From: Macrocybe gigantea | Taxonomy: Eukaryota; Basidiomycota; Agaricomycetes; Agaricales; Callistosporiaceae | Assembly: GCA_011319805.1 (NCBI GenBank) | Contig: SJRY01000249.1 | Span: forward strand, 174,455-238,454 | Direction: 5' to 3' | DNA length: 64,000 nt | In this document: one piece after another, positions 1-64,000 of the stretch | Layout of the letters: every line of letters starts with the position of its first letter | Numbering within the stretch: the first letter of the stretch is position 1 | Program-made: the position numbers and the translations under genes | Notes under the pieces: model-generated | Database searches by the model: none | What the model saw: the letters and a program-made list of their open reading frames with translations, nothing else | What the model was told of the DNA's origin: nothing

Positions 1-876
1 ATGGTAAGGATAGCAGTGCAAGAGACATGTTTCTTGTTTATCTTCCAATGCAAAACATGACCCCAATCTGACCTTTCTTTCATTGAGATTCCTTATCGTC
101 TCGGTCCTGTTCAAGGTCCCATTAGGCAGCCCGAACGCCGAATACCAAGTTGATACCGCCGAGTCATATTGATCGAATGTCAACAAAATAGATTTCGTGC
201 TCTGTTTCTGGACAGCCGGTAAGAATGAAATTTGTTGCAATTCACATTAAGAAAATGGACTGAGAAGCGTTAACGAACATGCGAACCGTAATCTCATTGC
301 TTTCAAGGATGCTTTGTTCTCCAATGCTGCCGGATGCACTGGGTCAGTCCCGCAGCCTGTCTGCTCCTCCCATGAGCGTCTGGCTGACAATTATTTATAG
401 TTCATCATTGGGCGCCTGGAGACTACCATTCCTCACCGCAATCCGACTCGGGTCTCGGTCGACATTCCTGCGAATACGCGTTCAGTCGTTCCTGAAGGTG
501 ACTCATTGGTTCTCAACGTGCGCAGTAGCTCACGAAAAAAGCCGAGAGACTTTAAATAACCCATTCCCCCCTGTCGTAGATGTTCTATGGTCTCGGCATG
601 ACAATTTATGGTCAAGGTTGCATTTCATGTCCCCGATATGAGACCGTGCCGACGACAAAGGTCGAAATATCCACGAAATGCAAGTCGATGCTTCCTATAG
701 AATTGTACAAGACGGGCGGATTAGTATCACCATTGACAAGACTTGTTGAACTCGGGATGATATAGATCGACAACGCCTATCGTTCTTCCGAATCTTTGAT
801 GCCGAGAGCACTTGGTTGGCCATAAATTTGGAAGACATACAATTCTTTCTGCTCCGTATTTCAACCCTTATCTGCC
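1..876. other. Left edge, no gene supported
   Basis: No reading frame here shows family similarity or a convincing exon pattern. Short open frames exist at 279-641 on the plus strand and 433-615 on the minus strand, but they overlap antiparallel and lack recognisable motifs. The stretch may hold the end of a neighbouring gene and the promoter of the membrane protein gene that starts at 877. Confidence 0.4.
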
Positions 877-2184
877 ATGGCTAATTCGACCATTGAAACA
901 CTAGCTGAATTCAATCTTTACACAGTCGGACAGTTCCACGGCGTCATTCTCCAGTGTCTCCTGACGGGTACGTGTTACGCATTGCAAAGACATTGTCTAC
1001 GAACTGAAAGGTATCTTGAAGCCATCTATACCTGCGTCATTGCCGTGCTGGTATATGTAACATGTATGTATGCGATTCCTCGGACTATTTCACGCAAGGC
1101 GTTACTGATGGTCCTTCCAGATAAGCGATCCGAGAATCGCAAGATAGTCCTAGTGTCGATAAATATCATCCAGTGGGGCTTCGTGTTCCTCCGCTTCGTG
1201 TATAGCTGCCATCGGCTGTGCAAGAGCTTTGCCATGGACTCTTTGCAGGCAATTCAGACTGACTATATCAACCCTCCGGTGGCGGATATTATCGTACTCG
1301 ACACTGTCACCTTCATAACAATGTCTCTCGCAGATTCCATGATTGTGAGCACCTCGCGGTTGTCCCTTTCCATATGCAGACAAAAGTGCTGATAAACTGA
1401 ACAAGGTCTGGAGGGCGTGGAACATGTGGAACCGAAGCCCGTTCTTTCTATTTCCCTTCGCACTGACCGGTCTCACCGGACTTGGTGAGCTTTCTTGCAT
1501 GCCTCCTGTACACAAAGATTGAGATTGACGGCTAAGCCGTCCAGCATTGTTTTGCTATGACTTATACCTTGACCTTGCTGCCGCTCGTTTACCTCCCGGT
1601 CCGGAAAGAGCACGGGTTAGCAGTCTTGATAGGACTATATGCAGAATAGGACTTCCCCTGTCTGCTGGAGTCTCATTCATCGCATCCATGCTCATCATTG
1701 CCCGAATATACATGCTCACCAGGCACCAAGGCATTCACAAGTACCGAACTATCATCGAGCAAATCATTCAATCGGCTTTGCTGTATTCTGTTTCTCTGCT
1801 GCTGGCCGAAGTGTCGGAAGCATTGGAATCCGCCGTCTACAGCAGCATAATGAATGCAATCATAAATGTCACTACAGTAAGGATGGATGTATGCGTATAT
1901 TTCATCGTCGGGGCTAACGCTGGGGTTTTCAGGGTCTTGCACCAGCTTTACTGGTCGCGAGGATCCAGTTTGGGTCTTCTAATCCTGACAAGACATGGGC
2001 AATGCCAATCTCCGCGATGTGGAGCGGACATGATGTCCTTGATCAAATTGATGATGGAGATGATGCAGGAAAGCCAACACAAAATTCGGACGCGATCCCA
2101 GGATCAAACACGCTGCCAATCGATTCACCGCATGGTTCAGAAAAACGAGCATCTAGAACGACAAATCACCGCATTTCATTATAA
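877..2184 (+). CDS. Multi-spanning membrane protein of unknown function (copy 1)
   Basis: Not assigned to a named family. The first exon starts at ATG 877 and encodes several hydrophobic segments (residues about 15-35, 45-65, 90-110). It can be spliced from about 1340, after codons for DSMI, to VWRAWNMWNRSPF near 1411, and then across a second intron that begins near 1484. Later exons hold further hydrophobic stretches (FIASMLIIARIYML near 1670; ALLYSVSLLLAEVSEAL near 1775) and, after an intron ending near 1932, the segment GLAPALLVARIQFGSS. The stop is at 2184. The same segments recur in two decayed copies at about 5.0 kb and 21.7 kb, so this is a small local family. The gene ends 420 bp before the isomerase gene on the same strand. 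Exon limits are my reading, and I cannot exclude that this copy is also damaged. Confidence 0.5.
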
Positions 2185-2606
2185 CTCGCTAAGACTGGAA
2201 GGTATAGATCTTAGAGCTAAATGTACTCTTCTTGTAATTAACTTACCTTGGTCAACTGATATCGACCCTCGACAATTATACGGGAGAGATTTGAACAGGA
2301 TAGATAAAGACGGCTGTGGCATGTGCACCAGCACCTTTAGGGCAGCCGATGCCTTCAAAGAGATTTTCGCTATCACCAAGAGCTTCCGTATAATTTACCG
2401 AGGCAAGGGAGGCATACACTTCTTCCGAGGGTATTCCAGGAGGATTTTCGAACGACGGGGGGAACGTATGATTGTGGCTTGGCAAATCCGCGTGGGAGTG
2501 GCAACACAAGGTCATACAAATGATGTAATCACCCAGATTAGATATAATCTGCCACATATGAACCCGAGAGCAACCGTAACCTGTTCGTGACGACAAACCA
2601 CATATA

Positions 2607-4667
<2,061 letters not shown>

Positions 4668-5002
4668 ACACTGTTACCCTTTGCATCCGGCACGATTGTC
4701 CCTTCTTATTCATCCTCCGTTGCGCGACAATACCCTGAACAGGCTCGTGACTATGGATGGACCGGAAATAAACCTCCTAGAAGCAGAAAAAAACGGAATG
4801 TAGAATGGATAGAGAATTGTCGCTGAAAGTTTGCACATGTACTATTATCGTTGATTATTAGATGGCTATTTCTTTATTTATTTGTTTCCCGCGGGGTAGG
4901 GATGCGGGTCCCACACGACGACTAGCACTATTTGTTCGATGTTCCGCATGTTCTGAATTGTCATGATCGGCCCACATCGCAGACATTGGCAGCATCTAAG
5001 TG
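4668..5002. other. 3' flank of the isomerase gene
   Basis: AT-richer downstream sequence with no supported gene. It probably contains the polyadenylation region of the isomerase gene and faces the 3' side of the minus-strand membrane-protein remnant. Confidence 0.4.
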
Positions 5003-5460
5003 CTATCTGGACTGGCGCTTCCCAGTTGAGTTCTTGCGACGAGGAAAGCCGGCGCAAGGCCCTGCAAAATTGAATATGAGCAGAGCGCAGAATGTAATTT
5101 CAAGCTTGTCCTTGCCGTCATGACAGCTATGATTCCGTCCGTGATGCCGCTGAAAACGTCCAGTTGCGTCGCCTGTGCTACCTCCGCCACGGGCATGGAC
5201 GCGGAGTACAGAAACGCCGATCGGATTATTTTTTACGGTGCCTTGCAACCGAGCGAGCGTGTATATCCTGGCAATGAATGAGACAGCGGCGGTGACGGGC
5301 AACTCGATCTTGCACATAAGTTGTCGAAATAGCTTATTCGTCCTTTTCTGGAGCCTTCCAAGACATATACATCGACGATGAACAGAGAGGCAATTAATGA
5401 CACATTGACGGCAACCAGTAGACCAATCTCCGGTCGACCAAAAGCGACCACATCCAACCT
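4996..5460 (-). pseudogene. Decayed membrane protein (copy 2 of the 877-2184 family)
   Basis: Read on the minus strand, fragments in different frames match copy 1 in order: IELPVTAAVSFIARIYTLAR (copy 1: GLPLSAGVSFIASMLIIARI), then an AEVAQATQLDVFSGITDGI segment (copy 1: AEVSEALESAVYSSIMNAI), then LQGLAPAFLVARTQLGSASP (copy 1: GLAPALLVARIQFGSSNP). A further hydrophobic piece, NVSLIASLFIVDVYVLEG, lies upstream near 5400. The N-terminal exons are not seen, and frame changes separate the pieces. The copy is inverted relative to copy 1, with the isomerase gene between them. Confidence 0.6.
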
Positions 5461-5624
5461 AGGAATAAGCCGTGGACATCGCCGAGGAGGTTACATCGTT
5501 TCCACAAGAGGAGGCCTTACATAGCCAGTCAAGATTGCATCAACAGAGCGGCTGTTGGTGTGTCTGTGCTTGTGAACAACGTGGTCAACAAGTTTAGGCA
5601 TCCATCGACAAACATAGAAACAGC

Positions 5625-5687
5625 ACTGAACGCTATTCACCCAGCACTTTTGTCAATCACGTGATGTTCAGCGCTTTCCTTGTGCCT
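5625..5687 (+). repeat. Left terminal inverted repeat of the MULE-like element
   Basis: 63-bp arm pairing with 6610-6672 at 60 of 63 positions. It lies directly inside the target duplication AGAAACAGC. Confidence 0.85.
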
Positions 5688-6015
5688 CGATTTTCGTCAA
5701 ATCAACGGCAAAGCCTTTCTGCCAGCGACGACCGAGGCGCAAACTCAGTATGATATCATGCTGCACAGGTGCGGTGCGAGATTACAAGTCCTTAGCCTAC
5801 AGTAAGTGCTCGTTTCTTTCATTGTTTCTGAATCTGACATGAGGGCTGCCACTTGATAGTCCATTGTATTCCGCATCCACCTCCATGGCAATGTGATCTC
5901 CTCTTGCTGCCCAGGTATTGTCGCATACTTGACCTGTCTGTTCAAAATGATGGATAATGCAGTCAAGCTATGAAAGGTAAGCTTGGGTCATACTTATTAT
6001 TCAAGTCAATCAATC

Positions 6016-6462
6016 TTACCTCTTCTTCAACACTCTCACTTGCATACCAGGTGATGAACCCTGAAAAGAGACACCATTCTGTGTCTCCCCATCTGAGGAA
6101 TCCGTCGTTAGATCAACAACCCCAGGAGCAGTGCCAGCATTCAGTCGTTTTTGGTGCTCTGGTAAGTTATCTTGCCATCCCCCGCCTCCTCTCAGCATGT
6201 GCAGATCACCTGAAAAGATGCTGTCATCTCCATTACTGATGCCTCCAGCCTCATGTGGCTCAATGTACACATTTTCGGCAATTTCAGCTGCATTTCTGTC
6301 AGCCACAAGTGTCTTCCACCAGCTCAGGATGTATATAAATAGGTTTTGTGTGCCATCGAATGAATGCAGTTGAAGGATGCCCAACAGCATGTATGAGGTG
6401 CTTGCACAGGTGTTGACATCTGAGATATCCATCTTTAGATGTGTTCTGGCCTTCAGCTTCAC
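6016..6462 (-). CDS. Hypothetical ORF inside the MULE-like element
   Basis: A 148-residue open frame, the longest in the element. It reads MKLKARTHLKMDISDV at the start, has a mildly hydrophobic middle (NLFIYILSWWKTLV) and ends in a polar region with a glycine run and the acidic stretch VVDLTTDSSDGE. I do not recognise it. It could be captured host sequence or chance. No transposase motif is visible. Confidence 0.25.
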   Translation of the reverse strand: MKLKARTHLKMDISDVNTCASTSYMLLGILQLHSFDGTQNLFIYILSWWKTLVADRNAAEIAENVYIEPHEAGGISNGDDSIFSGDLHMLRGGGGWQDNLPEHQKRLNAGTAPGVVDLTTDSSDGETQNGVSFQGSSPGMQVRVLKKR

Positions 6463-6609
6463 TTGATGTGCAAGACAATCTGGTTTATTCTACTCTATGC
6501 ATGTTGTTTGTCCCTGCACAATTTTCTTTTGTCATATTATCATCACCCTCGTCTTCCTCATTTTTCTCATCCATTAACTGAGATGGCAAGGGACTGGCAA
6601 GCCTTCAGC

Positions 6610-6672
6610 AGGCACACGGAAAGTGCTGAACATCACGTGATTGACAAAAGTGCTGGGTGAATAGCATTCAGT
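6610..6672 (-). repeat. Right terminal inverted repeat of the MULE-like element
   Basis: Reverse complement of 5625-5687 with three mismatches, followed directly by the second copy of AGAAACAGC. Confidence 0.85.
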
Positions 6673-6681
6673 AGAAACAGC

Positions 6682-6987
6682 TCACTTTTGCAGAGATCAT
6701 ACAATGCACAGATGAACAGATGCTCTTACCATGGTGCAGAATGGGTATAGTGGCAAACAGCATTGTGTACCACTCCTCACAGGTACGTCTGTTCAGTTCT
6801 GATCTTGAGCTGATCTCGGACATGCACACGCAGTCCAAAATTGAGTTATATTCAAGTTGATACCCCCTTTAATTTCTTTGGTGATTAGGATTCAGAAAGC
6901 TGACTCGGGTTTACCCTATATCTGCAAGGAATCTTTGATCTAGTGATCAGTTCATTTCCCACCAGTTCATTCACTATTGATGCTAGA
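6682..6987. other. Flank between the MULE-like element and a host exon
   Basis: Probably intronic or degraded upstream sequence of the gene whose last exons are at 6988-7054 and beyond. One possible exon piece follows an AG near 6889, but it is not convincing. Confidence 0.3.
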
Positions 6988-7054
6988 ATGGTAATGTGAA
7001 GAGTGAAGATGTGGTTTCTGTCCTGGAATCCAAAAAGCTTGCCATGGTCTGCTT

Positions 7055-7362
7055 TGTTGAAAATGTGGCAGCAACCCTGTGCCCTACCATTTTCCCTTTG
7101 CCCTAATTTTCTTGGCTTCACAGCGCAGCCTGTATGCTCAGTCATACCCTGCGCTATTATCACTAGGATTAGTGAGCGCACCCTCAACCCTGATGGTCTG
7201 TGTGCCACTTAGATATGTATAAATATGTCCTATGTAGTATGCCAATTCTATAATGAGTTTCACTCAACCAAGCCTACGCAGTAAGACCAACCTCCAACAA
7301 TCCACTAACGTAAGTAGTCCGTTCTAGCTCAAGAGCTTCCTAGCTTGGGTCCAGTTTCAACA
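7055..7362 (+). repeat. 5' LTR of Copia copy A
   Basis: 308 bp from TGTTGAAAATG to GTTTCAACA. Flanked on the left by target copy TGCTT and on the right by the primer-binding site. A TATA-like ATGTATAAATATG lies in the middle. Confidence 0.95.
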
Positions 7363-7377
7363 GGTTATGGGCCCCGG
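7363..7377 (+). other. Primer-binding site (internal initiator tRNA-Met type)
   Basis: GGTTATGGGCCCCGG directly abuts the LTR. GGTTATGGGCCC is complementary to the anticodon arm of initiator tRNA-Met, not to a tRNA 3' end. This is the arrangement known for Drosophila copia and yeast Ty5, which prime from a tRNA half-molecule. Confidence 0.75.
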
Positions 7378-7589
7378 TTCGCGGTCAGCGCAGTAACTTG
7401 CAGCAGACTGCTTGAGCCGGAACACGCCCTTAGAGGACTACTTTCGAGTTGAGCGAAGTGCTTCTGCTCCTCGATCGTTCCTGGCAGCTCTATGCGCCAT
7501 CCCTCGCTTCGAGAAACATAAGCGACCCTTCGTGGGAAGCCTCTTTCTCACGATGAAGCTAACGATCTTTCTTTTAGAAATCGATCGAA

Positions 7590-10500
7590 ATGGCCAGCCT
7601 CACAAAAGACATTTCTATGCTCAATGGCTCCAACTACAGGACCTGGTCAGTCCAAATGAAAGCTCTCTTAATGTCGCAGGGTGCCTGGGGTATTACCCAG
7701 GGCACTTGGACGAGACCTGTTCCCATGGCCTCCAACTCTAAGACAGATGAGATCGCTGAATGGGAAAAGTACAATGAAATTGCACAAGGATACATTCTCT
7801 TAAGGACCACCGCACAGGTTCAGTCCAGCATTAATTTGTCGCAGGCAAACACTGCTGCCTTGCTTTGGACTGAGCTGCAAACTAAATATTCGCTTACTGG
7901 TCCAGCGATCACTTTCGCTGATTATAAAGAGACCCTCAATTTCAAAATTTCAGGTCAACAAAATCCCAACGTTGAGATCCAATGTCTTGCGACTGCCTAT
8001 GCCTGCCTTGCTGCGAATAATATCACGATTCCTGAGATCATAAAGATAATGACTCTCCTCGCCGCTCTGCTGCAAGGGTATGACTCCCTGGCGCAGACCA
8101 TTCTTGCCTCGACCGATGAGCATCATCTCACCTGGTCAGCCATTACTTCTACGATTGTTGCTGAATGGCAACGTCGGCATCCTACTTCCGCCACCAAAGA
8201 CAAACATCAGGCAAACAAGTTGTCTGCTGTTAAGCCGAAAGGCTCTAACCCATGCTGGCGGAACAATAACAATCAATAAAAACAGTCCGATAAGCCATCG
8301 GACCAGAATGCCGACAAAAAGAAGAAATGAGGCAGACGAGGAAAAGAAAAGGGCAAAGCCCCTGAGCACGATCACGACCACGACCACCACTTTGCTGAAC
8401 TGGTAGTTTGACTACCGATGTCCGATGCCGCAGCTGGAGTCCTCCAGTGCCTTCATGATCCCCTGGCCCAGACTTTCTCTGGCGCCAAACCAACCAGCAT
8501 GCCGAAAGGCATCTATCCCACCTATGATGCTGCGCGAAATCTCGTGACCCGACTCGATGTTTCGCCCACCATTGGGCATCTCAAAACACTCGAAGGCATC
8601 ACCGAACGAAGCGAATTCGTTCAAGGTTCTTCAAAGCGCACAATTGATGATCTGGATGCTGAGACCAGCGTCTACAAAAAACTTCGCTTCAAGAAGATCA
8701 TTGACGAAAAAGATGAAGAAACTGTTTCATTGGGATCAGAACCGCTGGATTGGGGATCTGACGAGTACGTCATTCCTGATTGCTCACACATTCAAACTAA
8801 TATGGTGACACAGCAACCTAATTACCTAGATACCGCAGTTTGTAATGCCGAACATTTAAATAAACATCATGTTTACCCTTGTAATTGTGAGCAGTGTAAG
8901 AAACGTGCCGATACAGGCCTTTCATATTGGATCGTCGATTCCGGCGCATCCGGACACGTATCAGGAAATATAAATGACTACACGGCTTTTACCCGATGGG
9001 ACGAGCCAAAATTTTCGGCAACAGCAAACAGTCATACTCCTATTGAGGGATATAGAACAGTGTTTTTAAAACACAGGATTTATGAGACAAACGGCAGCAT
9101 ATCTGAAAAGATTATGCGCCTACACCCTGTCCTTCTGCTCGGAGATCCAAATCTGAGATTACTCTCGATGGGACAATTTCTCCGACAAAAACAAAACATT
9201 TTGGGCAATATCAATAGAATCGCCTTTTACAAATATGGACATCAACAAATGATCGCTTTTCCAGCCAAAAAGCCGGATACGATCTATGAAGTCGAAACCA
9301 AGATCTTAACTGATCAAGAGATGATGGCAACGTATACCATGCTTGCCACGCCAACTTATGATATTTGGCACCAGCGGATGGGACATCCTTCTCGGATCGT
9401 CCTAACTAAAATGGACGAAGCAACTAGAGGTTTTCCTAAAAATCTCGATATCCCAAAGGTCGACGAACGACCTTGTTCTGGATGCGCACAAGGCAAAATG
9501 CCTGCACCGCATTTTCCTAAATCTGACAAAAGAGCCACCGCACCTTGCGAGCTCATACATTCAGATTTAAAAGAATTCCCGACATTGTCCTATGGGAAAT
9601 TCAAATGGACAATTACTTTCCTTGATGACTATAGCAGTTACGCCTGGGTTAGCCTCCTGCGAAACAAAACTGAAGCGAAAGATCGCATCAAAGAATTCAT
9701 AGCGCGGATGGAAACCCAACACAATCTTAAAGTGAAAAGATGGCATTCTGATCAAGGGGGAGAGTATATATCGGGAGAACTTCAGGAATTTATGCGATCC
9801 AAAGGAATTGAGATTGAATATTCGGTGCCCTATATGCACCAACAAAATGGTCGAGCAGAACGTCTAAATCGGACGTTGATGGAAAAAGCGCAAGCAATGC
9901 GCTTCCATGCTTGTTTGCCACCCTCTTGGTGGCAATTCACCATTTTTCAAGCAACGCAGGTTTACAATCATACGCCAACGCACCGCTTAAAGTAGAAAAC
10001 CCCTTACGAAATATTCTCGAATCAAAAACCTGATGTTTCGAAGCTTCGTGTCCTAGGTTGTGGTGCCTACATCTTCATTCATGAAGATCAATGGAAAAAT
10101 AAACTGTCACTGAGATCTGAACTAATGATTCACCTCGGGTTCATTTCGAACAGCAAAGGTTATCTCTTCATGAGACGGCCAAATAATGTGCTTTTCCAAG
10201 CAACTAAGGCCACCTTCGACGAAAGACTATTTCCGTGTTGCCCCACATATAACCATGAAGATCTGCAAACACCCGACTTCAGAAGCAATGATGATGACTA
10301 TGATCCATCGACTGGCGCACCTCCAGGTGGCGACAATAACGATGATCCTGAAACTCCTCATCCACCTCCACCTTTGGAATCATGATCACGAGATCATGGT
10401 CAGACTCGTGATAGACCACGTGACCCCCCTTCAGAAAAAGAAGCTGATGTGCATGACAATGAAGCAGAAGCTCCGGATAATCCTCTACCAGGAAACCAGG

Positions 10501-12532
10501 AACCTATTCAGGAACCTGAACAATGTCCCAATCCCTTCGAACCACGCAAAGATGATTTAGAAGAATTGTGTTGCCGCAGAGACCTGTGGGAGCCCGCCGA
10601 TATCTTAAATGATCCAAGGCGACCAACATGCAATCTTCCGAGACAAAGACCACAGAGAGATATCCGTCCGCCCAAAAGGCCAGGCAATGTCTATGGAGAT
10701 CGCCCTCCAACAGAACAATTTCGAGACATGAACCGACAATGGTTCTGGAGAAAGAATGTCAAAAATGACACATGACCTCGAGAAGCACCAGTTCCCGGAC
10801 CGACTCGACAAGACGAACCAATCGTCAATTCTCCACCGAATATGGACATTGACCCTGATATGGACACTAGATCTGATCTTACCCGAATAGTCCGGGAAGG
10901 GGAGTAGAGCTATCAAATTATTTGCTTTCTAAAGCACTTCCGGTCGATAGCGAAATTCCACAAACAATAGGCAATATAGAGCGCTTACCAGAGCAGCTCA
11001 AGAAGGAATGGAAAGACGCTTGCCATGACGAGTTGTTGTCACTCGAAAAGCACAAGGTCTTTGAACTGGTGGACTTGCCAAAAGGCAGAAAACCTATTAA
11101 AAATAAATGGGTTTTCACCATTAAAAGCGATGGATGAAAGAAAGCACGCTTAGTCGCAAAAGGCTTCTCTCAGAAAGAGGGAATTGATTATGATGAGATT
11201 TTCTCGCCTGTCGTCCGATACGAGACTCTGCGAATAATACTCGCAATAGCAGCTCTCGAAAATTGGGTCATTCTCGCCCTAGACATCAAAACTGCTTTCT
11301 TATATGGCGATTTAGAAGTAGAAATATACATGGAGCAGCCAACAGGCTTTCAGCTAAAAGGCGCTCTAAAGAACAAAGTCCTGCGACTGAGAAAGGCGCT
11401 TTACAGACTTAAGCAAGCATCACTCACCTGGTGGAAACAAGTTAACAAAACCATGGCGAAGCTAGGCTTTAAACGCCTATATACCGATGCTGGCATTTAC
11501 ATCTACAAAGAAGGCTCCAAACTTGTCGTAGCCATAATTTACGTAGATGATGGACTCTTCCTAGGCCCAGACCGCAAACTTGTAGCCAAGAAGAAGTCTG
11601 AATTCATGAAGATCTGGGAATGCCGAGATCTAGGTGATGCTGAAGAATTCCTTGGCATCAAGATCAGACGTGATAGTCAGAAGATCATCCTCGACCAACA
11701 GGATTATCTCTGAAAGGTCGTTAAACGTTTCGGCATGGAGAATGCAAAGATCACATCAACTCCCTTACCTGCTGGCTATCAACCGATAGCTAATAATGCA
11801 GCTATAAACCCAGAACTTTGATCGCAATACCAAGCAGTTATTGGATCGCTCCTTTATCTGATGCTCAGTACAAGGCCAGACATAGCCTTTGCAGTTATCA
11901 AAATGTCACAATTCTCTGCGAACCCTTCACAAGAACACCTTAATCGGGCAATGTATATTGTGCGATATCTCGCTGGTACCCCCGATTACCAATTGACCTT
12001 TGATGGTGCCTCAAATGAGGGACTAATTGCATATACTGACTCTGATTGGGCTTCTGACCCAATCAAGTGACAATCCACGATGGGCTTCTTTATGAAACTC
12101 GCCAATGCCACAATCTGCTGGAATTCACGACTCCAAAAAACAGTGGCATTATCCTCCACTGAAGCCGAATACATGGCACTCTCTGATTGTAGCCGCCAAG
12201 TTGTTTGGATTCAGCAAATGTTTGCTGAACTGGGATTTAAAGAATCCAAAATGCCAATTTGTGGTGACAATCAAGGTTCTATCTTTATAGGATCTAATCC
12301 AGTTCAAGAAAGACGAACAAAACACATAGACATTCGCTATCACTATATACGCGAATGTGTTGAAGATGAAAAAGTCTCAGTAGTCTTCATTCCAGGGAAC
12401 GAAAATCCTGCAGACATGTTCACAAAGAACTTGGTGCAAATCAAGTACCTAAAATTCCGCGAGCAATTAGGGGTTACCTTTTTCACCAAACATGCTCAAA
12501 TTGAAGCTGCATTTAGTGAGGGGGAGTATTGA
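7590..12532 (+). pseudogene. Gag-Pol of Copia copy A, broken
   Basis: Collinear with the intact 1649-residue polyprotein of copy B: Gag, protease (WIVDSGASGH near 8930), integrase, reverse transcriptase (YVDD near 11540) and RNase H. Stops are at 8277, 8328, 8409, 9993, 10383, 10773, 11135, 11711, 11819 and 12068, and one G is lost near 10900. Against copy B, eight of the ten stops are CGA to TGA, one is TGG to TAG and one is CAG to TAA. Many missense differences are also C/T or G/A at CpG. Confidence 0.95.
12516..12526 (+). other. Polypurine tract of Copia copy A
   Basis: GTGAGGGGGAG immediately precedes the 3' LTR. This is the expected position of the plus-strand primer. Confidence 0.8.
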
Positions 12533-12834
12533 AAATGTGGCAGCAACCCTGCGCCCTACCATTTTCCCTTTGCCCTAATTTTCTTGGCTTCACAGCGCAG
12601 CCTGTATGCTCAGTCATACCCTGCGCTATTATCACTAGGATTAGTGAGCGCACCCTCAACCCTGATGGTCTGTGCACCACTTAGATATGTATAAATATGT
12701 CCTATGTAGTATGCCAATTCTATAACGAGTTTCACTCAACCAAGCCTACGTAGTAAGACCAACCTCCAACAATCCACTAACGTAAGTAGTCCGTTCTAGC
12801 TCAAGAGCTTCCTAGCTTGGGTCCAGTTTCAACA
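12527..12834 (+). repeat. 3' LTR of Copia copy A
   Basis: 308 bp, starting TATTGAAAATG (the terminal TG has become TA) and ending TTTCAACA, then the target copy TGCTT. Confidence 0.95.
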
Positions 12835-14678
12835 TGCTTTCCTCATCCATCTAGACCTGGTGAGTTCATGATGATCAATTTTTCTGTGCCCGATTCTCTT
12901 ACATTTCTTGTAGGCATCGAAGTCTTGAATGTCCCCAGATGGCAGTCTGATGAATAACTTGCAAAGAACATACAAATAGGAGCAGCAAAAATCCAGTTTT
13001 TGCTCTCGATACCAATATTGTAGCCACCCCATCATGGCTAACATTTCACTCCTGTTTGCTTCTCTTCTTCAGACACCTCACATTCAATAAAGCTTACAGT
13101 TCAATCATAGGTTTGGTCCCATGCTCATCGGCGTCTTCTTCAATATGATCTTATATGGAGTGAGATGCTTTGCCATTATGACGTAAAACATAAAACATGT
13201 TTAGAGTAAAACAATTCTTTTCCAGATCCTCCTTGTCCAGGTTTGCATCCAGCTATGCATTCTTCGGTGTCCAAGCTAATGAAACTCAGACCTACACATA
13301 TTTCCAATTCTACAAGAGGTGAGTGAATCCACTCCAGGGCCCCACCCTGCTTATGGATGTCTATTAGGGATACACCATGGATCAAATATCTGGTACATGC
13401 ATTCTTTCTAAATGCAATTGATGCTCATGCCTCTAGGTCTCATATCTATTTATTGCAGAGATGGCTAACACAGCATTTGACATGTACATCATGTATGAGC
13501 CCTTGATTATCCGATTTGGTATCTGTGGCATTATCGTTCCATTGCAATATCTATGCTGATGTATAGTGCAAGGGCTCCCTGAAGCAACAAAATATTTTCC
13601 AATGTGTAGGTATCTTACCATACTAGCATTTCTGGTATCATCGTTAATGAATTACTCCCCTCAAGTATTTGCAAGTAGTGCATCATACAAGACAAATGTT
13701 GAACACACTCATATGTCATCCAACTTCGGACCAGAACTGTTCGTCATTGTATGTCAATCTTTTTCTCTCCCAATGTCTCTCTTCTCAAGACGGCAACCTA
13801 GATCACTGTTTCTACCCCCATCCAGTTATTCTTTGCATGGCAGATAGTGATCCTAACAAAGTCATACTGGATCGCTGGTCTTATCTTGCTCTTTGCTCTT
13901 GCAGCCTTTGGTCCGTAATGCAGTATGTAGCGATTTTTAGCATGCTAACCCTCCTTTAGCTGGCAGAATGTGGACAGGAACCATGACTGTGATACTAAAG
14001 ACCTTCATGAACAAACCCAAATTGAACACTCCGGGGCTCGTCTGGTTTCTGGCATCTGGTGCAGCAGATGTTTTAATCACAACCACCCTCATCATCAGCT
14101 TAGTATGTAGTATTGCAAAAAAATCTCACTCTGGATTGACATGCTTCAGTCAAGGTGTCAAACGGGATTCAGTACAACAGATGACGCCATCTCGAGAATT
14201 GTTCGAAGTCAGCGGTTGGTCTTAACATTGTAATGATCCTATACTAACCGATTCTTCTGTAGTGACAGTGGAAATGTGCATGTTAACGTGAGCAACTGCA
14301 AACTTCAAACATCTCTAGATACACAATCTCGACTGTCAGTTAGAGCACTGTTTGCTGTTGGCAATATCATATTTTTCATGAGTAAGCATATCCTGTGCTC
14401 ACGTCTTTTCATACATGCTGACACTTGTGGAATCACAACTTCAGCTATGCCAGTATGCGTTTTTCAAATGTACTGCATTTGATATTCTTACCAGACGACA
14501 TCAGCATATGGCCTTGTCAGTTTGGAAAATGCAAACTCGACTCTCATGCTCATCATATTCATAATTGAACTCATTATAGGAACTTCTTCTGGAACTTGCC
14601 TCTCTCGAAGCTTTACTCAAATAGCCTCCTTTCATCGCTTAATGCCCGTTTGAGGTCCAAGGATACATCACAAGCAAC

Positions 14679-14987
14679 TGTTGAAACTGGACCCAAGCTA
14701 GGAAGCTCTTGAGCTAGAACGGACTACTTACGTTAGTGGATTGTTAGAGGTTGGTCTTACTGCGTAGGCTTGGTTGAGTGAAACTCGGTTATATAATTGG
14801 CATACTACATAGGACATATTTATACATATCTAAGTGGCGCACAGACCATCAGGGTTGAGGGTGCGCTCACTAATCCTAGTGATAATAGTGCAGGGTATGA
14901 CTGAGCATACAAGCTGCGCTGTGAAGCCAAGAAAATTAGGGCAGAGGGAAAATGGTAGGGCGCAGGGTTGCTCCCACATTTTCAACA
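14679..14987 (-). repeat. 3' LTR of Copia copy B
   Basis: 309 bp, on the element strand from TGTTGAAAATG to GTTTCAACA. Nearly identical to 20159-20467. Confidence 0.97.
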
Positions 14988-17900
14988 CTCCCCCTCACTA
15001 AATGCAGCTTCAATTTGAGCGTGTTTAGCGTAAAAGGTAAGCCCTAATTGCTCGCGGAATTTCAGGTACTTGATTTGCGCCAAATTCTTTGTGAACATGT
15101 CTGCAGGATTTTCGTTCCCTGGAATGAAGACTACTGAGACTTTTTCATCTTCAACACATTCGCGTATATAGTGATAGCGAATGTCTATGTGTTTTGTTCG
15201 TCTTTCTTGAACTGGATTAGATCCTATAAAGATAGAACCTTGATTGTCACCACAAATTGGCATTTTGGATTCTTTAAATCCCAGTTCAGCAAACATTTGC
15301 TGAATCCAAACAACTTGGCGGCTACAATCAGAGAGCGCCATGTATTCGGCTTCAGTGGAGGATAATGCCACTGTTTTTTGGAGTCGCGAATTCCAGCAGA
15401 TTGTGGCATTAGCGAGTTTCATAAAGAAACCCGTCGTGGATCGTCGCTTGATCGGGTCGGAAGCCCAATCAGAGTCGGTGTATGCAATCAGTCCCTCATT
15501 TGAGGCACCATCAAAAGTCAATTGGTAATCAGGGGTACCGGCGAGATATCGCACAATGTACATTGCCCGATTAAGATGTTCTTGCGAAGGATTCGCAGAG
15601 AATTGTGACATTTTGATAACTGCAAAGGCTATGTCAGGCCTTGTACCGAGCATAAGATAGAGGAGCGATCCAATAACTGCTTGGTATTGCGATCGAAGTT
15701 CTGGGTTGATCGCCGCATTATTGGCTATTGGTTGATAGCCAGCGGGTAAGGGAGTTGATGCGATCTTCGCATTCTCCATGCCGAAACGCTTAACGACCTT
15801 TCGGAGGTAATCCTGTTGGTCGAGGATGATCTTCTGACCATCGCGTCTGATCTTGATGCCAAGAAATTCTTCAGCATCGCCTAGATCTCGGCATTCCCAG
15901 ATCTTCATGAATTCGGACTTCTTTTTGGCTGCCAGTTTGCGGTCTGGGCCTAGGAAGAGTCCATCATCTACGTAGATTATGGCTACGACAAGTTTGGAGC
16001 CTTCTTTGTAGATGTAAATGCCAGCATCGGTATATAGGCATTTAAAGCCTAGTTTCGCCATGGTTTTGTTAACTTGTTTCCACCAGGCGAGTGATGCTTG
16101 CTTAAGTCCATAAAGCGCCTTTCGTAGTCGCAGGACTTTGCTCTTTAGAGCGCCTTTTAGCTGAAAGCCTGTTGGCTGCTCCATGTATATTTCTACTTCT
16201 AAATCGCCATATAAGAAAGCAGTTTTGACGTCTAGGGCGAGAATGACCCAATTTTCGAGAGCTGCTATTGCGAGTATTATTCGCAGAGTCTCGTATCGGA
16301 CGACAGGCGAGAAAATCTCATCATAATCAATTCCCTCTTTCTGAGAGAAGCCTTTTGCGACTAAGCGCGCTTTCTTTCGTCCGTCGCTTTTAATGGTTAA
16401 AACCCATTTATTTTTAATAGGTTTTCTGCCTTTCGGCAAGTCCACCAGTTCAAAGACCTTGCGCTTTTTGAGTGACAACAACTCGTCGCGGCAAGCGTCT
16501 TTCCATTCCTTCTTGAGCTGCTCTGGTAAGCGCTCTATATCGCCAATTGTTTGTGGAATTTCGCTATTGACCGGAAGTGCTTTAGAAAGCAAATAATTTG
16601 ATAGCTCTACTCCCCCTTCCCGGACTATTCGGGTAAGATCGGATCTAGTGTCCATATCTGGATCAATGTCCATATTCGGTGGAGAATTGACGGGTTCGTC
16701 TTCTCGAGTCGGTCCGGGAACCGGTGCTTCTCGAGGTCGTGTGTCGTTTTCGACATTTTTTCTCCAGAACCGTTGTCGGTTCATATCTCGAAATTGTTCT
16801 GTTGGAGGGCGATCTCCATAGACATTGCCTGGCCTTTTGGGCGGACGGATATCTCTCTGTGGTCTTTGTCTCGGAAGATTGTGTGTTGGTCGCCTAGGAT
16901 CATTTAAGATATCGGCGGGTTCGCGCATGTTTCTGCAGCGACGCAATTCTTCTAAATCACCTTCGCGTGGTTCGAAGGGATTGGGACGTTCTTCAGGTTC
17001 CTGAATAGGTTCCTGGTTTCCCGGTAGAGGATTATCCGGAGCTTCTGCATCATCGTCATGCGCATCAGCTTCTTTTTCTGAAGGGGGGTCACGTGGTCTA
17101 TCACGAGTCTGACCATGATCTCGTGATCGTGAATCCGAAGGTGGAGGTGGATGAGGAGTTTCGGGATCATCGTTATTGTCGCCACCTGGAGGTGCGCCAG
17201 TCGATGGATCATAATCGTCATCATTGCTTCTGAAGTCGGGTGTTTGCGGATCTTCATGGTTGTATGTGGGGCAGCACGGAAATAGTCTTTCGTCGAAGGT
17301 GGCCTTAGTTGCTTGGAAAAGCACATTATTTGGCCGTCTCATAAAGAGATAACCTTCGCTGTTCGAAATGAATCCGAGGTGAATCATTAGTTCAGATCTC
17401 AGTGACAGTTTATTTTTCCGTTGATCTTCATGAATGAAGACATAAGCGCCACAACCCATGACGCGAAGCCTCGAAACATCAGGTATTTGATTCGAGAATA
17501 TTTCGAAAGGGGTTTTCCATTTCAAGCGGTGCGTAGGTGTACGATTGTAGACCTGTACTGCTTGGAAAATGGTGAATTGCCACCAAGAGGGCGGCAAACA
17601 AGCATGGAAGCACATTGTTTGCGCCTTTTCCATTAACGTTCGATTTAAACATTCTGCTCGACCATTTTGTTGGTGCATGTAGGGCACCGAATATTCAATC
17701 TCAATCCCTTTGGATCGCATGAATTCCTGAAGTTCTCCCGATATATACTCTCCCCCTTGATCAGAACGCCATTTTTTAACTTTAAGATTGTGTTGGGTTT
17801 CCATCCGCGCTACAAATTCTTTGATGCGATCTTTCGCTTCAGTTTTGTTTCGCAGGAGGCTAACCCAGGCGTAACTGCTATAGTCATCAAGGAAAGTAAT

Positions 17901-19931
17901 TGTCCATTTGAATTTACCATAGGACAATGTTGGGAATTCCTTTAAATCTGAATGTATGAGCTCGCAAGGTGCGGTGGCTCTTTTGTCAGATTTAGGAAAA
18001 TGCGGTGCAGGCATTTTGCCTTGTGCGCATCCAGAACAAGGTCGTTCGTCGACCTTTGGGATATCGAGATTTTTAGGAAAACCTCTAGTTGCTTCGTCCA
18101 TTTTAGTTAGGACGATCCGAGAAGGATGTCCCATCCACTGGTGCCAAATATCATAAGTTGGCGTGGCAAGCGAGGTATACGTTGCTGTCATCTCTAGATC
18201 AGTTAAGATCTTAGTTTCGACTTCATAGATCGTATCCGGCTTTTTGGCTGGAAAAGCGATCATTTGTTGACGTCCATATTTGTAAAAGGCAATTCTATTG
18301 ATATTGCCCAAAACGTTTTGTTTTTGTCGGAGAAATTGTCCCATCGAGAGTAATCTCAGATTTGGATCTCCGAGCAGAAGGACAGGGTGTAGGCGCGTAA
18401 TCTTTTCAGATATGCTGCCGTTTGTCTCATAAATCCTGTGTCTTAAAAACACTGTTCCATATCCCTCAATAGGAGTACGACCATTTGCTGTTGCCGAGTA
18501 TTTTGGCTCGTCCCATCTGGTAAAAGCCGTGTAGTCATTTATATTTCCTGATACGTGTCCGGATGCGCCGGAATCGACGATCCAGTATGAAAGGCCTTTA
18601 TCGGCACGTTTCTTACACTGCTCACAATTACAGGGGTAAACATGATGTTTATTTAAATGTTCGGCATTACAAACTGCGTTATCTATGTAATTAGGTCGCT
18701 GTATTGCCATGTTAGTTTGAATATGTGAGCAATCAGGAATGACATACTCATCAGATCCCCAATCCAGCGGCTCTGATCCCAGCGAGACGGTTTCTTCATC
18801 TTTTTCCTCGACGATCTTCTTGAAGCGGAGTTTTTTATAGACGCTGGTTTCAGCATCTAGATCGTCAAGTGTACGTTTTGAAGAACCTTGAACGAATTCG
18901 CTTCGTTCAGTAATGCCTTCGAGTGTTTTGAGATGCCCGATAGTGGGCGAAACATCGAGTCGGGTCGCAAGATTGCGCGCGGCATCGTAGGTGGGATAGA
19001 TGCCTTTCGGCATGCTGGTTGGTTTGGCACCAGAGAAGGTCTGGGCCGGGGGATCGTGAAGGCGCTGGAGAACTCCAGCTGCGGCATCGGACATCGGTAG
19101 TCGAACTACTGGTTCAGCAAAGTGGTGGTCGTGGCCATGGTCGTGATCATGCTCAGGGGCTTTGCCCTTTCCCTTTCCTCGTCTGCCTCGTTTCTTCTTT
19201 TTGTCGGCATTCTGGTCTGATGGCTTATCGGACTGCTTCTGTTGATTATTGTTATTGTTCCGCCAGCGAGGGTTGGAGCCTTTCGGCTTGACAGCAGACA
19301 ACTTGTTTGCCTGATGTTTGTCTTTAGTGGCGGAAGTAGGATGCCGACGTTGCCATTCGGCAACGATCGTAGAAGTAACGGTTGACCAGGTGAGATGACG
19401 CTCATCAGTCGAGGCAAGAATGGTCTGCGCTAGGGAATCATACCCTTGCGGCAGAGCAGCGAGGAGAGTCATTATCTTAATGATCTCGGGGATCGCGATG
19501 TTATTCGCGGCAAGGTGGGCATAGGCAGTCGCAAGACGTTGGATCTCAACGTTGGGGTTTTGTTGACCTGAGATTTTGAAATTGAGGGTCTCTTTGTAAT
19601 CAGCGAAAGTGATCGCTGGACCAGTAAGCGAATATTTAGTTTGCAGCTCAGTCCAAAGCAAGGCGGCAGTGTTTGCCTGCGACAAATTTATGCTGGACTG
19701 GACCTGAGCGGTGGTCCTTAAGAGAATATATCCCTGTGCAATCTCATTGTACTTATCCCATTCAGCGATCTCATCCGTCATAGAGTCAGAGGCCGTGGGA
19801 ACAGGTCTCGTCCAAGTGCCCTGGGTAATACCCCAGGCACCTTGCGACATCAAGAGAGCTTTCATTTGGACCGACCAGGTCCTGTAGTTGGAGCCGTCGA
19901 GCATAGAAATATCTTTTGCGAGGCTGGCCAT
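14982..19931 (-). CDS. Intact Copia Gag-Pol polyprotein (1649 aa)
   Basis: A single frame from ATG at 19931 with Pseudoviridae domain order. Gag occupies about residues 1-400, begins MASLAKDISMLDGSNYRTWS (gag-polypeptide of copia type) and has a lysine/arginine run followed by a His/Asp-rich run (EHDHDHGHDHHF) instead of an obvious CCHC knuckle. The aspartic protease is WIVDSGASGHVSG near 450. Integrase has the zinc-binding HQWMGH and CSGC near 595-635, and catalytic residues in IHSDLKE, RSDQGGEY and the E of NGRAE near 655, 720 and 755. Reverse transcriptase has YGLKQASLAWW and the YVDD box near 1315. RNase H spans about 1470 to the end (YTDSDWASD, STEAEYMAL, TKHIDIRYH). No stop or frameshift. 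Translation as one polyprotein is typical for Copia. The last bases overlap the LTR. Confidence 0.97.
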   Translation of the reverse strand: MASLAKDISMLDGSNYRTWSVQMKALLMSQGAWGITQGTWTRPVPTASDSMTDEIAEWDKYNEIAQGYILLRTTAQVQSSINLSQANTAALLWTELQTKYSLTGPAITFADYKETLNFKISGQQNPNVEIQRLATAYAHLAANNIAIPEIIKIMTLLAALPQGYDSLAQTILASTDERHLTWSTVTSTIVAEWQRRHPTSATKDKHQANKLSAVKPKGSNPRWRNNNNNQQKQSDKPSDQNADKKKKRGRRGKGKGKAPEHDHDHGHDHHFAEPVVRLPMSDAAAGVLQRLHDPPAQTFSGAKPTSMPKGIYPTYDAARNLATRLDVSPTIGHLKTLEGITERSEFVQGSSKRTLDDLDAETSVYKKLRFKKIVEEKDEETVSLGSEPLDWGSDEYVIPDCSHIQTNMAIQRPNYIDNAVCNAEHLNKHHVYPCNCEQCKKRADKGLSYWIVDSGASGHVSGNINDYTAFTRWDEPKYSATANGRTPIEGYGTVFLRHRIYETNGSISEKITRLHPVLLLGDPNLRLLSMGQFLRQKQNVLGNINRIAFYKYGRQQMIAFPAKKPDTIYEVETKILTDLEMTATYTSLATPTYDIWHQWMGHPSRIVLTKMDEATRGFPKNLDIPKVDERPCSGCAQGKMPAPHFPKSDKRATAPCELIHSDLKEFPTLSYGKFKWTITFLDDYSSYAWVSLLRNKTEAKDRIKEFVARMETQHNLKVKKWRSDQGGEYISGELQEFMRSKGIEIEYSVPYMHQQNGRAECLNRTLMEKAQTMCFHACLPPSWWQFTIFQAVQVYNRTPTHRLKWKTPFEIFSNQIPDVSRLRVMGCGAYVFIHEDQRKNKLSLRSELMIHLGFISNSEGYLFMRRPNNVLFQATKATFDERLFPCCPTYNHEDPQTPDFRSNDDDYDPSTGAPPGGDNNDDPETPHPPPPSDSRSRDHGQTRDRPRDPPSEKEADAHDDDAEAPDNPLPGNQEPIQEPEERPNPFEPREGDLEELRRCRNMREPADILNDPRRPTHNLPRQRPQRDIRPPKRPGNVYGDRPPTEQFRDMNRQRFWRKNVENDTRPREAPVPGPTREDEPVNSPPNMDIDPDMDTRSDLTRIVREGGVELSNYLLSKALPVNSEIPQTIGDIERLPEQLKKEWKDACRDELLSLKKRKVFELVDLPKGRKPIKNKWVLTIKSDGRKKARLVAKGFSQKEGIDYDEIFSPVVRYETLRIILAIAALENWVILALDVKTAFLYGDLEVEIYMEQPTGFQLKGALKSKVLRLRKALYGLKQASLAWWKQVNKTMAKLGFKCLYTDAGIYIYKEGSKLVVAIIYVDDGLFLGPDRKLAAKKKSEFMKIWECRDLGDAEEFLGIKIRRDGQKIILDQQDYLRKVVKRFGMENAKIASTPLPAGYQPIANNAAINPELRSQYQAVIGSLLYLMLGTRPDIAFAVIKMSQFSANPSQEHLNRAMYIVRYLAGTPDYQLTFDGASNEGLIAYTDSDWASDPIKRRSTTGFFMKLANATICWNSRLQKTVALSSTEAEYMALSDCSRQVVWIQQMFAELGFKESKMPICGDNQGSIFIGSNPVQERRTKHIDIRYHYIRECVEDEKVSVVFIPGNENPADMFTKNLAQIKYLKFREQLGLTFYAKHAQIEAAFSEGEC
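14988..14998 (-). other. Polypurine tract of Copia copy B
   Basis: On the element strand GTGAGGGGGAG abuts the 3' LTR, as in copy A. Confidence 0.8.
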
Positions 19932-20143
19932 TTCGATCGATTTCTAAAAGAAAGATCGTTAGCTTCATCGTGAGAAAGAGGCTTCCCGCGAAGGGTCGCT
20001 TATGTTTCTCGAAGCGAGGGATGGCGCATTAAGCTGCCAGGAACGATCGAGGAGCGGAAGCACTTCGCTCTACTCGAAAGTAGTCCTCTAAGGGCGTGTT
20101 CCGGCTCAAGCAGTCTGCTGCAAGTTACTGCGCTGACCGCGAA

Positions 20144-20158
20144 CCGGGGCCCATAACC
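20144..20158 (-). other. Primer-binding site of Copia copy B
   Basis: Element-strand GGTTATGGGCCCCGG directly inside the 5' LTR, identical to copy A. Matches the anticodon arm of initiator tRNA-Met. Confidence 0.75.
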
Positions 20159-20467
20159 TGTTGAAACTGGACCCAAGCTAGGAAGCTCTTGAGCTAGAAC
20201 GGACTACTTACGTTAGTGGATTGTTAGAGGTTGGTCTTACTGCGTAGGCTTGGTTGAGTGAAACTCGGTTATATAATTGGCATACTACATAGGACATATT
20301 TATACATATCTAAGTGGCGCACAGACCATCAGGGTTGAGGGTGCGCTCACTAATCCTAGTGATAATAGCGCAGGGTATGACTGAGCATACAAGCTGCGCT
20401 GTGAAGCCAAGAAAATTAGGGCAGAGGGAAAATGGTAGGGCGCAGGGTTGCTCCCACATTTTCAACA
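20159..20467 (-). repeat. 5' LTR of Copia copy B
   Basis: 309 bp, flanked outside by the target copy GCAAC. It differs from the 3' LTR only at 20369. Confidence 0.97.
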
Positions 20468-20761
20468 GCAACGTCATATGACATGCGGCGGAGCAGCAAT
20501 GCAGACTTTAGTAGAAGAAGACCTGTGAGTTTTGTTTCATGTCTGATAGAGCTCTTACAGCAACTTCTATTCTTTTCAGCATGTGGTATGTTGGAATCAG
20601 ATTAAGTGCTGTCATCCTATCTCTCATTATACTACTAGCAATACATCCCTCACAGCTATGAGATGGACTCTCACGTATCCTATGACATTTCTTCTTCATT
20701 CAACACAGGTCGAGTGGATGTAGAGCATGGTGTAGCTATCACAAAGGTGCACCTGTATTGA

Positions 20762-21200
20762 GATGATTGTCTTCATTTCAACTAACATGTTTTTGAGGTT
20801 TTTGAACAGTTCACAGATGACCACCAGCCTGCTGTGCATGGCTCGACTCAGTAAATCTAATAGCTTTAGAAAGGACTTGTCCTATGATGTGCATACTGGA
20901 CTGGGCCTTTTGTTTTATCTCTATGTGAATACCATTGAAACTTTGGTCGGAAAGATGTGAAAGACAATGCAACACTCTTTCGGTACATTTTGTATCCCTC
21001 ATCGAGTCATCAAAGTGGCATGTCAAGAGCTATAGAGCTGGCACCCGAATCATATTCCTGAACGAACGGCGATTGCCGCTTTCCCATGCCACATTCACTG
21101 TCCCATTTGACTACTCTCAGTGACCTTCATCATTTTCTTATATCACATCACGACAATGATGTGTTGGAGAGTGTGCCTGCGCTTTAAAATAGCACCTCGA
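20762..21200. other. Downstream flank of the DUF6534 gene
   Basis: No gene supported. Probably the 3' untranslated region and spacer before the minus-strand membrane-protein remnant. Confidence 0.35.
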
Positions 21201-21629
21201 CGTGAACTGTCACTTGGCAATGCATGACCCTCCATGGTTGCATCTCAGGCGCGATCAAGGTCACCGATGCTTGGAACAGTGATGTCGGGCCAGCAGGATA
21301 GCCCTTCTTCCTGCTCGCGATATCATTGCTGTTGCCCATTCACAACTGATGTAATGGTAAATACCAGAAACCTTTGCAGAGGTCCGTTGATTCCGGCAAA
21401 TCGGTGTCCATTAGATGGTCATATGAATATAGATGGTGCCGCGAGCTCAAGGAACTCCTTGGAGCTCAGTCCGCAAAAATTCTATTAATTCGGTGAGAGA
21501 GGCAGCGGTATCTAGTTGGTCGCGTCTGCATTTCTCCATCACCTTTGGGCGTCTCAGTAGCATCTCTCATCGTCAACTGTGTTCCCATTGAGTTATGATG
21601 CTTCAGACCTGTCGGGATCATCAATTGTC

Positions 21630-21839
21630 TTACCGGCGGGGAATATCAGGACGCCGCGTACGATATCGGCGGTGGATATCGTCGATGACAACAGTGTCTG
21701 CGACAGGTACGTTGAGATATCTCACCTGGATCGCCTGAACAGAGTACGGCGTGAAAAACTTGCACGTTTGATAGCCCCTGTAAGCCGAGCCCAGTAGAAT
21801 AAGGCTGTATTGTATGACGTTGATAGTTAATACTATCAA
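21630..21839 (-). pseudogene. Membrane protein fragment (copy 3 of the 877-2184 family)
   Basis: The minus-strand frame reads INVIQYSLILLGSAYRGYQT and then an SVQAIQVRYLNVPVADTVV segment. It aligns with copy 1 (INIIQWGFVFLRFVYSCHRL, SLQAIQTDYINPPVADIIV). The other exons of the family were not found on either side, so this is a one- or two-exon relic. It shows the family was duplicated over at least 20 kb of this locus. Confidence 0.6.
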
Positions 21840-22615
21840 TCTTCCATTTTATTTCACGAACTCCTTGGCCACGATGGGCTTATGATGTCGGGAACAATCC
21901 TTCGTGGACGTGGCATTGGGCAAAGAATCGTCAGTGCGTAAGCATAGAAATAAGGGGTAGTACTCACATGGCAGATGGGCAGATGAGCTACGTGACGTTA
22001 GACATGAAACAAGAGAAGGGAGTCCAAAGAATGAAAGGAGGGAAGATATATGATTCTATATTCGATTGATATGCGGACCTACATTCGTATGTACCTATTT
22101 GGTATATATGCGTCAAAGTAATGTCAAGATCTCGGATGTAGTTTATGATGGGCGGCAAGAGGCAGCAACAGAAAAGAGAGATTAGAGGATGTAACAAAAA
22201 TGAGAGCAATTCTCAACTCGCGGCTCGGACGTAGATCCAGCGCGGGTCAAAGAATTCGTCGATCGACTGAAGCTTGAAGAACAGCTATAGATTTCGCATA
22301 TATGATTCAGGGCGTAGGTGAAAAGTAGGGTGTCGCCGGATCTCGAGGTGTGAAGAGGTATCGCGTCGTTATTTGTCTGCAAGCGTCTTGTCATGTGGCC
22401 TCGGCGCGCGAGAGAGCATAAAGAAGAGGAAGGCATAGAAAGAGAAAAAATGAAAGGTAAAGGTAAAAATAGTAGCAGAGTAATAAAGGGAGAAAAGATA
22501 GGCAACCAGTCATATGTTCCTTCTAGGACGGAAGTTCTGAAAGACAACGACGGAAATGAAGAGTGGAGAACGTGTCAGGATAGGTACATACAATCAAATG
22601 AGGAACGTACCAAAA
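21840..22615. other. Spacer downstream of the 22616-24032 gene
   Basis: No supported gene. The minus-strand frame at 22182-22547 is open but compositionally simple and probably lies in the 3' untranslated region of the gene above it. Confidence 0.3.
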
Positions 22616-24032
22616 CTATCGTCGATCTTGAGTTCGACCTTTAAGAGTGCCGGCCGCTGAACTACCTGCCCGACTCTTCTCCTCTAGAAAACTGCCTGCC
22701 GCGGCACCAAAGTCGATTTTCTTAGGCATAGGTATAGGGATCCGCGGCTCGTCAACGTCGGTATCATCCTCCGCTCCGCTGGAAAGGGCTTCTCTACGCA
22801 GGGCGCTTGCTTTATTGGCATTGTTCCTTCTTCTTAAGGCCATTGTCGAGCCCTGCGCCGGGCTAGGGGAGACGGATCGTGTTATCCTGACAGAGCCGCT
22901 GTGGTGGTGCTGACGACCTCGGCCAGGCTTGTGAGCAGTCGGAAAGAGAAGCTTGGGAGGGCAGCGGATATCAGGAGAGTAATCCGGATGATCCAGTGGG
23001 AGACGGGAGTTGGCAGAGGGCGAGCGAGGCCGTTTCTTGCGGTGATCGTACAACGGGTTCGGGAAGGTGCCTCGGACGCCACGGCTGGGTTAAAAAAAAA
23101 ATAAAAAAAAAAAAAAAAAAGTTCAGCGTCAGAAGCGGTATTGCAGAGCGCATATAGCTAAACGTATGCGCGGAAAAAACGTACAAAACATAAGTCACGG
23201 TAGGCTTTTCCTGTAAAGGAGTACGCGGTTCCGCGATGTTGGATATCTCGGCACTGTTCAGGCCTCCAGGAGCGGGAGAATCAACCAAGAACGGATTGTT
23301 GGGCGAATCACGCGCAGGCCTAGGTTCGGGCGTGATCGGCGGCGAGCTAGACATGGACGCCACGGCTGTACTTGGCGTGTTTGACGCCGTGGCGACCAGC
23401 GTCGAGGACGATGCGATAGCAGCCAGCGAAGCCTTTTTCTTGTTGGCAACTCTGCGATTCGACGGGGGAGGGGAAACAGGCGTGACGCATTTCGTAGAAC
23501 CGCTCCTTTTCTTCGCAACAGCAGAACTGTTGTCGCTCGCGGCGCTAGAGGAAGTGCCGGAAGCGCCAGAGGCCGTGTTCCTCAGGCGGCGATACACCAA
23601 CGGATGAGCTGGAGACGACGATTCGGATTCCGTTTGGTGCCTCGACTTCTTCGCAGGATGCCCAGCAGCTGCGGGAGGCGGAGGGGCATCCCCTAACCAG
23701 AACGCGTCCTCCTCCGCATCGGGGTCCTTCGTCTCGCTAGTTCGCCGCTTCTTCAGACCCTTGTTCACCGCGTCGTCTAGCCCGCCGTTCCCCCCCGCCC
23801 CGCCGTCGTCATCACTGTCCGTGAGGACCGCGTTGCTTCGCACCTCAGCACCGTCACTATGCCCGCCTTCTTCCTCGGTGCTGCTGTCTGTGACCCGCGA
23901 GTTTCTGCGAGAGCGTCTATGCTTTCCCTTATGGTGAGTTCTGGGAGGCGTGGGCAACGACGCAGTCGATGCTGAACGTTTTAGAGGTCGAGGAGGCGGG
24001 GGCAATGCCACTGTCGGAATTGATGAGTCCAT
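22616..24032 (-). CDS. Hypothetical disordered protein, 438 aa
   Basis: Two exons: 23185-24032 and 22616-23084, joined in phase across a 100-base intron with a long T-rich tract (an A-run at 23091-23120 on the plus strand). The N-terminal two thirds is serine-, proline-, arginine- and acid-rich, with KRSASTASLPTPPR, RRSRRNSR and the motif NPFLVDSP. The exon junction creates the only motif-like segment, TYVFRGVRGTFPNPLYDHRK. The C-terminus is basic and serine-rich. There are no membrane segments. The composition suggests a nuclear, phosphorylated, largely unstructured protein, but I do not recognise the family. The frame is clean, so the gene is probably live. Confidence 0.75.
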
Positions 24033-24341
24033 TTTTTCCCGCTTCGTCGACCTTTTTCCTATGAGAAATCCAAGCTATGTCACAAAATCGTTATGCACAC
24101 GATGGATGAAGCGACAGAAGAGAGGAATGTGGTGGCGAAGGAAAGGGAAACGAGAAGGACAACAATAGCGTGCAGTCTCGACAAAGGCAAACATAATGAC
24201 ACAGCCACTCCCCATTGTGTGGCCCGTTTCGGCAGCCGTGGCCTCGTCGTGAAGCATATTATCGCTAAAATTCTTCCAGAATTCGAGAAAAAGGGGCACA
24301 ATACAACGGACAACTACGCAAAGCATCATTAAGTCTAAATT
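24033..24341. other. Intergenic gap
   Basis: Separates two minus-strand genes. Overlapping minus frames at 24075-24329 have no recognisable content. Likely the promoter of the 24032 gene and the end of the kinase transcript. Confidence 0.35.
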
Positions 24342-27303
24342 CTACGGTTCTGTTCCCTCGTGCGTATTGAGCGGGCTGAGGTTCAGTGATCGTCCTGCTT
24401 TGTTCGAAAATGGATGCGGCGTTGCTCGTTTTCGTTTGGAGGAATTCAGACTTGAAGCTGAAGGGAGTACATCGCCGAGCCCTGGGTGCCCATCCGAAGG
24501 GGTAGACTTCGACCTTCGGTCACCACCGCTGCCACCTTGCAAACTACCAGAGAGCGGGCCCTCCGACACCAAGCGATTCTCCTCTTTTATTTCCTTTCGT
24601 GCTTGCACCGTCTTCAAGCGGAACCCTGTAGGCCGTGCTAGCGTCGTTAACGGGGGCCAGTCCTTTTCCAAAAGGGCCTCATTCATCAATTTCAGCATGG
24701 CTCGGGGCGTCAAGATCTTGTCGGCATCAGTGCCTTCTTCAGTGTTGGCACAGTCCTTGATCAGCATCCGTAAGCGACGCAGCATAGTGGTGAGTGGGAC
24801 GTTTCCAGTCAACACCAACGGATGTTTGTTGACCCATTCAAATTTGGTCGCATAGCGATGATCAGGAGAAGGATCGTCGGACAGCCACTTAGCTGCTTGG
24901 TCCCCTTTCCGATGTTCGTGTTTAGCGTGACGGAGGAGGCACTATATGAGGACCCAATACACCGATTCCAAGTCATGCCTCAGGCAATGATCTTCCTTCA
25001 CTTCGTTCAAGATACCGAGCGCCATGAATGGCCAAGCGCCCTTCAAATAGACGAAGATCAGCGACAGATATGCAATGTGTCTATATCTGAACGCACCGTC
25101 ATATCCTTCATTCCTTTGTCAATGTAATCCTTAAATTGTTCGGGCTCGGGATCCGCTACTGAGATGCGGACGGCAGCATAGTCAAAATCATGCAAAAAGC
25201 CACCGAATTTGTGCTCATGCAGCAACACGTTGCCGACGCTGACGTCCCTGTGAACGACTCCGCAATAATCGGCAATGGCGAGTCCTAGGGAGATCATGGG
25301 TACGCTCTGAAATTAAACGATATCCTTGGCACTCACCAATGACAACGTCACGTAATGCAGTAACGAGCTGCTTTGTACTCTCGAAATTCGTTATATGGCC
25401 ACCGACACAACCTGTCAACGTCCTAATGCGATCGCGATCGAAGTCCGAAGGATCTGTCGTCTGGCTAGCTGCCGGCCTAAGCCTGCCAGATTTCGTAACG
25501 AGGCCATACTGCTCCCCGCCACCATCGTATAAGGAGAGATTGTATGTTCCGACATAGTTAGTCAAACCTGAAACGTTGTCCTTAGGGATTAAATCGCCGA
25601 GCTCGTCTTGGATCATTTTCTGAACCCTTGAATCTTGTAAATGCGTCTCAATTCGTTCATAGTAATATCCTTCGTCGATACGGGCACGTTCCTGCCACGA
25701 ATCCTTCAAAACGTAGATCTGCTCGCGGAACTCGTCGTGATCGACAAGGACTTTGTAGACGGCCGAAGCGCGACTAAAGAGCCCGTTAGAGCTGTGGAGG
25801 GTTTCGAATGCAAAACATTCGACTGCGATGCCTTGGTTCGGAACGCGCGTGCCTATGAGAGAATTGATCAGTACGCCCTAAGCAGGCCACACACATGGGA
25901 CTCTCGTCAAACGATGGTGGGGTGGTATAGTGACGCTGTCACCATCGTAGGCTAAAACGGCACACAATAATCAGGATAGTCATTCAACGGAGTAGACGAC
26001 GCAAGTACCAGGAACGCTGCATGTGGCCAAGCGTCCTTCTGGCATCGCACAGGCCATCATCCAAAAAGCTCTCTTCTTGACCTCCCATCTTTGGTCCGTG
26101 AGTTGAGGCGCGAACTTCAAGAGCAGCCTAAACATCCTCTCAAATTCTTGGTCTGTGACCCGTCTGATGGTCGGATCCCAACCCACAACGGTGCTTGGAA
26201 TTGCTTTCCTAGGGTGCACGAGTCGCCAAAGGAATTTGCATAGTATCTGGGGCGACGAGACGTAATTGGCCGAGACAGAGGAGATGACACCCGCTCGGTC
26301 GAAACGAAAAAATGTGAAATGTCGGCCCGTATATTCCTATAATAAAGACGAAGCAGCTCTTGTGCTGCTTAAGCAAGTTAAGACCGTTCTTCTCCAACTG
26401 AACGCGAGTTTTCTGATGTTCGAAGCCATCCTTGCAGAGACCAGCCGAGTCAATAGGATCCTGTGTTTCTCTCAATTTAGCCTCCCAGACACATGCCACC
26501 TGATCCCAAACGCAGATAGGGCCGCTGCCAGCGCCCGGAAACCCATTGCATAGGTCGGGAAATGTGATATAGAAAGATTGGTGAACGGGTCTGAAACGAG
26601 TACGGTCTGTCTTTTCAAAATGAGGTTTCCGGTCATCAGGAAAGTCTTCGACCAGCTTTGTCAATCCAGTGATCTATATGCGCGAACGTAAGAATTGAAG
26701 GAATTGATAGCTGAGTAAACATGCACTCACGAGCGGAGTGTACATGGCTTTTTCCGATGACGGACCAGCTAGGGGAGCAAAAAACCTTGTTGTATCCATC
26801 GGAGAAGGGTCTGATAGGCCATCTTGACAATCAACGTACTCGGTTAAAAACTCGTCGATAGTAAGGTCGATTCGACAGTTGTGATTTGTTCGAAAATCAT
26901 TGTCGAATGCAATGACCGTCTTGACTGATTTTGTGGTGAGAGGAGTGCAACTTCTAAAATCGCTTTCGCTGCTCGCGTTATGCGATGCGGGCGTTTGCTT
27001 GACGGGCTGCGATGCAGGATTGGCAGGTGGTGCATGCAGAGAAGTGACCTGCCTCATCGGTAGCGGCTCTTCAGAATTCTGAGAGTCCACCTGCAGTGTC
27101 GATGTCATTGCGATATCTGCCTTGTCTGTTGGCTGAGGTTCTGAAGCTGCAGAGATAAACAGACGACGGCGCTTCTTGGGGCGGGTCGAGATGGTGGCAG
27201 TCGTGCCGACTGACCCAGTGGGTTGATAAAGCATATTAGAAATAGTTTCTTCAAGTTGCATCAGGGTAGGCTGCAGGCAGCCATGAACTTGAGCGATGGA
27301 CAA
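24342..27303 (-). pseudogene. FunK1-type protein kinase 1, with an in-frame stop
   Basis: A multi-exon minus-strand gene. The N-terminal region (27303 to about 26675) is polar with a basic KKRRR patch. The next exon holds the FunK1 segment LNLLKQHKSCFVFIIGIYGP. Then come FERMFRLLLKFAPQLTDQRW, VLKDSW, and the kinase core: catalytic loop VVHRDVSVGNVLLHE near 25260, GFLHDFDYA in place of DFG, and GAWPFMA after an intron near 25040. FunK1 proteins are fungus-specific serine/threonine kinases expanded in mushrooms; their roles are mostly unknown. In the C-lobe the expected VYWVLIW is cut by TAG at 24942-24944 (TGG to TAG); the paralogue at 41.4 kb keeps the tryptophan. Downstream sequence stays open to 24342. 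The stop suggests a recent pseudogene, unless a splice variant avoids it. Confidence 0.8.
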
Positions 27304-27471
27304 CGGAATAGAGCTAAGTTGAACGTTGAATTAGAAAAGGAAATGCTGGTGGGCCAGCACTGCGGTCACATGCAGATATGCATGTTGCATATTGGAACGA
27401 TGGGAGTTAAAGCCAAATTCCGCTATGCAAAAGGAGAATGATATTGAACGCGTGGGACATTGGCACGAAAC

Positions 27472-27486
27472 CACTGTAAAACCAAG
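27472..27486 (+). repeat. Left terminal inverted repeat of the CACTA-like element
   Basis: CACTGTAAAACCAAG, identical to the reverse complement of 40563-40577. It begins with the CACT typical of the superfamily. Confidence 0.82.
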
Positions 27487-27533
27487 CGCAGCGGAATTTA
27501 CGACCCCTAGGGGTCGGTTCACATTTTTCTTGA

Positions 27534-27778
27534 CATAAAATGGCTGATTTGAAATTCCAGACATTGGTATCATTAAGGGAGGGATAGAAATTCAGCTCAT
27601 TTGGGTCGTAAAGCAAGGACTGGAATGAAGTAGATATTTTCTTGACCATAAATGTAGCTGAAAATATGACCTGTGAATGCATAAGTTTTTCGCCCTCATC
27701 GAGTGTCGGTTTTCTTGCTAAAAGGGGTCTAATTCAAGGGTATGTTTTTTCCTGCCTCTGTAGGAACCAGTTTTCTTG
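27534..27778 (+). repeat. Subterminal TTTTCTTG repeats, left end
   Basis: TTTTCTTG occurs at 27535, 27637, 27710 and 27771 in the same orientation, each followed within a few bases by an A-rich stretch. Subterminal motifs in CACTA elements can be transposase-binding sites; that role is inferred here. Confidence 0.4.
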
Positions 27779-27808
27779 CAGAAATGCATCAATTTAGCGA
27801 TCAATTTT

Positions 27809-27909
27809 TTTCAACAACATCGTGGCATTTTTTTGCCGTCGCTCGTCTTCTTAGATACAACTAATTTCAACAACATCGTGGCCTTTTTTTTGCCATCGCT
27901 CGTCTTCTT
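27809..27909 (+). repeat. Tandem duplication, period 56 bp
   Basis: The 44-45-bp unit TTTCAACAACATCGTGGC to CTCGTCTTCTT is present at 27809-27852 and 27865-27909. The main differences are one base substitution and the length of a T run. It lies at the 3' end of the minus-strand hypothetical gene, where the second copy would encode the same peptide EDERWQKKGHDVVE. Confidence 0.75.
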
Positions 27910-29200
27910 GAGTGTCATAAAGCGAATACTTCTTCCTGAAATCAAGCTTGGCTGGAACGATAATACAGGCTGTGACCTGCATCGACTTTGCCCCAATATC
28001 AATATCGCCACAATGAGAAACAGCAAGTCTCTGTAATGAAGGTTCGTTCTGCCAGCCATCCTGGATGGCTTGCAAACGAGCTCCCAGATTTGGCAGAGTG
28101 AATTCGAGGGCTTTGCGTATGATTTCAGGCGAACACCTATGCTGTCAGGGTTTCAATATTTCAATCAGCAGGAGCTATTCCTGAATAGAAGCAACAATGC
28201 CCATTGCCGAGTGTGAAGGAAAATGAGAGCGAAAACCATGTTGAGAGCAAGTGGGCGGGGAAAAGAGCGATGAGAAGAAAAGTAATGGGACGTACCGAGG
28301 GCATGGACAAAGTGTTGAGAGCGATATGTTGCGGACAATGGTAGAAGGGCACCGAGTACTCTTCAATGCTGCTGGTGCTGCCGCTTCCAGCACTGTATTA
28401 TCCTGTCGATGTCAATTCCGAGATGTTCATCTCCAAAAAAGGCAGAGAATGTAGAGAAGACATCGATTAAGTCGGGCGCAAAGCCAAATCCTGCTGCAGC
28501 AGAGAAATTGCTGCGTTCCATGATTCCAGATGGGATGAAAACTTCGGGATGCTTCTGATGAATGAATTTGAGGCTGGTGAAGCCTTCCAAGTTGCCTGCA
28601 AAGGACATATCAGCCACGATGGTCATAAGCAGATAATGGGAGGGCACACTGTCGATAACCATGACCTTCACTGCAGCCTCCTCCTTACTCAACGTGTCAA
28701 GCACCATCTTCACGGCTTTGCCAAACACGACTCTGTTGGCACTGACTTCCTTCATTGACCAAATGTGTAGGTATGGCTGAGCCACCGCTTTGATGTTCTG
28801 ATACAAGGGCACATAATCGGGGTAACTGCATTTCTCAAAGTACTTGAATGCAGCCTTGACGGGGATAACATCATGCCCATGGATGCTCCCTTCAATCTCG
28901 GGATCGCCAGGTGCCATAGGATGCTTCGAGATGACTGGATGAAACGGAATCAGGATGGGGATGATGATAACAAATGCGGGATGAAAGCCTTACCAGCCAT
29001 GGCATTACTGTGATCGAGGATCTCACATATGCCTCCCCAGAGGGCAATCAGAGTCCTCGCCCTGGACGGTAATGACTTTGAGGTCATGACCATGGAGAGT
29101 GAAGCACGAGTGACTTGATGGCATTGGGGCTGAGGGCGAGCACACCAGGGTCAGGAGAGGATGGTTTCGTTTGGTCGATGAGTTACTGGGCAGTGAATAT
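27851..29200 (-). CDS. Hypothetical accessory gene in the CACTA-like element
   Basis: Not recognised. The clearest exon is 28363-28917, reading HDVIPVKAAFKYFEKCSYP, then MVLDTLSKEEAAVKVMVIDS and VFIPSGIMERSNFSAAAGFG. A second good exon runs from about 28133 to 27851 (CSPEIIRKALEFTLPNLGAR onward). Upstream pieces near 29040-29190 (SPDPGVLALSPNAIKS; RTLIALWGGICEILDHSNAM) look coding and splice toward 28920. There is no catalytic signature. It is transcribed in the same direction as Tnp2, on its downstream side. It could be a captured host gene or an element accessory protein. Exon joins are uncertain and frames may be damaged. Confidence 0.45.
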
Positions 29201-29249
29201 TAGTGAGCAAATGGACAGAGGCAGTGACAAATATGCACATTCATATTAA

Positions 29250-29907
29250 GCTTCATCCTTTCCTATCTCATGCCAACCATGCACTTCTACCTGAAAACTC
29301 TCTGTTTTCTTTCTTTCTCGCCAGATGCTTGTGTACAAGTATGAAAGGTTCTTGAAAATGCACTCATTGCGAACCGAAAAAGCATCGAAAACTGTTTTGG
29401 TGGACCTTCCACGGATGTGAATTGGGTTTTAATGTACGTTGCCTTTGCCTCCGCTGTGATACGTCAGTTAATTCAATTATCGTCAGGAGTCCATTACATA
29501 GATCCAAGTCCGACCACGTCTTGCATTGGACTTTCCAAGGATTTATCCAATGGATCAGTGGAGGCACTATTCATGCCTATCAGAATGGACAGAAAGCGAA
29601 ATGGTAGCCAAATGGGGAACGAGATAAGGGAAAGTCCACATTCAACATAAATGACCACTGTTTACTGCTATAATGCGAGGCGAAAGCCTTGTATTTTGCT
29701 CGATACCTGGAGGATCTAAGAAACCGATTAGCAGGCCAAGGGGAGTTACCATAATCCGATTTTTTTGACCGTTTCATCATGCCTCAAAGACAGGACATTG
29801 ACTATATGGTGTTTTATTCCCTAACGAATCTACAACTTTGAACCTAATGAGACTAGCAAAAGAATTAACCACTAGTCCAGATGATGATGAGAAATGCTTA
29901 CCAGCAA
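29250..29907. other. Gap between the hypothetical gene and Tnp2
   Basis: No supported gene. Small frames at 29364-29650 lack motifs. It probably contains the 3' end of the Tnp2 transcript and the promoter of the gene downstream. Confidence 0.35.
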
Positions 29908-32900
29908 TCATAAGGGTGTCTTGGTGCAGTCAATAATAGCCCAGTCATTACCAGTAGCGATACGACTGATGACACATTCCACACATTCCAGATCGACTAC
30001 CTGAGTTTCCCCAAAGTTGTGGAAGAATGGCATATCCAGGGCATTTATTTGTTTTATTTTGATACTTTTGATAACTGCAAGTAGAAGAGTGGTTGGTGAT
30101 GATATATTCCACACTGCGGTGGGTACAAGCTCTATGACCAATATGCATAAGAGTTGGCTGTAGAGGCTTCGAGCTTCAAACACTGGATCCATGTTGTGGC
30201 GATGACTGTGAATATCCACAGCTTGCATGTACTATGATAGTAGTGTATTAGTGAGCAGAAAGGTAGAGTCAAATAGTCATACTTGGACAAAAGATGCATC
30301 CCGGTTGTTGTCCCCAAAGTTCACGAGCTCCCGGGCGTGTATGAGATCACCACTACCTGAACACCTCATTTTCCTGTACTGTGTCATGACTGAGGTGATG
30401 GTGAACTGTTTACAAGTGAAGGCGATATTCTTTCCGAAGCGCATCACCAAATGTGCACACACTTTGGAATGGAGGCCTGAAGATAGTTGTGCTTGAGATT
30501 TTGGCATCATGAGCATTATGTTCGGATCTAAGGATGTCAGACTTATCTAGACTTTGAGGAGAATACTGTGATTTACATCCTTCAAAGACACACTTTTCCA
30601 CGTCACTCCTCGGGACTCGAAGCGTCAGTTCAGAGTGGACATGATAAATGTTCTTGATCTGTGTCAATTGGGCATCAGCGGTAACATAGTTGTTCATCGA
30701 AACGTATGGGTTCTTTCTACTTTTAATAGTCGGAGGAAGGCGACCACAGTAGCATTCCATAAAGAATACCCAGGTAGCCCATACAGGGCCCATAGATCTG
30801 ATTCCATCCACGACATGGAGGAGGGCGTGAATGGTAAGAGGGCAGGCAGACAGTCTCTCTGGCTCGTGACAGTAGTACAATCTAAAATTATATGTAAGAA
30901 GGGTGATCCAGGGAATTTTGAGAATGTTTGCTCACTTTTCATAGTCAAGAACCCATAATTTGAAGCCTTTGTCTATCTCCTCAAGCTCTTCAGCAGAAAT
31001 CTCGAATTGCAGGCACAGGTTGAGTAATTTGACGAGCTTGATAAAATGATGATAAAACCTCTCATCCTTGAAACGCCAGGACAGCAATATGGGAGCGATG
31101 AATAGCATCCAAATTGACGTTGATTCGGCAGTGAGTTGTCCAGGATTTTTCTCGACATTCAGAACCTGTGTCCCAAACTCTGACGGAATAGTTTTCCCTG
31201 CTCTGGCTGACACGACACCGATCCCTTCCCATACTGACTTCTCCAGTATGTAACCTTGGTTTTCGTGATCGAGTTTCTTGTATTGGCCTGTCCAAAAGAG
31301 AATAAGGTTGGGGATTAGGTTCTCCCAGATAAGATGCATGAAGTTGAAAGGGAATGACGTCGGGAAGGAAAGTGAGCTCAAACAGCTCAGAAGGGGGATG
31401 CCTTTGATACCGTACTGCTTCGAAAGCCTTTCATAGTCAGCCATGGTGCTAGCGAACTGGACTTCTTGGGCCTGCTCCATGAAGCGTTTGTGAGTCCTGA
31501 GTGGTAGATTAGACGGGCCGTAATTGCCAATGGTTGCACCTGGGATGTTCACTTGATGGAGGGGTATGTAAAGTGCATTGCTACCACACGATGCAGTGCT
31601 GATTCCTTGAATTTCACATATACGGCACGGAAAGAGAGCATTTGGACCTTTCATGCGCATAATCAAAGCGATCACGAGGATATCCCCTAAGCCACTAAGG
31701 AGGTAGGAATGCAAGAGAAAAAATTGTTCTGAGAGGGCATCAAAGGCTTTGACACCAATGGCCAATTGAATCATCTCCAGACAGAAAGGCCATACGAATG
31801 AATCTGGGTCCTGTGGCTTCTTGGGAATCACACCAAGGGAGATGATGTGCTCTTGGTGGGTTCATATATCTGGCGGAAGGTTGTAATTGACGAGAATAAG
31901 AGGCCATGCATTCTTGGAGTGCCTCTTGAACAACGAAAAGCCATCCGTAGCAAACCCAAGCACAATGTCATGAGGATCGGAAAAGTGGAAGAAATCCAGG
32001 GTCTCATCACCAACAGTGACGAGTGTTTTGCAGAGCATCTTATAGTGAGAGCCATCAAAGATGTCAGTAATACTACCTTCTTTGTGTTCATATTCATAAT
32101 GGCGATATCGCATTTTTATCGCATATTCAGGATTGGCGATCAGGGCTTGGAGAGGCGGAATGAGGGGTATGTACTCGAAATAACTTCGAGGTTTCCCTGC
32201 ATGATCAAATCGAGGTTCATTGCAGAATGGACATTGATCCAAGTCTTCGTATGGTCCGGTGTAACAAATGCAAGAAGCGATGCAACAATCGTAGCGAATG
32301 GATTGGAAGCCAGACAGAAATTGTACTCGTCGGCACGTCTTCTTCAATGACGGAATGGGTGACGAAGGATCCACGAAAGTTAACAACTCGAAAACTTCAT
32401 CTGTGAGGTGTCGTTTGACCTTGAGGGTATATGCACGAAGGATGAGAAGGTCGTCTGCAGAAAGTCTCTTCGATCCTACCGAGTAAAATGAGAATGATGA
32501 TGATAACGCCTGTCCCAATACATGCCTAGCGCATTAATCTCGGCTTCAAATCCTTCTCCAAGTAGATCCCACAATGATATTCCAGCATGATTCAGATTCG
32601 AGGAGAAGAGCTCGACCGGTTCTTCTTCCAGCAGCTCATCGGTCGGCCAGTCTTCGTCTTCTTCATGCTGTGCATCTTCTTCATCTCCTTCTTCCTCTGA
32701 GCTAACTGCTTTGGGGACTCTGTTGTTTGGATTGCCCCAACACTGCTGGATAAGTTGGGATGCCTGTGTTGCAATTCTTTGGGATCTGTGCGAAGATACA
32801 AGTATGTGATAATCAGCTTGATGTGGCATGGGTTCTTTGGTATTAAGTCCAGAATCTGAAGCTTGACCCGCATGATTGATGGTAGGTTCAAAATCGGGAG

Positions 32901-33240
32901 TGGGAATCTCATTGGAATAGTTTTCAGGCGGGAAATCAAGAGGCTCGAGAGGGGGCTGAACACAATGCCTTTTCTTTGCCTTTTTGCATGCTTCGCTGAC
33001 TGTCAAAGAGTGCTCGTTTGCCAAGTTGGAGCCCCGCACATGGTCACCTTCCCTCAACCATCTCGCACTTTGAAGAGCTGCGGCGGCGATCGACTTGGGG
33101 CCCTTTCCTGCAAGATGTCGAAGTATGGATTTTGCAGATAGTTCCAGCTTACATCCACATTCACATGGGCGTTTCCACAGTTGCTCAGCCCTTCGCTGGC
33201 GCTGGACTTTGTTCTGAGGTTTTCGAGTGGTGTGGGGCAT
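29908..33240 (-). pseudogene. Tnp2-type (CACTA) transposase with a nonsense codon
   Basis: Starts at ATG 33240 with a basic, cysteine-rich N-terminus (RPCECGCKLELSAKSILRHL). An acidic linker follows, then the Tnp2 core: ASCICYTGPYEDLDQCPFC, PLIPPLQALIANP, DIVLGFATDGFSLFKR near 31950, VIPKKPQDPDSFVWPF, NALFPCRICEI, FPFNFMHLIWEN near 31340, and YYCHEPERLSACPLTIHALL with ATWVFFMECYCGRL after an intron near 30890. C-terminal exons continue to HNFGETQVVDLECVECVISR and end near 29908. Tnp2 cuts and rejoins the element ends. A TGA at 31862-31864 follows NYNLPPDI; the next residues (THQEHIISLGVIP) remain in frame, so one arginine CGA has probably become TGA. Apart from that stop the gene looks coherent. 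Confidence 0.85.
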
Positions 33241-33416
33241 GCAGATCAGGCGGGACAGAAGAGAATTTACAATATATTAACAAGAGACCTAATTCGGTGT
33301 CATTGCGGAATGACTGATTGGACTGGAATAGAACACACCTAAAAACTGGCTTGTAAAAATCAGGAGGGTTGGACGGAATAACGGCGAAAGGGGCCCAGGA
33401 ATCCAGATCAATAGGT

Positions 33417-33796
33417 AGTCAAGGACGATGCATCTAATCGACTTGTGGATGGACTGTGCATCTAATCCACAGAGTGAAATTCAGCAGGACAGTTCGTCTA
33501 TGCTGCAAGGAGAATCCATCCAAACGGGCAATATAGAGAGCTTGTCACCAGGGACATTGCTAGAAGGCGGGAAGAACTGAAAAGTCAGCATGAAAATGTC
33601 AACTCCAAAAATGAAATGCACCGGGCTTGAGCACGTTGACAAAAGAATGTCACAGTGAATCCGGAAGGACAGCGGTATGGAAAATGGGACCAGCAGAATG
33701 TCGGGAAGTCAAGGACAATGCGTCTATCAACTGGGTGGATGGACTGTACATCTAATCCATGCACTGGCAACCAGCAGGACATTGCATCTATGCTGG
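33417..33796 (-). repeat. Hairpin-motif array, Tnp2 side (six copies)
   Basis: Core GGACNNTGCATCTA on the plus strand (TAGATGCANNGTCC when read with Tnp2) at 33423, 33451, 33487, 33713, 33741 and 33777. Spacing is 28 then 36 in both triplets, because a 290-bp unit is duplicated. Flanks pair: TGTGGAT/ATCCACA around the second, CAGCA/TGCTG around the third, TGGAT/ATCCA around the fifth, CCAGCA/TGCTGG around the sixth, with weaker AGTC/GACT at the first; the fourth pairs poorly. The array lies 180-550 bp upstream of the Tnp2 ATG, so it may be leader or promoter. Confidence 0.88.
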
Positions 33797-34263
33797 CGCC
33801 AGCGAAATCCTAAAGGCATTGACGATCAATTGGGATGGCAGCTTATCGCAGGTGAGGGGCGGGCAGTGGGCTTGGTGCTTGGGATAGCGGCTTGTCGCTG
33901 GCAACCTTGGTGAGGGGAGCAGGAGCAGGGAGCTCGGTGAGGGGGAGCAGAAGAGGGGAGAGGGGAAGGGAAGCGGGAGAAGGGAAGTGGGAGTGTGATG
34001 AGTGGTGAGGGCGAGCGGTGGACTTGGAGTTTCCCACTTTGCACTTGGGCCATGCATGGGACTGAGGTCACATGATCTCTTGTGCCCTCCTTGTCTCCAT
34101 TCCGCACAACGAGCTCAACCCAAAGCTCACTATCACACACCATCTCACGCTTTCTCTCGTCCCTTCTCGCTCATCCCGCGCTCTCGGATCGTTGCTGCTT
34201 CACCCATACCGGTACCACAGGTGAGTTCTTTTCCGCCTCTCCCAGTTCCCTCCCCCTCCAGAG
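33797..34263. promoter_or_regulatory. Putative bidirectional promoter at the element centre
   Basis: Lies between two divergent genes and between the two halves of the hairpin array. The plus strand is G-rich from about 33845 to 34010 and C-rich from about 34080 to 34260, so each outgoing transcript would begin in a pyrimidine-rich tract, as is common in fungal core promoters. No clear TATA box was found. Promoter function is inferred from layout and composition. Confidence 0.5.
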
Positions 34264-34923
34264 CACGAGCTTAGATGCAATGTCCAGCTCGTGTGAGGTT
34301 AGATGCACTGTCCGCCTCCGAGGAGTTAGACGCAATGTCCCTCCTCGTCTGCTATTCTGATGGATTCCTTCCAGCACAGTACCTTGCATCTGCGCTGCAG
34401 TTGAACCATGTCATCGAGGGCTCGTCCAGAGGAACTGCCCTCCCAAATGCTGGTCTTCTAAGGCAATGCTTGCAGTGGTGCATATTTCCATTGCTGTGGT
34501 AGGAGGGGTCCCTTTCTTACTCGGTATGTGTATTTTGTCACTTTCCTAAACCTTTTCAATAAAGATTGACTTTTCACGTGTTCTTAGTTTGAATGCTTGC
34601 TTGAAATCGCCCAAACCTCATCTACAGTATTGGACACATCTCTCACATCTGACCACTCCAGATCCATTCGATCGCTCCGAACCTCTCCCCTCGGAAGTAT
34701 CTAAGACGGTCCTGAATTGTCTCCCTGCAGTGCATATGATGATTATGCCTTGTGTTCATTAGTTCCTGAAGATTCTTAGCTATTTTAACATCCTAGCCAG
34801 ACACTGCTTCCACCAGGTGTGCATTCTCCCCATCTCTTAACTTGAGCTAGATGCACTGTCCACTCGAGCAGGGCTATAGACGTACTGTCTGCCCTCAAGG
34901 AGTTAGACACAACATCCCTCCTT
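34264..34923 (+). repeat. Hairpin-motif array, right side (six copies)
   Basis: Core TAGATGCANTGTCC or close variants at 34272, 34300, 34327, 34848, 34877 and 34904, in two triplets with 27-29-bp steps. Each sits in a self-complementary frame with its own stem: CACGAGCT/AGCTCGTG, GAGGT/GCCTC, CGAGGAG/CTCCTCG, CTTGAG/CTCGAG, AGGGC/GCCCT and AAGGAG/CTCCTT. The array ends 58 bp before the ATG at 34982 and has the same orientation relative to transcription as the Tnp2-side array. Confidence 0.9.
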
Positions 34924-34981
34924 TCCTCTTCTGTGCCCAATCCTTTGCAAGCCCACTTACATTACCCGAAGACCCCCCATA

Positions 34982-37170
34982 ATGTCTTACAACTTGACCA
35001 TCGATGACCTCGATTTGACTTTGCTCCTGCACAACCCCAGAAGTAGGTATCACGATTACTTTCGTTGGGCATTTGGCTAACTTATTTTAACTCAGAAAAA
35101 CTGACTTATACTGACGGTGTGGTCATTGCCAAAATTGGCCCATTTATCTGCACATCGCCCAATGCAACGTTCATTCCGAAACCACCCTTCAGCATCAGAA
35201 ACGTTCACCTGCGCTCTGACCTTCACTATGGCAATGATGACCCGGTGCACTGGCCCCAACCCTTCATCGACACATATCCGTACTTAGCATGCATCCCTCA
35301 CAGACCAGCCAATCCCAATGATCCCTTGGCACTCATGTGGTATGTGCCAGATGCCTGCAATTTCGTCCCTTCCTCGGATAGCCTGGTTGGTGGCCTTGGC
35401 AAACTATGCCCCGATAAGACTCAGCAAATTATGTCGATGTGCCGTGATCTTCGCAAGAGGGTCACTGACTATAAGGCGTCAACTGAATTTCCAGAACCCC
35501 ACGTCCTACACCTCGACAAAGCCATGCACCATGGCTACATTCGCCTCGACGTCTTGCCATCCACACTGACCGAAATGAAGTTTGGTGTCAGCGAAGTCCA
35601 GCGGTACTATCTCGAAATCGTAGGGCTTCTGGATTATTTGCAGATCTTCAAGCCTCGCATTTTGGGTATTCAACCCCTTCTGACAAGCTCCACCCATGTA
35701 TCGGTGCATTTACGACCAGCCCCCGCTTCGTCGAAGAATTATTCACTGCCGGTATTCCTGTTTGGTTCCTCTGCGAGTTTGAGGTCTTTAAAGCCTCGAT
35801 GGATAAAATCAATGTCCTAACTGTTGTCACCCCTCAACCACCACAGCTCCCAATCTGCCTCGATGAACATGATCCGCCTTTCCCCATCATATACTCAGGT
35901 GGTGCCAACAGTGCCCTCAAGCAGACCGCGATTCATCGGTATTCTAGAACGTGGCTTGTATACTGTGATCCATTTGGCGAAACACCCGAATCTGTTGACC
36001 CCCTCAATCTTCCACGCCCTGTCACAACCGAAAGCATCATGATTCCAATGACTGAATTGATGCAACGTCAACCCTTGTTGCCCCCACAGTGGCAATCGAC
36101 GTCACAGCATGGCTCCCGCTCATCAACGGCAACACCCCAGCCATCTGCTGCATCTTCAAGCACCTCGAAGCAAAAGCAGACTGGTAAGACTTGTTTCCTC
36201 CCCGGTTCTTAGCAAGAAGCTCGTATTTCTTCAAGCTCCACCTAAACACACCGGTCGCAACAAATATCTGCCCCTCGATAGTCTTCTAGCCCCGTTCTCC
36301 ATTCCCGTCTGGTCGGATGCCTTGTGCTCTGTGGACCAAGCATACGAAAACCTCGTCGAACAAGAAAAGTCCAACCCACACTATGGACATTACACGTTCT
36401 CTGATCCCGGTCTCTTCACGTCACCTGCAAGAGACGACAAAAGGGCAGCTTATTTCGAATGCTGGCTTCGGATCCGCCAAGGCTGGCTATGGCGGGTCAT
36501 GAATGATTCCTCATGTGCCATGGCATCGCAACAATGGCATAATTTCCTTGCTGTGGGATTTGTAGATGAGGGCAGCAGTGGTGCAAAGCAGTCGAAGACC
36601 AGAGAGGAACTCCAAGCTGCCATGTTGCCAAATCACAATAGGTTTCCAGACCTCTCCCCTCCAAGAAGCAGTCTCGGCATGCCTGTCACCTGGAACAACA
36701 GAGAATATGTACCAGGAAGCATTCTTTCTGACACCACCTACCGCGAGATTCTCTGGGAGTTGTTCGAACTCAACTTCCGTTACGACCTCCTTGCCCTGGA
36801 CCGACGAGCTTCAATTCAAAGTGCCAATCCCGACGAACTCTTCAAGTGTCAAGAGCTTCTTCTTTCGTGTTTCACCATCGATGACGATGACCATGTCCTG
36901 TCACACGTGAAGCTGCCGTCCAAGAACAAGGGCCTAGCCACAGCAGATTGGAAGGTCCGCTTTCCTTTTATTCTGTCGCTCGTCCATCTTTTGGGCTCAT
37001 GGAGAGGAGAACACCCAGAGGCATTCAAACTTGCATCCTCTCCTGTTGAAACCATCATGCAGGAAGACACTCGTCAGCTCGAAGAGGCTGCTGCGAACTT
37101 TTTCACGCAGCAATTCTACAACTATTTTGGTCATGCCGCAATGATTCCGCATCACCTTTTTCATGTATAG
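34982..37170 (+). CDS. Large accessory protein of the CACTA-like element, unknown function
   Basis: ATG 34982 opens MSYNLTIDDLDLTLLLHNPR. A 53-base intron (35043-35095) joins in phase to KKLTYTDGVVIAKIGPFICT. The frame continues to about 35660, where LQIFKPRILG should run on in the next frame as PSDKLHPCIGAFTTSPRFVE; one base seems missing at 35664-35667. The second part reads through SMDKINVLTVVTP and PFPIIYSGGANSALKQTAIH, has an intron near 36184-36212, and ends with a well-kept domain (WLRIRQGWLWRVMNDSSCAM; YREILWELFELNFRYDLLAL; FFTQQFYNYFGHAAM). The type is unknown to me. Divergent pairing with Tnp2 through a shared motif array suggests an element-encoded partner, perhaps DNA- or RNA-binding, but no domain proves that. 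Confidence 0.6.
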
Positions 37171-37329
37171 TACGACTATGACATGAAACAATTGTAATGA
37201 CACGTTTCCCCCCCCTCTCTAAAAAAAATTCACCATTGAATTGTTGCCCGATATGTTTACTATCAATGGAATCTATTGAAACAGATAAGTAAATCAGTCT
37301 TATTCTTTGATGTGAACAAAGCACTCACA
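37171..37329. other. Convergent 3' ends
   Basis: Short gap where the plus-strand accessory gene and the minus-strand small gene converge. No further feature seen. Confidence 0.4.
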
Positions 37330-37913
37330 TTCTCTTTTCCAATCTTGTAGATCTTCTTTGGCATGGCTTCTGTGTCCTCGCCTTCTTCGACAAGCTTCCG
37401 CTTCTTCGACTCTTGGAAAATAATTAGTCTTCTGCTTTAAATTCCATATTCATAATGACTTACTCATGCCAATTCCAGGTGAAAATTGATTCACATGACG
37501 ACTGGAGCCCAATACAGTCTCTTCGACCCCGACAGCAGCATCAACGCATCCGGTTACCTCGGTTTGAATGCTGGCATCAACCAAAGCCTCTGTTTGTGTA
37601 AAGGCATGATGGTAGGCGATGAAGCGCAAGAAGCACCCGCTATCAAAATCAACTGGTGACAACGACCTCACGCTGTCATTGTCGCTTCTGAAGTCCAAGT
37701 ACTTGGCCATCATCTCCGTCGTAACACTCAAATCCTTGCCATCATCATCGCTAATGGTGAGGTCGATTCCGCTTGTCTCTGAAACATTCTCCCCATCGAG
37801 CTCGGAACTGACATTAGCGCTGCCAGGGTTGCCTTCGATGGCAAGCTCGACCTCATTAAGAGACGAGGCAGACTCTGATTGAGAATCAGGGATAACTTCG
37901 GGTTCCTAGGAAG
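37330..37913 (-). CDS. Small acidic hypothetical protein in the CACTA-like element
   Basis: An exon opening after an acceptor near 37914 reads EPEVIPDSQSESASSLNEVE and then ETSGIDLTISDDDGKDLS, continues with YLDFRSDNDSVRSLSP and FIAYHHAFTQTEALVDASIQ, and ends at a GT donor near 37464. After a 52-base intron the frame continues SKKRKLVEEGEDTEAMPKK. It is acidic and serine-rich with a candidate nuclear localisation signal (KKRK). The start exon lies upstream and is not resolved. No family recognised; the open frame over two exons is the evidence that it is coding. Confidence 0.45.
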
Positions 37914-38658
37914 TCAAATGTTAGTCAAAGACATGGAGCGTGATGGAGACAACAAACCTCGACAAGAGAGTGACGTCACAATGGATGGTTGCAGGCAATC
38001 GGACGCAGCATGTACGGGGTGCGTGAATCAGAGTAGGACATCTTGGATTGGTGAGTGTCTCGGGGTGGATCCTTTTATTTTAAGAGTCTTACTGTTTGCA
38101 CCATTAGCCCTGGAACAATTATTTGAAAGTTCTGTTCTGACCGCTTGCATCCTTTTCTGGTGACTTTTGCCCATTCACAAAGCGGCATTGATAATGATCT
38201 GACCCTGCTAAGGAGTGTGCTGCGCTATTCAGTGCAACTGATATCTTTTTCTTGTGCGGAATATTCAAGGTCCTTACCACCCTAATTCCCAAGCCAAGAT
38301 TCTTCTATTTGGGACCCTCGCATCATACATACAAGTCACTTATGCTGCTCCATTCACCTTTTTCAAGCCATGATATTACACATCCCTGCTCACAGGCTAT
38401 TTTTGAAACCTTTCCATGCATTCAATCCTATGCGAGCATGGCCTCTCTGGGGTTCGTGTGTATGCACATGATTCCTAATGTTTAGTTCAGGCACGTCATG
38501 TATTCATGGTCGCCGCCGCTCGACAGTTTTCATCTGTTCTCAATGGGTGCAAGAATCGTGAACATCCGCTAAGTCCAGAACTGTTTAAATACTTGACCTC
38601 CATTGCTGAATTACAAACACCTAACAGTCCGAGCTTCGAAACGTGCTTGTCTCTTACC

Positions 38659-39923
38659 ATGGTAACTTCTCCGGCTCGTGCTCCCGCTGCTTCTCGATCA
38701 ATAAAGCCCACTTCATCCATCTCCAAAAAGAACTGCACCATGGTGAAGGGTGGTTCTGAGGCTGCTTTGCGTGCTCTCAAGAAAGCTAAGAAAACTGCCC
38801 TCATCGACAAGACCAATGCTGGAGGCACCAAGGTCTTTGTTTAGTATTCGACTCCCTACTCATCACTAACCAAATATATATATAGACCCCACACTCCACA
38901 GGCCTGCCATCGAGCGGCTTGTCCAAGACCCTTCAGTGTCAAGGTGGAAAGGTGGCCTCAGTGAGAGCCCCCACATCAGAGCTGACCACTTCCACTCCAG
39001 ATCCCACTTCGCGCGGACAATCCGTGGCAGACATGGAACAAGAGATTGCCAGAGCCCCTGCATCAGAGCCGAGCCACTCGACTACGGGCACCGTTTCGTG
39101 CGGACGATCCGCGACGGATATGGAACAAGAGATTGCCAAACTGAGAGGTAAGTGATCATGTATACTTTATTATTCCAGCACCTTCTGACTTGCAGCCATG
39201 CCTCACAGCAGAAAATGACAAGCTTAAAAAGGTGAGCAGTGCTCAAATGTGCCGATCTGTGCACCAAGCTATTCCATGGCCCCGAAAAATCAGAGGAAAC
39301 AATTTGCAAGAACTTATGAATCTTGGTCACGACAAGGCATGGTATAATCGAATTAGAGTAAGCTCCTGCTTGAATGACATTCTACTGAGCTTATCCCTTT
39401 AAAAGCATCTCGTGCGTTCTGCTATGGAAAGGGCTGGAATAGATCCTGCTGTTGGTTGGAAAGAGCAAGATCATGATGTTGTGGGTCATGTCATGGCTTA
39501 TGTGAGTTAATTCCACTTTATGCATACTTGCTCATTATCATTTTCCATCAGGTGTGCTCGGAGGAACCTGCTCTCGAAATGTTCGCTGCCAAATGGCCCA
39601 TCAAAGAAATGATCAAGGCTATTCTCAAGAACAAGCACGGATATGGGCAACAAGTTAATGATGACATGAAGACTGCAGATGGTGGTGGTGACAATGACTT
39701 TGACATCAACCTATGGGATTCCGGTGATGGCAGCATGAGTTTCGACAACGATATCACTGGTGACGTTGGCTCAGGCTTCGGAAGTGATGCCGAAAAGGAT
39801 AGCAATGAAGAGAGTGGGGTTGATGGAGATGAAGGTAGCCAGGAAGGTGGCAACGAGAGCGGTGCCAGCAGAGAGTGTGATGGGACTGATGAAGAACAAG
39901 ACAAGGTCGAGGGCGATGAGTAA
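38659..39923 (+). CDS. Hypothetical acidic-tailed protein in the CACTA-like element
   Basis: Probable ATG at 38659 (MVTSPARAPAASRSIKPTSS), then a lysine-rich stretch ALRALKKAKKTALIDK. The following exon (about 38886-39148) contains an internal duplication ending twice in MEQEIAR/K. Later exons read LMNLGHDKAWYNRIR and MERAGIDPAVGWKEQDHDVV, and the last exon (39552-39923) starts VCSEEPALEMFAAKWPIKEM and ends in a long acidic, glycine-rich tail. No known domain recognised. It is the rightmost gene of the element, and a nuclear role is only a guess from composition. Exon borders are approximate. Confidence 0.5.
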
Positions 39924-40562
39924 TCGGCATCTCCAGTGCAAGATATCCTCCATAATTGTCCTTTTATCCCCCTCTCTTCATCTTCATAACTGCTTCTTTT
40001 CTGCCGAATTTTAGATACATAGTGCAATATTTGGGTCACCAATATCCTTTCCTTTTTGTACATAATTCTGAGCCTTTCATGCTGAATGGCGCGGTCTTTA
40101 ATTGCACCTCTTTGATGATGAATAACTGATCCTCCTATTGAATTAGTGTCTCTCTGTTATGTGGCGAAAAATTCTGATCTTTAATTGTACCTCTTTGAAG
40201 ATGAATAATTGATGCTTGCATTGAATTGATGTTTCTCCATTATGTAGTGAAAAATCCTGTTCCTTGAGGGCAAATAATATCTGATACTAATCTGCAGTAT
40301 TAATGCTGCAAAGCTATGGTTTAAGCCTCATGTTGACACACCCCAAAGTAGTGGAAATAAGCTCTGGAATTTCAGCCATTTTTTGTTCCTTTTCCACTAC
40401 TTGAAATCTGACCCAAAGCATGTATAATTACAAGCATGTGGTGCACATATTGTACTACAATGGTCATGAAATTCTGCCACCAACATATGTTTTTTTCCTA
40501 CCCATATCAGCTGAAAAAAAACCCTTTTCCACCGAAAAGCACAGGTCGGAATTTCCTCCACC
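39924..40562. other. Right subterminal region of the CACTA-like element
   Basis: AT-rich non-coding sequence containing the 83-bp tandem repeat and leading to the terminal inverted repeat. Confidence 0.5.
40095..40260 (+). repeat. Tandem repeat, two units of 83 bp
   Basis: Units 40095-40177 and 40178-40260 both start TCTTTAATTG and share GATGAATAA, ATTGAATT and GAAAAAT in register. Similarity is roughly 80 percent. Non-coding, inside the right end of the CACTA-like element. Confidence 0.75.
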
Positions 40563-40577
40563 CTTGGTTTTACAGTG
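40563..40577 (-). repeat. Right terminal inverted repeat of the CACTA-like element
   Basis: Exact reverse complement of 27472-27486 over 15 bp, with patchy similarity for a further 25 bp inward. Confidence 0.82.
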
Positions 40578-42033
40578 AATGGAAGACCGCATATATCGGG
40601 TGAAGAAACTGAGCCACCTCTGGAAGTTGTTCTTGTTAAATCACCCTGTGACAGGTTACCAATGTATTAATTTTACATCCATGCCAGTGACTTTCACTCA
40701 TGCCGCATGTCATTGAAAAACAAGAAATGAGATGCGTAATACTTTATAAATTAATAAGTGTTATGGAGGTGACTCTTGCTCTATTTCTCTATCCTCTTCA
40801 TGCACATTGAGTGGAGAGGGGTTGAATGTGTGCCCTACTTTGTTGGAAGAATTGGGGTGAGCTGATCATTTCCGTTTGCTAGATGCGAAATTTGGAGGTG
40901 CGGCAGGAGCAGACGGAGTACCAGAATCGTGCTGTTTTCCATCAGACGGCACAGGTTCAGATTGTTGGCCAGGATTGTATGAGCTCGCTCCAATCTGCAA
41001 AGCAGACTGCAAGGCCTTTGAAGTGCAGCTATTTCCGCCATTCTCTGGTTGAACCGTCTTCTGCGTCTGTGCCGTGACGCCAAACGGAATTTTGCATTGC
41101 ATGCTCATGGTGTTGCAGGGCCAATTTGACTCAGCCTGGGACAAGGCTTTGTTCATAGCTTCCAACACCTTCCGCAGAGTGAGCTCCATCGCCGGATTAT
41201 TACTTTTTTGTGCCTGAAAGTTGGATTCGACCAAAGCCCGAAGGTTTTCTGATAAATTGGCGAGAGCGGTGTCTCCAGAGATTGGCAAGGCCTGGGCCTG
41301 ATCAACAACCCATGCTAATTTGAATTGCCAACGATACTGAGGAGGCAGATCAAATAGCCACTGGGCAGCATGGTTACCCTTTCGATGACCAGAAAGGCAC
41401 CATATCAAAACCCAATAGATAGATTCCAAGTCATGCCGAAGATGGTGATCCTCCTTTTCATTGTCTAAGATGTCCATTGCCATGAAGGGCCAAGTTCCCT
41501 AGGAGGGCATGAGATATATTTTGACCAGGGCAGAGAAACATACTGTTTTGTGCTTAAGCTTTCGAGGATGTGGATTCATAGTAGAAATGCAGGCCGGACT
41601 GTAGTCGAAATCATGCAAAAAACCTCCTGGCTTGCATTGGTGTAGCAGGATGTTGCCGACACTAACATCACCATGAATTACTCCAGAATGATGTGCAACA
41701 GCCAGCCCTATAACAAGTCTGAATGTTTGCACAAATAACTGATTCGGACGGGACTTACCAATCACAATGTTGTGCAAAGCATAAACCAACTGTTTTGTAT
41801 ATTTGAAACTTGTTAGGTCTTGGCCGGCACAGACTGACAAGGTCCTGATTCCATGGCAGTTGAGGTCTGATGGATTGCATGCCTTGACAGTTGCTGGTTC
41901 AACACAGCCTATTTTTGTAGGAGGGCTATGCTCCTCTGTATCGCCACTAGATAAAGAAAGTAGAGCAGGGACATTGGGCTCTAGAGACAGATCACCGAAT
42001 TCGTCTTGTATTATCTTTTGAATACCCGGTAAT

Positions 42034-42353
42034 TGTTAGGCTAGACGAATCTCAGAAGGACTCGGGCAGACTAAGTGCAAGAGTGGTCTTGAGATGATGG
42101 CAAAAGGAATATTAAGCCTAGCGTTACTGGTACATCTGGGAGTCCTTATATACACTACAGTACTCGAGCATGGACCATGGGCTGCGCAATGCTGTGGACT
42201 GCGGATGAGTAAGACTGGAAGGAGATGACTCAGAATGACTAGGGAAGTGGGATGACTCGATGGCTGCGTGCTGCACAGCATGATGGGGGAGATAGGGGAT
42301 GTGGGAAAGATAAGATAGGAAAATGAATGGTCCTTTGAGCGACGTCTGTAACA
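42034..42353 (-). repeat. 3' LTR of chromovirus copy 1
   Basis: 320 bp, TGTTAGGCTAGAC to GTCTGTAACA on the plus strand, homologous to 48138-48457 and 54338-54657. Confidence 0.93.
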
Positions 42354-42513
42354 TCACTCTCTCTGTAGATTCGCGTCCTCGCGAAGAACCTTAGTCCAGC
42401 TGTCCCCACCCGGTATTGGTCTCCCAGGCAGTCGCAGCATGCGGGGCCCATGTATGAATGAGCTCTTCATTATAGGCGCAGATGTGATGGAGTGTGGTGG
42501 CGAGGAGTTTAAG

Positions 42514-42789
42514 TCACCGGTTTTCTGTGCGAAGCATTTCCATTGCCTCGCGAAGCGCGATACATTCAGCTGCAGTGGGGCCGGTCCCATCAGGGGTTCG
42601 CCCGGTCCAGAGGTGTGTGCAGACGGTCATAACATAGCGCATATATGCGCCAAGTGTGATGGCAAGGGGGTCCATGTAGTCGCTAGCATTGAGAATCCTT
42701 GCCAGGTTCTCGAGGTCGCTTGGGCGGTTGGGGGTAGGTGTGCGGCTGCCCTCACTGCTGTCGATGCTGATGGGGGCATTGGTGGTCAT
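42514..42789 (-). pseudogene. Third ORF of chromovirus copy 1, interrupted
   Basis: Starts MTTNAPISIDSSEGS, like the intact 132-residue ORF of copy 2, and is cut by TGA after LRTENR, where copy 2 has another arginine codon. Downstream sequence still matches. Function unknown. Confidence 0.75.
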
Positions 42790-44516
42790 GAAGTGCGATT
42801 TTTGGTCTTCTTCCCTCTTGTCGTGATCCTTTTATCCTGGTTCGCAGTCTTCTTTAGGAAGTGGTCTAGAGCTTGCTGCGCATTCCCCAGTTCCTTCTCT
42901 TTGATCCATGTGTTCTCTTCATGTCCGTATCCTTTCCATTTGACCAGGAATAGCGTCCCCCTCCCTTGTTTCTTCCTTTTTAGGATCTCTTCTATCTCGT
43001 ACTCTTCTTCATCATTTATGATTTCAGGGGGTGGTGGTGATGGTCGCTCTTGTATCTTGAAACGGGGTCCTTTGTAAGGCATGAGCAGTGTTTCATTGAA
43101 CATGGGGTGTATCAGCTGCCATGATGCTGGGAGTTCCAGGCGATATGCCGAGGCTCCTTTCTTTTCAACCACCTTGAATGGTCCGTATCGGAGTGCCGAT
43201 AACTTCTTTGATGGTCGATTGACTGTGATATTGGTGGCTTCTAGCCATACTCTATCTCCTTTCTTGTATTCACGGGCGGGTTTTCGTCTCGCATCATAAT
43301 TGTCTTTGGCTCGTGTTTGTGCATATTGCAGCGCGGCATTTGCTTCCTTTCGTATTTGGTTCATTCTTTTGACGAAGTCTTTTGCTGCAGGGTTATTCCC
43401 TTCTGTCGTCTGTGGCTCTCCCTTCCAGGGGTGCATTCCATAGTTGAGGTAGAATGGTGTCTCCTTCATTCCCTGGTGTGCTTTGTCATTGTATTGGTAC
43501 TCTGCGATTGCTATCCATTCTGCCCAATCGTCCTGTAAGTTGTTTGTGAAGCTTCTGAGGAAGGCTTCTGTTTCTTGGTGGGATCGCTCCGCCTGTCCAT
43601 CTGTCTGTGGGTGATAGGCCATTGATAGATTTTGCTTTGTTCCGAGTAATTTTAGAAGTGCTGTCATGAATCGTGCTGTGAACTGGGGTCCTCGATCACT
43701 GATGATCTTTCATGGGATTCTGTGAAGCTGCCACACATTGTCTCGATATAGTCATGCAAGACATTCTGCTGTGAGTTTGGTCTTTGTGGGAACTAGGTGG
43801 ATCATCTTGGTTAGGCAGTCTGTGACTGTGGCGATGGCATTAAAGCCATTAGAGCTAGATAGCGGTCCTATGAGATCTACTCTGATATCTTCCCATGGTT
43901 GCTGTGGGACTTCGTGCGGGTGCAGGGGTGCGTGTTTCTTTTGTCGGATGATTTTGTTTCGCTGACATGTTTCGCATCCATTGACATACTTCTTGATGTC
44001 TGTTAGCATTGATGGCCACCAATAGGTGTGGCTTATGAGCTCGTGCATGCGGTATTGCCCTGGGTGTCCTCCGATGGGTGTGTTGTGGTGTTCAAACATG
44101 ATGTTTTCCTTCAGTTTGTTGTCTGGAGGAATGTAGATTTTTCCTCCTATGTATACGATGTGGTCGTCTTCTGTGAACCAGTGTGGTTTTTCCTTCAGTT
44201 CTGTTGTTACGATTGTCTCCCTTCATGTGCATTGTCGAATTTGTTCTATCCTTGAGGATTCGATCATCGTGATTCCTCTTGTTTGTATTGCTTCATTATT
44301 TTCTGCTTCTTCTTTTCGTGGGTGTTCGTCCTCGAACATCATAAATTCGAAGTCTCATTCATTATTCTCTTCCAGATGTCGAATGAATGCTGCTTCTTTG
44401 ATCATTTGTATGTCGTCCTTCTCTGCTAGGTTTTCTTCATATCCTGCCATCCGTGACAGGACATCCGCTTTTCCATTCGCCTTTTCTGGTACGTGTCGTA
44501 GTTCGTAGTCGTATTC
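42786..44516 (-). pseudogene. Pol fragment (RNase H end, integrase, chromodomain) of chromovirus copy 1
   Basis: Collinear with copy 2 pol. Visible are YELRHVPEKANGKADVLSRM at the truncated start, the zinc-binding region with HTYWWPSM and CETCQRNK, integrase core pieces HPQTDGQAERSH and YGPFKVVEKKG, then the chromodomain to a stop at 42786. TGA codons replace CGA in NERDFE, TRRE and the segment before KIISDRGPQF. A chimeric open frame (44355-44720) fuses kinase-derived residues to the pol end; it is a by-product of the junction. Confidence 0.88.
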
Positions 44517-45906
44517 TAAGACCTGATCAAGAAGAAAACAAGCATTGGAGAGGAATGAACATAAATGGAACTCTGGCCAGGCGATGACCAGAAGGAATGA
44601 TGACGCTTTTGCCGGTATACGCTGCCAATGACGGCATGATGAATATGGTCCATCAACCTCATAAGAAAAGTGACATACATGGAATGCTAGAGGTGTTCGA
44701 ACATTCCTTCTGCATTGCACAAGCTATCATCCAGAAAGCTTGCTTCCTAATATCTTCTCTTTGGCTTTCTAACTCTGGCGCAAATTTCAAAAGCAATCTG
44801 AACATTCTCTCGAATTCTTGATCTGTCACTCATTCGATCGTGGGATCCCAGCCAGAGATCGTCCCAGACATGGCTTTCCTAGGGTGGACGAGATGCCAGA
44901 GAAATTGGTACAATGTCTGGGGTGAGGACATGTAATTGACCGGGACCGAAGATACGACACCAGATCGGTCAAAATGAAAAATATGAAAAGTTGGGCCATA
45001 GATCCCTATGATGAAGACAAAACAGCTTTTATGTTGCTTCAGCAGGTTGAGAGCATTTTTCAGTAATTGTACAGGGGTTCTTTGATGCTCGAAAGCTGAC
45101 TTGCAATTTCCCTCTGTATCAATAGGGTCCTGTGATTGTTTGCATTTTACCTCGCAGACAATCAACACTTGATCCCAGGCACAGATCAGATTGTCGCCAG
45201 CACCAGGAAACGCACTGCATATGTCAGTAAAAGTGACATGGAATGAGTTGACAGCAGGTACAAAGCACGTTCCATCCGTCTTCTCAAAGTGAAGTTGGTA
45301 TTCAGAAGGGAATACCTCGACAAGTTTCTTCATCCCGGAAACCTGACATAAATGAAGTTGAGAATCGTAATAATGATGGCTTAAGAATATGTTTGAACTT
45401 ACCAACGGGTCATACATGGCATCCTCGGATGAAGGTTGAGTTAGGGCAATGAAAAGGTCCATTATGACAATGGGAGGAGGCTCAAGGAGGTCATCTTGGC
45501 AAAGAACGTATTTGGCCAGAAAGTCATCAATGGTGAGGTCAATCTGACATCAATGATAACCTTGGAATTTGTCATCGAATGCGATGATATCGTCCTGGGA
45601 TACCATGCTGATAAGTGCCCCACTTGCGAAGTTGCTGCTGCTGCTTGCTTTGTGTGATGAGGGCGTCAGCTTCATGGATTCCAACACATGATTGACGGGC
45701 AGTGCATGAGGAGGTATCGGCCTCATCAAAAGATGGTTCGTGCCCAATGCGATAGGTACCTCTGAATGCGATGTCGAGCCCATTCTGATGTCTGCTTGCG
45801 ATTCTGAAGTTGCTGCCACAAACAGCCGATGACGCTTCTTAGGATGCATTGAGATAGTGGCAGTCATACTGACTGAGCCAATGGATTGATAGAGCATGCT
45901 GTGCAT

Positions 45907-47517
45907 ATATCAGGATAGGTGGGTTGGAGGCCACAGGTGAGAACGATGAACAATGGAATGGAGCAAGTTAAATGTTGAACTAGAAGAGGAAACCAATACC
46001 ATGGTCACATGCAAATACACATGTTACATAAACAATGTAGGTCCACGATGGTCCACACGCACTCACCAGAACTTGAGGGTCAAAACTCCATTCCTAGTGA
46101 CACTTCAAACCTATCTTTCAATACTTTCGTCACTGTGCTGTCAATGAACACTAAAAATGAAGTGCTGGATTTTTACAGTCGGGTGCTGAAGACCATAACT
46201 TAGCATCGCTCTCAGGCTCATAGAAAAATGTTCAAAGCAAAATGCTTTAAGAGCAGTATGGGAGATAAGAAAAAAAAGATGCTCATCTCTGCTCCAGTCG
46301 AACAGGTCCGTGGATTTCCAGGATTTGAACCGTATCCGTGTCGAGTCTCTGAGCCACAGCCCTGTGTCATCCACAATTGAAACAAGACGTGCTCTAGTTC
46401 TCGTTGAGCAATTTGGCCAGATTCCTGAAATGCACCTAGAAATCCAACAGCTCCAGATCCGGCATCATTTTTTAATGTGGCTTCAGCTTTGTTTCTTTCC
46501 CGTCATTGCATCCCCGCCGACTGAGGCTGCGACATGCAGAATGATGGAAATCAGCCATACATACGTATGACATCTTTGAACTCTAACCGTGGATATTTCT
46601 TTCGTATTTCGTGTTATGTAGCTACAGCAGTCAAAAATGAATGGGCGGGTGCCAATTTCATAAAAGGAACTACAAGACTCATGAGAAATAGATACGAAAC
46701 AACAGGATAACTTTACCTGCTTTCCTCTCACCTAGAAGGATTTTAAGAGGTTGTAATCATCTATTTCACTGTGAAACATCCCTCCTATTCAATTCTTTGG
46801 GGGGGAGAAGATAGTGGAATGACTGCATTAATGCTCTAATTAGGAGTTAGAAATTTCCACATTAGCGTTTAAGCAACACAATGAAGAACGTGCGGGATGG
46901 TGGAAATCTTCAGTTTGCTCGGGAAGGTATGACAAAAACTGTTCCACTGCACCGGTCTAGAATATAGGCCGTAGGGTCTAGCTTTCAGAGCTGTATGATT
47001 CAAGAGAGGTTCGCCTGCAAAAAGGAAGTTCACTCAGGCGCAGTGGCCTTCTCCCTGAAAAAGATTCATGAATTGTATCAAGGCCAGCCACAATGATCAG
47101 TAACGGAACCCCGCGTTCAAACGGACGGCCGCCTACTTACAAAACGTAGCATGCGACTTGCCTATTCTAGGGTCTCTATCTGCAGAGTGCCATGTGCTGC
47201 TCGAGTCAGCCCGATGCAGCTGTGTGTTTGGTAAGCAAAGCTTGCTGAAGACTCATATGGAGGTGGTCAAGATGTCTAGAACTCGACTTGCTTCTAATGT
47301 ACGGGCCATTCGAACAATTAGATAATCTGGAGGCAGAACAGCAGCATCGCTCATGGCGGGGCCTTGAAACTTGAAAGCTGTACTCACCCGGAAAGGTCCT
47401 TCCCATTACGCGTAAATGAAGGACATCTTCCATTCATGACTCAACCTGGTGTTGCAGGCTATGGTACCCCGAGGAAGCAGCGTTGAGTTTTTTTCATTCC
47501 TCCGATTCTTGAGGGGG
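45907..47517. other. Host or degraded spacer
   Basis: No convincing gene. A short sequence near 46300-46370 resembles part of a tRNA on the minus strand but does not fold as a cloverleaf. The last 30 bases, ending GAGGGGG, look like a polypurine tract before an LTR. Confidence 0.35.
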
Positions 47518-47725
47518 TGTTGAAAGTGGGTAATCCCATATCACGACGAGCATAGATATACGCACACTGGGCTGTGCCCGACTTTATTATATATATCAGT
47601 GATATATTAGCATACTGTATCAGAACTACCTTACAAGTTTCGTAGCTAGGAAAAGACCTATGACTATGTATAAAAGGGCTCGTAGTCTACAAGAATGCAA
47701 CAAGGTTGTCTACAATTTTTCTACA
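47518..47725 (+). repeat. LTR of Copia copy D
   Basis: 208 bp from TGTTGAAAGTGG to TTTTTCTACA, with a TATATATATCAG region near 47590. The primer site abuts its right end. A purine run GAGGGGG abuts its left end, as would be expected left of a 3' LTR. Confidence 0.75.
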
Positions 47726-47740
47726 GGTTATGGGCCCCGG
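47726..47740 (+). other. Primer-binding site of Copia copy D
   Basis: GGTTATGGGCCCCGG, the same 15 bases as in copies A and B although the LTRs are unrelated. Complementary to the anticodon arm of initiator tRNA-Met. Confidence 0.75.
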
Positions 47741-48137
47741 CCTAAATCTCTAAAAAATATTTTTCTCTACCTGCACACTCTCGACACTACCAGCTAAACC
47801 CCCTACACTGCCACCATGTCTGAAACTGTTGCTGACATAGCCACCCAAGCGACGAACGTCATCCACATTGAGCCGCTGTGAGGACCCGAGAACTACATGA
47901 TCTGGAGGGTCAAGATGATGGACCTATTCATCGAAAAAGGTCAGTGGGAAATCGTTACGGGTGAGGAAAAGATGCCGGAACTATCAGATGAGAAACTGGC
48001 AGCATGGAAGAAGAGGGACCGCCAAGCCTTGACAACGATCCGATCGCGTGTAGGTGACCAGATCTTCGTGTACGTGATATCAGCAGAAAGCATGTCGGGA
48101 GCTTGAGGCACCCTGAAGACAATGATGGAGCCCCAGG

Positions 48138-48457
48138 TGTTAGGCTAGACGAATCTCAGAAGGACTCGGGCAGACTAAGTGCGAGAGTGGTCTTGAGATG
48201 ATGGCAAAAGGAATATTAAGCCTAGCGTTACTGGTACATCTGGGAGTCCTTATATACATTACAATACTCGAGCATGGACCATGGGCTGCGCAATGCTGTG
48301 GACTGCGGATGAGTAAGACTGGAAAGAGATGACTCAGGATGACTAGGGAAGTGGGATGACTCGATGGCTGCGCGCTGCGCAGCATGATGGGGGAGATAAG
48401 GGATGTGGGAAAGATAAGATAAGAAAATGAATAGTCCTTTGGGCGGCGTCTGTAACA
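48138..48457 (-). repeat. 3' LTR of chromovirus copy 2
   Basis: 320 bp, TGTTAGGCTAGAC to CGTCTGTAACA on the plus strand. Four transitions separate it from the 5' LTR. Confidence 0.96.
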
Positions 48458-48494
48458 TCACTCTCTCTGTAGATTCGCGTCCTCGCGAAGAACC

Positions 48495-48893
48495 TTAGTC
48501 CAGCTGTCCCCACCCGGTATTGGTCTCCCAGGCAGTCGCAGCATGCGGGGCCCATGTATGAATGAGCTCTTCATTATAGGCGCGAATGTGGTGGAGTGTG
48601 GTGGCGAGGAGTTTAAGTCGCCGGTTTTCTGTGCGAAGCATTTCCATTGCTTCGCGAAGCACGATACGTTCAGCTGCAGTGGGGCCGGTCCCATCAGGGG
48701 TTCTCCCGGTCCAGAGGTGCGTGCGGACGGTCATAACATAGCGCATATATGCGCCGAGTGTGATGGCGAGGGGGTCCATGTAGTCGCTAGCATTGAGAAT
48801 CCTTGCCAGATTCTCGAGGTCGCTTGGGCGGTTGGGGGTAGGTGTGTGGCTGCCCTCACTGCTGTCGATGCTGATAGGGGCGTTGGTGGTCAT
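48495..48893 (-). CDS. Third ORF of the chromovirus, 132 aa
   Basis: Lies between the end of pol (48970) and the 3' LTR, and is intact. It starts MTTNAPISIDSSEGSHTPTP, continues DLENLARILNASDYMDPLAI and MRYVMTVRTHLWTGRTPDG, has a helical stretch LREAMEMLRTENRRLKLLAT, and ends near TNTGWGQLD. No signal peptide, membrane segment or known domain, so an envelope is unlikely. The same ORF exists, with a stop, in copy 1. Conserved position and length suggest a functional element protein; its role is unknown. Confidence 0.7.
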   Translation of the reverse strand: MTTNAPISIDSSEGSHTPTPNRPSDLENLARILNASDYMDPLAITLGAYMRYVMTVRTHLWTGRTPDGTGPTAAERIVLREAMEMLRTENRRLKLLATTLHHIRAYNEELIHTWAPHAATAWETNTGWGQLD

Positions 48894-48969
48894 GAAGTGA
48901 GATTTTTGGTCTTCTTCCCTCTTGTCGTGATCCTTTTATCCTGGTTCGCAGTCTTCTTTAGGAAGTGGT

Positions 48970-51900
48970 CTAGAGCTTGCTGCGCATTCCCCAGTTCCTT
49001 CTCTTTGATCCATGTGTTCTCTTCATGTCCGTATCCTTTCCATTTGACCAGGAATAGCGTCCCCTCCCTTGTTTCTTCCTTTTTAGGATCTCTTCTATCT
49101 CGTACTCTTCTTCATCATTTATGATTTCAGGGGGTGGTGGTGATGGTCGCTCTTGTATCTTGAAACGGGGTCCTTTGTAAGGCGTGAGCAGTGTTTCATT
49201 GAACACGGGGTGTATCAGCTGCCATGATGCTGGGAGTTCCAGGCGATATGCCGAGGTTCCTTTCTTTTCAACCACCTTGAACGGTCCGTATCGGAGTGCC
49301 GATAACTTCTTTGATGGTCGATTGACTGTGATATTGGTGGCTTCTAGCCATACTCTATCTCCTTTCTTGTATTCACGGGCAGGTTTTCGTCTCGCATCGT
49401 AATTGTCTTTGGCTTGTGTTTGTGCATATTGCAGCGTGGCATTTGCTTCCTTTCGTATTTGGCTCATTCTTTTGACGAAGTCTTTTGCTGCGGGGTTATT
49501 CCCTTCTGTCGTCTGCGGCTCTCCCTTCCAGGGGTGCATTCCATAGTTGAGGTAGAATGGTGTTTCCTTCGTTCCCTGGTGTGCTTTGTCATTGTATTGG
49601 TACTCTGCAATTGCTATCCATTCTGCCCAATCGTCCTGTAGGTTGTTTGTGAAGCTTCTGAGGAAGGCTTCCGTTTCTTGGTGGGATCGCTCCGCCTGTC
49701 CATCTGTCTGTGGGTGATAGGCCGTTGATAGGTTTTGCTTTGTTCCGAGTAATTTTAGAAGTGCTGTCATGAATCGTGCTGCGAACTGGGGTCCTCGATC
49801 ACTGATGATCTTTCGTGGAATTCCATGAAGCCGCCACACGTTGTCTCGGTATAGTCGTGCGAGACCTTCTGCTGTGAGTTCGGTCTTTGTGGGAACTAGG
49901 TGGATCATCTTGGTCAGGCGGTCTGTGACTGCGGCGATGGCGTTAAAGCCGTTCGAGCTGGGTAGCGGTCCTATGAGATCTACTCTGATATCTTCCCATG
50001 GTTGCTGTGGGACTTCGTGCGGGTGCAGGGGTGCGTGTTTCTTTTGTCGGATGATTTTGTTTCGCTGACATGTTTCGCATCCATTGACATACTTCTTGAT
50101 GTCTGTCAGCATTGATGGCCACCAATAGGTGTGGCTTATGAGCTCGTGCATGCGGTATTGCCCTGGGTGTCCTCCGATGGGTGTGTCGTGGTGTTCAAAC
50201 ATGATGTTTTCCTTCAGTTTGTTGTCTGGAGGAACATAGATTTTTCCTCCTACGTATACGATGTGGTCATCTTCTGTGAACCAGTGTGGTTTTTCCTTCA
50301 GTCCTGTTGTTACGATCGTCTCCCTTCGTGTGCATTGTCGAATTTGTTCTATCCTTGAGGATTCGATCATTGTGATTCCTCTTGTTTGTATTGTTTCGTT
50401 ATTTTCTGCTTCTTCTTTCTGTGGGTGTTCGTCCTCGAACATCATAAATTCGAAGTCTCGTTCATTATTCTCTTCCAGATGTCGAATGAATGCTGCTTCT
50501 TTGATCATTTGTATGTCGTCCTTCTCTGCTAGGTTTTCTTCATATCCTGCCATTCGTGACAGGACATCCGCTTTTCCATTCGCCTTTCCTGGTACGTGTC
50601 GTAGTTCGTAGTCGTATTCCTGTAATTTCAGGTACCAGCCAATCTGTCTCGAATTGAGTCGCTGCGGCTTCCGGAAGTATGATAGGTTCTTGTGATCCGT
50701 CAATATTTCGAACTTCTCTCGAGCTTCGAGGAGGTATTGTCTCCATGTCTTTAGTGCGACCATTATCGCAAGAAGTTCCTTGTCGTAGATTTCGTAGTTT
50801 TGTTCCGCTGGGGTCATGCATCTCGAAATGAATGCGATCGGATGCCATAGTCCTTTCTGCTGTTGTGATAGTACCGCTCCAATGGCATATCCTGAGGCGT
50901 CCGTTTCGACTCGGAATTTTCCTTCTGTCTGTGGTAGTGCTAGAATGGGTGCTGAGGTTATATGTCGGATCAGTTCTTTGAAAGCGCCTTGTTGCTTGTC
51001 TGTCCACTGGAATGTTTTGTTTCCAGTCAACTCCGTCAGGGGTTTAGCGACCTTTGCATATCCCTTGATGAATCGTCGGTAAAAGTTCGTGAATCCCAAG
51101 AACTTTTGTAGTTCTTTCTTCGTCTTTGGGGTTGGCCAGGATTGTACGGCTGTGATCTTTTCTGGTTCCATTTCTACCTTCCCTTCTCCTATGATGTATC
51201 CTAGTACTGGGACTTTCGATGATTCCCAGACGCATTTCGGTCCTTTGATGAACAGGTCGTTCTTGTTCAGTATTTCCATGACTTCTATGGTGTTCTTTTG
51301 GAGTTCCTCTCGTGTTCGTCCGATGATTATGATGTCGTCCATATAGATTATGCATGCTCTTCTTCGTATTTGGTCTTGGAAGAGGCTCGCCATCATTCGG
51401 CTAAAAGTGCCTGGTGCGTTGCACTGCCCAAAATACATGACTGTCGGTTCGAAGAGTCCTCTTGCTGTTAGGAAGGCTGCCTTCCATTCGTCCCCTTTCC
51501 GAATGCACACGTTATTGTACCCCAGATAATATCGATCTTGCTAAAGTACTTTGCTCCTTGTAGTACGTCGAGGAGCTCGCTGATGCGTGGTAGTGGAAAC
51601 TTGTCCTTGACCGTATATTTGTTTATTTCCCGGTAGTCTTGGATGAGTCGCTTGCTTCCATCCTTCTTATTGCGAAAGAAGCAGGGTGCTGCATAAGGTG
51701 ATTTCGATGGGCGTATTTTTCCTGTTCGTAATCCTTCTTCGACGAAGGCATCTAGTTCCTCTAGTTCTTTCTGTGTCATCGGGTAGACCTTGCTCGGTAT
51801 CGTTTTGGGTGCATCCTTTGTTAAGTTTATTTCATGGTCCCATTCTTTGTGGTCTGGTAAGCGATCAAAGTTCTTCTCCTTGAAGAGGTGTTTGAATCTG

Positions 51901-52513
51901 ATCAGATATGGGGGTATCTGGGTTCCTGTCTTGTCGCTGGCTGTGGTTTTCGCTGGTTCAGCCACCTTCTGTATCTTGATCGTCTGGTGGTTTATTTTGC
52001 ATGTTTTGGGGCATCTGTTGAAGACAATTTCTCCTGTCCTCCATTTGATTGTTGGGTTGTGGTAGACAAGCCAGTCATGTCCTAGTAGCATGTCGGTTTT
52101 TCCGATATCGAGTACGATGGCTTCCATATGCTCCTTGTGTCCTTTAATGTCGATGTGGACCTCCGCTACTCGGTCTGCTGTTTTCTGACGATTGGGTGAT
52201 CCGTCTGCGTTTATGATGGGAATTTTCTTGATTCGTCGTGTCTTCAGTCCTGTTTTTGCTACTATCGCGGTGTTGATGCAGGTCCTATCCACTCCGCTAT
52301 CAACTTCTGGTGTTATCGTTGTGATTCCTTTTCGGGTTCGTATCCTTGCTGGTACTGCGAGCTCTTTCCTCTTTGGTGGTTTGTCCCCTTGGATGGTTTT
52401 TCTTGGTGCTTCAGATCGCTTGGCAGGAATGGTGTATTTCAGAGTATGGGATGATCTACATCCGGTATCGAAGCGAGTCTGTTTCAGTTGTATGGGTCGC
52501 GATTTAGCACCTC
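48970..52513 (-). pseudogene. Pol of chromovirus copy 2 (protease, RT, RNase H, integrase, chromodomain), two frameshifts
   Basis: Pol continues out of gag in another frame, which suggests programmed frameshifting near 52515. The protease-like DSG lies near 52310 (EVDSGVDRTCIN). Reverse transcriptase begins in frame 51468-52292 (WDHEINLTKDAPKTIPSKVY, IQDYREINKYT, YFSKID). One base is lost near 51520, and the frame resumes as MCIRKGDEWKAAFLTARGLF with the catalytic YMDD near 51350. RNase H has ETDASGYAIGAVLSQQ and LTDHKNLSYF. Integrase has HPGQYRMHELISHTYWWPSM, CETCQRNK, RVDLIGPLP, ISDRGPQF and DGQAERSH, with a GPF module (LRYGPFKVVEKKG). A lost C at 49061-49064 breaks the chromodomain after KKQGRG; copy 1 keeps it. 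Confidence 0.93.
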
Positions 52514-54271
52514 CTAGTCGGACCCTTCGGCAAAACCCTCTTTGTCAGAGCTTTCTTCATCCTTGTCTTCTTCGTCCTCTCCTTCTTCTTCTTTCACTTC
52601 TCTGACCCGGGATTTTCCTTTCTTCTTCTTCTTGCAGTTTCGTGCATAGTGTCCCTTTAAGCCACAGTTGAAACATGTGACATTTGCTGCTCCTTTTCGT
52701 GGTTCCGGGCAGTTTCGTGAAATGTGTCCTGGTTTATTGCAGTTGAAGCAGTTGTTGCTTCGTACTTTGTCGACTTCCATGGCCTGTCCTGCTCCTCGGC
52801 TTGGATTTCCGGCCTTGCGCTGATTGCTTGTGAATTCTCCTCTCATCACATTTCTGTGTTCATCGATGTTTCGTCCAATTGCTCGAACTGTCTTGATATA
52901 TTCATCTCCATCTGTTGGAAGTGTGGAGATTGAGTGTACGGCTTCTGCTGTCCTTCGGTTTAAGCTCTTCTCGAGTAGGAAACGAGGGGCTGTTCCTGTC
53001 ATTCCTGCTTTCCCTGCGAGGTCTACGAATTCATCCAGAAATTCGTCGATGGGTCGGTTTCCCTGTCTGATGTTGAATAGTTTGCTTCCTGCTTGTGATG
53101 GCGACATGACGTTGCTGAATCGTGTCTCTATCTCGGTTATGAAGTCGGCCCATGTGCTTTGGTTGGTAGTGGTGTCGATCTTCTTTGATGCCCAGTGGGC
53201 TCCGGGTCCATCGGTCATTCTAGACAGGACCGCTCCAATCTTCTGTGTATCCGTGAGGTCCCCATGTGCGGTTATGTAGAGTTTCATCTTTCTCCACCAA
53301 ATATCGAAGGACGTTCGATCTCCTGTAAAGGATTTCGGGTCGGCGATAATTCCCTTGTATTCTGTTGTCATCCTTTGGGGGTTTTCTTCGTCGTTCTCTT
53401 GGTCTTGGTCTTCCTGTTCCTGGATCTGTTGTTCTTGGGTCTGCTGTGCTTGTACTTGGGCTTGCTGTTCTTGGAGCTGTTTCTGTCTTCGCTCCTCTCT
53501 CTGTTCTTTCCAGTAGTCTAGGTCGACTCCTGCGATCCTACAAGCTTGTTCAAAATCGGCCCACTCTGCGGCGGTCGGTCCGGTTGTCTTTGGTAATCCT
53601 TTTCGCTCCCTCCACCGATAGTATTCGTCCCAGTCGCTGTTGCTTACTTTCGCCACGGTGGTGCGATTCTTTCCTTATGCAGTGCTTCGGCGGATTGGTC
53701 CTCTGAAGGGATTCGGCGGTTTCGTTCCTGTGTGTCCTTGACTCTGGTGTCGTTCTCGTTGGTTCTGTCGTACGCTCTGTGCGTCGTGCCCTCTCTGTAT
53801 CAGTATGTCTTCCTCCTGTGTTCGGCGATTATAGTTCTCGATCTGTTGTCGCCTAAAATCTCGGGCTTGTGTTCGTTCTTCTCTTGTTTTCTTGCGGATG
53901 GGTTCGTCCTCTTCTTCGGCAAGAAGATTCTGGTCTGACCACAGCTCTTCTGGGCTTATCCCGTATTCTCCTTCTAGGAAGAGTTCTGCAATGAGTTGTG
54001 CTGCTCCTTCGCTGAGGATCTCAGCGGGCTCGTCTGTGGTGGTGAAGGCAAACTCTCTCAGAAATGCCTGTTCTTCGTCGTCGCTACTTGGTGTAGGCGT
54101 GCGCTCTCTCTTTCGTTTGTTTGGATTGCTAGTGTCTCTGCGGATGGCGTGGACTGTCTCTGCGAATGGCGTGGACTGCAATGTCTGGTCTACTTCTCTG
54201 AGCCAAGTGCTCTCGTCGCTCGTGCTAGTGCTCGCTGGGTCGGCGACCACTTGTCGTCGAATGTTGATCAA
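52514..54271 (-). pseudogene. Gag of chromovirus copy 2, with an in-frame stop
   Basis: Two open segments in the same frame: 54271-53675 (MINIRRQVVADPAST, acidic, ending FRGPIRRSTA) and 53656-52514, separated by a TAA at 53675-53677. The second has a Q/E-rich coiled-coil-like region (QAQVQAQQTQEQQIQEQED), the retrotransposon gag core (FDIWWRKMKLYI, RFSNVMSPSQAGSKLFNIRQ, FLDEFVDLAGKAG) and two CCHC zinc knuckles, CFNCNKPGHISRNC and CFNCGLKGHYARNC, then an acidic tail. The stop may be a mutation, or the upstream part may be a separate short ORF. Confidence 0.88.
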
Positions 54272-54325
54272 GTCTTTGATAAAGCGTGACGTGGTGTGTG
54301 TGTGAGTCTGAGCAAGTCTCGACGA

Positions 54326-54336
54326 GGCTTAATATC
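54326..54336 (-). other. Self-priming PBS-like site of chromovirus copy 2
   Basis: On the element strand ATATTAAGCCT lies two bases inside the 5' LTR. Its reverse complement AGGCTTAATAT occurs in the LTR at 54413-54423, about 27-33 bases downstream of a TATATAA box, where transcription would start. The RNA 5' end could therefore fold back and prime, as in fission yeast Tf1. Confidence 0.65.
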
Positions 54337-54337
54337 T

Positions 54338-54657
54338 TGTTAGGCTAGACGAATCTCAGAAGGACTCGGGCAGACTAAGTGCGAGAGTGGTCTTGAGATG
54401 ATGGCAAAAGGAATATTAAGCCTAGCGCTACTGGTACATCTGGGAGTCCTTATATACATTACAGTACTCGAGCACGGACCATGGGCTGCGCAATGCTGTG
54501 GACTGCGGATGAGTAAGACTGGAAAGAGATGACTCAGGATGACTAGGGAAGTGGGATGACTCGATGGCTGCGCGCTGCGCAGCATGATGGGGGAGATAAG
54601 GGATGTGGGAAAGATAAGATAAGAAAATGAATAGTCCTTTGGGCGGCATCTGTAACA
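54338..54657 (-). repeat. 5' LTR of chromovirus copy 2
   Basis: 320 bp. The element-strand order is U3 with TATATAA near 54450-54456, the predicted RNA start near 54423, then about 86 bases to the LTR end at 54338. Confidence 0.96.
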
Positions 54658-56234
54658 CCAGGGGCCCTAGGCATTGTTGTCATGCGCAGAAAGCTCTTCC
54701 GCGCACAGTGCGAGGAAGCCACACCGATCGAGGAACACATCAGAATGATGCAGGGCTATCGCAAGGAACTGAACTCACTAGGGCAGAAGGTTTCTGATGT
54801 GGAATTTTCCATCACCCTACTCACCTCATTACTGGAATCCTGGAATAACTTTATTTCCAGTGTCGATACCACGACCCTTGATAACTCAGCAAACTTGATC
54901 TCATGAATTCTTGAGGTTGAGCGTCATGTGCGAGAGCTCAAGGACGAAACAGCCCTGGCAGGGAAGCAGGAGAAGAAAAAGAAGAAGAAGTTCACAGGGA
55001 ACTGCTTCGTTTGTGGACAGAAGGGGCATTACACCTCAGAGCACGCGAAAAAGAAGGCAGACGACAAGGGTGAGGGAAGGTCCAGGCAGAATCCAAAGAA
55101 GTCGGATAGCACACATGTTGGAGAGGACTCCAAGGACCCGCCTGATTGGGCATGCATAGGAGCGGATGGCGATGGTGACAAAATGATGGCCCTAGCGGGT
55201 ATCTCGAGCCAAGCGTGGCTTGTGGACAGCACTGTCACCAAACACATCACCTGGGAAAGGAAGTATTTCATCACTTACCAGGAAGTCGTCGGCCATTCCA
55301 TGCGAGGATTTGGCAGCAAGCCAGCGCCTGTAATAGGCAAGGGAACAGTCAGGATTGTTGGAGACATGGGAGGGAAATCTCACACCTTCCTCCTAAGGGA
55401 CGCGCTCCATGTGCCTAGCATGCCATTTAACCTGATTTGTGTAGGCATGATGACGGAGGCCGGATTTGATCTAAACCTTTCGGGTGACAAAATTGCCATG
55501 ATTGCACTGAAAAGCTGGTCAGTTGTCATGGAGGGGACCCAGATCGGATGGCTGTATGACATGAGAGCCATTGCAGCTGTCCAAGGGCCTACTCCAAAGA
55601 CGTTCGCGTTAGCAGGCAGGAATCTGGTGAAACATACTTGGGATGAGTGGCACAAGGTCCTTGGCCACCTCCATATGGATGGCATCCGGGCCATGAAGGC
55701 CAAGGGACTCATAACTGGACTTGATGTGGATGAGTCACACGAACTGAGTACACAGTGCGACGCCTGCATACAGGCAAAGCAGCATGTCGTGCCATTCCCA
55801 AAGGAGTCTGAGACCGAGATCAAGGAAATCGGCGATCTCATCATTGCTGATGTGTGGGGACCTGCACGCATAGCCGGAATCCGAGGCGAGCTTTATTATG
55901 TCAGCTTCACTGATGGGAAAAGCAGGAAGTCCACGGTCAATTTCATAAAAAAGAAGAGCGAGGCCTTACTATGCTTCAAGAACTACAAGGTGTGGTTTGA
56001 GACGCAGACGGGGAGAAAAATTAGGAAGTTCCGCGCTGATGGTGGAGGCGAGTTCATCAATACAGCATTCCGCGATTTTCTTCTCGGCTGTGGGATGGAG
56101 TTAGAAATTACGGCCGCACACTCACCTTCCCAAAATGGAATTGCCGAGCGACTGAATCGAACGTTAGTCGAACGGGCCTGTGCAATGATGATTGCATGGA
56201 ACGTACCAAAATTCCTATGGCCGGTGATGAGCGC

Positions 56235-57353
56235 TCCGCACCGCTGACCGCCGATAAGTCCTAATTTGGTAATCCTGCCCCCGCATTCGAAATCATACCA
56301 CTACTCGGCCCCCTCAGCATGATACCGCAGTCCAGTCGCTGACTTCTCGTTCGAGTACTCGGGATGTCGACAACTCCGTGAGGCTTCTATTCTAGGTCCC
56401 TGACACTTCGCTAAACGCATCGCACCCGTACATTCCGGACATTCTGCACTTCCTATACCGCCCAATCCGGTCAGGCAGTCTTATTCCTATATGCTTCCCT
56501 CGATTTCTAGATCCCGATATGGCAAGACTACTACTATTTTCGATATCGCACCGCCTCACGCCTTCCCGCGTTCCCGACACTGCCTCGCCGCAGTACATTC
56601 GAAACAAGGGATTTCGAGCACGCTACTATTTCATCTACTCTCATTTCGAAATTCATGACTCATATTTCACTGATACATTCTACGTTCCTTAGATTATTTT
56701 CACGTTCCATTCTATGATGCATGGCACCGGTTTCGGGATGTTCTTTTACCTACTGTTTCACCCTTTATGTTCAGATTTCGAACGGACTTACATCTCCCCG
56801 ATGTTTCAGCCACTAAACGACCCTTTCGAAATCATACGATACGTTCTCTCACTCGGTTTCAACTTCGCCGGTTATTCCGATACTCGAGATCTTCTCATCT
56901 ATAAAAACCCATGTACTTGGCATTTGTAACACATAGAAAAAGTTACCATCTCAGTCCTTCAGCAGTCTCGCAGTCTACGACTCGTGTGGAGTCCTTGTGT
57001 TATCCGATCTCAAAGTGTCGCGCTCGCATGGAGCCACCGTACTCAGTCTCGAAATCAGTGTCTCTGGCTTCGCGTGGAAGTCATTATCATCGAAACCCTT
57101 CCGAAACCCTCACTGAAGCCCTCGATATCGCGCGGGAATTCAGCTAAGTCTAACAGCCTTGTTTCGAAAACCCCGAAATCCGCTCGAAACCATCTATATT
57201 CACTTCGTTCCATTCCCCCCTTCCACGCTACAGTCCCTCGGGTTACTCTGTGACTTGAACAGCTCGTAGTTTATACAGCCTCGGATAGGGACTGACGCTT
57301 CCTTCATTCCACCTTGTTGGTTTGTAGGTTAGTGCTACCCGATAGTTATCATT
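56235..57353 (+). repeat. Putative 5' LTR of Gypsy copy F
   Basis: About 1.1 kb without coding potential, with a TATAAAAACC box near 56900, ending ...TTATCA four bases before the primer-site candidate. The left boundary is inferred from the loss of Copia D similarity near 56235. No second LTR is available for comparison. Confidence 0.5.
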
Positions 57354-57356
57354 TTG

Positions 57357-57374
57357 GAGCCCACCGCGAGGGAT
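57357..57374 (+). other. Primer-binding site candidate of Gypsy copy F
   Basis: TGGAGCCCACCGCGAGGG begins with TGG, as expected for pairing with a tRNA 3' CCA end. The tRNA identity was not determined. Confidence 0.5.
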
Positions 57375-57765
57375 ACTAGTTCAAGATTTCAAGTAACCCC
57401 AACCGCCAATCTTCTACCTCGTCCACTGTTACCTCCCGTGCCCAGGCAGCCGCTCACAGGAGACAAACCCCGGGTCCCCGAAATCCCGTCGATCACCTGT
57501 TCCGCGCTCCCGAGCACCCTCTCCTGAACTCCTTATCTCTCTTCCCGACTCGCTACCTTCATCTCCCGAACCCTTATCCCCAGCCTCAGTCAAACAAGAA
57601 ACGGATTCCGATCTAGAACTCCTTTCAGACCCGCTTTCGACACTAGACTCAAGTCCCATCCTTATCAATCCAACTCCATCACAGTCCCCTCCTGAAAGAA
57701 CCCCTTCCCGAAATATCCAACAACTCCGTGATCTCCGACAATCAGTTCGAAATCTGTTATCCAGC

Positions 57766-59534
57766 ATGTCTAACAATGAAACCAACAATCCCGCATCCGG
57801 CGCTGGTGTCGGTGACCCCGCTCCCGCATGGCTGGTAACTATGCCAGCTCATGGCCACTCCACAGCTCCACGTTTCGATCCCGCGCAGCCCCGTGAGCTC
57901 TCCCGATACTTCAGAGAACTCGACCACCTCTTCAGTGATGCCGGAGTCACGGGTGACGTGCAGAAGAAGGAGTATGCCATTCGTTATCCCGATTTTGCGA
58001 CCTCCGAGCTTTGGGAAAGCCTCCCGGAGTTCCAAGGTCGCCCTTATGCCGACTTCCGAGATGCCATTCAGCGTCTCTACCCCGGAGCTGAAGACAAACA
58101 TCGCTATAACATGGGCGATTTAGACCGGCTCATTGGCGAAACCAGTCGCCTCGGCATCAGGACCCACGAGCAGCTCGCGGAATATTACCGCAAATTTTAC
58201 ACTATCACGAAGTATCTAGTTGACAAAGAAGAGATGTCGGCCAAAGAGCAAGCTAGGGCCTACGAACACGCGTTCCCCACGGATTTACAAGCCAAAGTCC
58301 GAGATCGCCTCGAAGTCAAGTTCCCGGATTACGATCCCTATTTCACCCACTCGCTTGTCGATATACAAGATGCCGCAGCCTACGTTTTTAAACGGGAAGA
58401 ACAGCCCAGAGCTTCGTCGGTCCGTTACCAGTCCATAGCCCCTGCAACCCGAAGTACTTCAGCTGCTCCCGAAACCTCTGTAAAACAGGAGGACCTTAAC
58501 ACCATCCTTGCGAGTATGACTCAAAACATCACAACCGGGATCAGCGACGTTCTCGTCAAGTTTATGCAGGCACAAGCCAATACTGGAGGCTTCCGACCCC
58601 GGGCTCCCGGAAACCGTCCGAGGGCTGTCATTTCTGTGGTAAACCCGATTGTCGCATTAGGGACTGTGAGACGGCCGAGAATTATATCCGAGAAGGCCTT
58701 ATCTGCCGTGATTTCAATGGGCGAATCACACTCCCGACACAGGCCGAAATTCCGAGAGCTATTCGAGGTGCCACTATGCAGGAATGTGTCAACGAATATT
58801 ATAGGCAGTATCCTAACGAGCGACCACGCGGAATTATTACCTCCAATGCAGACACCACCGGCCAAATGCTCCTTTCCGTTGCAACTTATAACCCTACAGA
58901 GAATCCCATAGTCCCGAGCGACTCCACCTATGCTTATGCCGTAAATCCCGCGGCCAGTACCCAGGTCAACGACCGCCTGTCTGATATCCAAGAACGTATC
59001 CGTCAGCTAAATCTCGAAGCCCAAGTCCTCGCCAACCGCCGCACCGTTATGGATCATGTCGAAATCACCCGCAGAGGGCCGCCTCGCGCAAACCGCCGAG
59101 TCAATCCCGAAACTCCTGTAGTTGCTTCTTCACCTCGAAATCCAGAACCATCCCCAGGTCAGCCACAGAATCCCGAGGCCAGTACTTCGGCATCAAAAGG
59201 TAAAGAAAAGGAAGTATCCCCAGCTCCTTCATCGCAGACTCTTCCCGAGAATACCCAGGCCGAAACCATCCGTCACGAGGGACCCATCCATCCCTTCCGC
59301 GATGTTCCTGAAGTTCGTTACACTCCTCCCACCACTCGAAACTTTGCAGCTCCCGCCCCAGTAGCCAAACCAACTAACAAGGACCCCTCGAAACAACCCG
59401 CCTACAAGAACATTTTCCCCGTCGTCGATAAGAAGCATGCAGATGAAATCTTCGAAACCATTTTGAAAGGCACCACTCAAATCTCCAACGAGGCCCTCCT
59501 TTCCTTTCCCCGAAATCAGATCGAAGATGCGTGA
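57766..59534 (+). pseudogene. Gag of Gypsy copy F, frameshifted
   Basis: ATG 57766 opens MSNNETNNPASGAGVGDPAP. Then FDPAQPRELSRYFRELDHLF, YADFRDAIQRLYPGAEDKHR and AEYYRKFYTITKYLV follow the gag pattern of this Gypsy group. A missing base near 58619 shifts the frame. The next frame has the zinc knuckle-like CHFCGKPDCRIRDC (Cys where His is usual), then CVNEYYRQYPNERPRG, a coiled stretch RLSDIQERIRQLNLEAQVLA and a proline-rich linker, ending at 59534. Further frame changes follow before the protease. Confidence 0.8.
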
Positions 59535-59788
59535 GCTTGTCACTCCAAAACGGGTAGCTAACGAGACCAACCCCATTGCAGTCATGTCCCAGGAGTACAG
59601 CATTCCGAACCTGTGTTTCGAGCTACCATCGAAGAAATCCCCGACGAAGATACCACCCCGTCGAAATCAATCAACCTTAACGAACTCCCTTTCGGCATCG
59701 CAGATTCCAACGCCGCTACATATGGACAAGCCGCGCCACCGAGGGGCGCTACCATCATCGAAGACCGATTTCAACCTACATTTCGAGC

Positions 59789-62700
59789 ATGAGCCGTGAC
59801 CAGATCGATCCCGAACGCCTCATCGTAGCCAAAGAGAGTCATGCCCTTCGCTCTATCACATGTCTCATCGATCATCAAGACTATGTTGAATGTGTCGTTG
59901 ATCCCGGATCCCAAATTATAGCCATGTCTGATGCAGTATGTCACAAGCTCGGGATCGCCTATGACCCTACCGTCCGCCTCGATATGCAGTCAGCCAATGG
60001 CGAAATTGACAAATCGCTTGGATTATCCCGAAACATCCCGTTACTATCAACGAAATCACCCTCTACGCCCAAATCCATGTATTACCTAACCCCGCCTATG
60101 ATATCCTCCTCGGTCGCCCCTTTGACGTCTTAACCGAATCTCTCGTCAAGAACTACCGGAACGAGGATCAAACCATCACAATACACGATCCCAACACCAA
60201 CAGACGTACTACGATCCCGACTCAGCCCCGTGGCAAACCGAAATACATGATGCCAGGAAAGAAGACGGCTGCAGTGGATTTTTTTCGCAGATAGAGGACA
60301 CGTTAGCTGACGGCGATTACGCTTTCGTTGTTTCCTCGGAAAAACTCAAGACAATTTGGACCTTCGCCTCGATTACTATGCCCAGGTTCCTGCTCCCAAT
60401 CCCATCTCTAATTCCGCTCCCGATACGTCCATTTCAAATTATCTTTCATCCTTATATCTTTCGGCCTGTGATATTTCCATTTCCCCGATTTCAGCTTTAC
60501 TGTACGAGTCTAGTGGTCGTCCAACACGACCTCAGACGCAATTTCAGAGTGGTTTCAACACCACGAACACTTCCTCTTCCGATTTTGTTTATTTATATGA
60601 TGTGACCAGGTGCGCTCCCGAACTTTCTAGACATACCCCTCCCGAATCGCGCGATACGTTCGCGAAACGTAAATACAAGCCCGTCGCCCTCAAAGTCCGT
60701 TCCGTCGTTGCCCCACTTCCGATAATGGCAAATTTCGAATCCTCCGCGAAATCCGCGGAGACCCCCTTGCCAGTATGCCGAAACTATCCCCAAATCCCCC
60801 TCCTTTTATCCCGACCGGTCGCTATACCGAGGATCGTCGAAATCTCGTCGACAAGGCCCATCCCGAAGGCTTCCTTTGGCCAGAAGAACGAAGACTGATG
60901 CACCACTTTATGTGCCTCCAGAACGGCGCCTTCGCTTGGACCGACCAAGAGCGCGGTCAATTTCGAGAAGACTTTTTCCCTGCCGTCGAAATCCCTGTCA
61001 TTCAGCACAAGCCTTGGATTCACAAGAACATCCCGATACCTCCTGGTATTTATGATGAAATTTGTCAGCTCATTCGTCGAAAGATCGATGCCGGTGTCTA
61101 TGAGCCCTCGAATTCCTCCTACCGCTCCCGGTGGTTCACAGTCGTCAAGAAAGATGGCAAGTCGCTTCGCATCGTCCACTCCCTCGAGCCGCTAAACAAA
61201 GTCACCATCCGTCATTCCGGAGTTACCCCGGTCCCTGATCACTTAGCAGAACAATTTGGTGGCCGCCCCTGTGGTGCGATGCTTGACCTCTATGTTGGCT
61301 ACGATGAACGACTCCTCGCTGAAAACTCTCGGGATCTCACTACGTTCCAGACCCCTTTGGCGCTATGCGACTTGTTACGCTCCCGATGGGCTGGACCAAT
61401 TCCGTTCCTATATTCCATGATGATGTAACTTTCATCCTACAAGACGAGATACCGCATCTTACCATCCCCTATATCGATGATGTCCCCGTGAAAGGCCCAG
61501 ATTCCGAATATCGACGTCCCGATAACAGTTTCGAAACCATTCCACAGAATCCCGGCATCCGTCGCTTCGTTTGGGAACACTTTTGCAATCTGAACCGTGT
61601 TGTCCAGCGCATGAAGTATTCTGGAGGCACCTTTTCTGGCACAAAGCTCATGCTCTGTAGTCCCGAAATCACAGTTCTTGGACACCGTTGTACGCCTAAA
61701 GGTCGTCTTCCTGATGAATCCCGAGTTGTCGCAATCAAAACTTGGAAACCGTGCCGAGACCTCTCAGACGTTCGCGCCTTCCTCGGAACGATTGGTGTCA
61801 TGCGTATCTTCATTCGAAATTTCGCTCATCGCGCTGACGCCTTAGTCCGCCTTACGCGAAGAATGTAGACTACGTCTTCGGTCAGGAGCAACTCGATGCA
61901 CAGGAAGACCTGAAACAAGCCCTTATCACTTCTCCAGCTCTCCGACCCCTCGACTACAAGTCGGAAGCCCCCATTATCCTCGCCGTCGATACCTCCTACA
62001 TCGCAGTCGGTTACTTCCTTTGCCAATGCGACCCCGATAACCCTCGAGTCCGATATTACAACCGTTTCGGATCCATCACACTGAACGATCGCGAACGTCG
62101 CTTCTCACAACCGAAACTCGAAATCTATGGCTTATTCCGATCGTCCTGCAGTACGCATGTACATCATTGGTGTACGAAACCTCGTTGTCGAAGTCGATGC
62201 CCGCTACATCAAAGGCATGCTAAACAATCCCGATATAGTCCCCTCTGCCAGTATCAATCGATGGATCCTGACGATCCTGACATTCCACTTCACACTTGTT
62301 CATGTTCCTGGCTCTAGTCACGGTCCTGATGGTCTTTCCGCCGACCAGGCGATCCCGAGCCTGACCAAGACGAAGATTTCGACGATTGGATCGACAGAGT
62401 CTATGGCTTCATCCATTTTGTTAACACCCCTCGATATCGTCCCGAAACACGTCGAAGTCACCTCATTTCGATATACCTAGGACAGGACATTTCAAGTGGG
62501 GAGGACAGTCAAGCTGTCTTCCATCGAAACTCCTCCTCTCCCGAGTCCGAAGACCATCTAGAAGCCAACCCTGACCTTCGACAGCTCAGCTCCATCCCTG
62601 ATTATGTATTTGTTCCTCGTTCGAAATCAGCCATTGCCGACGATCAGCGTCTCGACCTCGTACAGGACTATTTGACCACCTTGCGTCGTCCACCCAGTCT

Positions 62701-63670
62701 CACAGATTCTGCTTTCGAGGCCTTTGTTCGGTATTGCTTCCACTTCTTCGTTGCGCTGACAAGTTATGGCGAAAGGACGATCAAGGTAGTCACAAACTCG
62801 TGATCCCTCGGAATCGGCGTATGAACATCATCGCCCAAGCCCATGATGACCTCGGTCACAAGGGCATCTACCCAACACGTACCTTGGTTTGTGAGCGCTT
62901 TTGGTGGCCTCACATGCTGGCCGATATCTCTTGGTTTTGCAGGACTTGTCACATCTGTCAGCAACGACAGTCCCGACAGGTTCTCATCCCGCCAGTCGTG
63001 GCCGTTCCGCGCCTCTTTTCGGAAAATTCTATGCCGATACCATGAAGATGCCAAAGTCCAATGGCTATCAGTACATCGTGCAAGGTCGTTGCTCCCTCAC
63101 GCATTATCCTGAATTTCGAGCCCTCCGGAAAGAAAACGGTCCCGCAATCGGTGAATGGCTGTTCCAGGATGTATTATGTCGATGGGGTGGTGTTCGCGAA
63201 ATTGTCACGGATAACGGTGGTCCCTTCGTGGCAGGTCTTGACTACCTCGGGAAACGCTACGGCATCTACCACATCCGAATCTCGACATACAATTCCCGCG
63301 CCAATGGGATAGCTGAGCGGCCGCATTGTGTGAGAGAGTCTCGATCGCAAAATGCGACTTCGGTATCTCGGACCATTATTGTTGTCTCCGGAATTTCGGA
63401 GGTGCTTACATCGTTGCCGAACTCGATGGCACAGTCCTGGATCGCCCCGTAGCAGCATTTCGAGTCATCCCGTACTTCACTTGCCTTGAAATCACCATTC
63501 CTGAAACACTTCTCGATATCGACGCTGCCTGGCTTCGTGAAATGCAAGCCTCAAACGATCAAGGCGACGAAATCCCGGGCGATTTCGACGTACCTACCGA
63601 CAGCGATCCCAAAGTTGATTCGACGTTGAAATACTTTCGGCACCACATTAGCTTAGCTCGCTCTCATTAA
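59789..63670 (+). pseudogene. Pol of Gypsy copy F (protease, RT, RNase H, integrase), degraded
   Basis: The protease-like segment VECVVDPGSQIIAMSDAVCH (active-site DPG in place of DSG or DTG) is near 59880. A linker follows, then reverse transcriptase pieces AFAWTDQERGQFREDFFPAV, RWFTVVKKDGKSLRIVHSLE and, in the next frame, the catalytic TIPYIDDVPVKG near 61465. RNase H continues after a frameshift (ILAVDTSYIAVGYFLCQ), with VHVPGSSHGPDGLS near 62300. Integrase zinc-binding residues are in HDDLGHKGIYPTRTL and CRTCHICQQ near 62850-62970; core pieces are IVTDNGGPF near 63210 and NGIAE near 63305. Just after AERPH the sequence jumps to the C-terminal GGAYIVAELDGTVLDRPVAA, so several hundred bases are deleted near 63330. 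The stop is at 63668-63670. Confidence 0.82.
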
Positions 63671-63743
63671 GTCCAACTCTTTTCGCGTTCATTGACTATC
63701 CATTTCTTTGTTATTTAACACTCTCACTTACCATTATCTATTT

Positions 63744-64000
63744 TCACGATCCTTTTAAGTCCAGTTTCACGTCCATCAGAAACAAGAAAATAACGGATTC
63801 AAAACAATTATTACAAATTTTATAGTTCGGACGAGTTTCCACCGACTCATCTTCCTCTTCATCCGTCTCGCCCTCACTCTCATCTGACGACTCGTTCTTT
63901 CTGGTCATCGCCTTCTTCACCGCTCTCCTCCGACGTCTCTTCTCCAGACTCCGATCCCGACGACGCTCCGAGCTTTCCGACGAATCGACCCCAGTATCAA
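63744..64000 (-). CDS. Partial charged ORF at the right edge
   Basis: An open minus-strand frame enters from beyond 64000 and ends at TGA 63744-63746. It is rich in Arg/Lys and then Ser/Glu/Asp (RSLEKRRRRAVKKAM, then SDESEGETDEEEDESVE). It could be the end of a host nuclear protein or the chance antisense of element sequence. No family is assignable. Confidence 0.25.
   Translation of the reverse strand, partial: DTGVDSSESSERRRDRSLEKRRRRRAVKKAMTRKNESSDESEGETDEEEDESVETRPNYKICNNCFESVIFLFLMDVKLDLKGS

Follow-up and report, generated by a model that had tools for sequence, protein, structure and literature searches.

The window, by which we mean the whole 64-kb stretch of DNA analysed (C248:174455-238454, part of a 41.2-Mb assembly and fungal by its gene content), contains a degenerate, 13.1-kb copy of a CACTA/EnSpm-type DNA transposon at 27472..40577. 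Its ends, at which homology to a second copy on contig C169 also stops, carry a 15-bp terminal inverted repeat of the CAC..GTG kind, CACTGTAAAACCAAG, at 27472..27486 (forward strand) and 40563..40577 (reverse strand), with CACTG instead of the CACTA of plants. The two copies are 83% identical across their main 8.7-kb block, and each is flanked by a 3-bp target site duplication, ATG/ATG around the C169 copy and AAC/AAT, with one mismatch, around the window copy. A profile search placed Tnp2 (PF02992) above the curated cut-off at C248:206049-206435 and C169:14779-15162; the Plavaka transposase domain PF18759 was absent from both contigs among the 45 matches listed in the genome. The host is a transposon of a known kind, a CACTA/EnSpm element, since it has the terminal inverted repeats, the flanking triplets and a Tnp2 gene, and its inverted repeats and transposase place it in the wider group of Plavaka/EnSpm (CMCT) fungal transposons. 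With regard to its surroundings, pieces of fungal protein-kinase genes bracket the transposon on the reverse strand at 24342-27330 and 40866-45909 (PF17667; two of the three matching pieces above cut-off), and the right-hand kinase gene is apparently split by a Ty3-type retroelement with integrase zinc-binding, Tf2-1 SH3 and chromo domains (approximately 42786-44222). Further to the left, a 1649-aa open frame (14982-19931, reverse strand) belongs to a copia-type retrotransposon and encodes gag, integrase and reverse transcriptase domains.

Two divergent genes, both with interrupted frames and approximate ends, make up the interior of the element. The Tnp2-like transposase gene (Transposase_21; 30410..33240, reverse strand) is identified by its PF02992 match and was read as separate pieces, and the conserved partner gene (34982..37170, forward strand) has a start codon read from the sequence. 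The partner gene has no Pfam match, either in the window copy or in its homologue from family F5 (see below), and domain and structure-based searches found no RNA-binding domain in its protein, the predicted model of which was poor (mean pLDDT 59.6) and matched nothing informative. The F5 partner protein has 197 database relatives at E <= 1e-5, and two of those listed are named Phlegmacium proteins.

Between these genes lie twelve copies of a conserved core, six on each side and oriented with the outgoing gene, as a sequence-only reading of this DNA had claimed; all of them were located, with core starts at 33423, 33451, 33487, 33713, 33741 and 33777 on the reverse strand and at 34272, 34300, 34327, 34848, 34877 and 34904 on the forward strand. 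Each core is part of a hairpin, written here as outer stem, bulge, inner stem, loop, inner stem, 3' base or bases and outer stem. On the Tnp2 side (reverse strand) these are hairpin 1 (AGTCGA tta GAT-GCATC-GTC c TTGACT; 33417..33443), hairpin 2 (TGTGGAT ta GAT-GCACA-GTC c ATCCACA; 33444..33471), hairpin 3 (CAGCA ta GAC-GAACT-GTC c TGCTG; 33482..33505), hairpin 4 (AGTTGA ta GAC-GCATT-GTC c TTGACT; 33707..33732), hairpin 5 (TGGAT ta GAT-GTACA-GTC c ATCCA; 33736..33759) and hairpin 6 (GCCAGCA ta GAT-GCAAT-GTC c TGCTGGT; 33770..33797). On the partner side (forward strand) they are hairpin 7 (GCACGAGCT ta GAT-GCAAT-GTC c AGCTCGTGT; 34263..34294), hairpin 8 (GAGGT ta GAT-GCACT-GTC c GCCTC; 34295..34318), hairpin 9 (CGAGGAG tta GAC-GCAAT-GTC c CTCCTCG; 34319..34347), hairpin 10 (CTTGAG cta GAT-GCACT-GTC ca CTCGAG; 34841..34868), hairpin 11 (AGGGC tata GAC-GTACT-GTC t GCCCT; 34870..34895) and hairpin 12 (AAGGAG tta GAC-ACAAC-ATC c CTCCTT; 34897..34923), in which the inner stem is partly worn (GAC/ATC). 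The units are grouped as triplets of 83-91 nt, two to the left and two to the right of a central spacer, with every unit facing away from it.

The claim that the cores are enclosed by complementary stems of varying sequence holds for all twelve units, which have an outer stem of 5-9 bp, counting G-U, that differs in sequence between unit classes; eleven score at least 4 with a bulge of up to 3 nt, and the unit at 34877 (AGGGC/GCCCT) requires a 4-nt bulge. The 5' bulge (TA, TTA, CTA or TATA) is faced by one or two 3' bases, the 3-bp inner stem is either GAC/GTC or the G-U-containing GAT/GTC, and the 5-nt loop is GCANT with variants including GAACT and GTACT. What had been described as a 14-nt loop is hence a conserved core but not a plain loop, as it forms a small hairpin of its own, made up of the UA bulge, the inner stem (GAY/GUC) and the loop proper. 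An Rfam search of 33000-35200 with E up to 5 returned only Cgb105, which lies off the hairpins (34463-34567) and whose 20.8 bits fall short of its gathering score of 163. The motif TAGAYGCANTGTCC, with Y permitted at position 5 and up to two mismatches, recovers 11 of the cores, the twelfth being more worn, and these are its 11 matches in the whole 64 kb, all inside a 1.5-kb stretch, against 2.4 expected by chance and a highest count of 7 in 100 shuffles. The pattern as first described, at three mismatches, gives an unremarkable 28 matches against 19.8 expected, a count reached by 7 of 100 shuffles, so that the core alone constitutes moderate evidence.

Genome searches that used the partner and Tnp2 proteins as queries identified relatives whose hairpins have the same architecture, with triplets on both sides, but other loops (UYUGC, UUCGU, GYGUU, UUGAN); their partner proteins are 35-51% identical to that of the window over the matched stretches. 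Across the loci of these relatives, TAGAYGCANTGTCC at up to two mismatches has one lone match, in L055. Besides the window's own family (F1), F2 (C35, C275, C244) has a TA bulge and GAC-TYTGC-GTC (ATC in C244), F3 (C145, C256, C75, C3 and the partner side of C259) has mostly TTCGT-type loops on GAC/GTC or GTT, AAC/GTT and CAC/GTG inner stems, and F4 (C294, C332, C331) has a one-T bulge and GYGTT-type loops. F5 (C48, C59, C146, C231, C124) also has a one-T bulge, with partner-side loops TTGAA, ATGTT and TTGAC, and F6 (C257) has degenerate hairpins, including one GGC-TTGAA-GCC unit. Hairpins are found on both sides in 13 of the 14 elements readable on both sides (for C331, five listed units), C257 having remnants only. 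At L074, L079, L080 and L082, loci that may stop short of the promoter, there was no repeated hairpin loop of this kind. Additionally, a 96% identical Tnp2 copy (C3:1-2970) meets the contig end on its upstream side, so the centre of that element is unreadable.

The other-side triplet of F5 was predicted to lie inverted a few hundred bases off and was then found, with all three hairpins in 1 kb of C231: AGCAACCC t GAC-TTGAT-GTC GGGTTGCT, AGGACA t GAC-TTGAC-GTC TGTCCT and GATTGAA t GAC-TGGAC-GTC TTCGATC. No other hairpins of the set fold as stably as those of F5 (mean z -3.5). The family is apparently young, because its partner proteins in C48, C59, C146 and C231 are identical over 360 residues, which suggests recent movement; no match to PF02992, PF18759 or PF18758 was listed beside these four partner genes. 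All six units of C244 close their inner stem with a C-A pair, two of the six have outer stems that score below 4, and the hairpins of this copy show no gain in stability over shuffled sequences (mean z 0.03). What persists from family to family is the geometry and the NAC/GTN-type inner stem; the loops change, and a constant loop with a varying stem, as initially proposed, is therefore roughly right inside one element and wrong between families. The loops are, moreover, not strictly private to a family, since those of F5 vary (TTGAA, ATGTT, TTGAC, TTGAT, TGGAC), TTGAA occurs in both F5 and F6, and the F2 loop TCTGC is found in one F3 unit.

The sequence-only reading had named two outcomes that would speak against selection for a hairpin, namely flanking complementarity at the level expected by chance and relatives that keep the core without the pairing. 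With regard to the first, the 3' flanks were re-dealt among units in 20,000 rounds, allowing bulges of 0-3 and 0-2 nt. Pairing in the 12 window units scored 65.4 against a permutation mean of 31.0 and a maximum of 52.4 (0/20,000), in C169 64.1 against a mean of 29.1 (0/20,000), and in the 32 units of the window, C35, C256 and C294 combined 174.6 against a mean of 73.4 and a maximum of 103.1 (0/20,000). In this combined set 30 of the 32 units score at least 4, compared with a permutation mean of 4.2 and a maximum of 12, and in a second set (C169, C244, C75 and C332) 28 of 32 do so, compared with a mean of 4.6 and a maximum of 13 (0/20,000). Small sets are weaker when taken singly, the observed value being reached by 57 of 20,000 permutations in C35, 96 in C244, 39 in C294 and 4 in C256. 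Excluded beforehand were one loose match in C75 (1896) and another three in L042; F6 (C257) was in no permutation set, and the scan of F3 picked up 8 of the 9 units per copy, with one minus-side unit missed each time. In a fixed register, the 12 units of C294 and C231 score 56 of 60, G-U counting half, against a mean of 25.6 and a maximum of 45.5 (0/20,000), and the corresponding counts are 64/20,000 for C35 and 49/20,000 for C244. Register 2/1 of F1 gives 0/20,000 in each copy, and register 3/1 is not significant (4483 and 4214) because it is used by some units only. Chance thus does not explain the flanking complementarity. The relatives present the reverse of the second outcome, as they keep the pairing and have lost the core, and the proposed selection for a hairpin survives both comparisons.

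The paired positions also covary. In the alignment of the 12 units of C294 and C231, 91.7% of cells are paired, compared with 60.8% in shuffled and 29-52% in slid alignments, with a covariation score of 0.814 (0.191 shuffled, 0.084-0.155 slid) and 44 cells changed on both sides (15.7 shuffled). Among the 23 distinct units of F1, 81.3% of cells are paired, compared with 62.5% shuffled and 29-42% slid, the score is 0.550 (0.217 shuffled, 0.077-0.160 slid) and 57 cells are changed on both sides (22.5 shuffled). The slid control weighs more than the shuffles, because the rows of the alignments share descent. Counted by pairs that show any two-sided change, neither set exceeds its shuffles (8 against 7.1 for C294 and C231, 7 against 6.9 for F1). 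Across units, the inner stems vary by paired changes (GAC/GTC, AAC/GTT, CAC/GTG and one GGC/GCC). The C169 copy has the same 12 units as the window; stem differences within F1 are mostly transitions that keep the pair via G-U (10 G-U cells against 3 A-C and 1 other), and a few break it. Two-sided Watson-Crick changes between orthologous units occur in two outer columns only, the covariation being mostly between units of one element and between families. Furthermore, the hairpins are more conserved than the remaining aligned sequence in all four element pairs compared, with identities of 90 versus 80% for the window and C169, 75 versus 38% for C35 and C244 (the most diverged pair compared), 93 versus 82% for C256 and C75, and 98 versus 93% for the partner side of C231 and C124. 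Pairing, covariation, arrangement and conservation across families are all features of these hairpins.

On the partner side, the first triplet may lie in a leader intron. A candidate intron at 34221..34374 on the forward strand (GTGAGT ... CTGAT ... CCAG) encloses hairpins 7-9, with a GTRAGY 53 nt upstream of its first inner stem and CTRAY and CCAG past its last stem. In the seven F1, F2, F3 and F5 copies examined, the first inner stem on the partner side is preceded at 49-63 nt by the GTRAGY splice-donor consensus; close upstream of the Tnp2-side triplets there is none (F3 alone has one, at -188), and none is found in F4 either. A branch-site-like CTAAC or CTGAT, plus CCAG, directly follows the first F1 triplet; CTRAY soon after the triplet occurs there and in F4 only, and is absent within 250 nt past the triplet in C35, C145, C256 and F5. 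In F5 there is no AG for 836 nt past the triplet, and the 860-nt interval tested contains 3, each of them at its end, whereas 2,000 base shuffles averaged 17.2 and never had fewer than 7; such a stretch resembles the region without AG that precedes a remote 3' splice site. This pyrimidine-rich stretch (L049:440-1276, in C231) extends from the F5 triplet to the partner gene and is kept in the diverged C124 (L050).

As a tentative explanation, somewhat short of an even chance, we propose that the triplets in both outgoing pre-mRNAs are binding sites on nascent RNA, perhaps for a protein of the element, that coordinate the two genes. We infer that the triplets are transcribed, that they have a ligand and that its binding has an effect. 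They would be transcribed in the 5' part of both pre-mRNAs, that of Tnp2 (where identified) and that of the partner, each unit folding into an outer stem of free sequence, a 5' bulge of 1-4 nt that mostly contains U, a 3-bp stem of the NAC/GUN type and a 5-nt loop that is often, though not always, characteristic of the family. A protein could then recognise bulge, inner stem and loop together on the nascent RNA; the shared shape and the tendency of the loop to differ by family suggest that this reader is element-encoded. Binding would set the expression of both genes jointly, through transcription, leader-intron splicing or export, and if the partner-side triplets are indeed intronic, these nuclear steps are likelier targets than translation. 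Three hairpins close together may allow cooperative binding, and differences in the loop may provide some specificity between element families. It is possible, if rather doubtful, that eukaryotic DNA transposons have on this basis a nascent-RNA circuit of their own, in which an element protein reads triplets of pentaloop hairpins in both pre-mRNAs and couples transposase and partner, and in which the loop evolves together with its reader, so that related elements sharing a nucleus cross-regulate less than they self-regulate. The suggestion in the sequence-only reading that the hairpins serve to package the transcripts found no support; a CACTA element is not known to have an RNA intermediate that needs packaging.

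The reader might instead belong to the host, an RNA-binding or RNA-processing factor acting on stability, export, splicing or the evasion of silencing. One such factor would suit a geometry common to all families, the loops common to several families or variable inside F5, and the position of the partner-side triplets in a predicted leader intron in several families; we nevertheless consider it rather unlikely, since loops that are mostly alike within an element and unlike between families suit an element-specific reader better.

It is likewise unlikely, in our estimate a little more so, that the hairpins act as DNA, in the form of central cruciforms or single-stranded hairpins bound by a transposon protein, as a transposition enhancer or for replication-linked recognition. 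Models for this are attC and the ends of IS200/IS605, recombination sites for tyrosine or HUH enzymes that are read by shape, and which also have a variable stem sequence and an extrahelical base; the single-T bulges of F4 and F5 resemble IS608 hairpins in particular. The arrangement is, in addition, symmetric around the element centre, and taken together the two strands differ little in how well they fold, with folding energy favouring sense in F3 and F5, antisense in C169 and C244, and neither elsewhere. However, the present element is of the CACTA type, and the window arrays are central, approximately 5.7-5.9 kb from the ends where CACTA transposase acts. No single-strand-processing domain of a known kind (tyrosine recombinase, HUH) was found by Pfam in the pieces searched, those of the window element and the F5 partner, and on both sides the bulge and the feature order run with the outgoing gene, which is a point for RNA. 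The sense stems contain 25 G-U against 11 A-C column states, the direction that RNA predicts, an excess that is partly expected because background differences already favour C/T over A/G (95 versus 68). RNA is thus favoured over single-stranded DNA by position, and by sequence just slightly.

Repeated motifs are also known from plant CACTA elements (En/Spm, Tgm, Tgmt*), where short subterminal repeats can be drawn as stem-loops and differ between families (PMC2613891). The hairpins share with them a repeated short motif in stem-loop form and the family differences; in plants the repeated motif itself forms the stem and adjoins the termini, whereas here it is the inner stem and loop that recur, between outer stems of free sequence, and the arrays lie centrally, in threes and oriented by transcript. 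Such elements bear repeated TNPA sites (PMC2613891), and the inner core is a dyad, so the cores might be ordinary double-stranded protein sites (GAC-N5-GTC half-sites) for a TNPA-like dimer with irrelevant outer stems. This is improbable, as it offers no reason for the covarying outer pairs and the sites are not subterminal; no exact 9-mer reaches three occurrences in the terminal 700 bp on either side of the window copy, a test of exact repeats that shorter or inexact ones may escape. The weakest alternative, that the complementarity is a mutational by-product in duplicated repeats and serves no purpose as a hairpin, is very improbable, for although some units are clearly duplication-derived and template-switching mutation is known to perfect imperfect palindromes, the bulge, the 3-bp inner stem and the 5-nt loop are all kept, the hairpins outlast their surroundings in each pair compared, and number, orientation and spacing recur across families.

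Considered as RNA, the units fit a TAR-type hairpin in shape, with placement in a leader predicted. HIV-1 TAR RNA is a leader hairpin with a 5' pyrimidine-containing bulge, a short upper stem and an apical loop, a shape that the present units share, but here there are at least three copies per predicted leader, two divergent leaders, and another bulge and loop. The boxB hairpin of phage lambda nut, a pentaloop hairpin with a GNRNA-type loop, is present once per leader in two divergent transcripts and has one element-encoded reader. The present hairpins are similarly small, with pentaloops, upstream of two divergent genes; they differ in their triplets, their added bulge, their loops (GCANT, TYTGC, TTCGT, GYGTT and TTGAN do not fit a GNRNA-like pentaloop) and their residence in a eukaryotic DNA transposon. 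TAR, boxB, attC and IS608 are, by this comparison, resemblances and not memberships. The open-access literature searched yielded no description of such hairpin arrays, and the system appears new as far as found, within a known kind of transposon. In the available part of a study on Plavaka/EnSpm elements (PMC12730594), the words 'hairpin', 'stem-loop' and 'subterminal' do not occur, and 'palindromic' occurs once, about the edges of TET/JBP genes.

Cut-and-paste transposons are usually viewed as recognised through duplex DNA at their ends, with their RNA a plain message. Covarying hairpin arrays under selection, set ahead of both genes throughout a group of CACTA elements, would show that such an element also uses structured nucleic acid internally, and would offer a direct handle on the way it restrains or coordinates itself. 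Since loops differ naturally between families, reader-site specificity is testable at once. With regard to this variation, the inner stem and loop of F2 (GACTNTGCGTC) approximate the reverse complement of those of F1 (GACGCANTGTC), with the TA bulge on the unchanged side.
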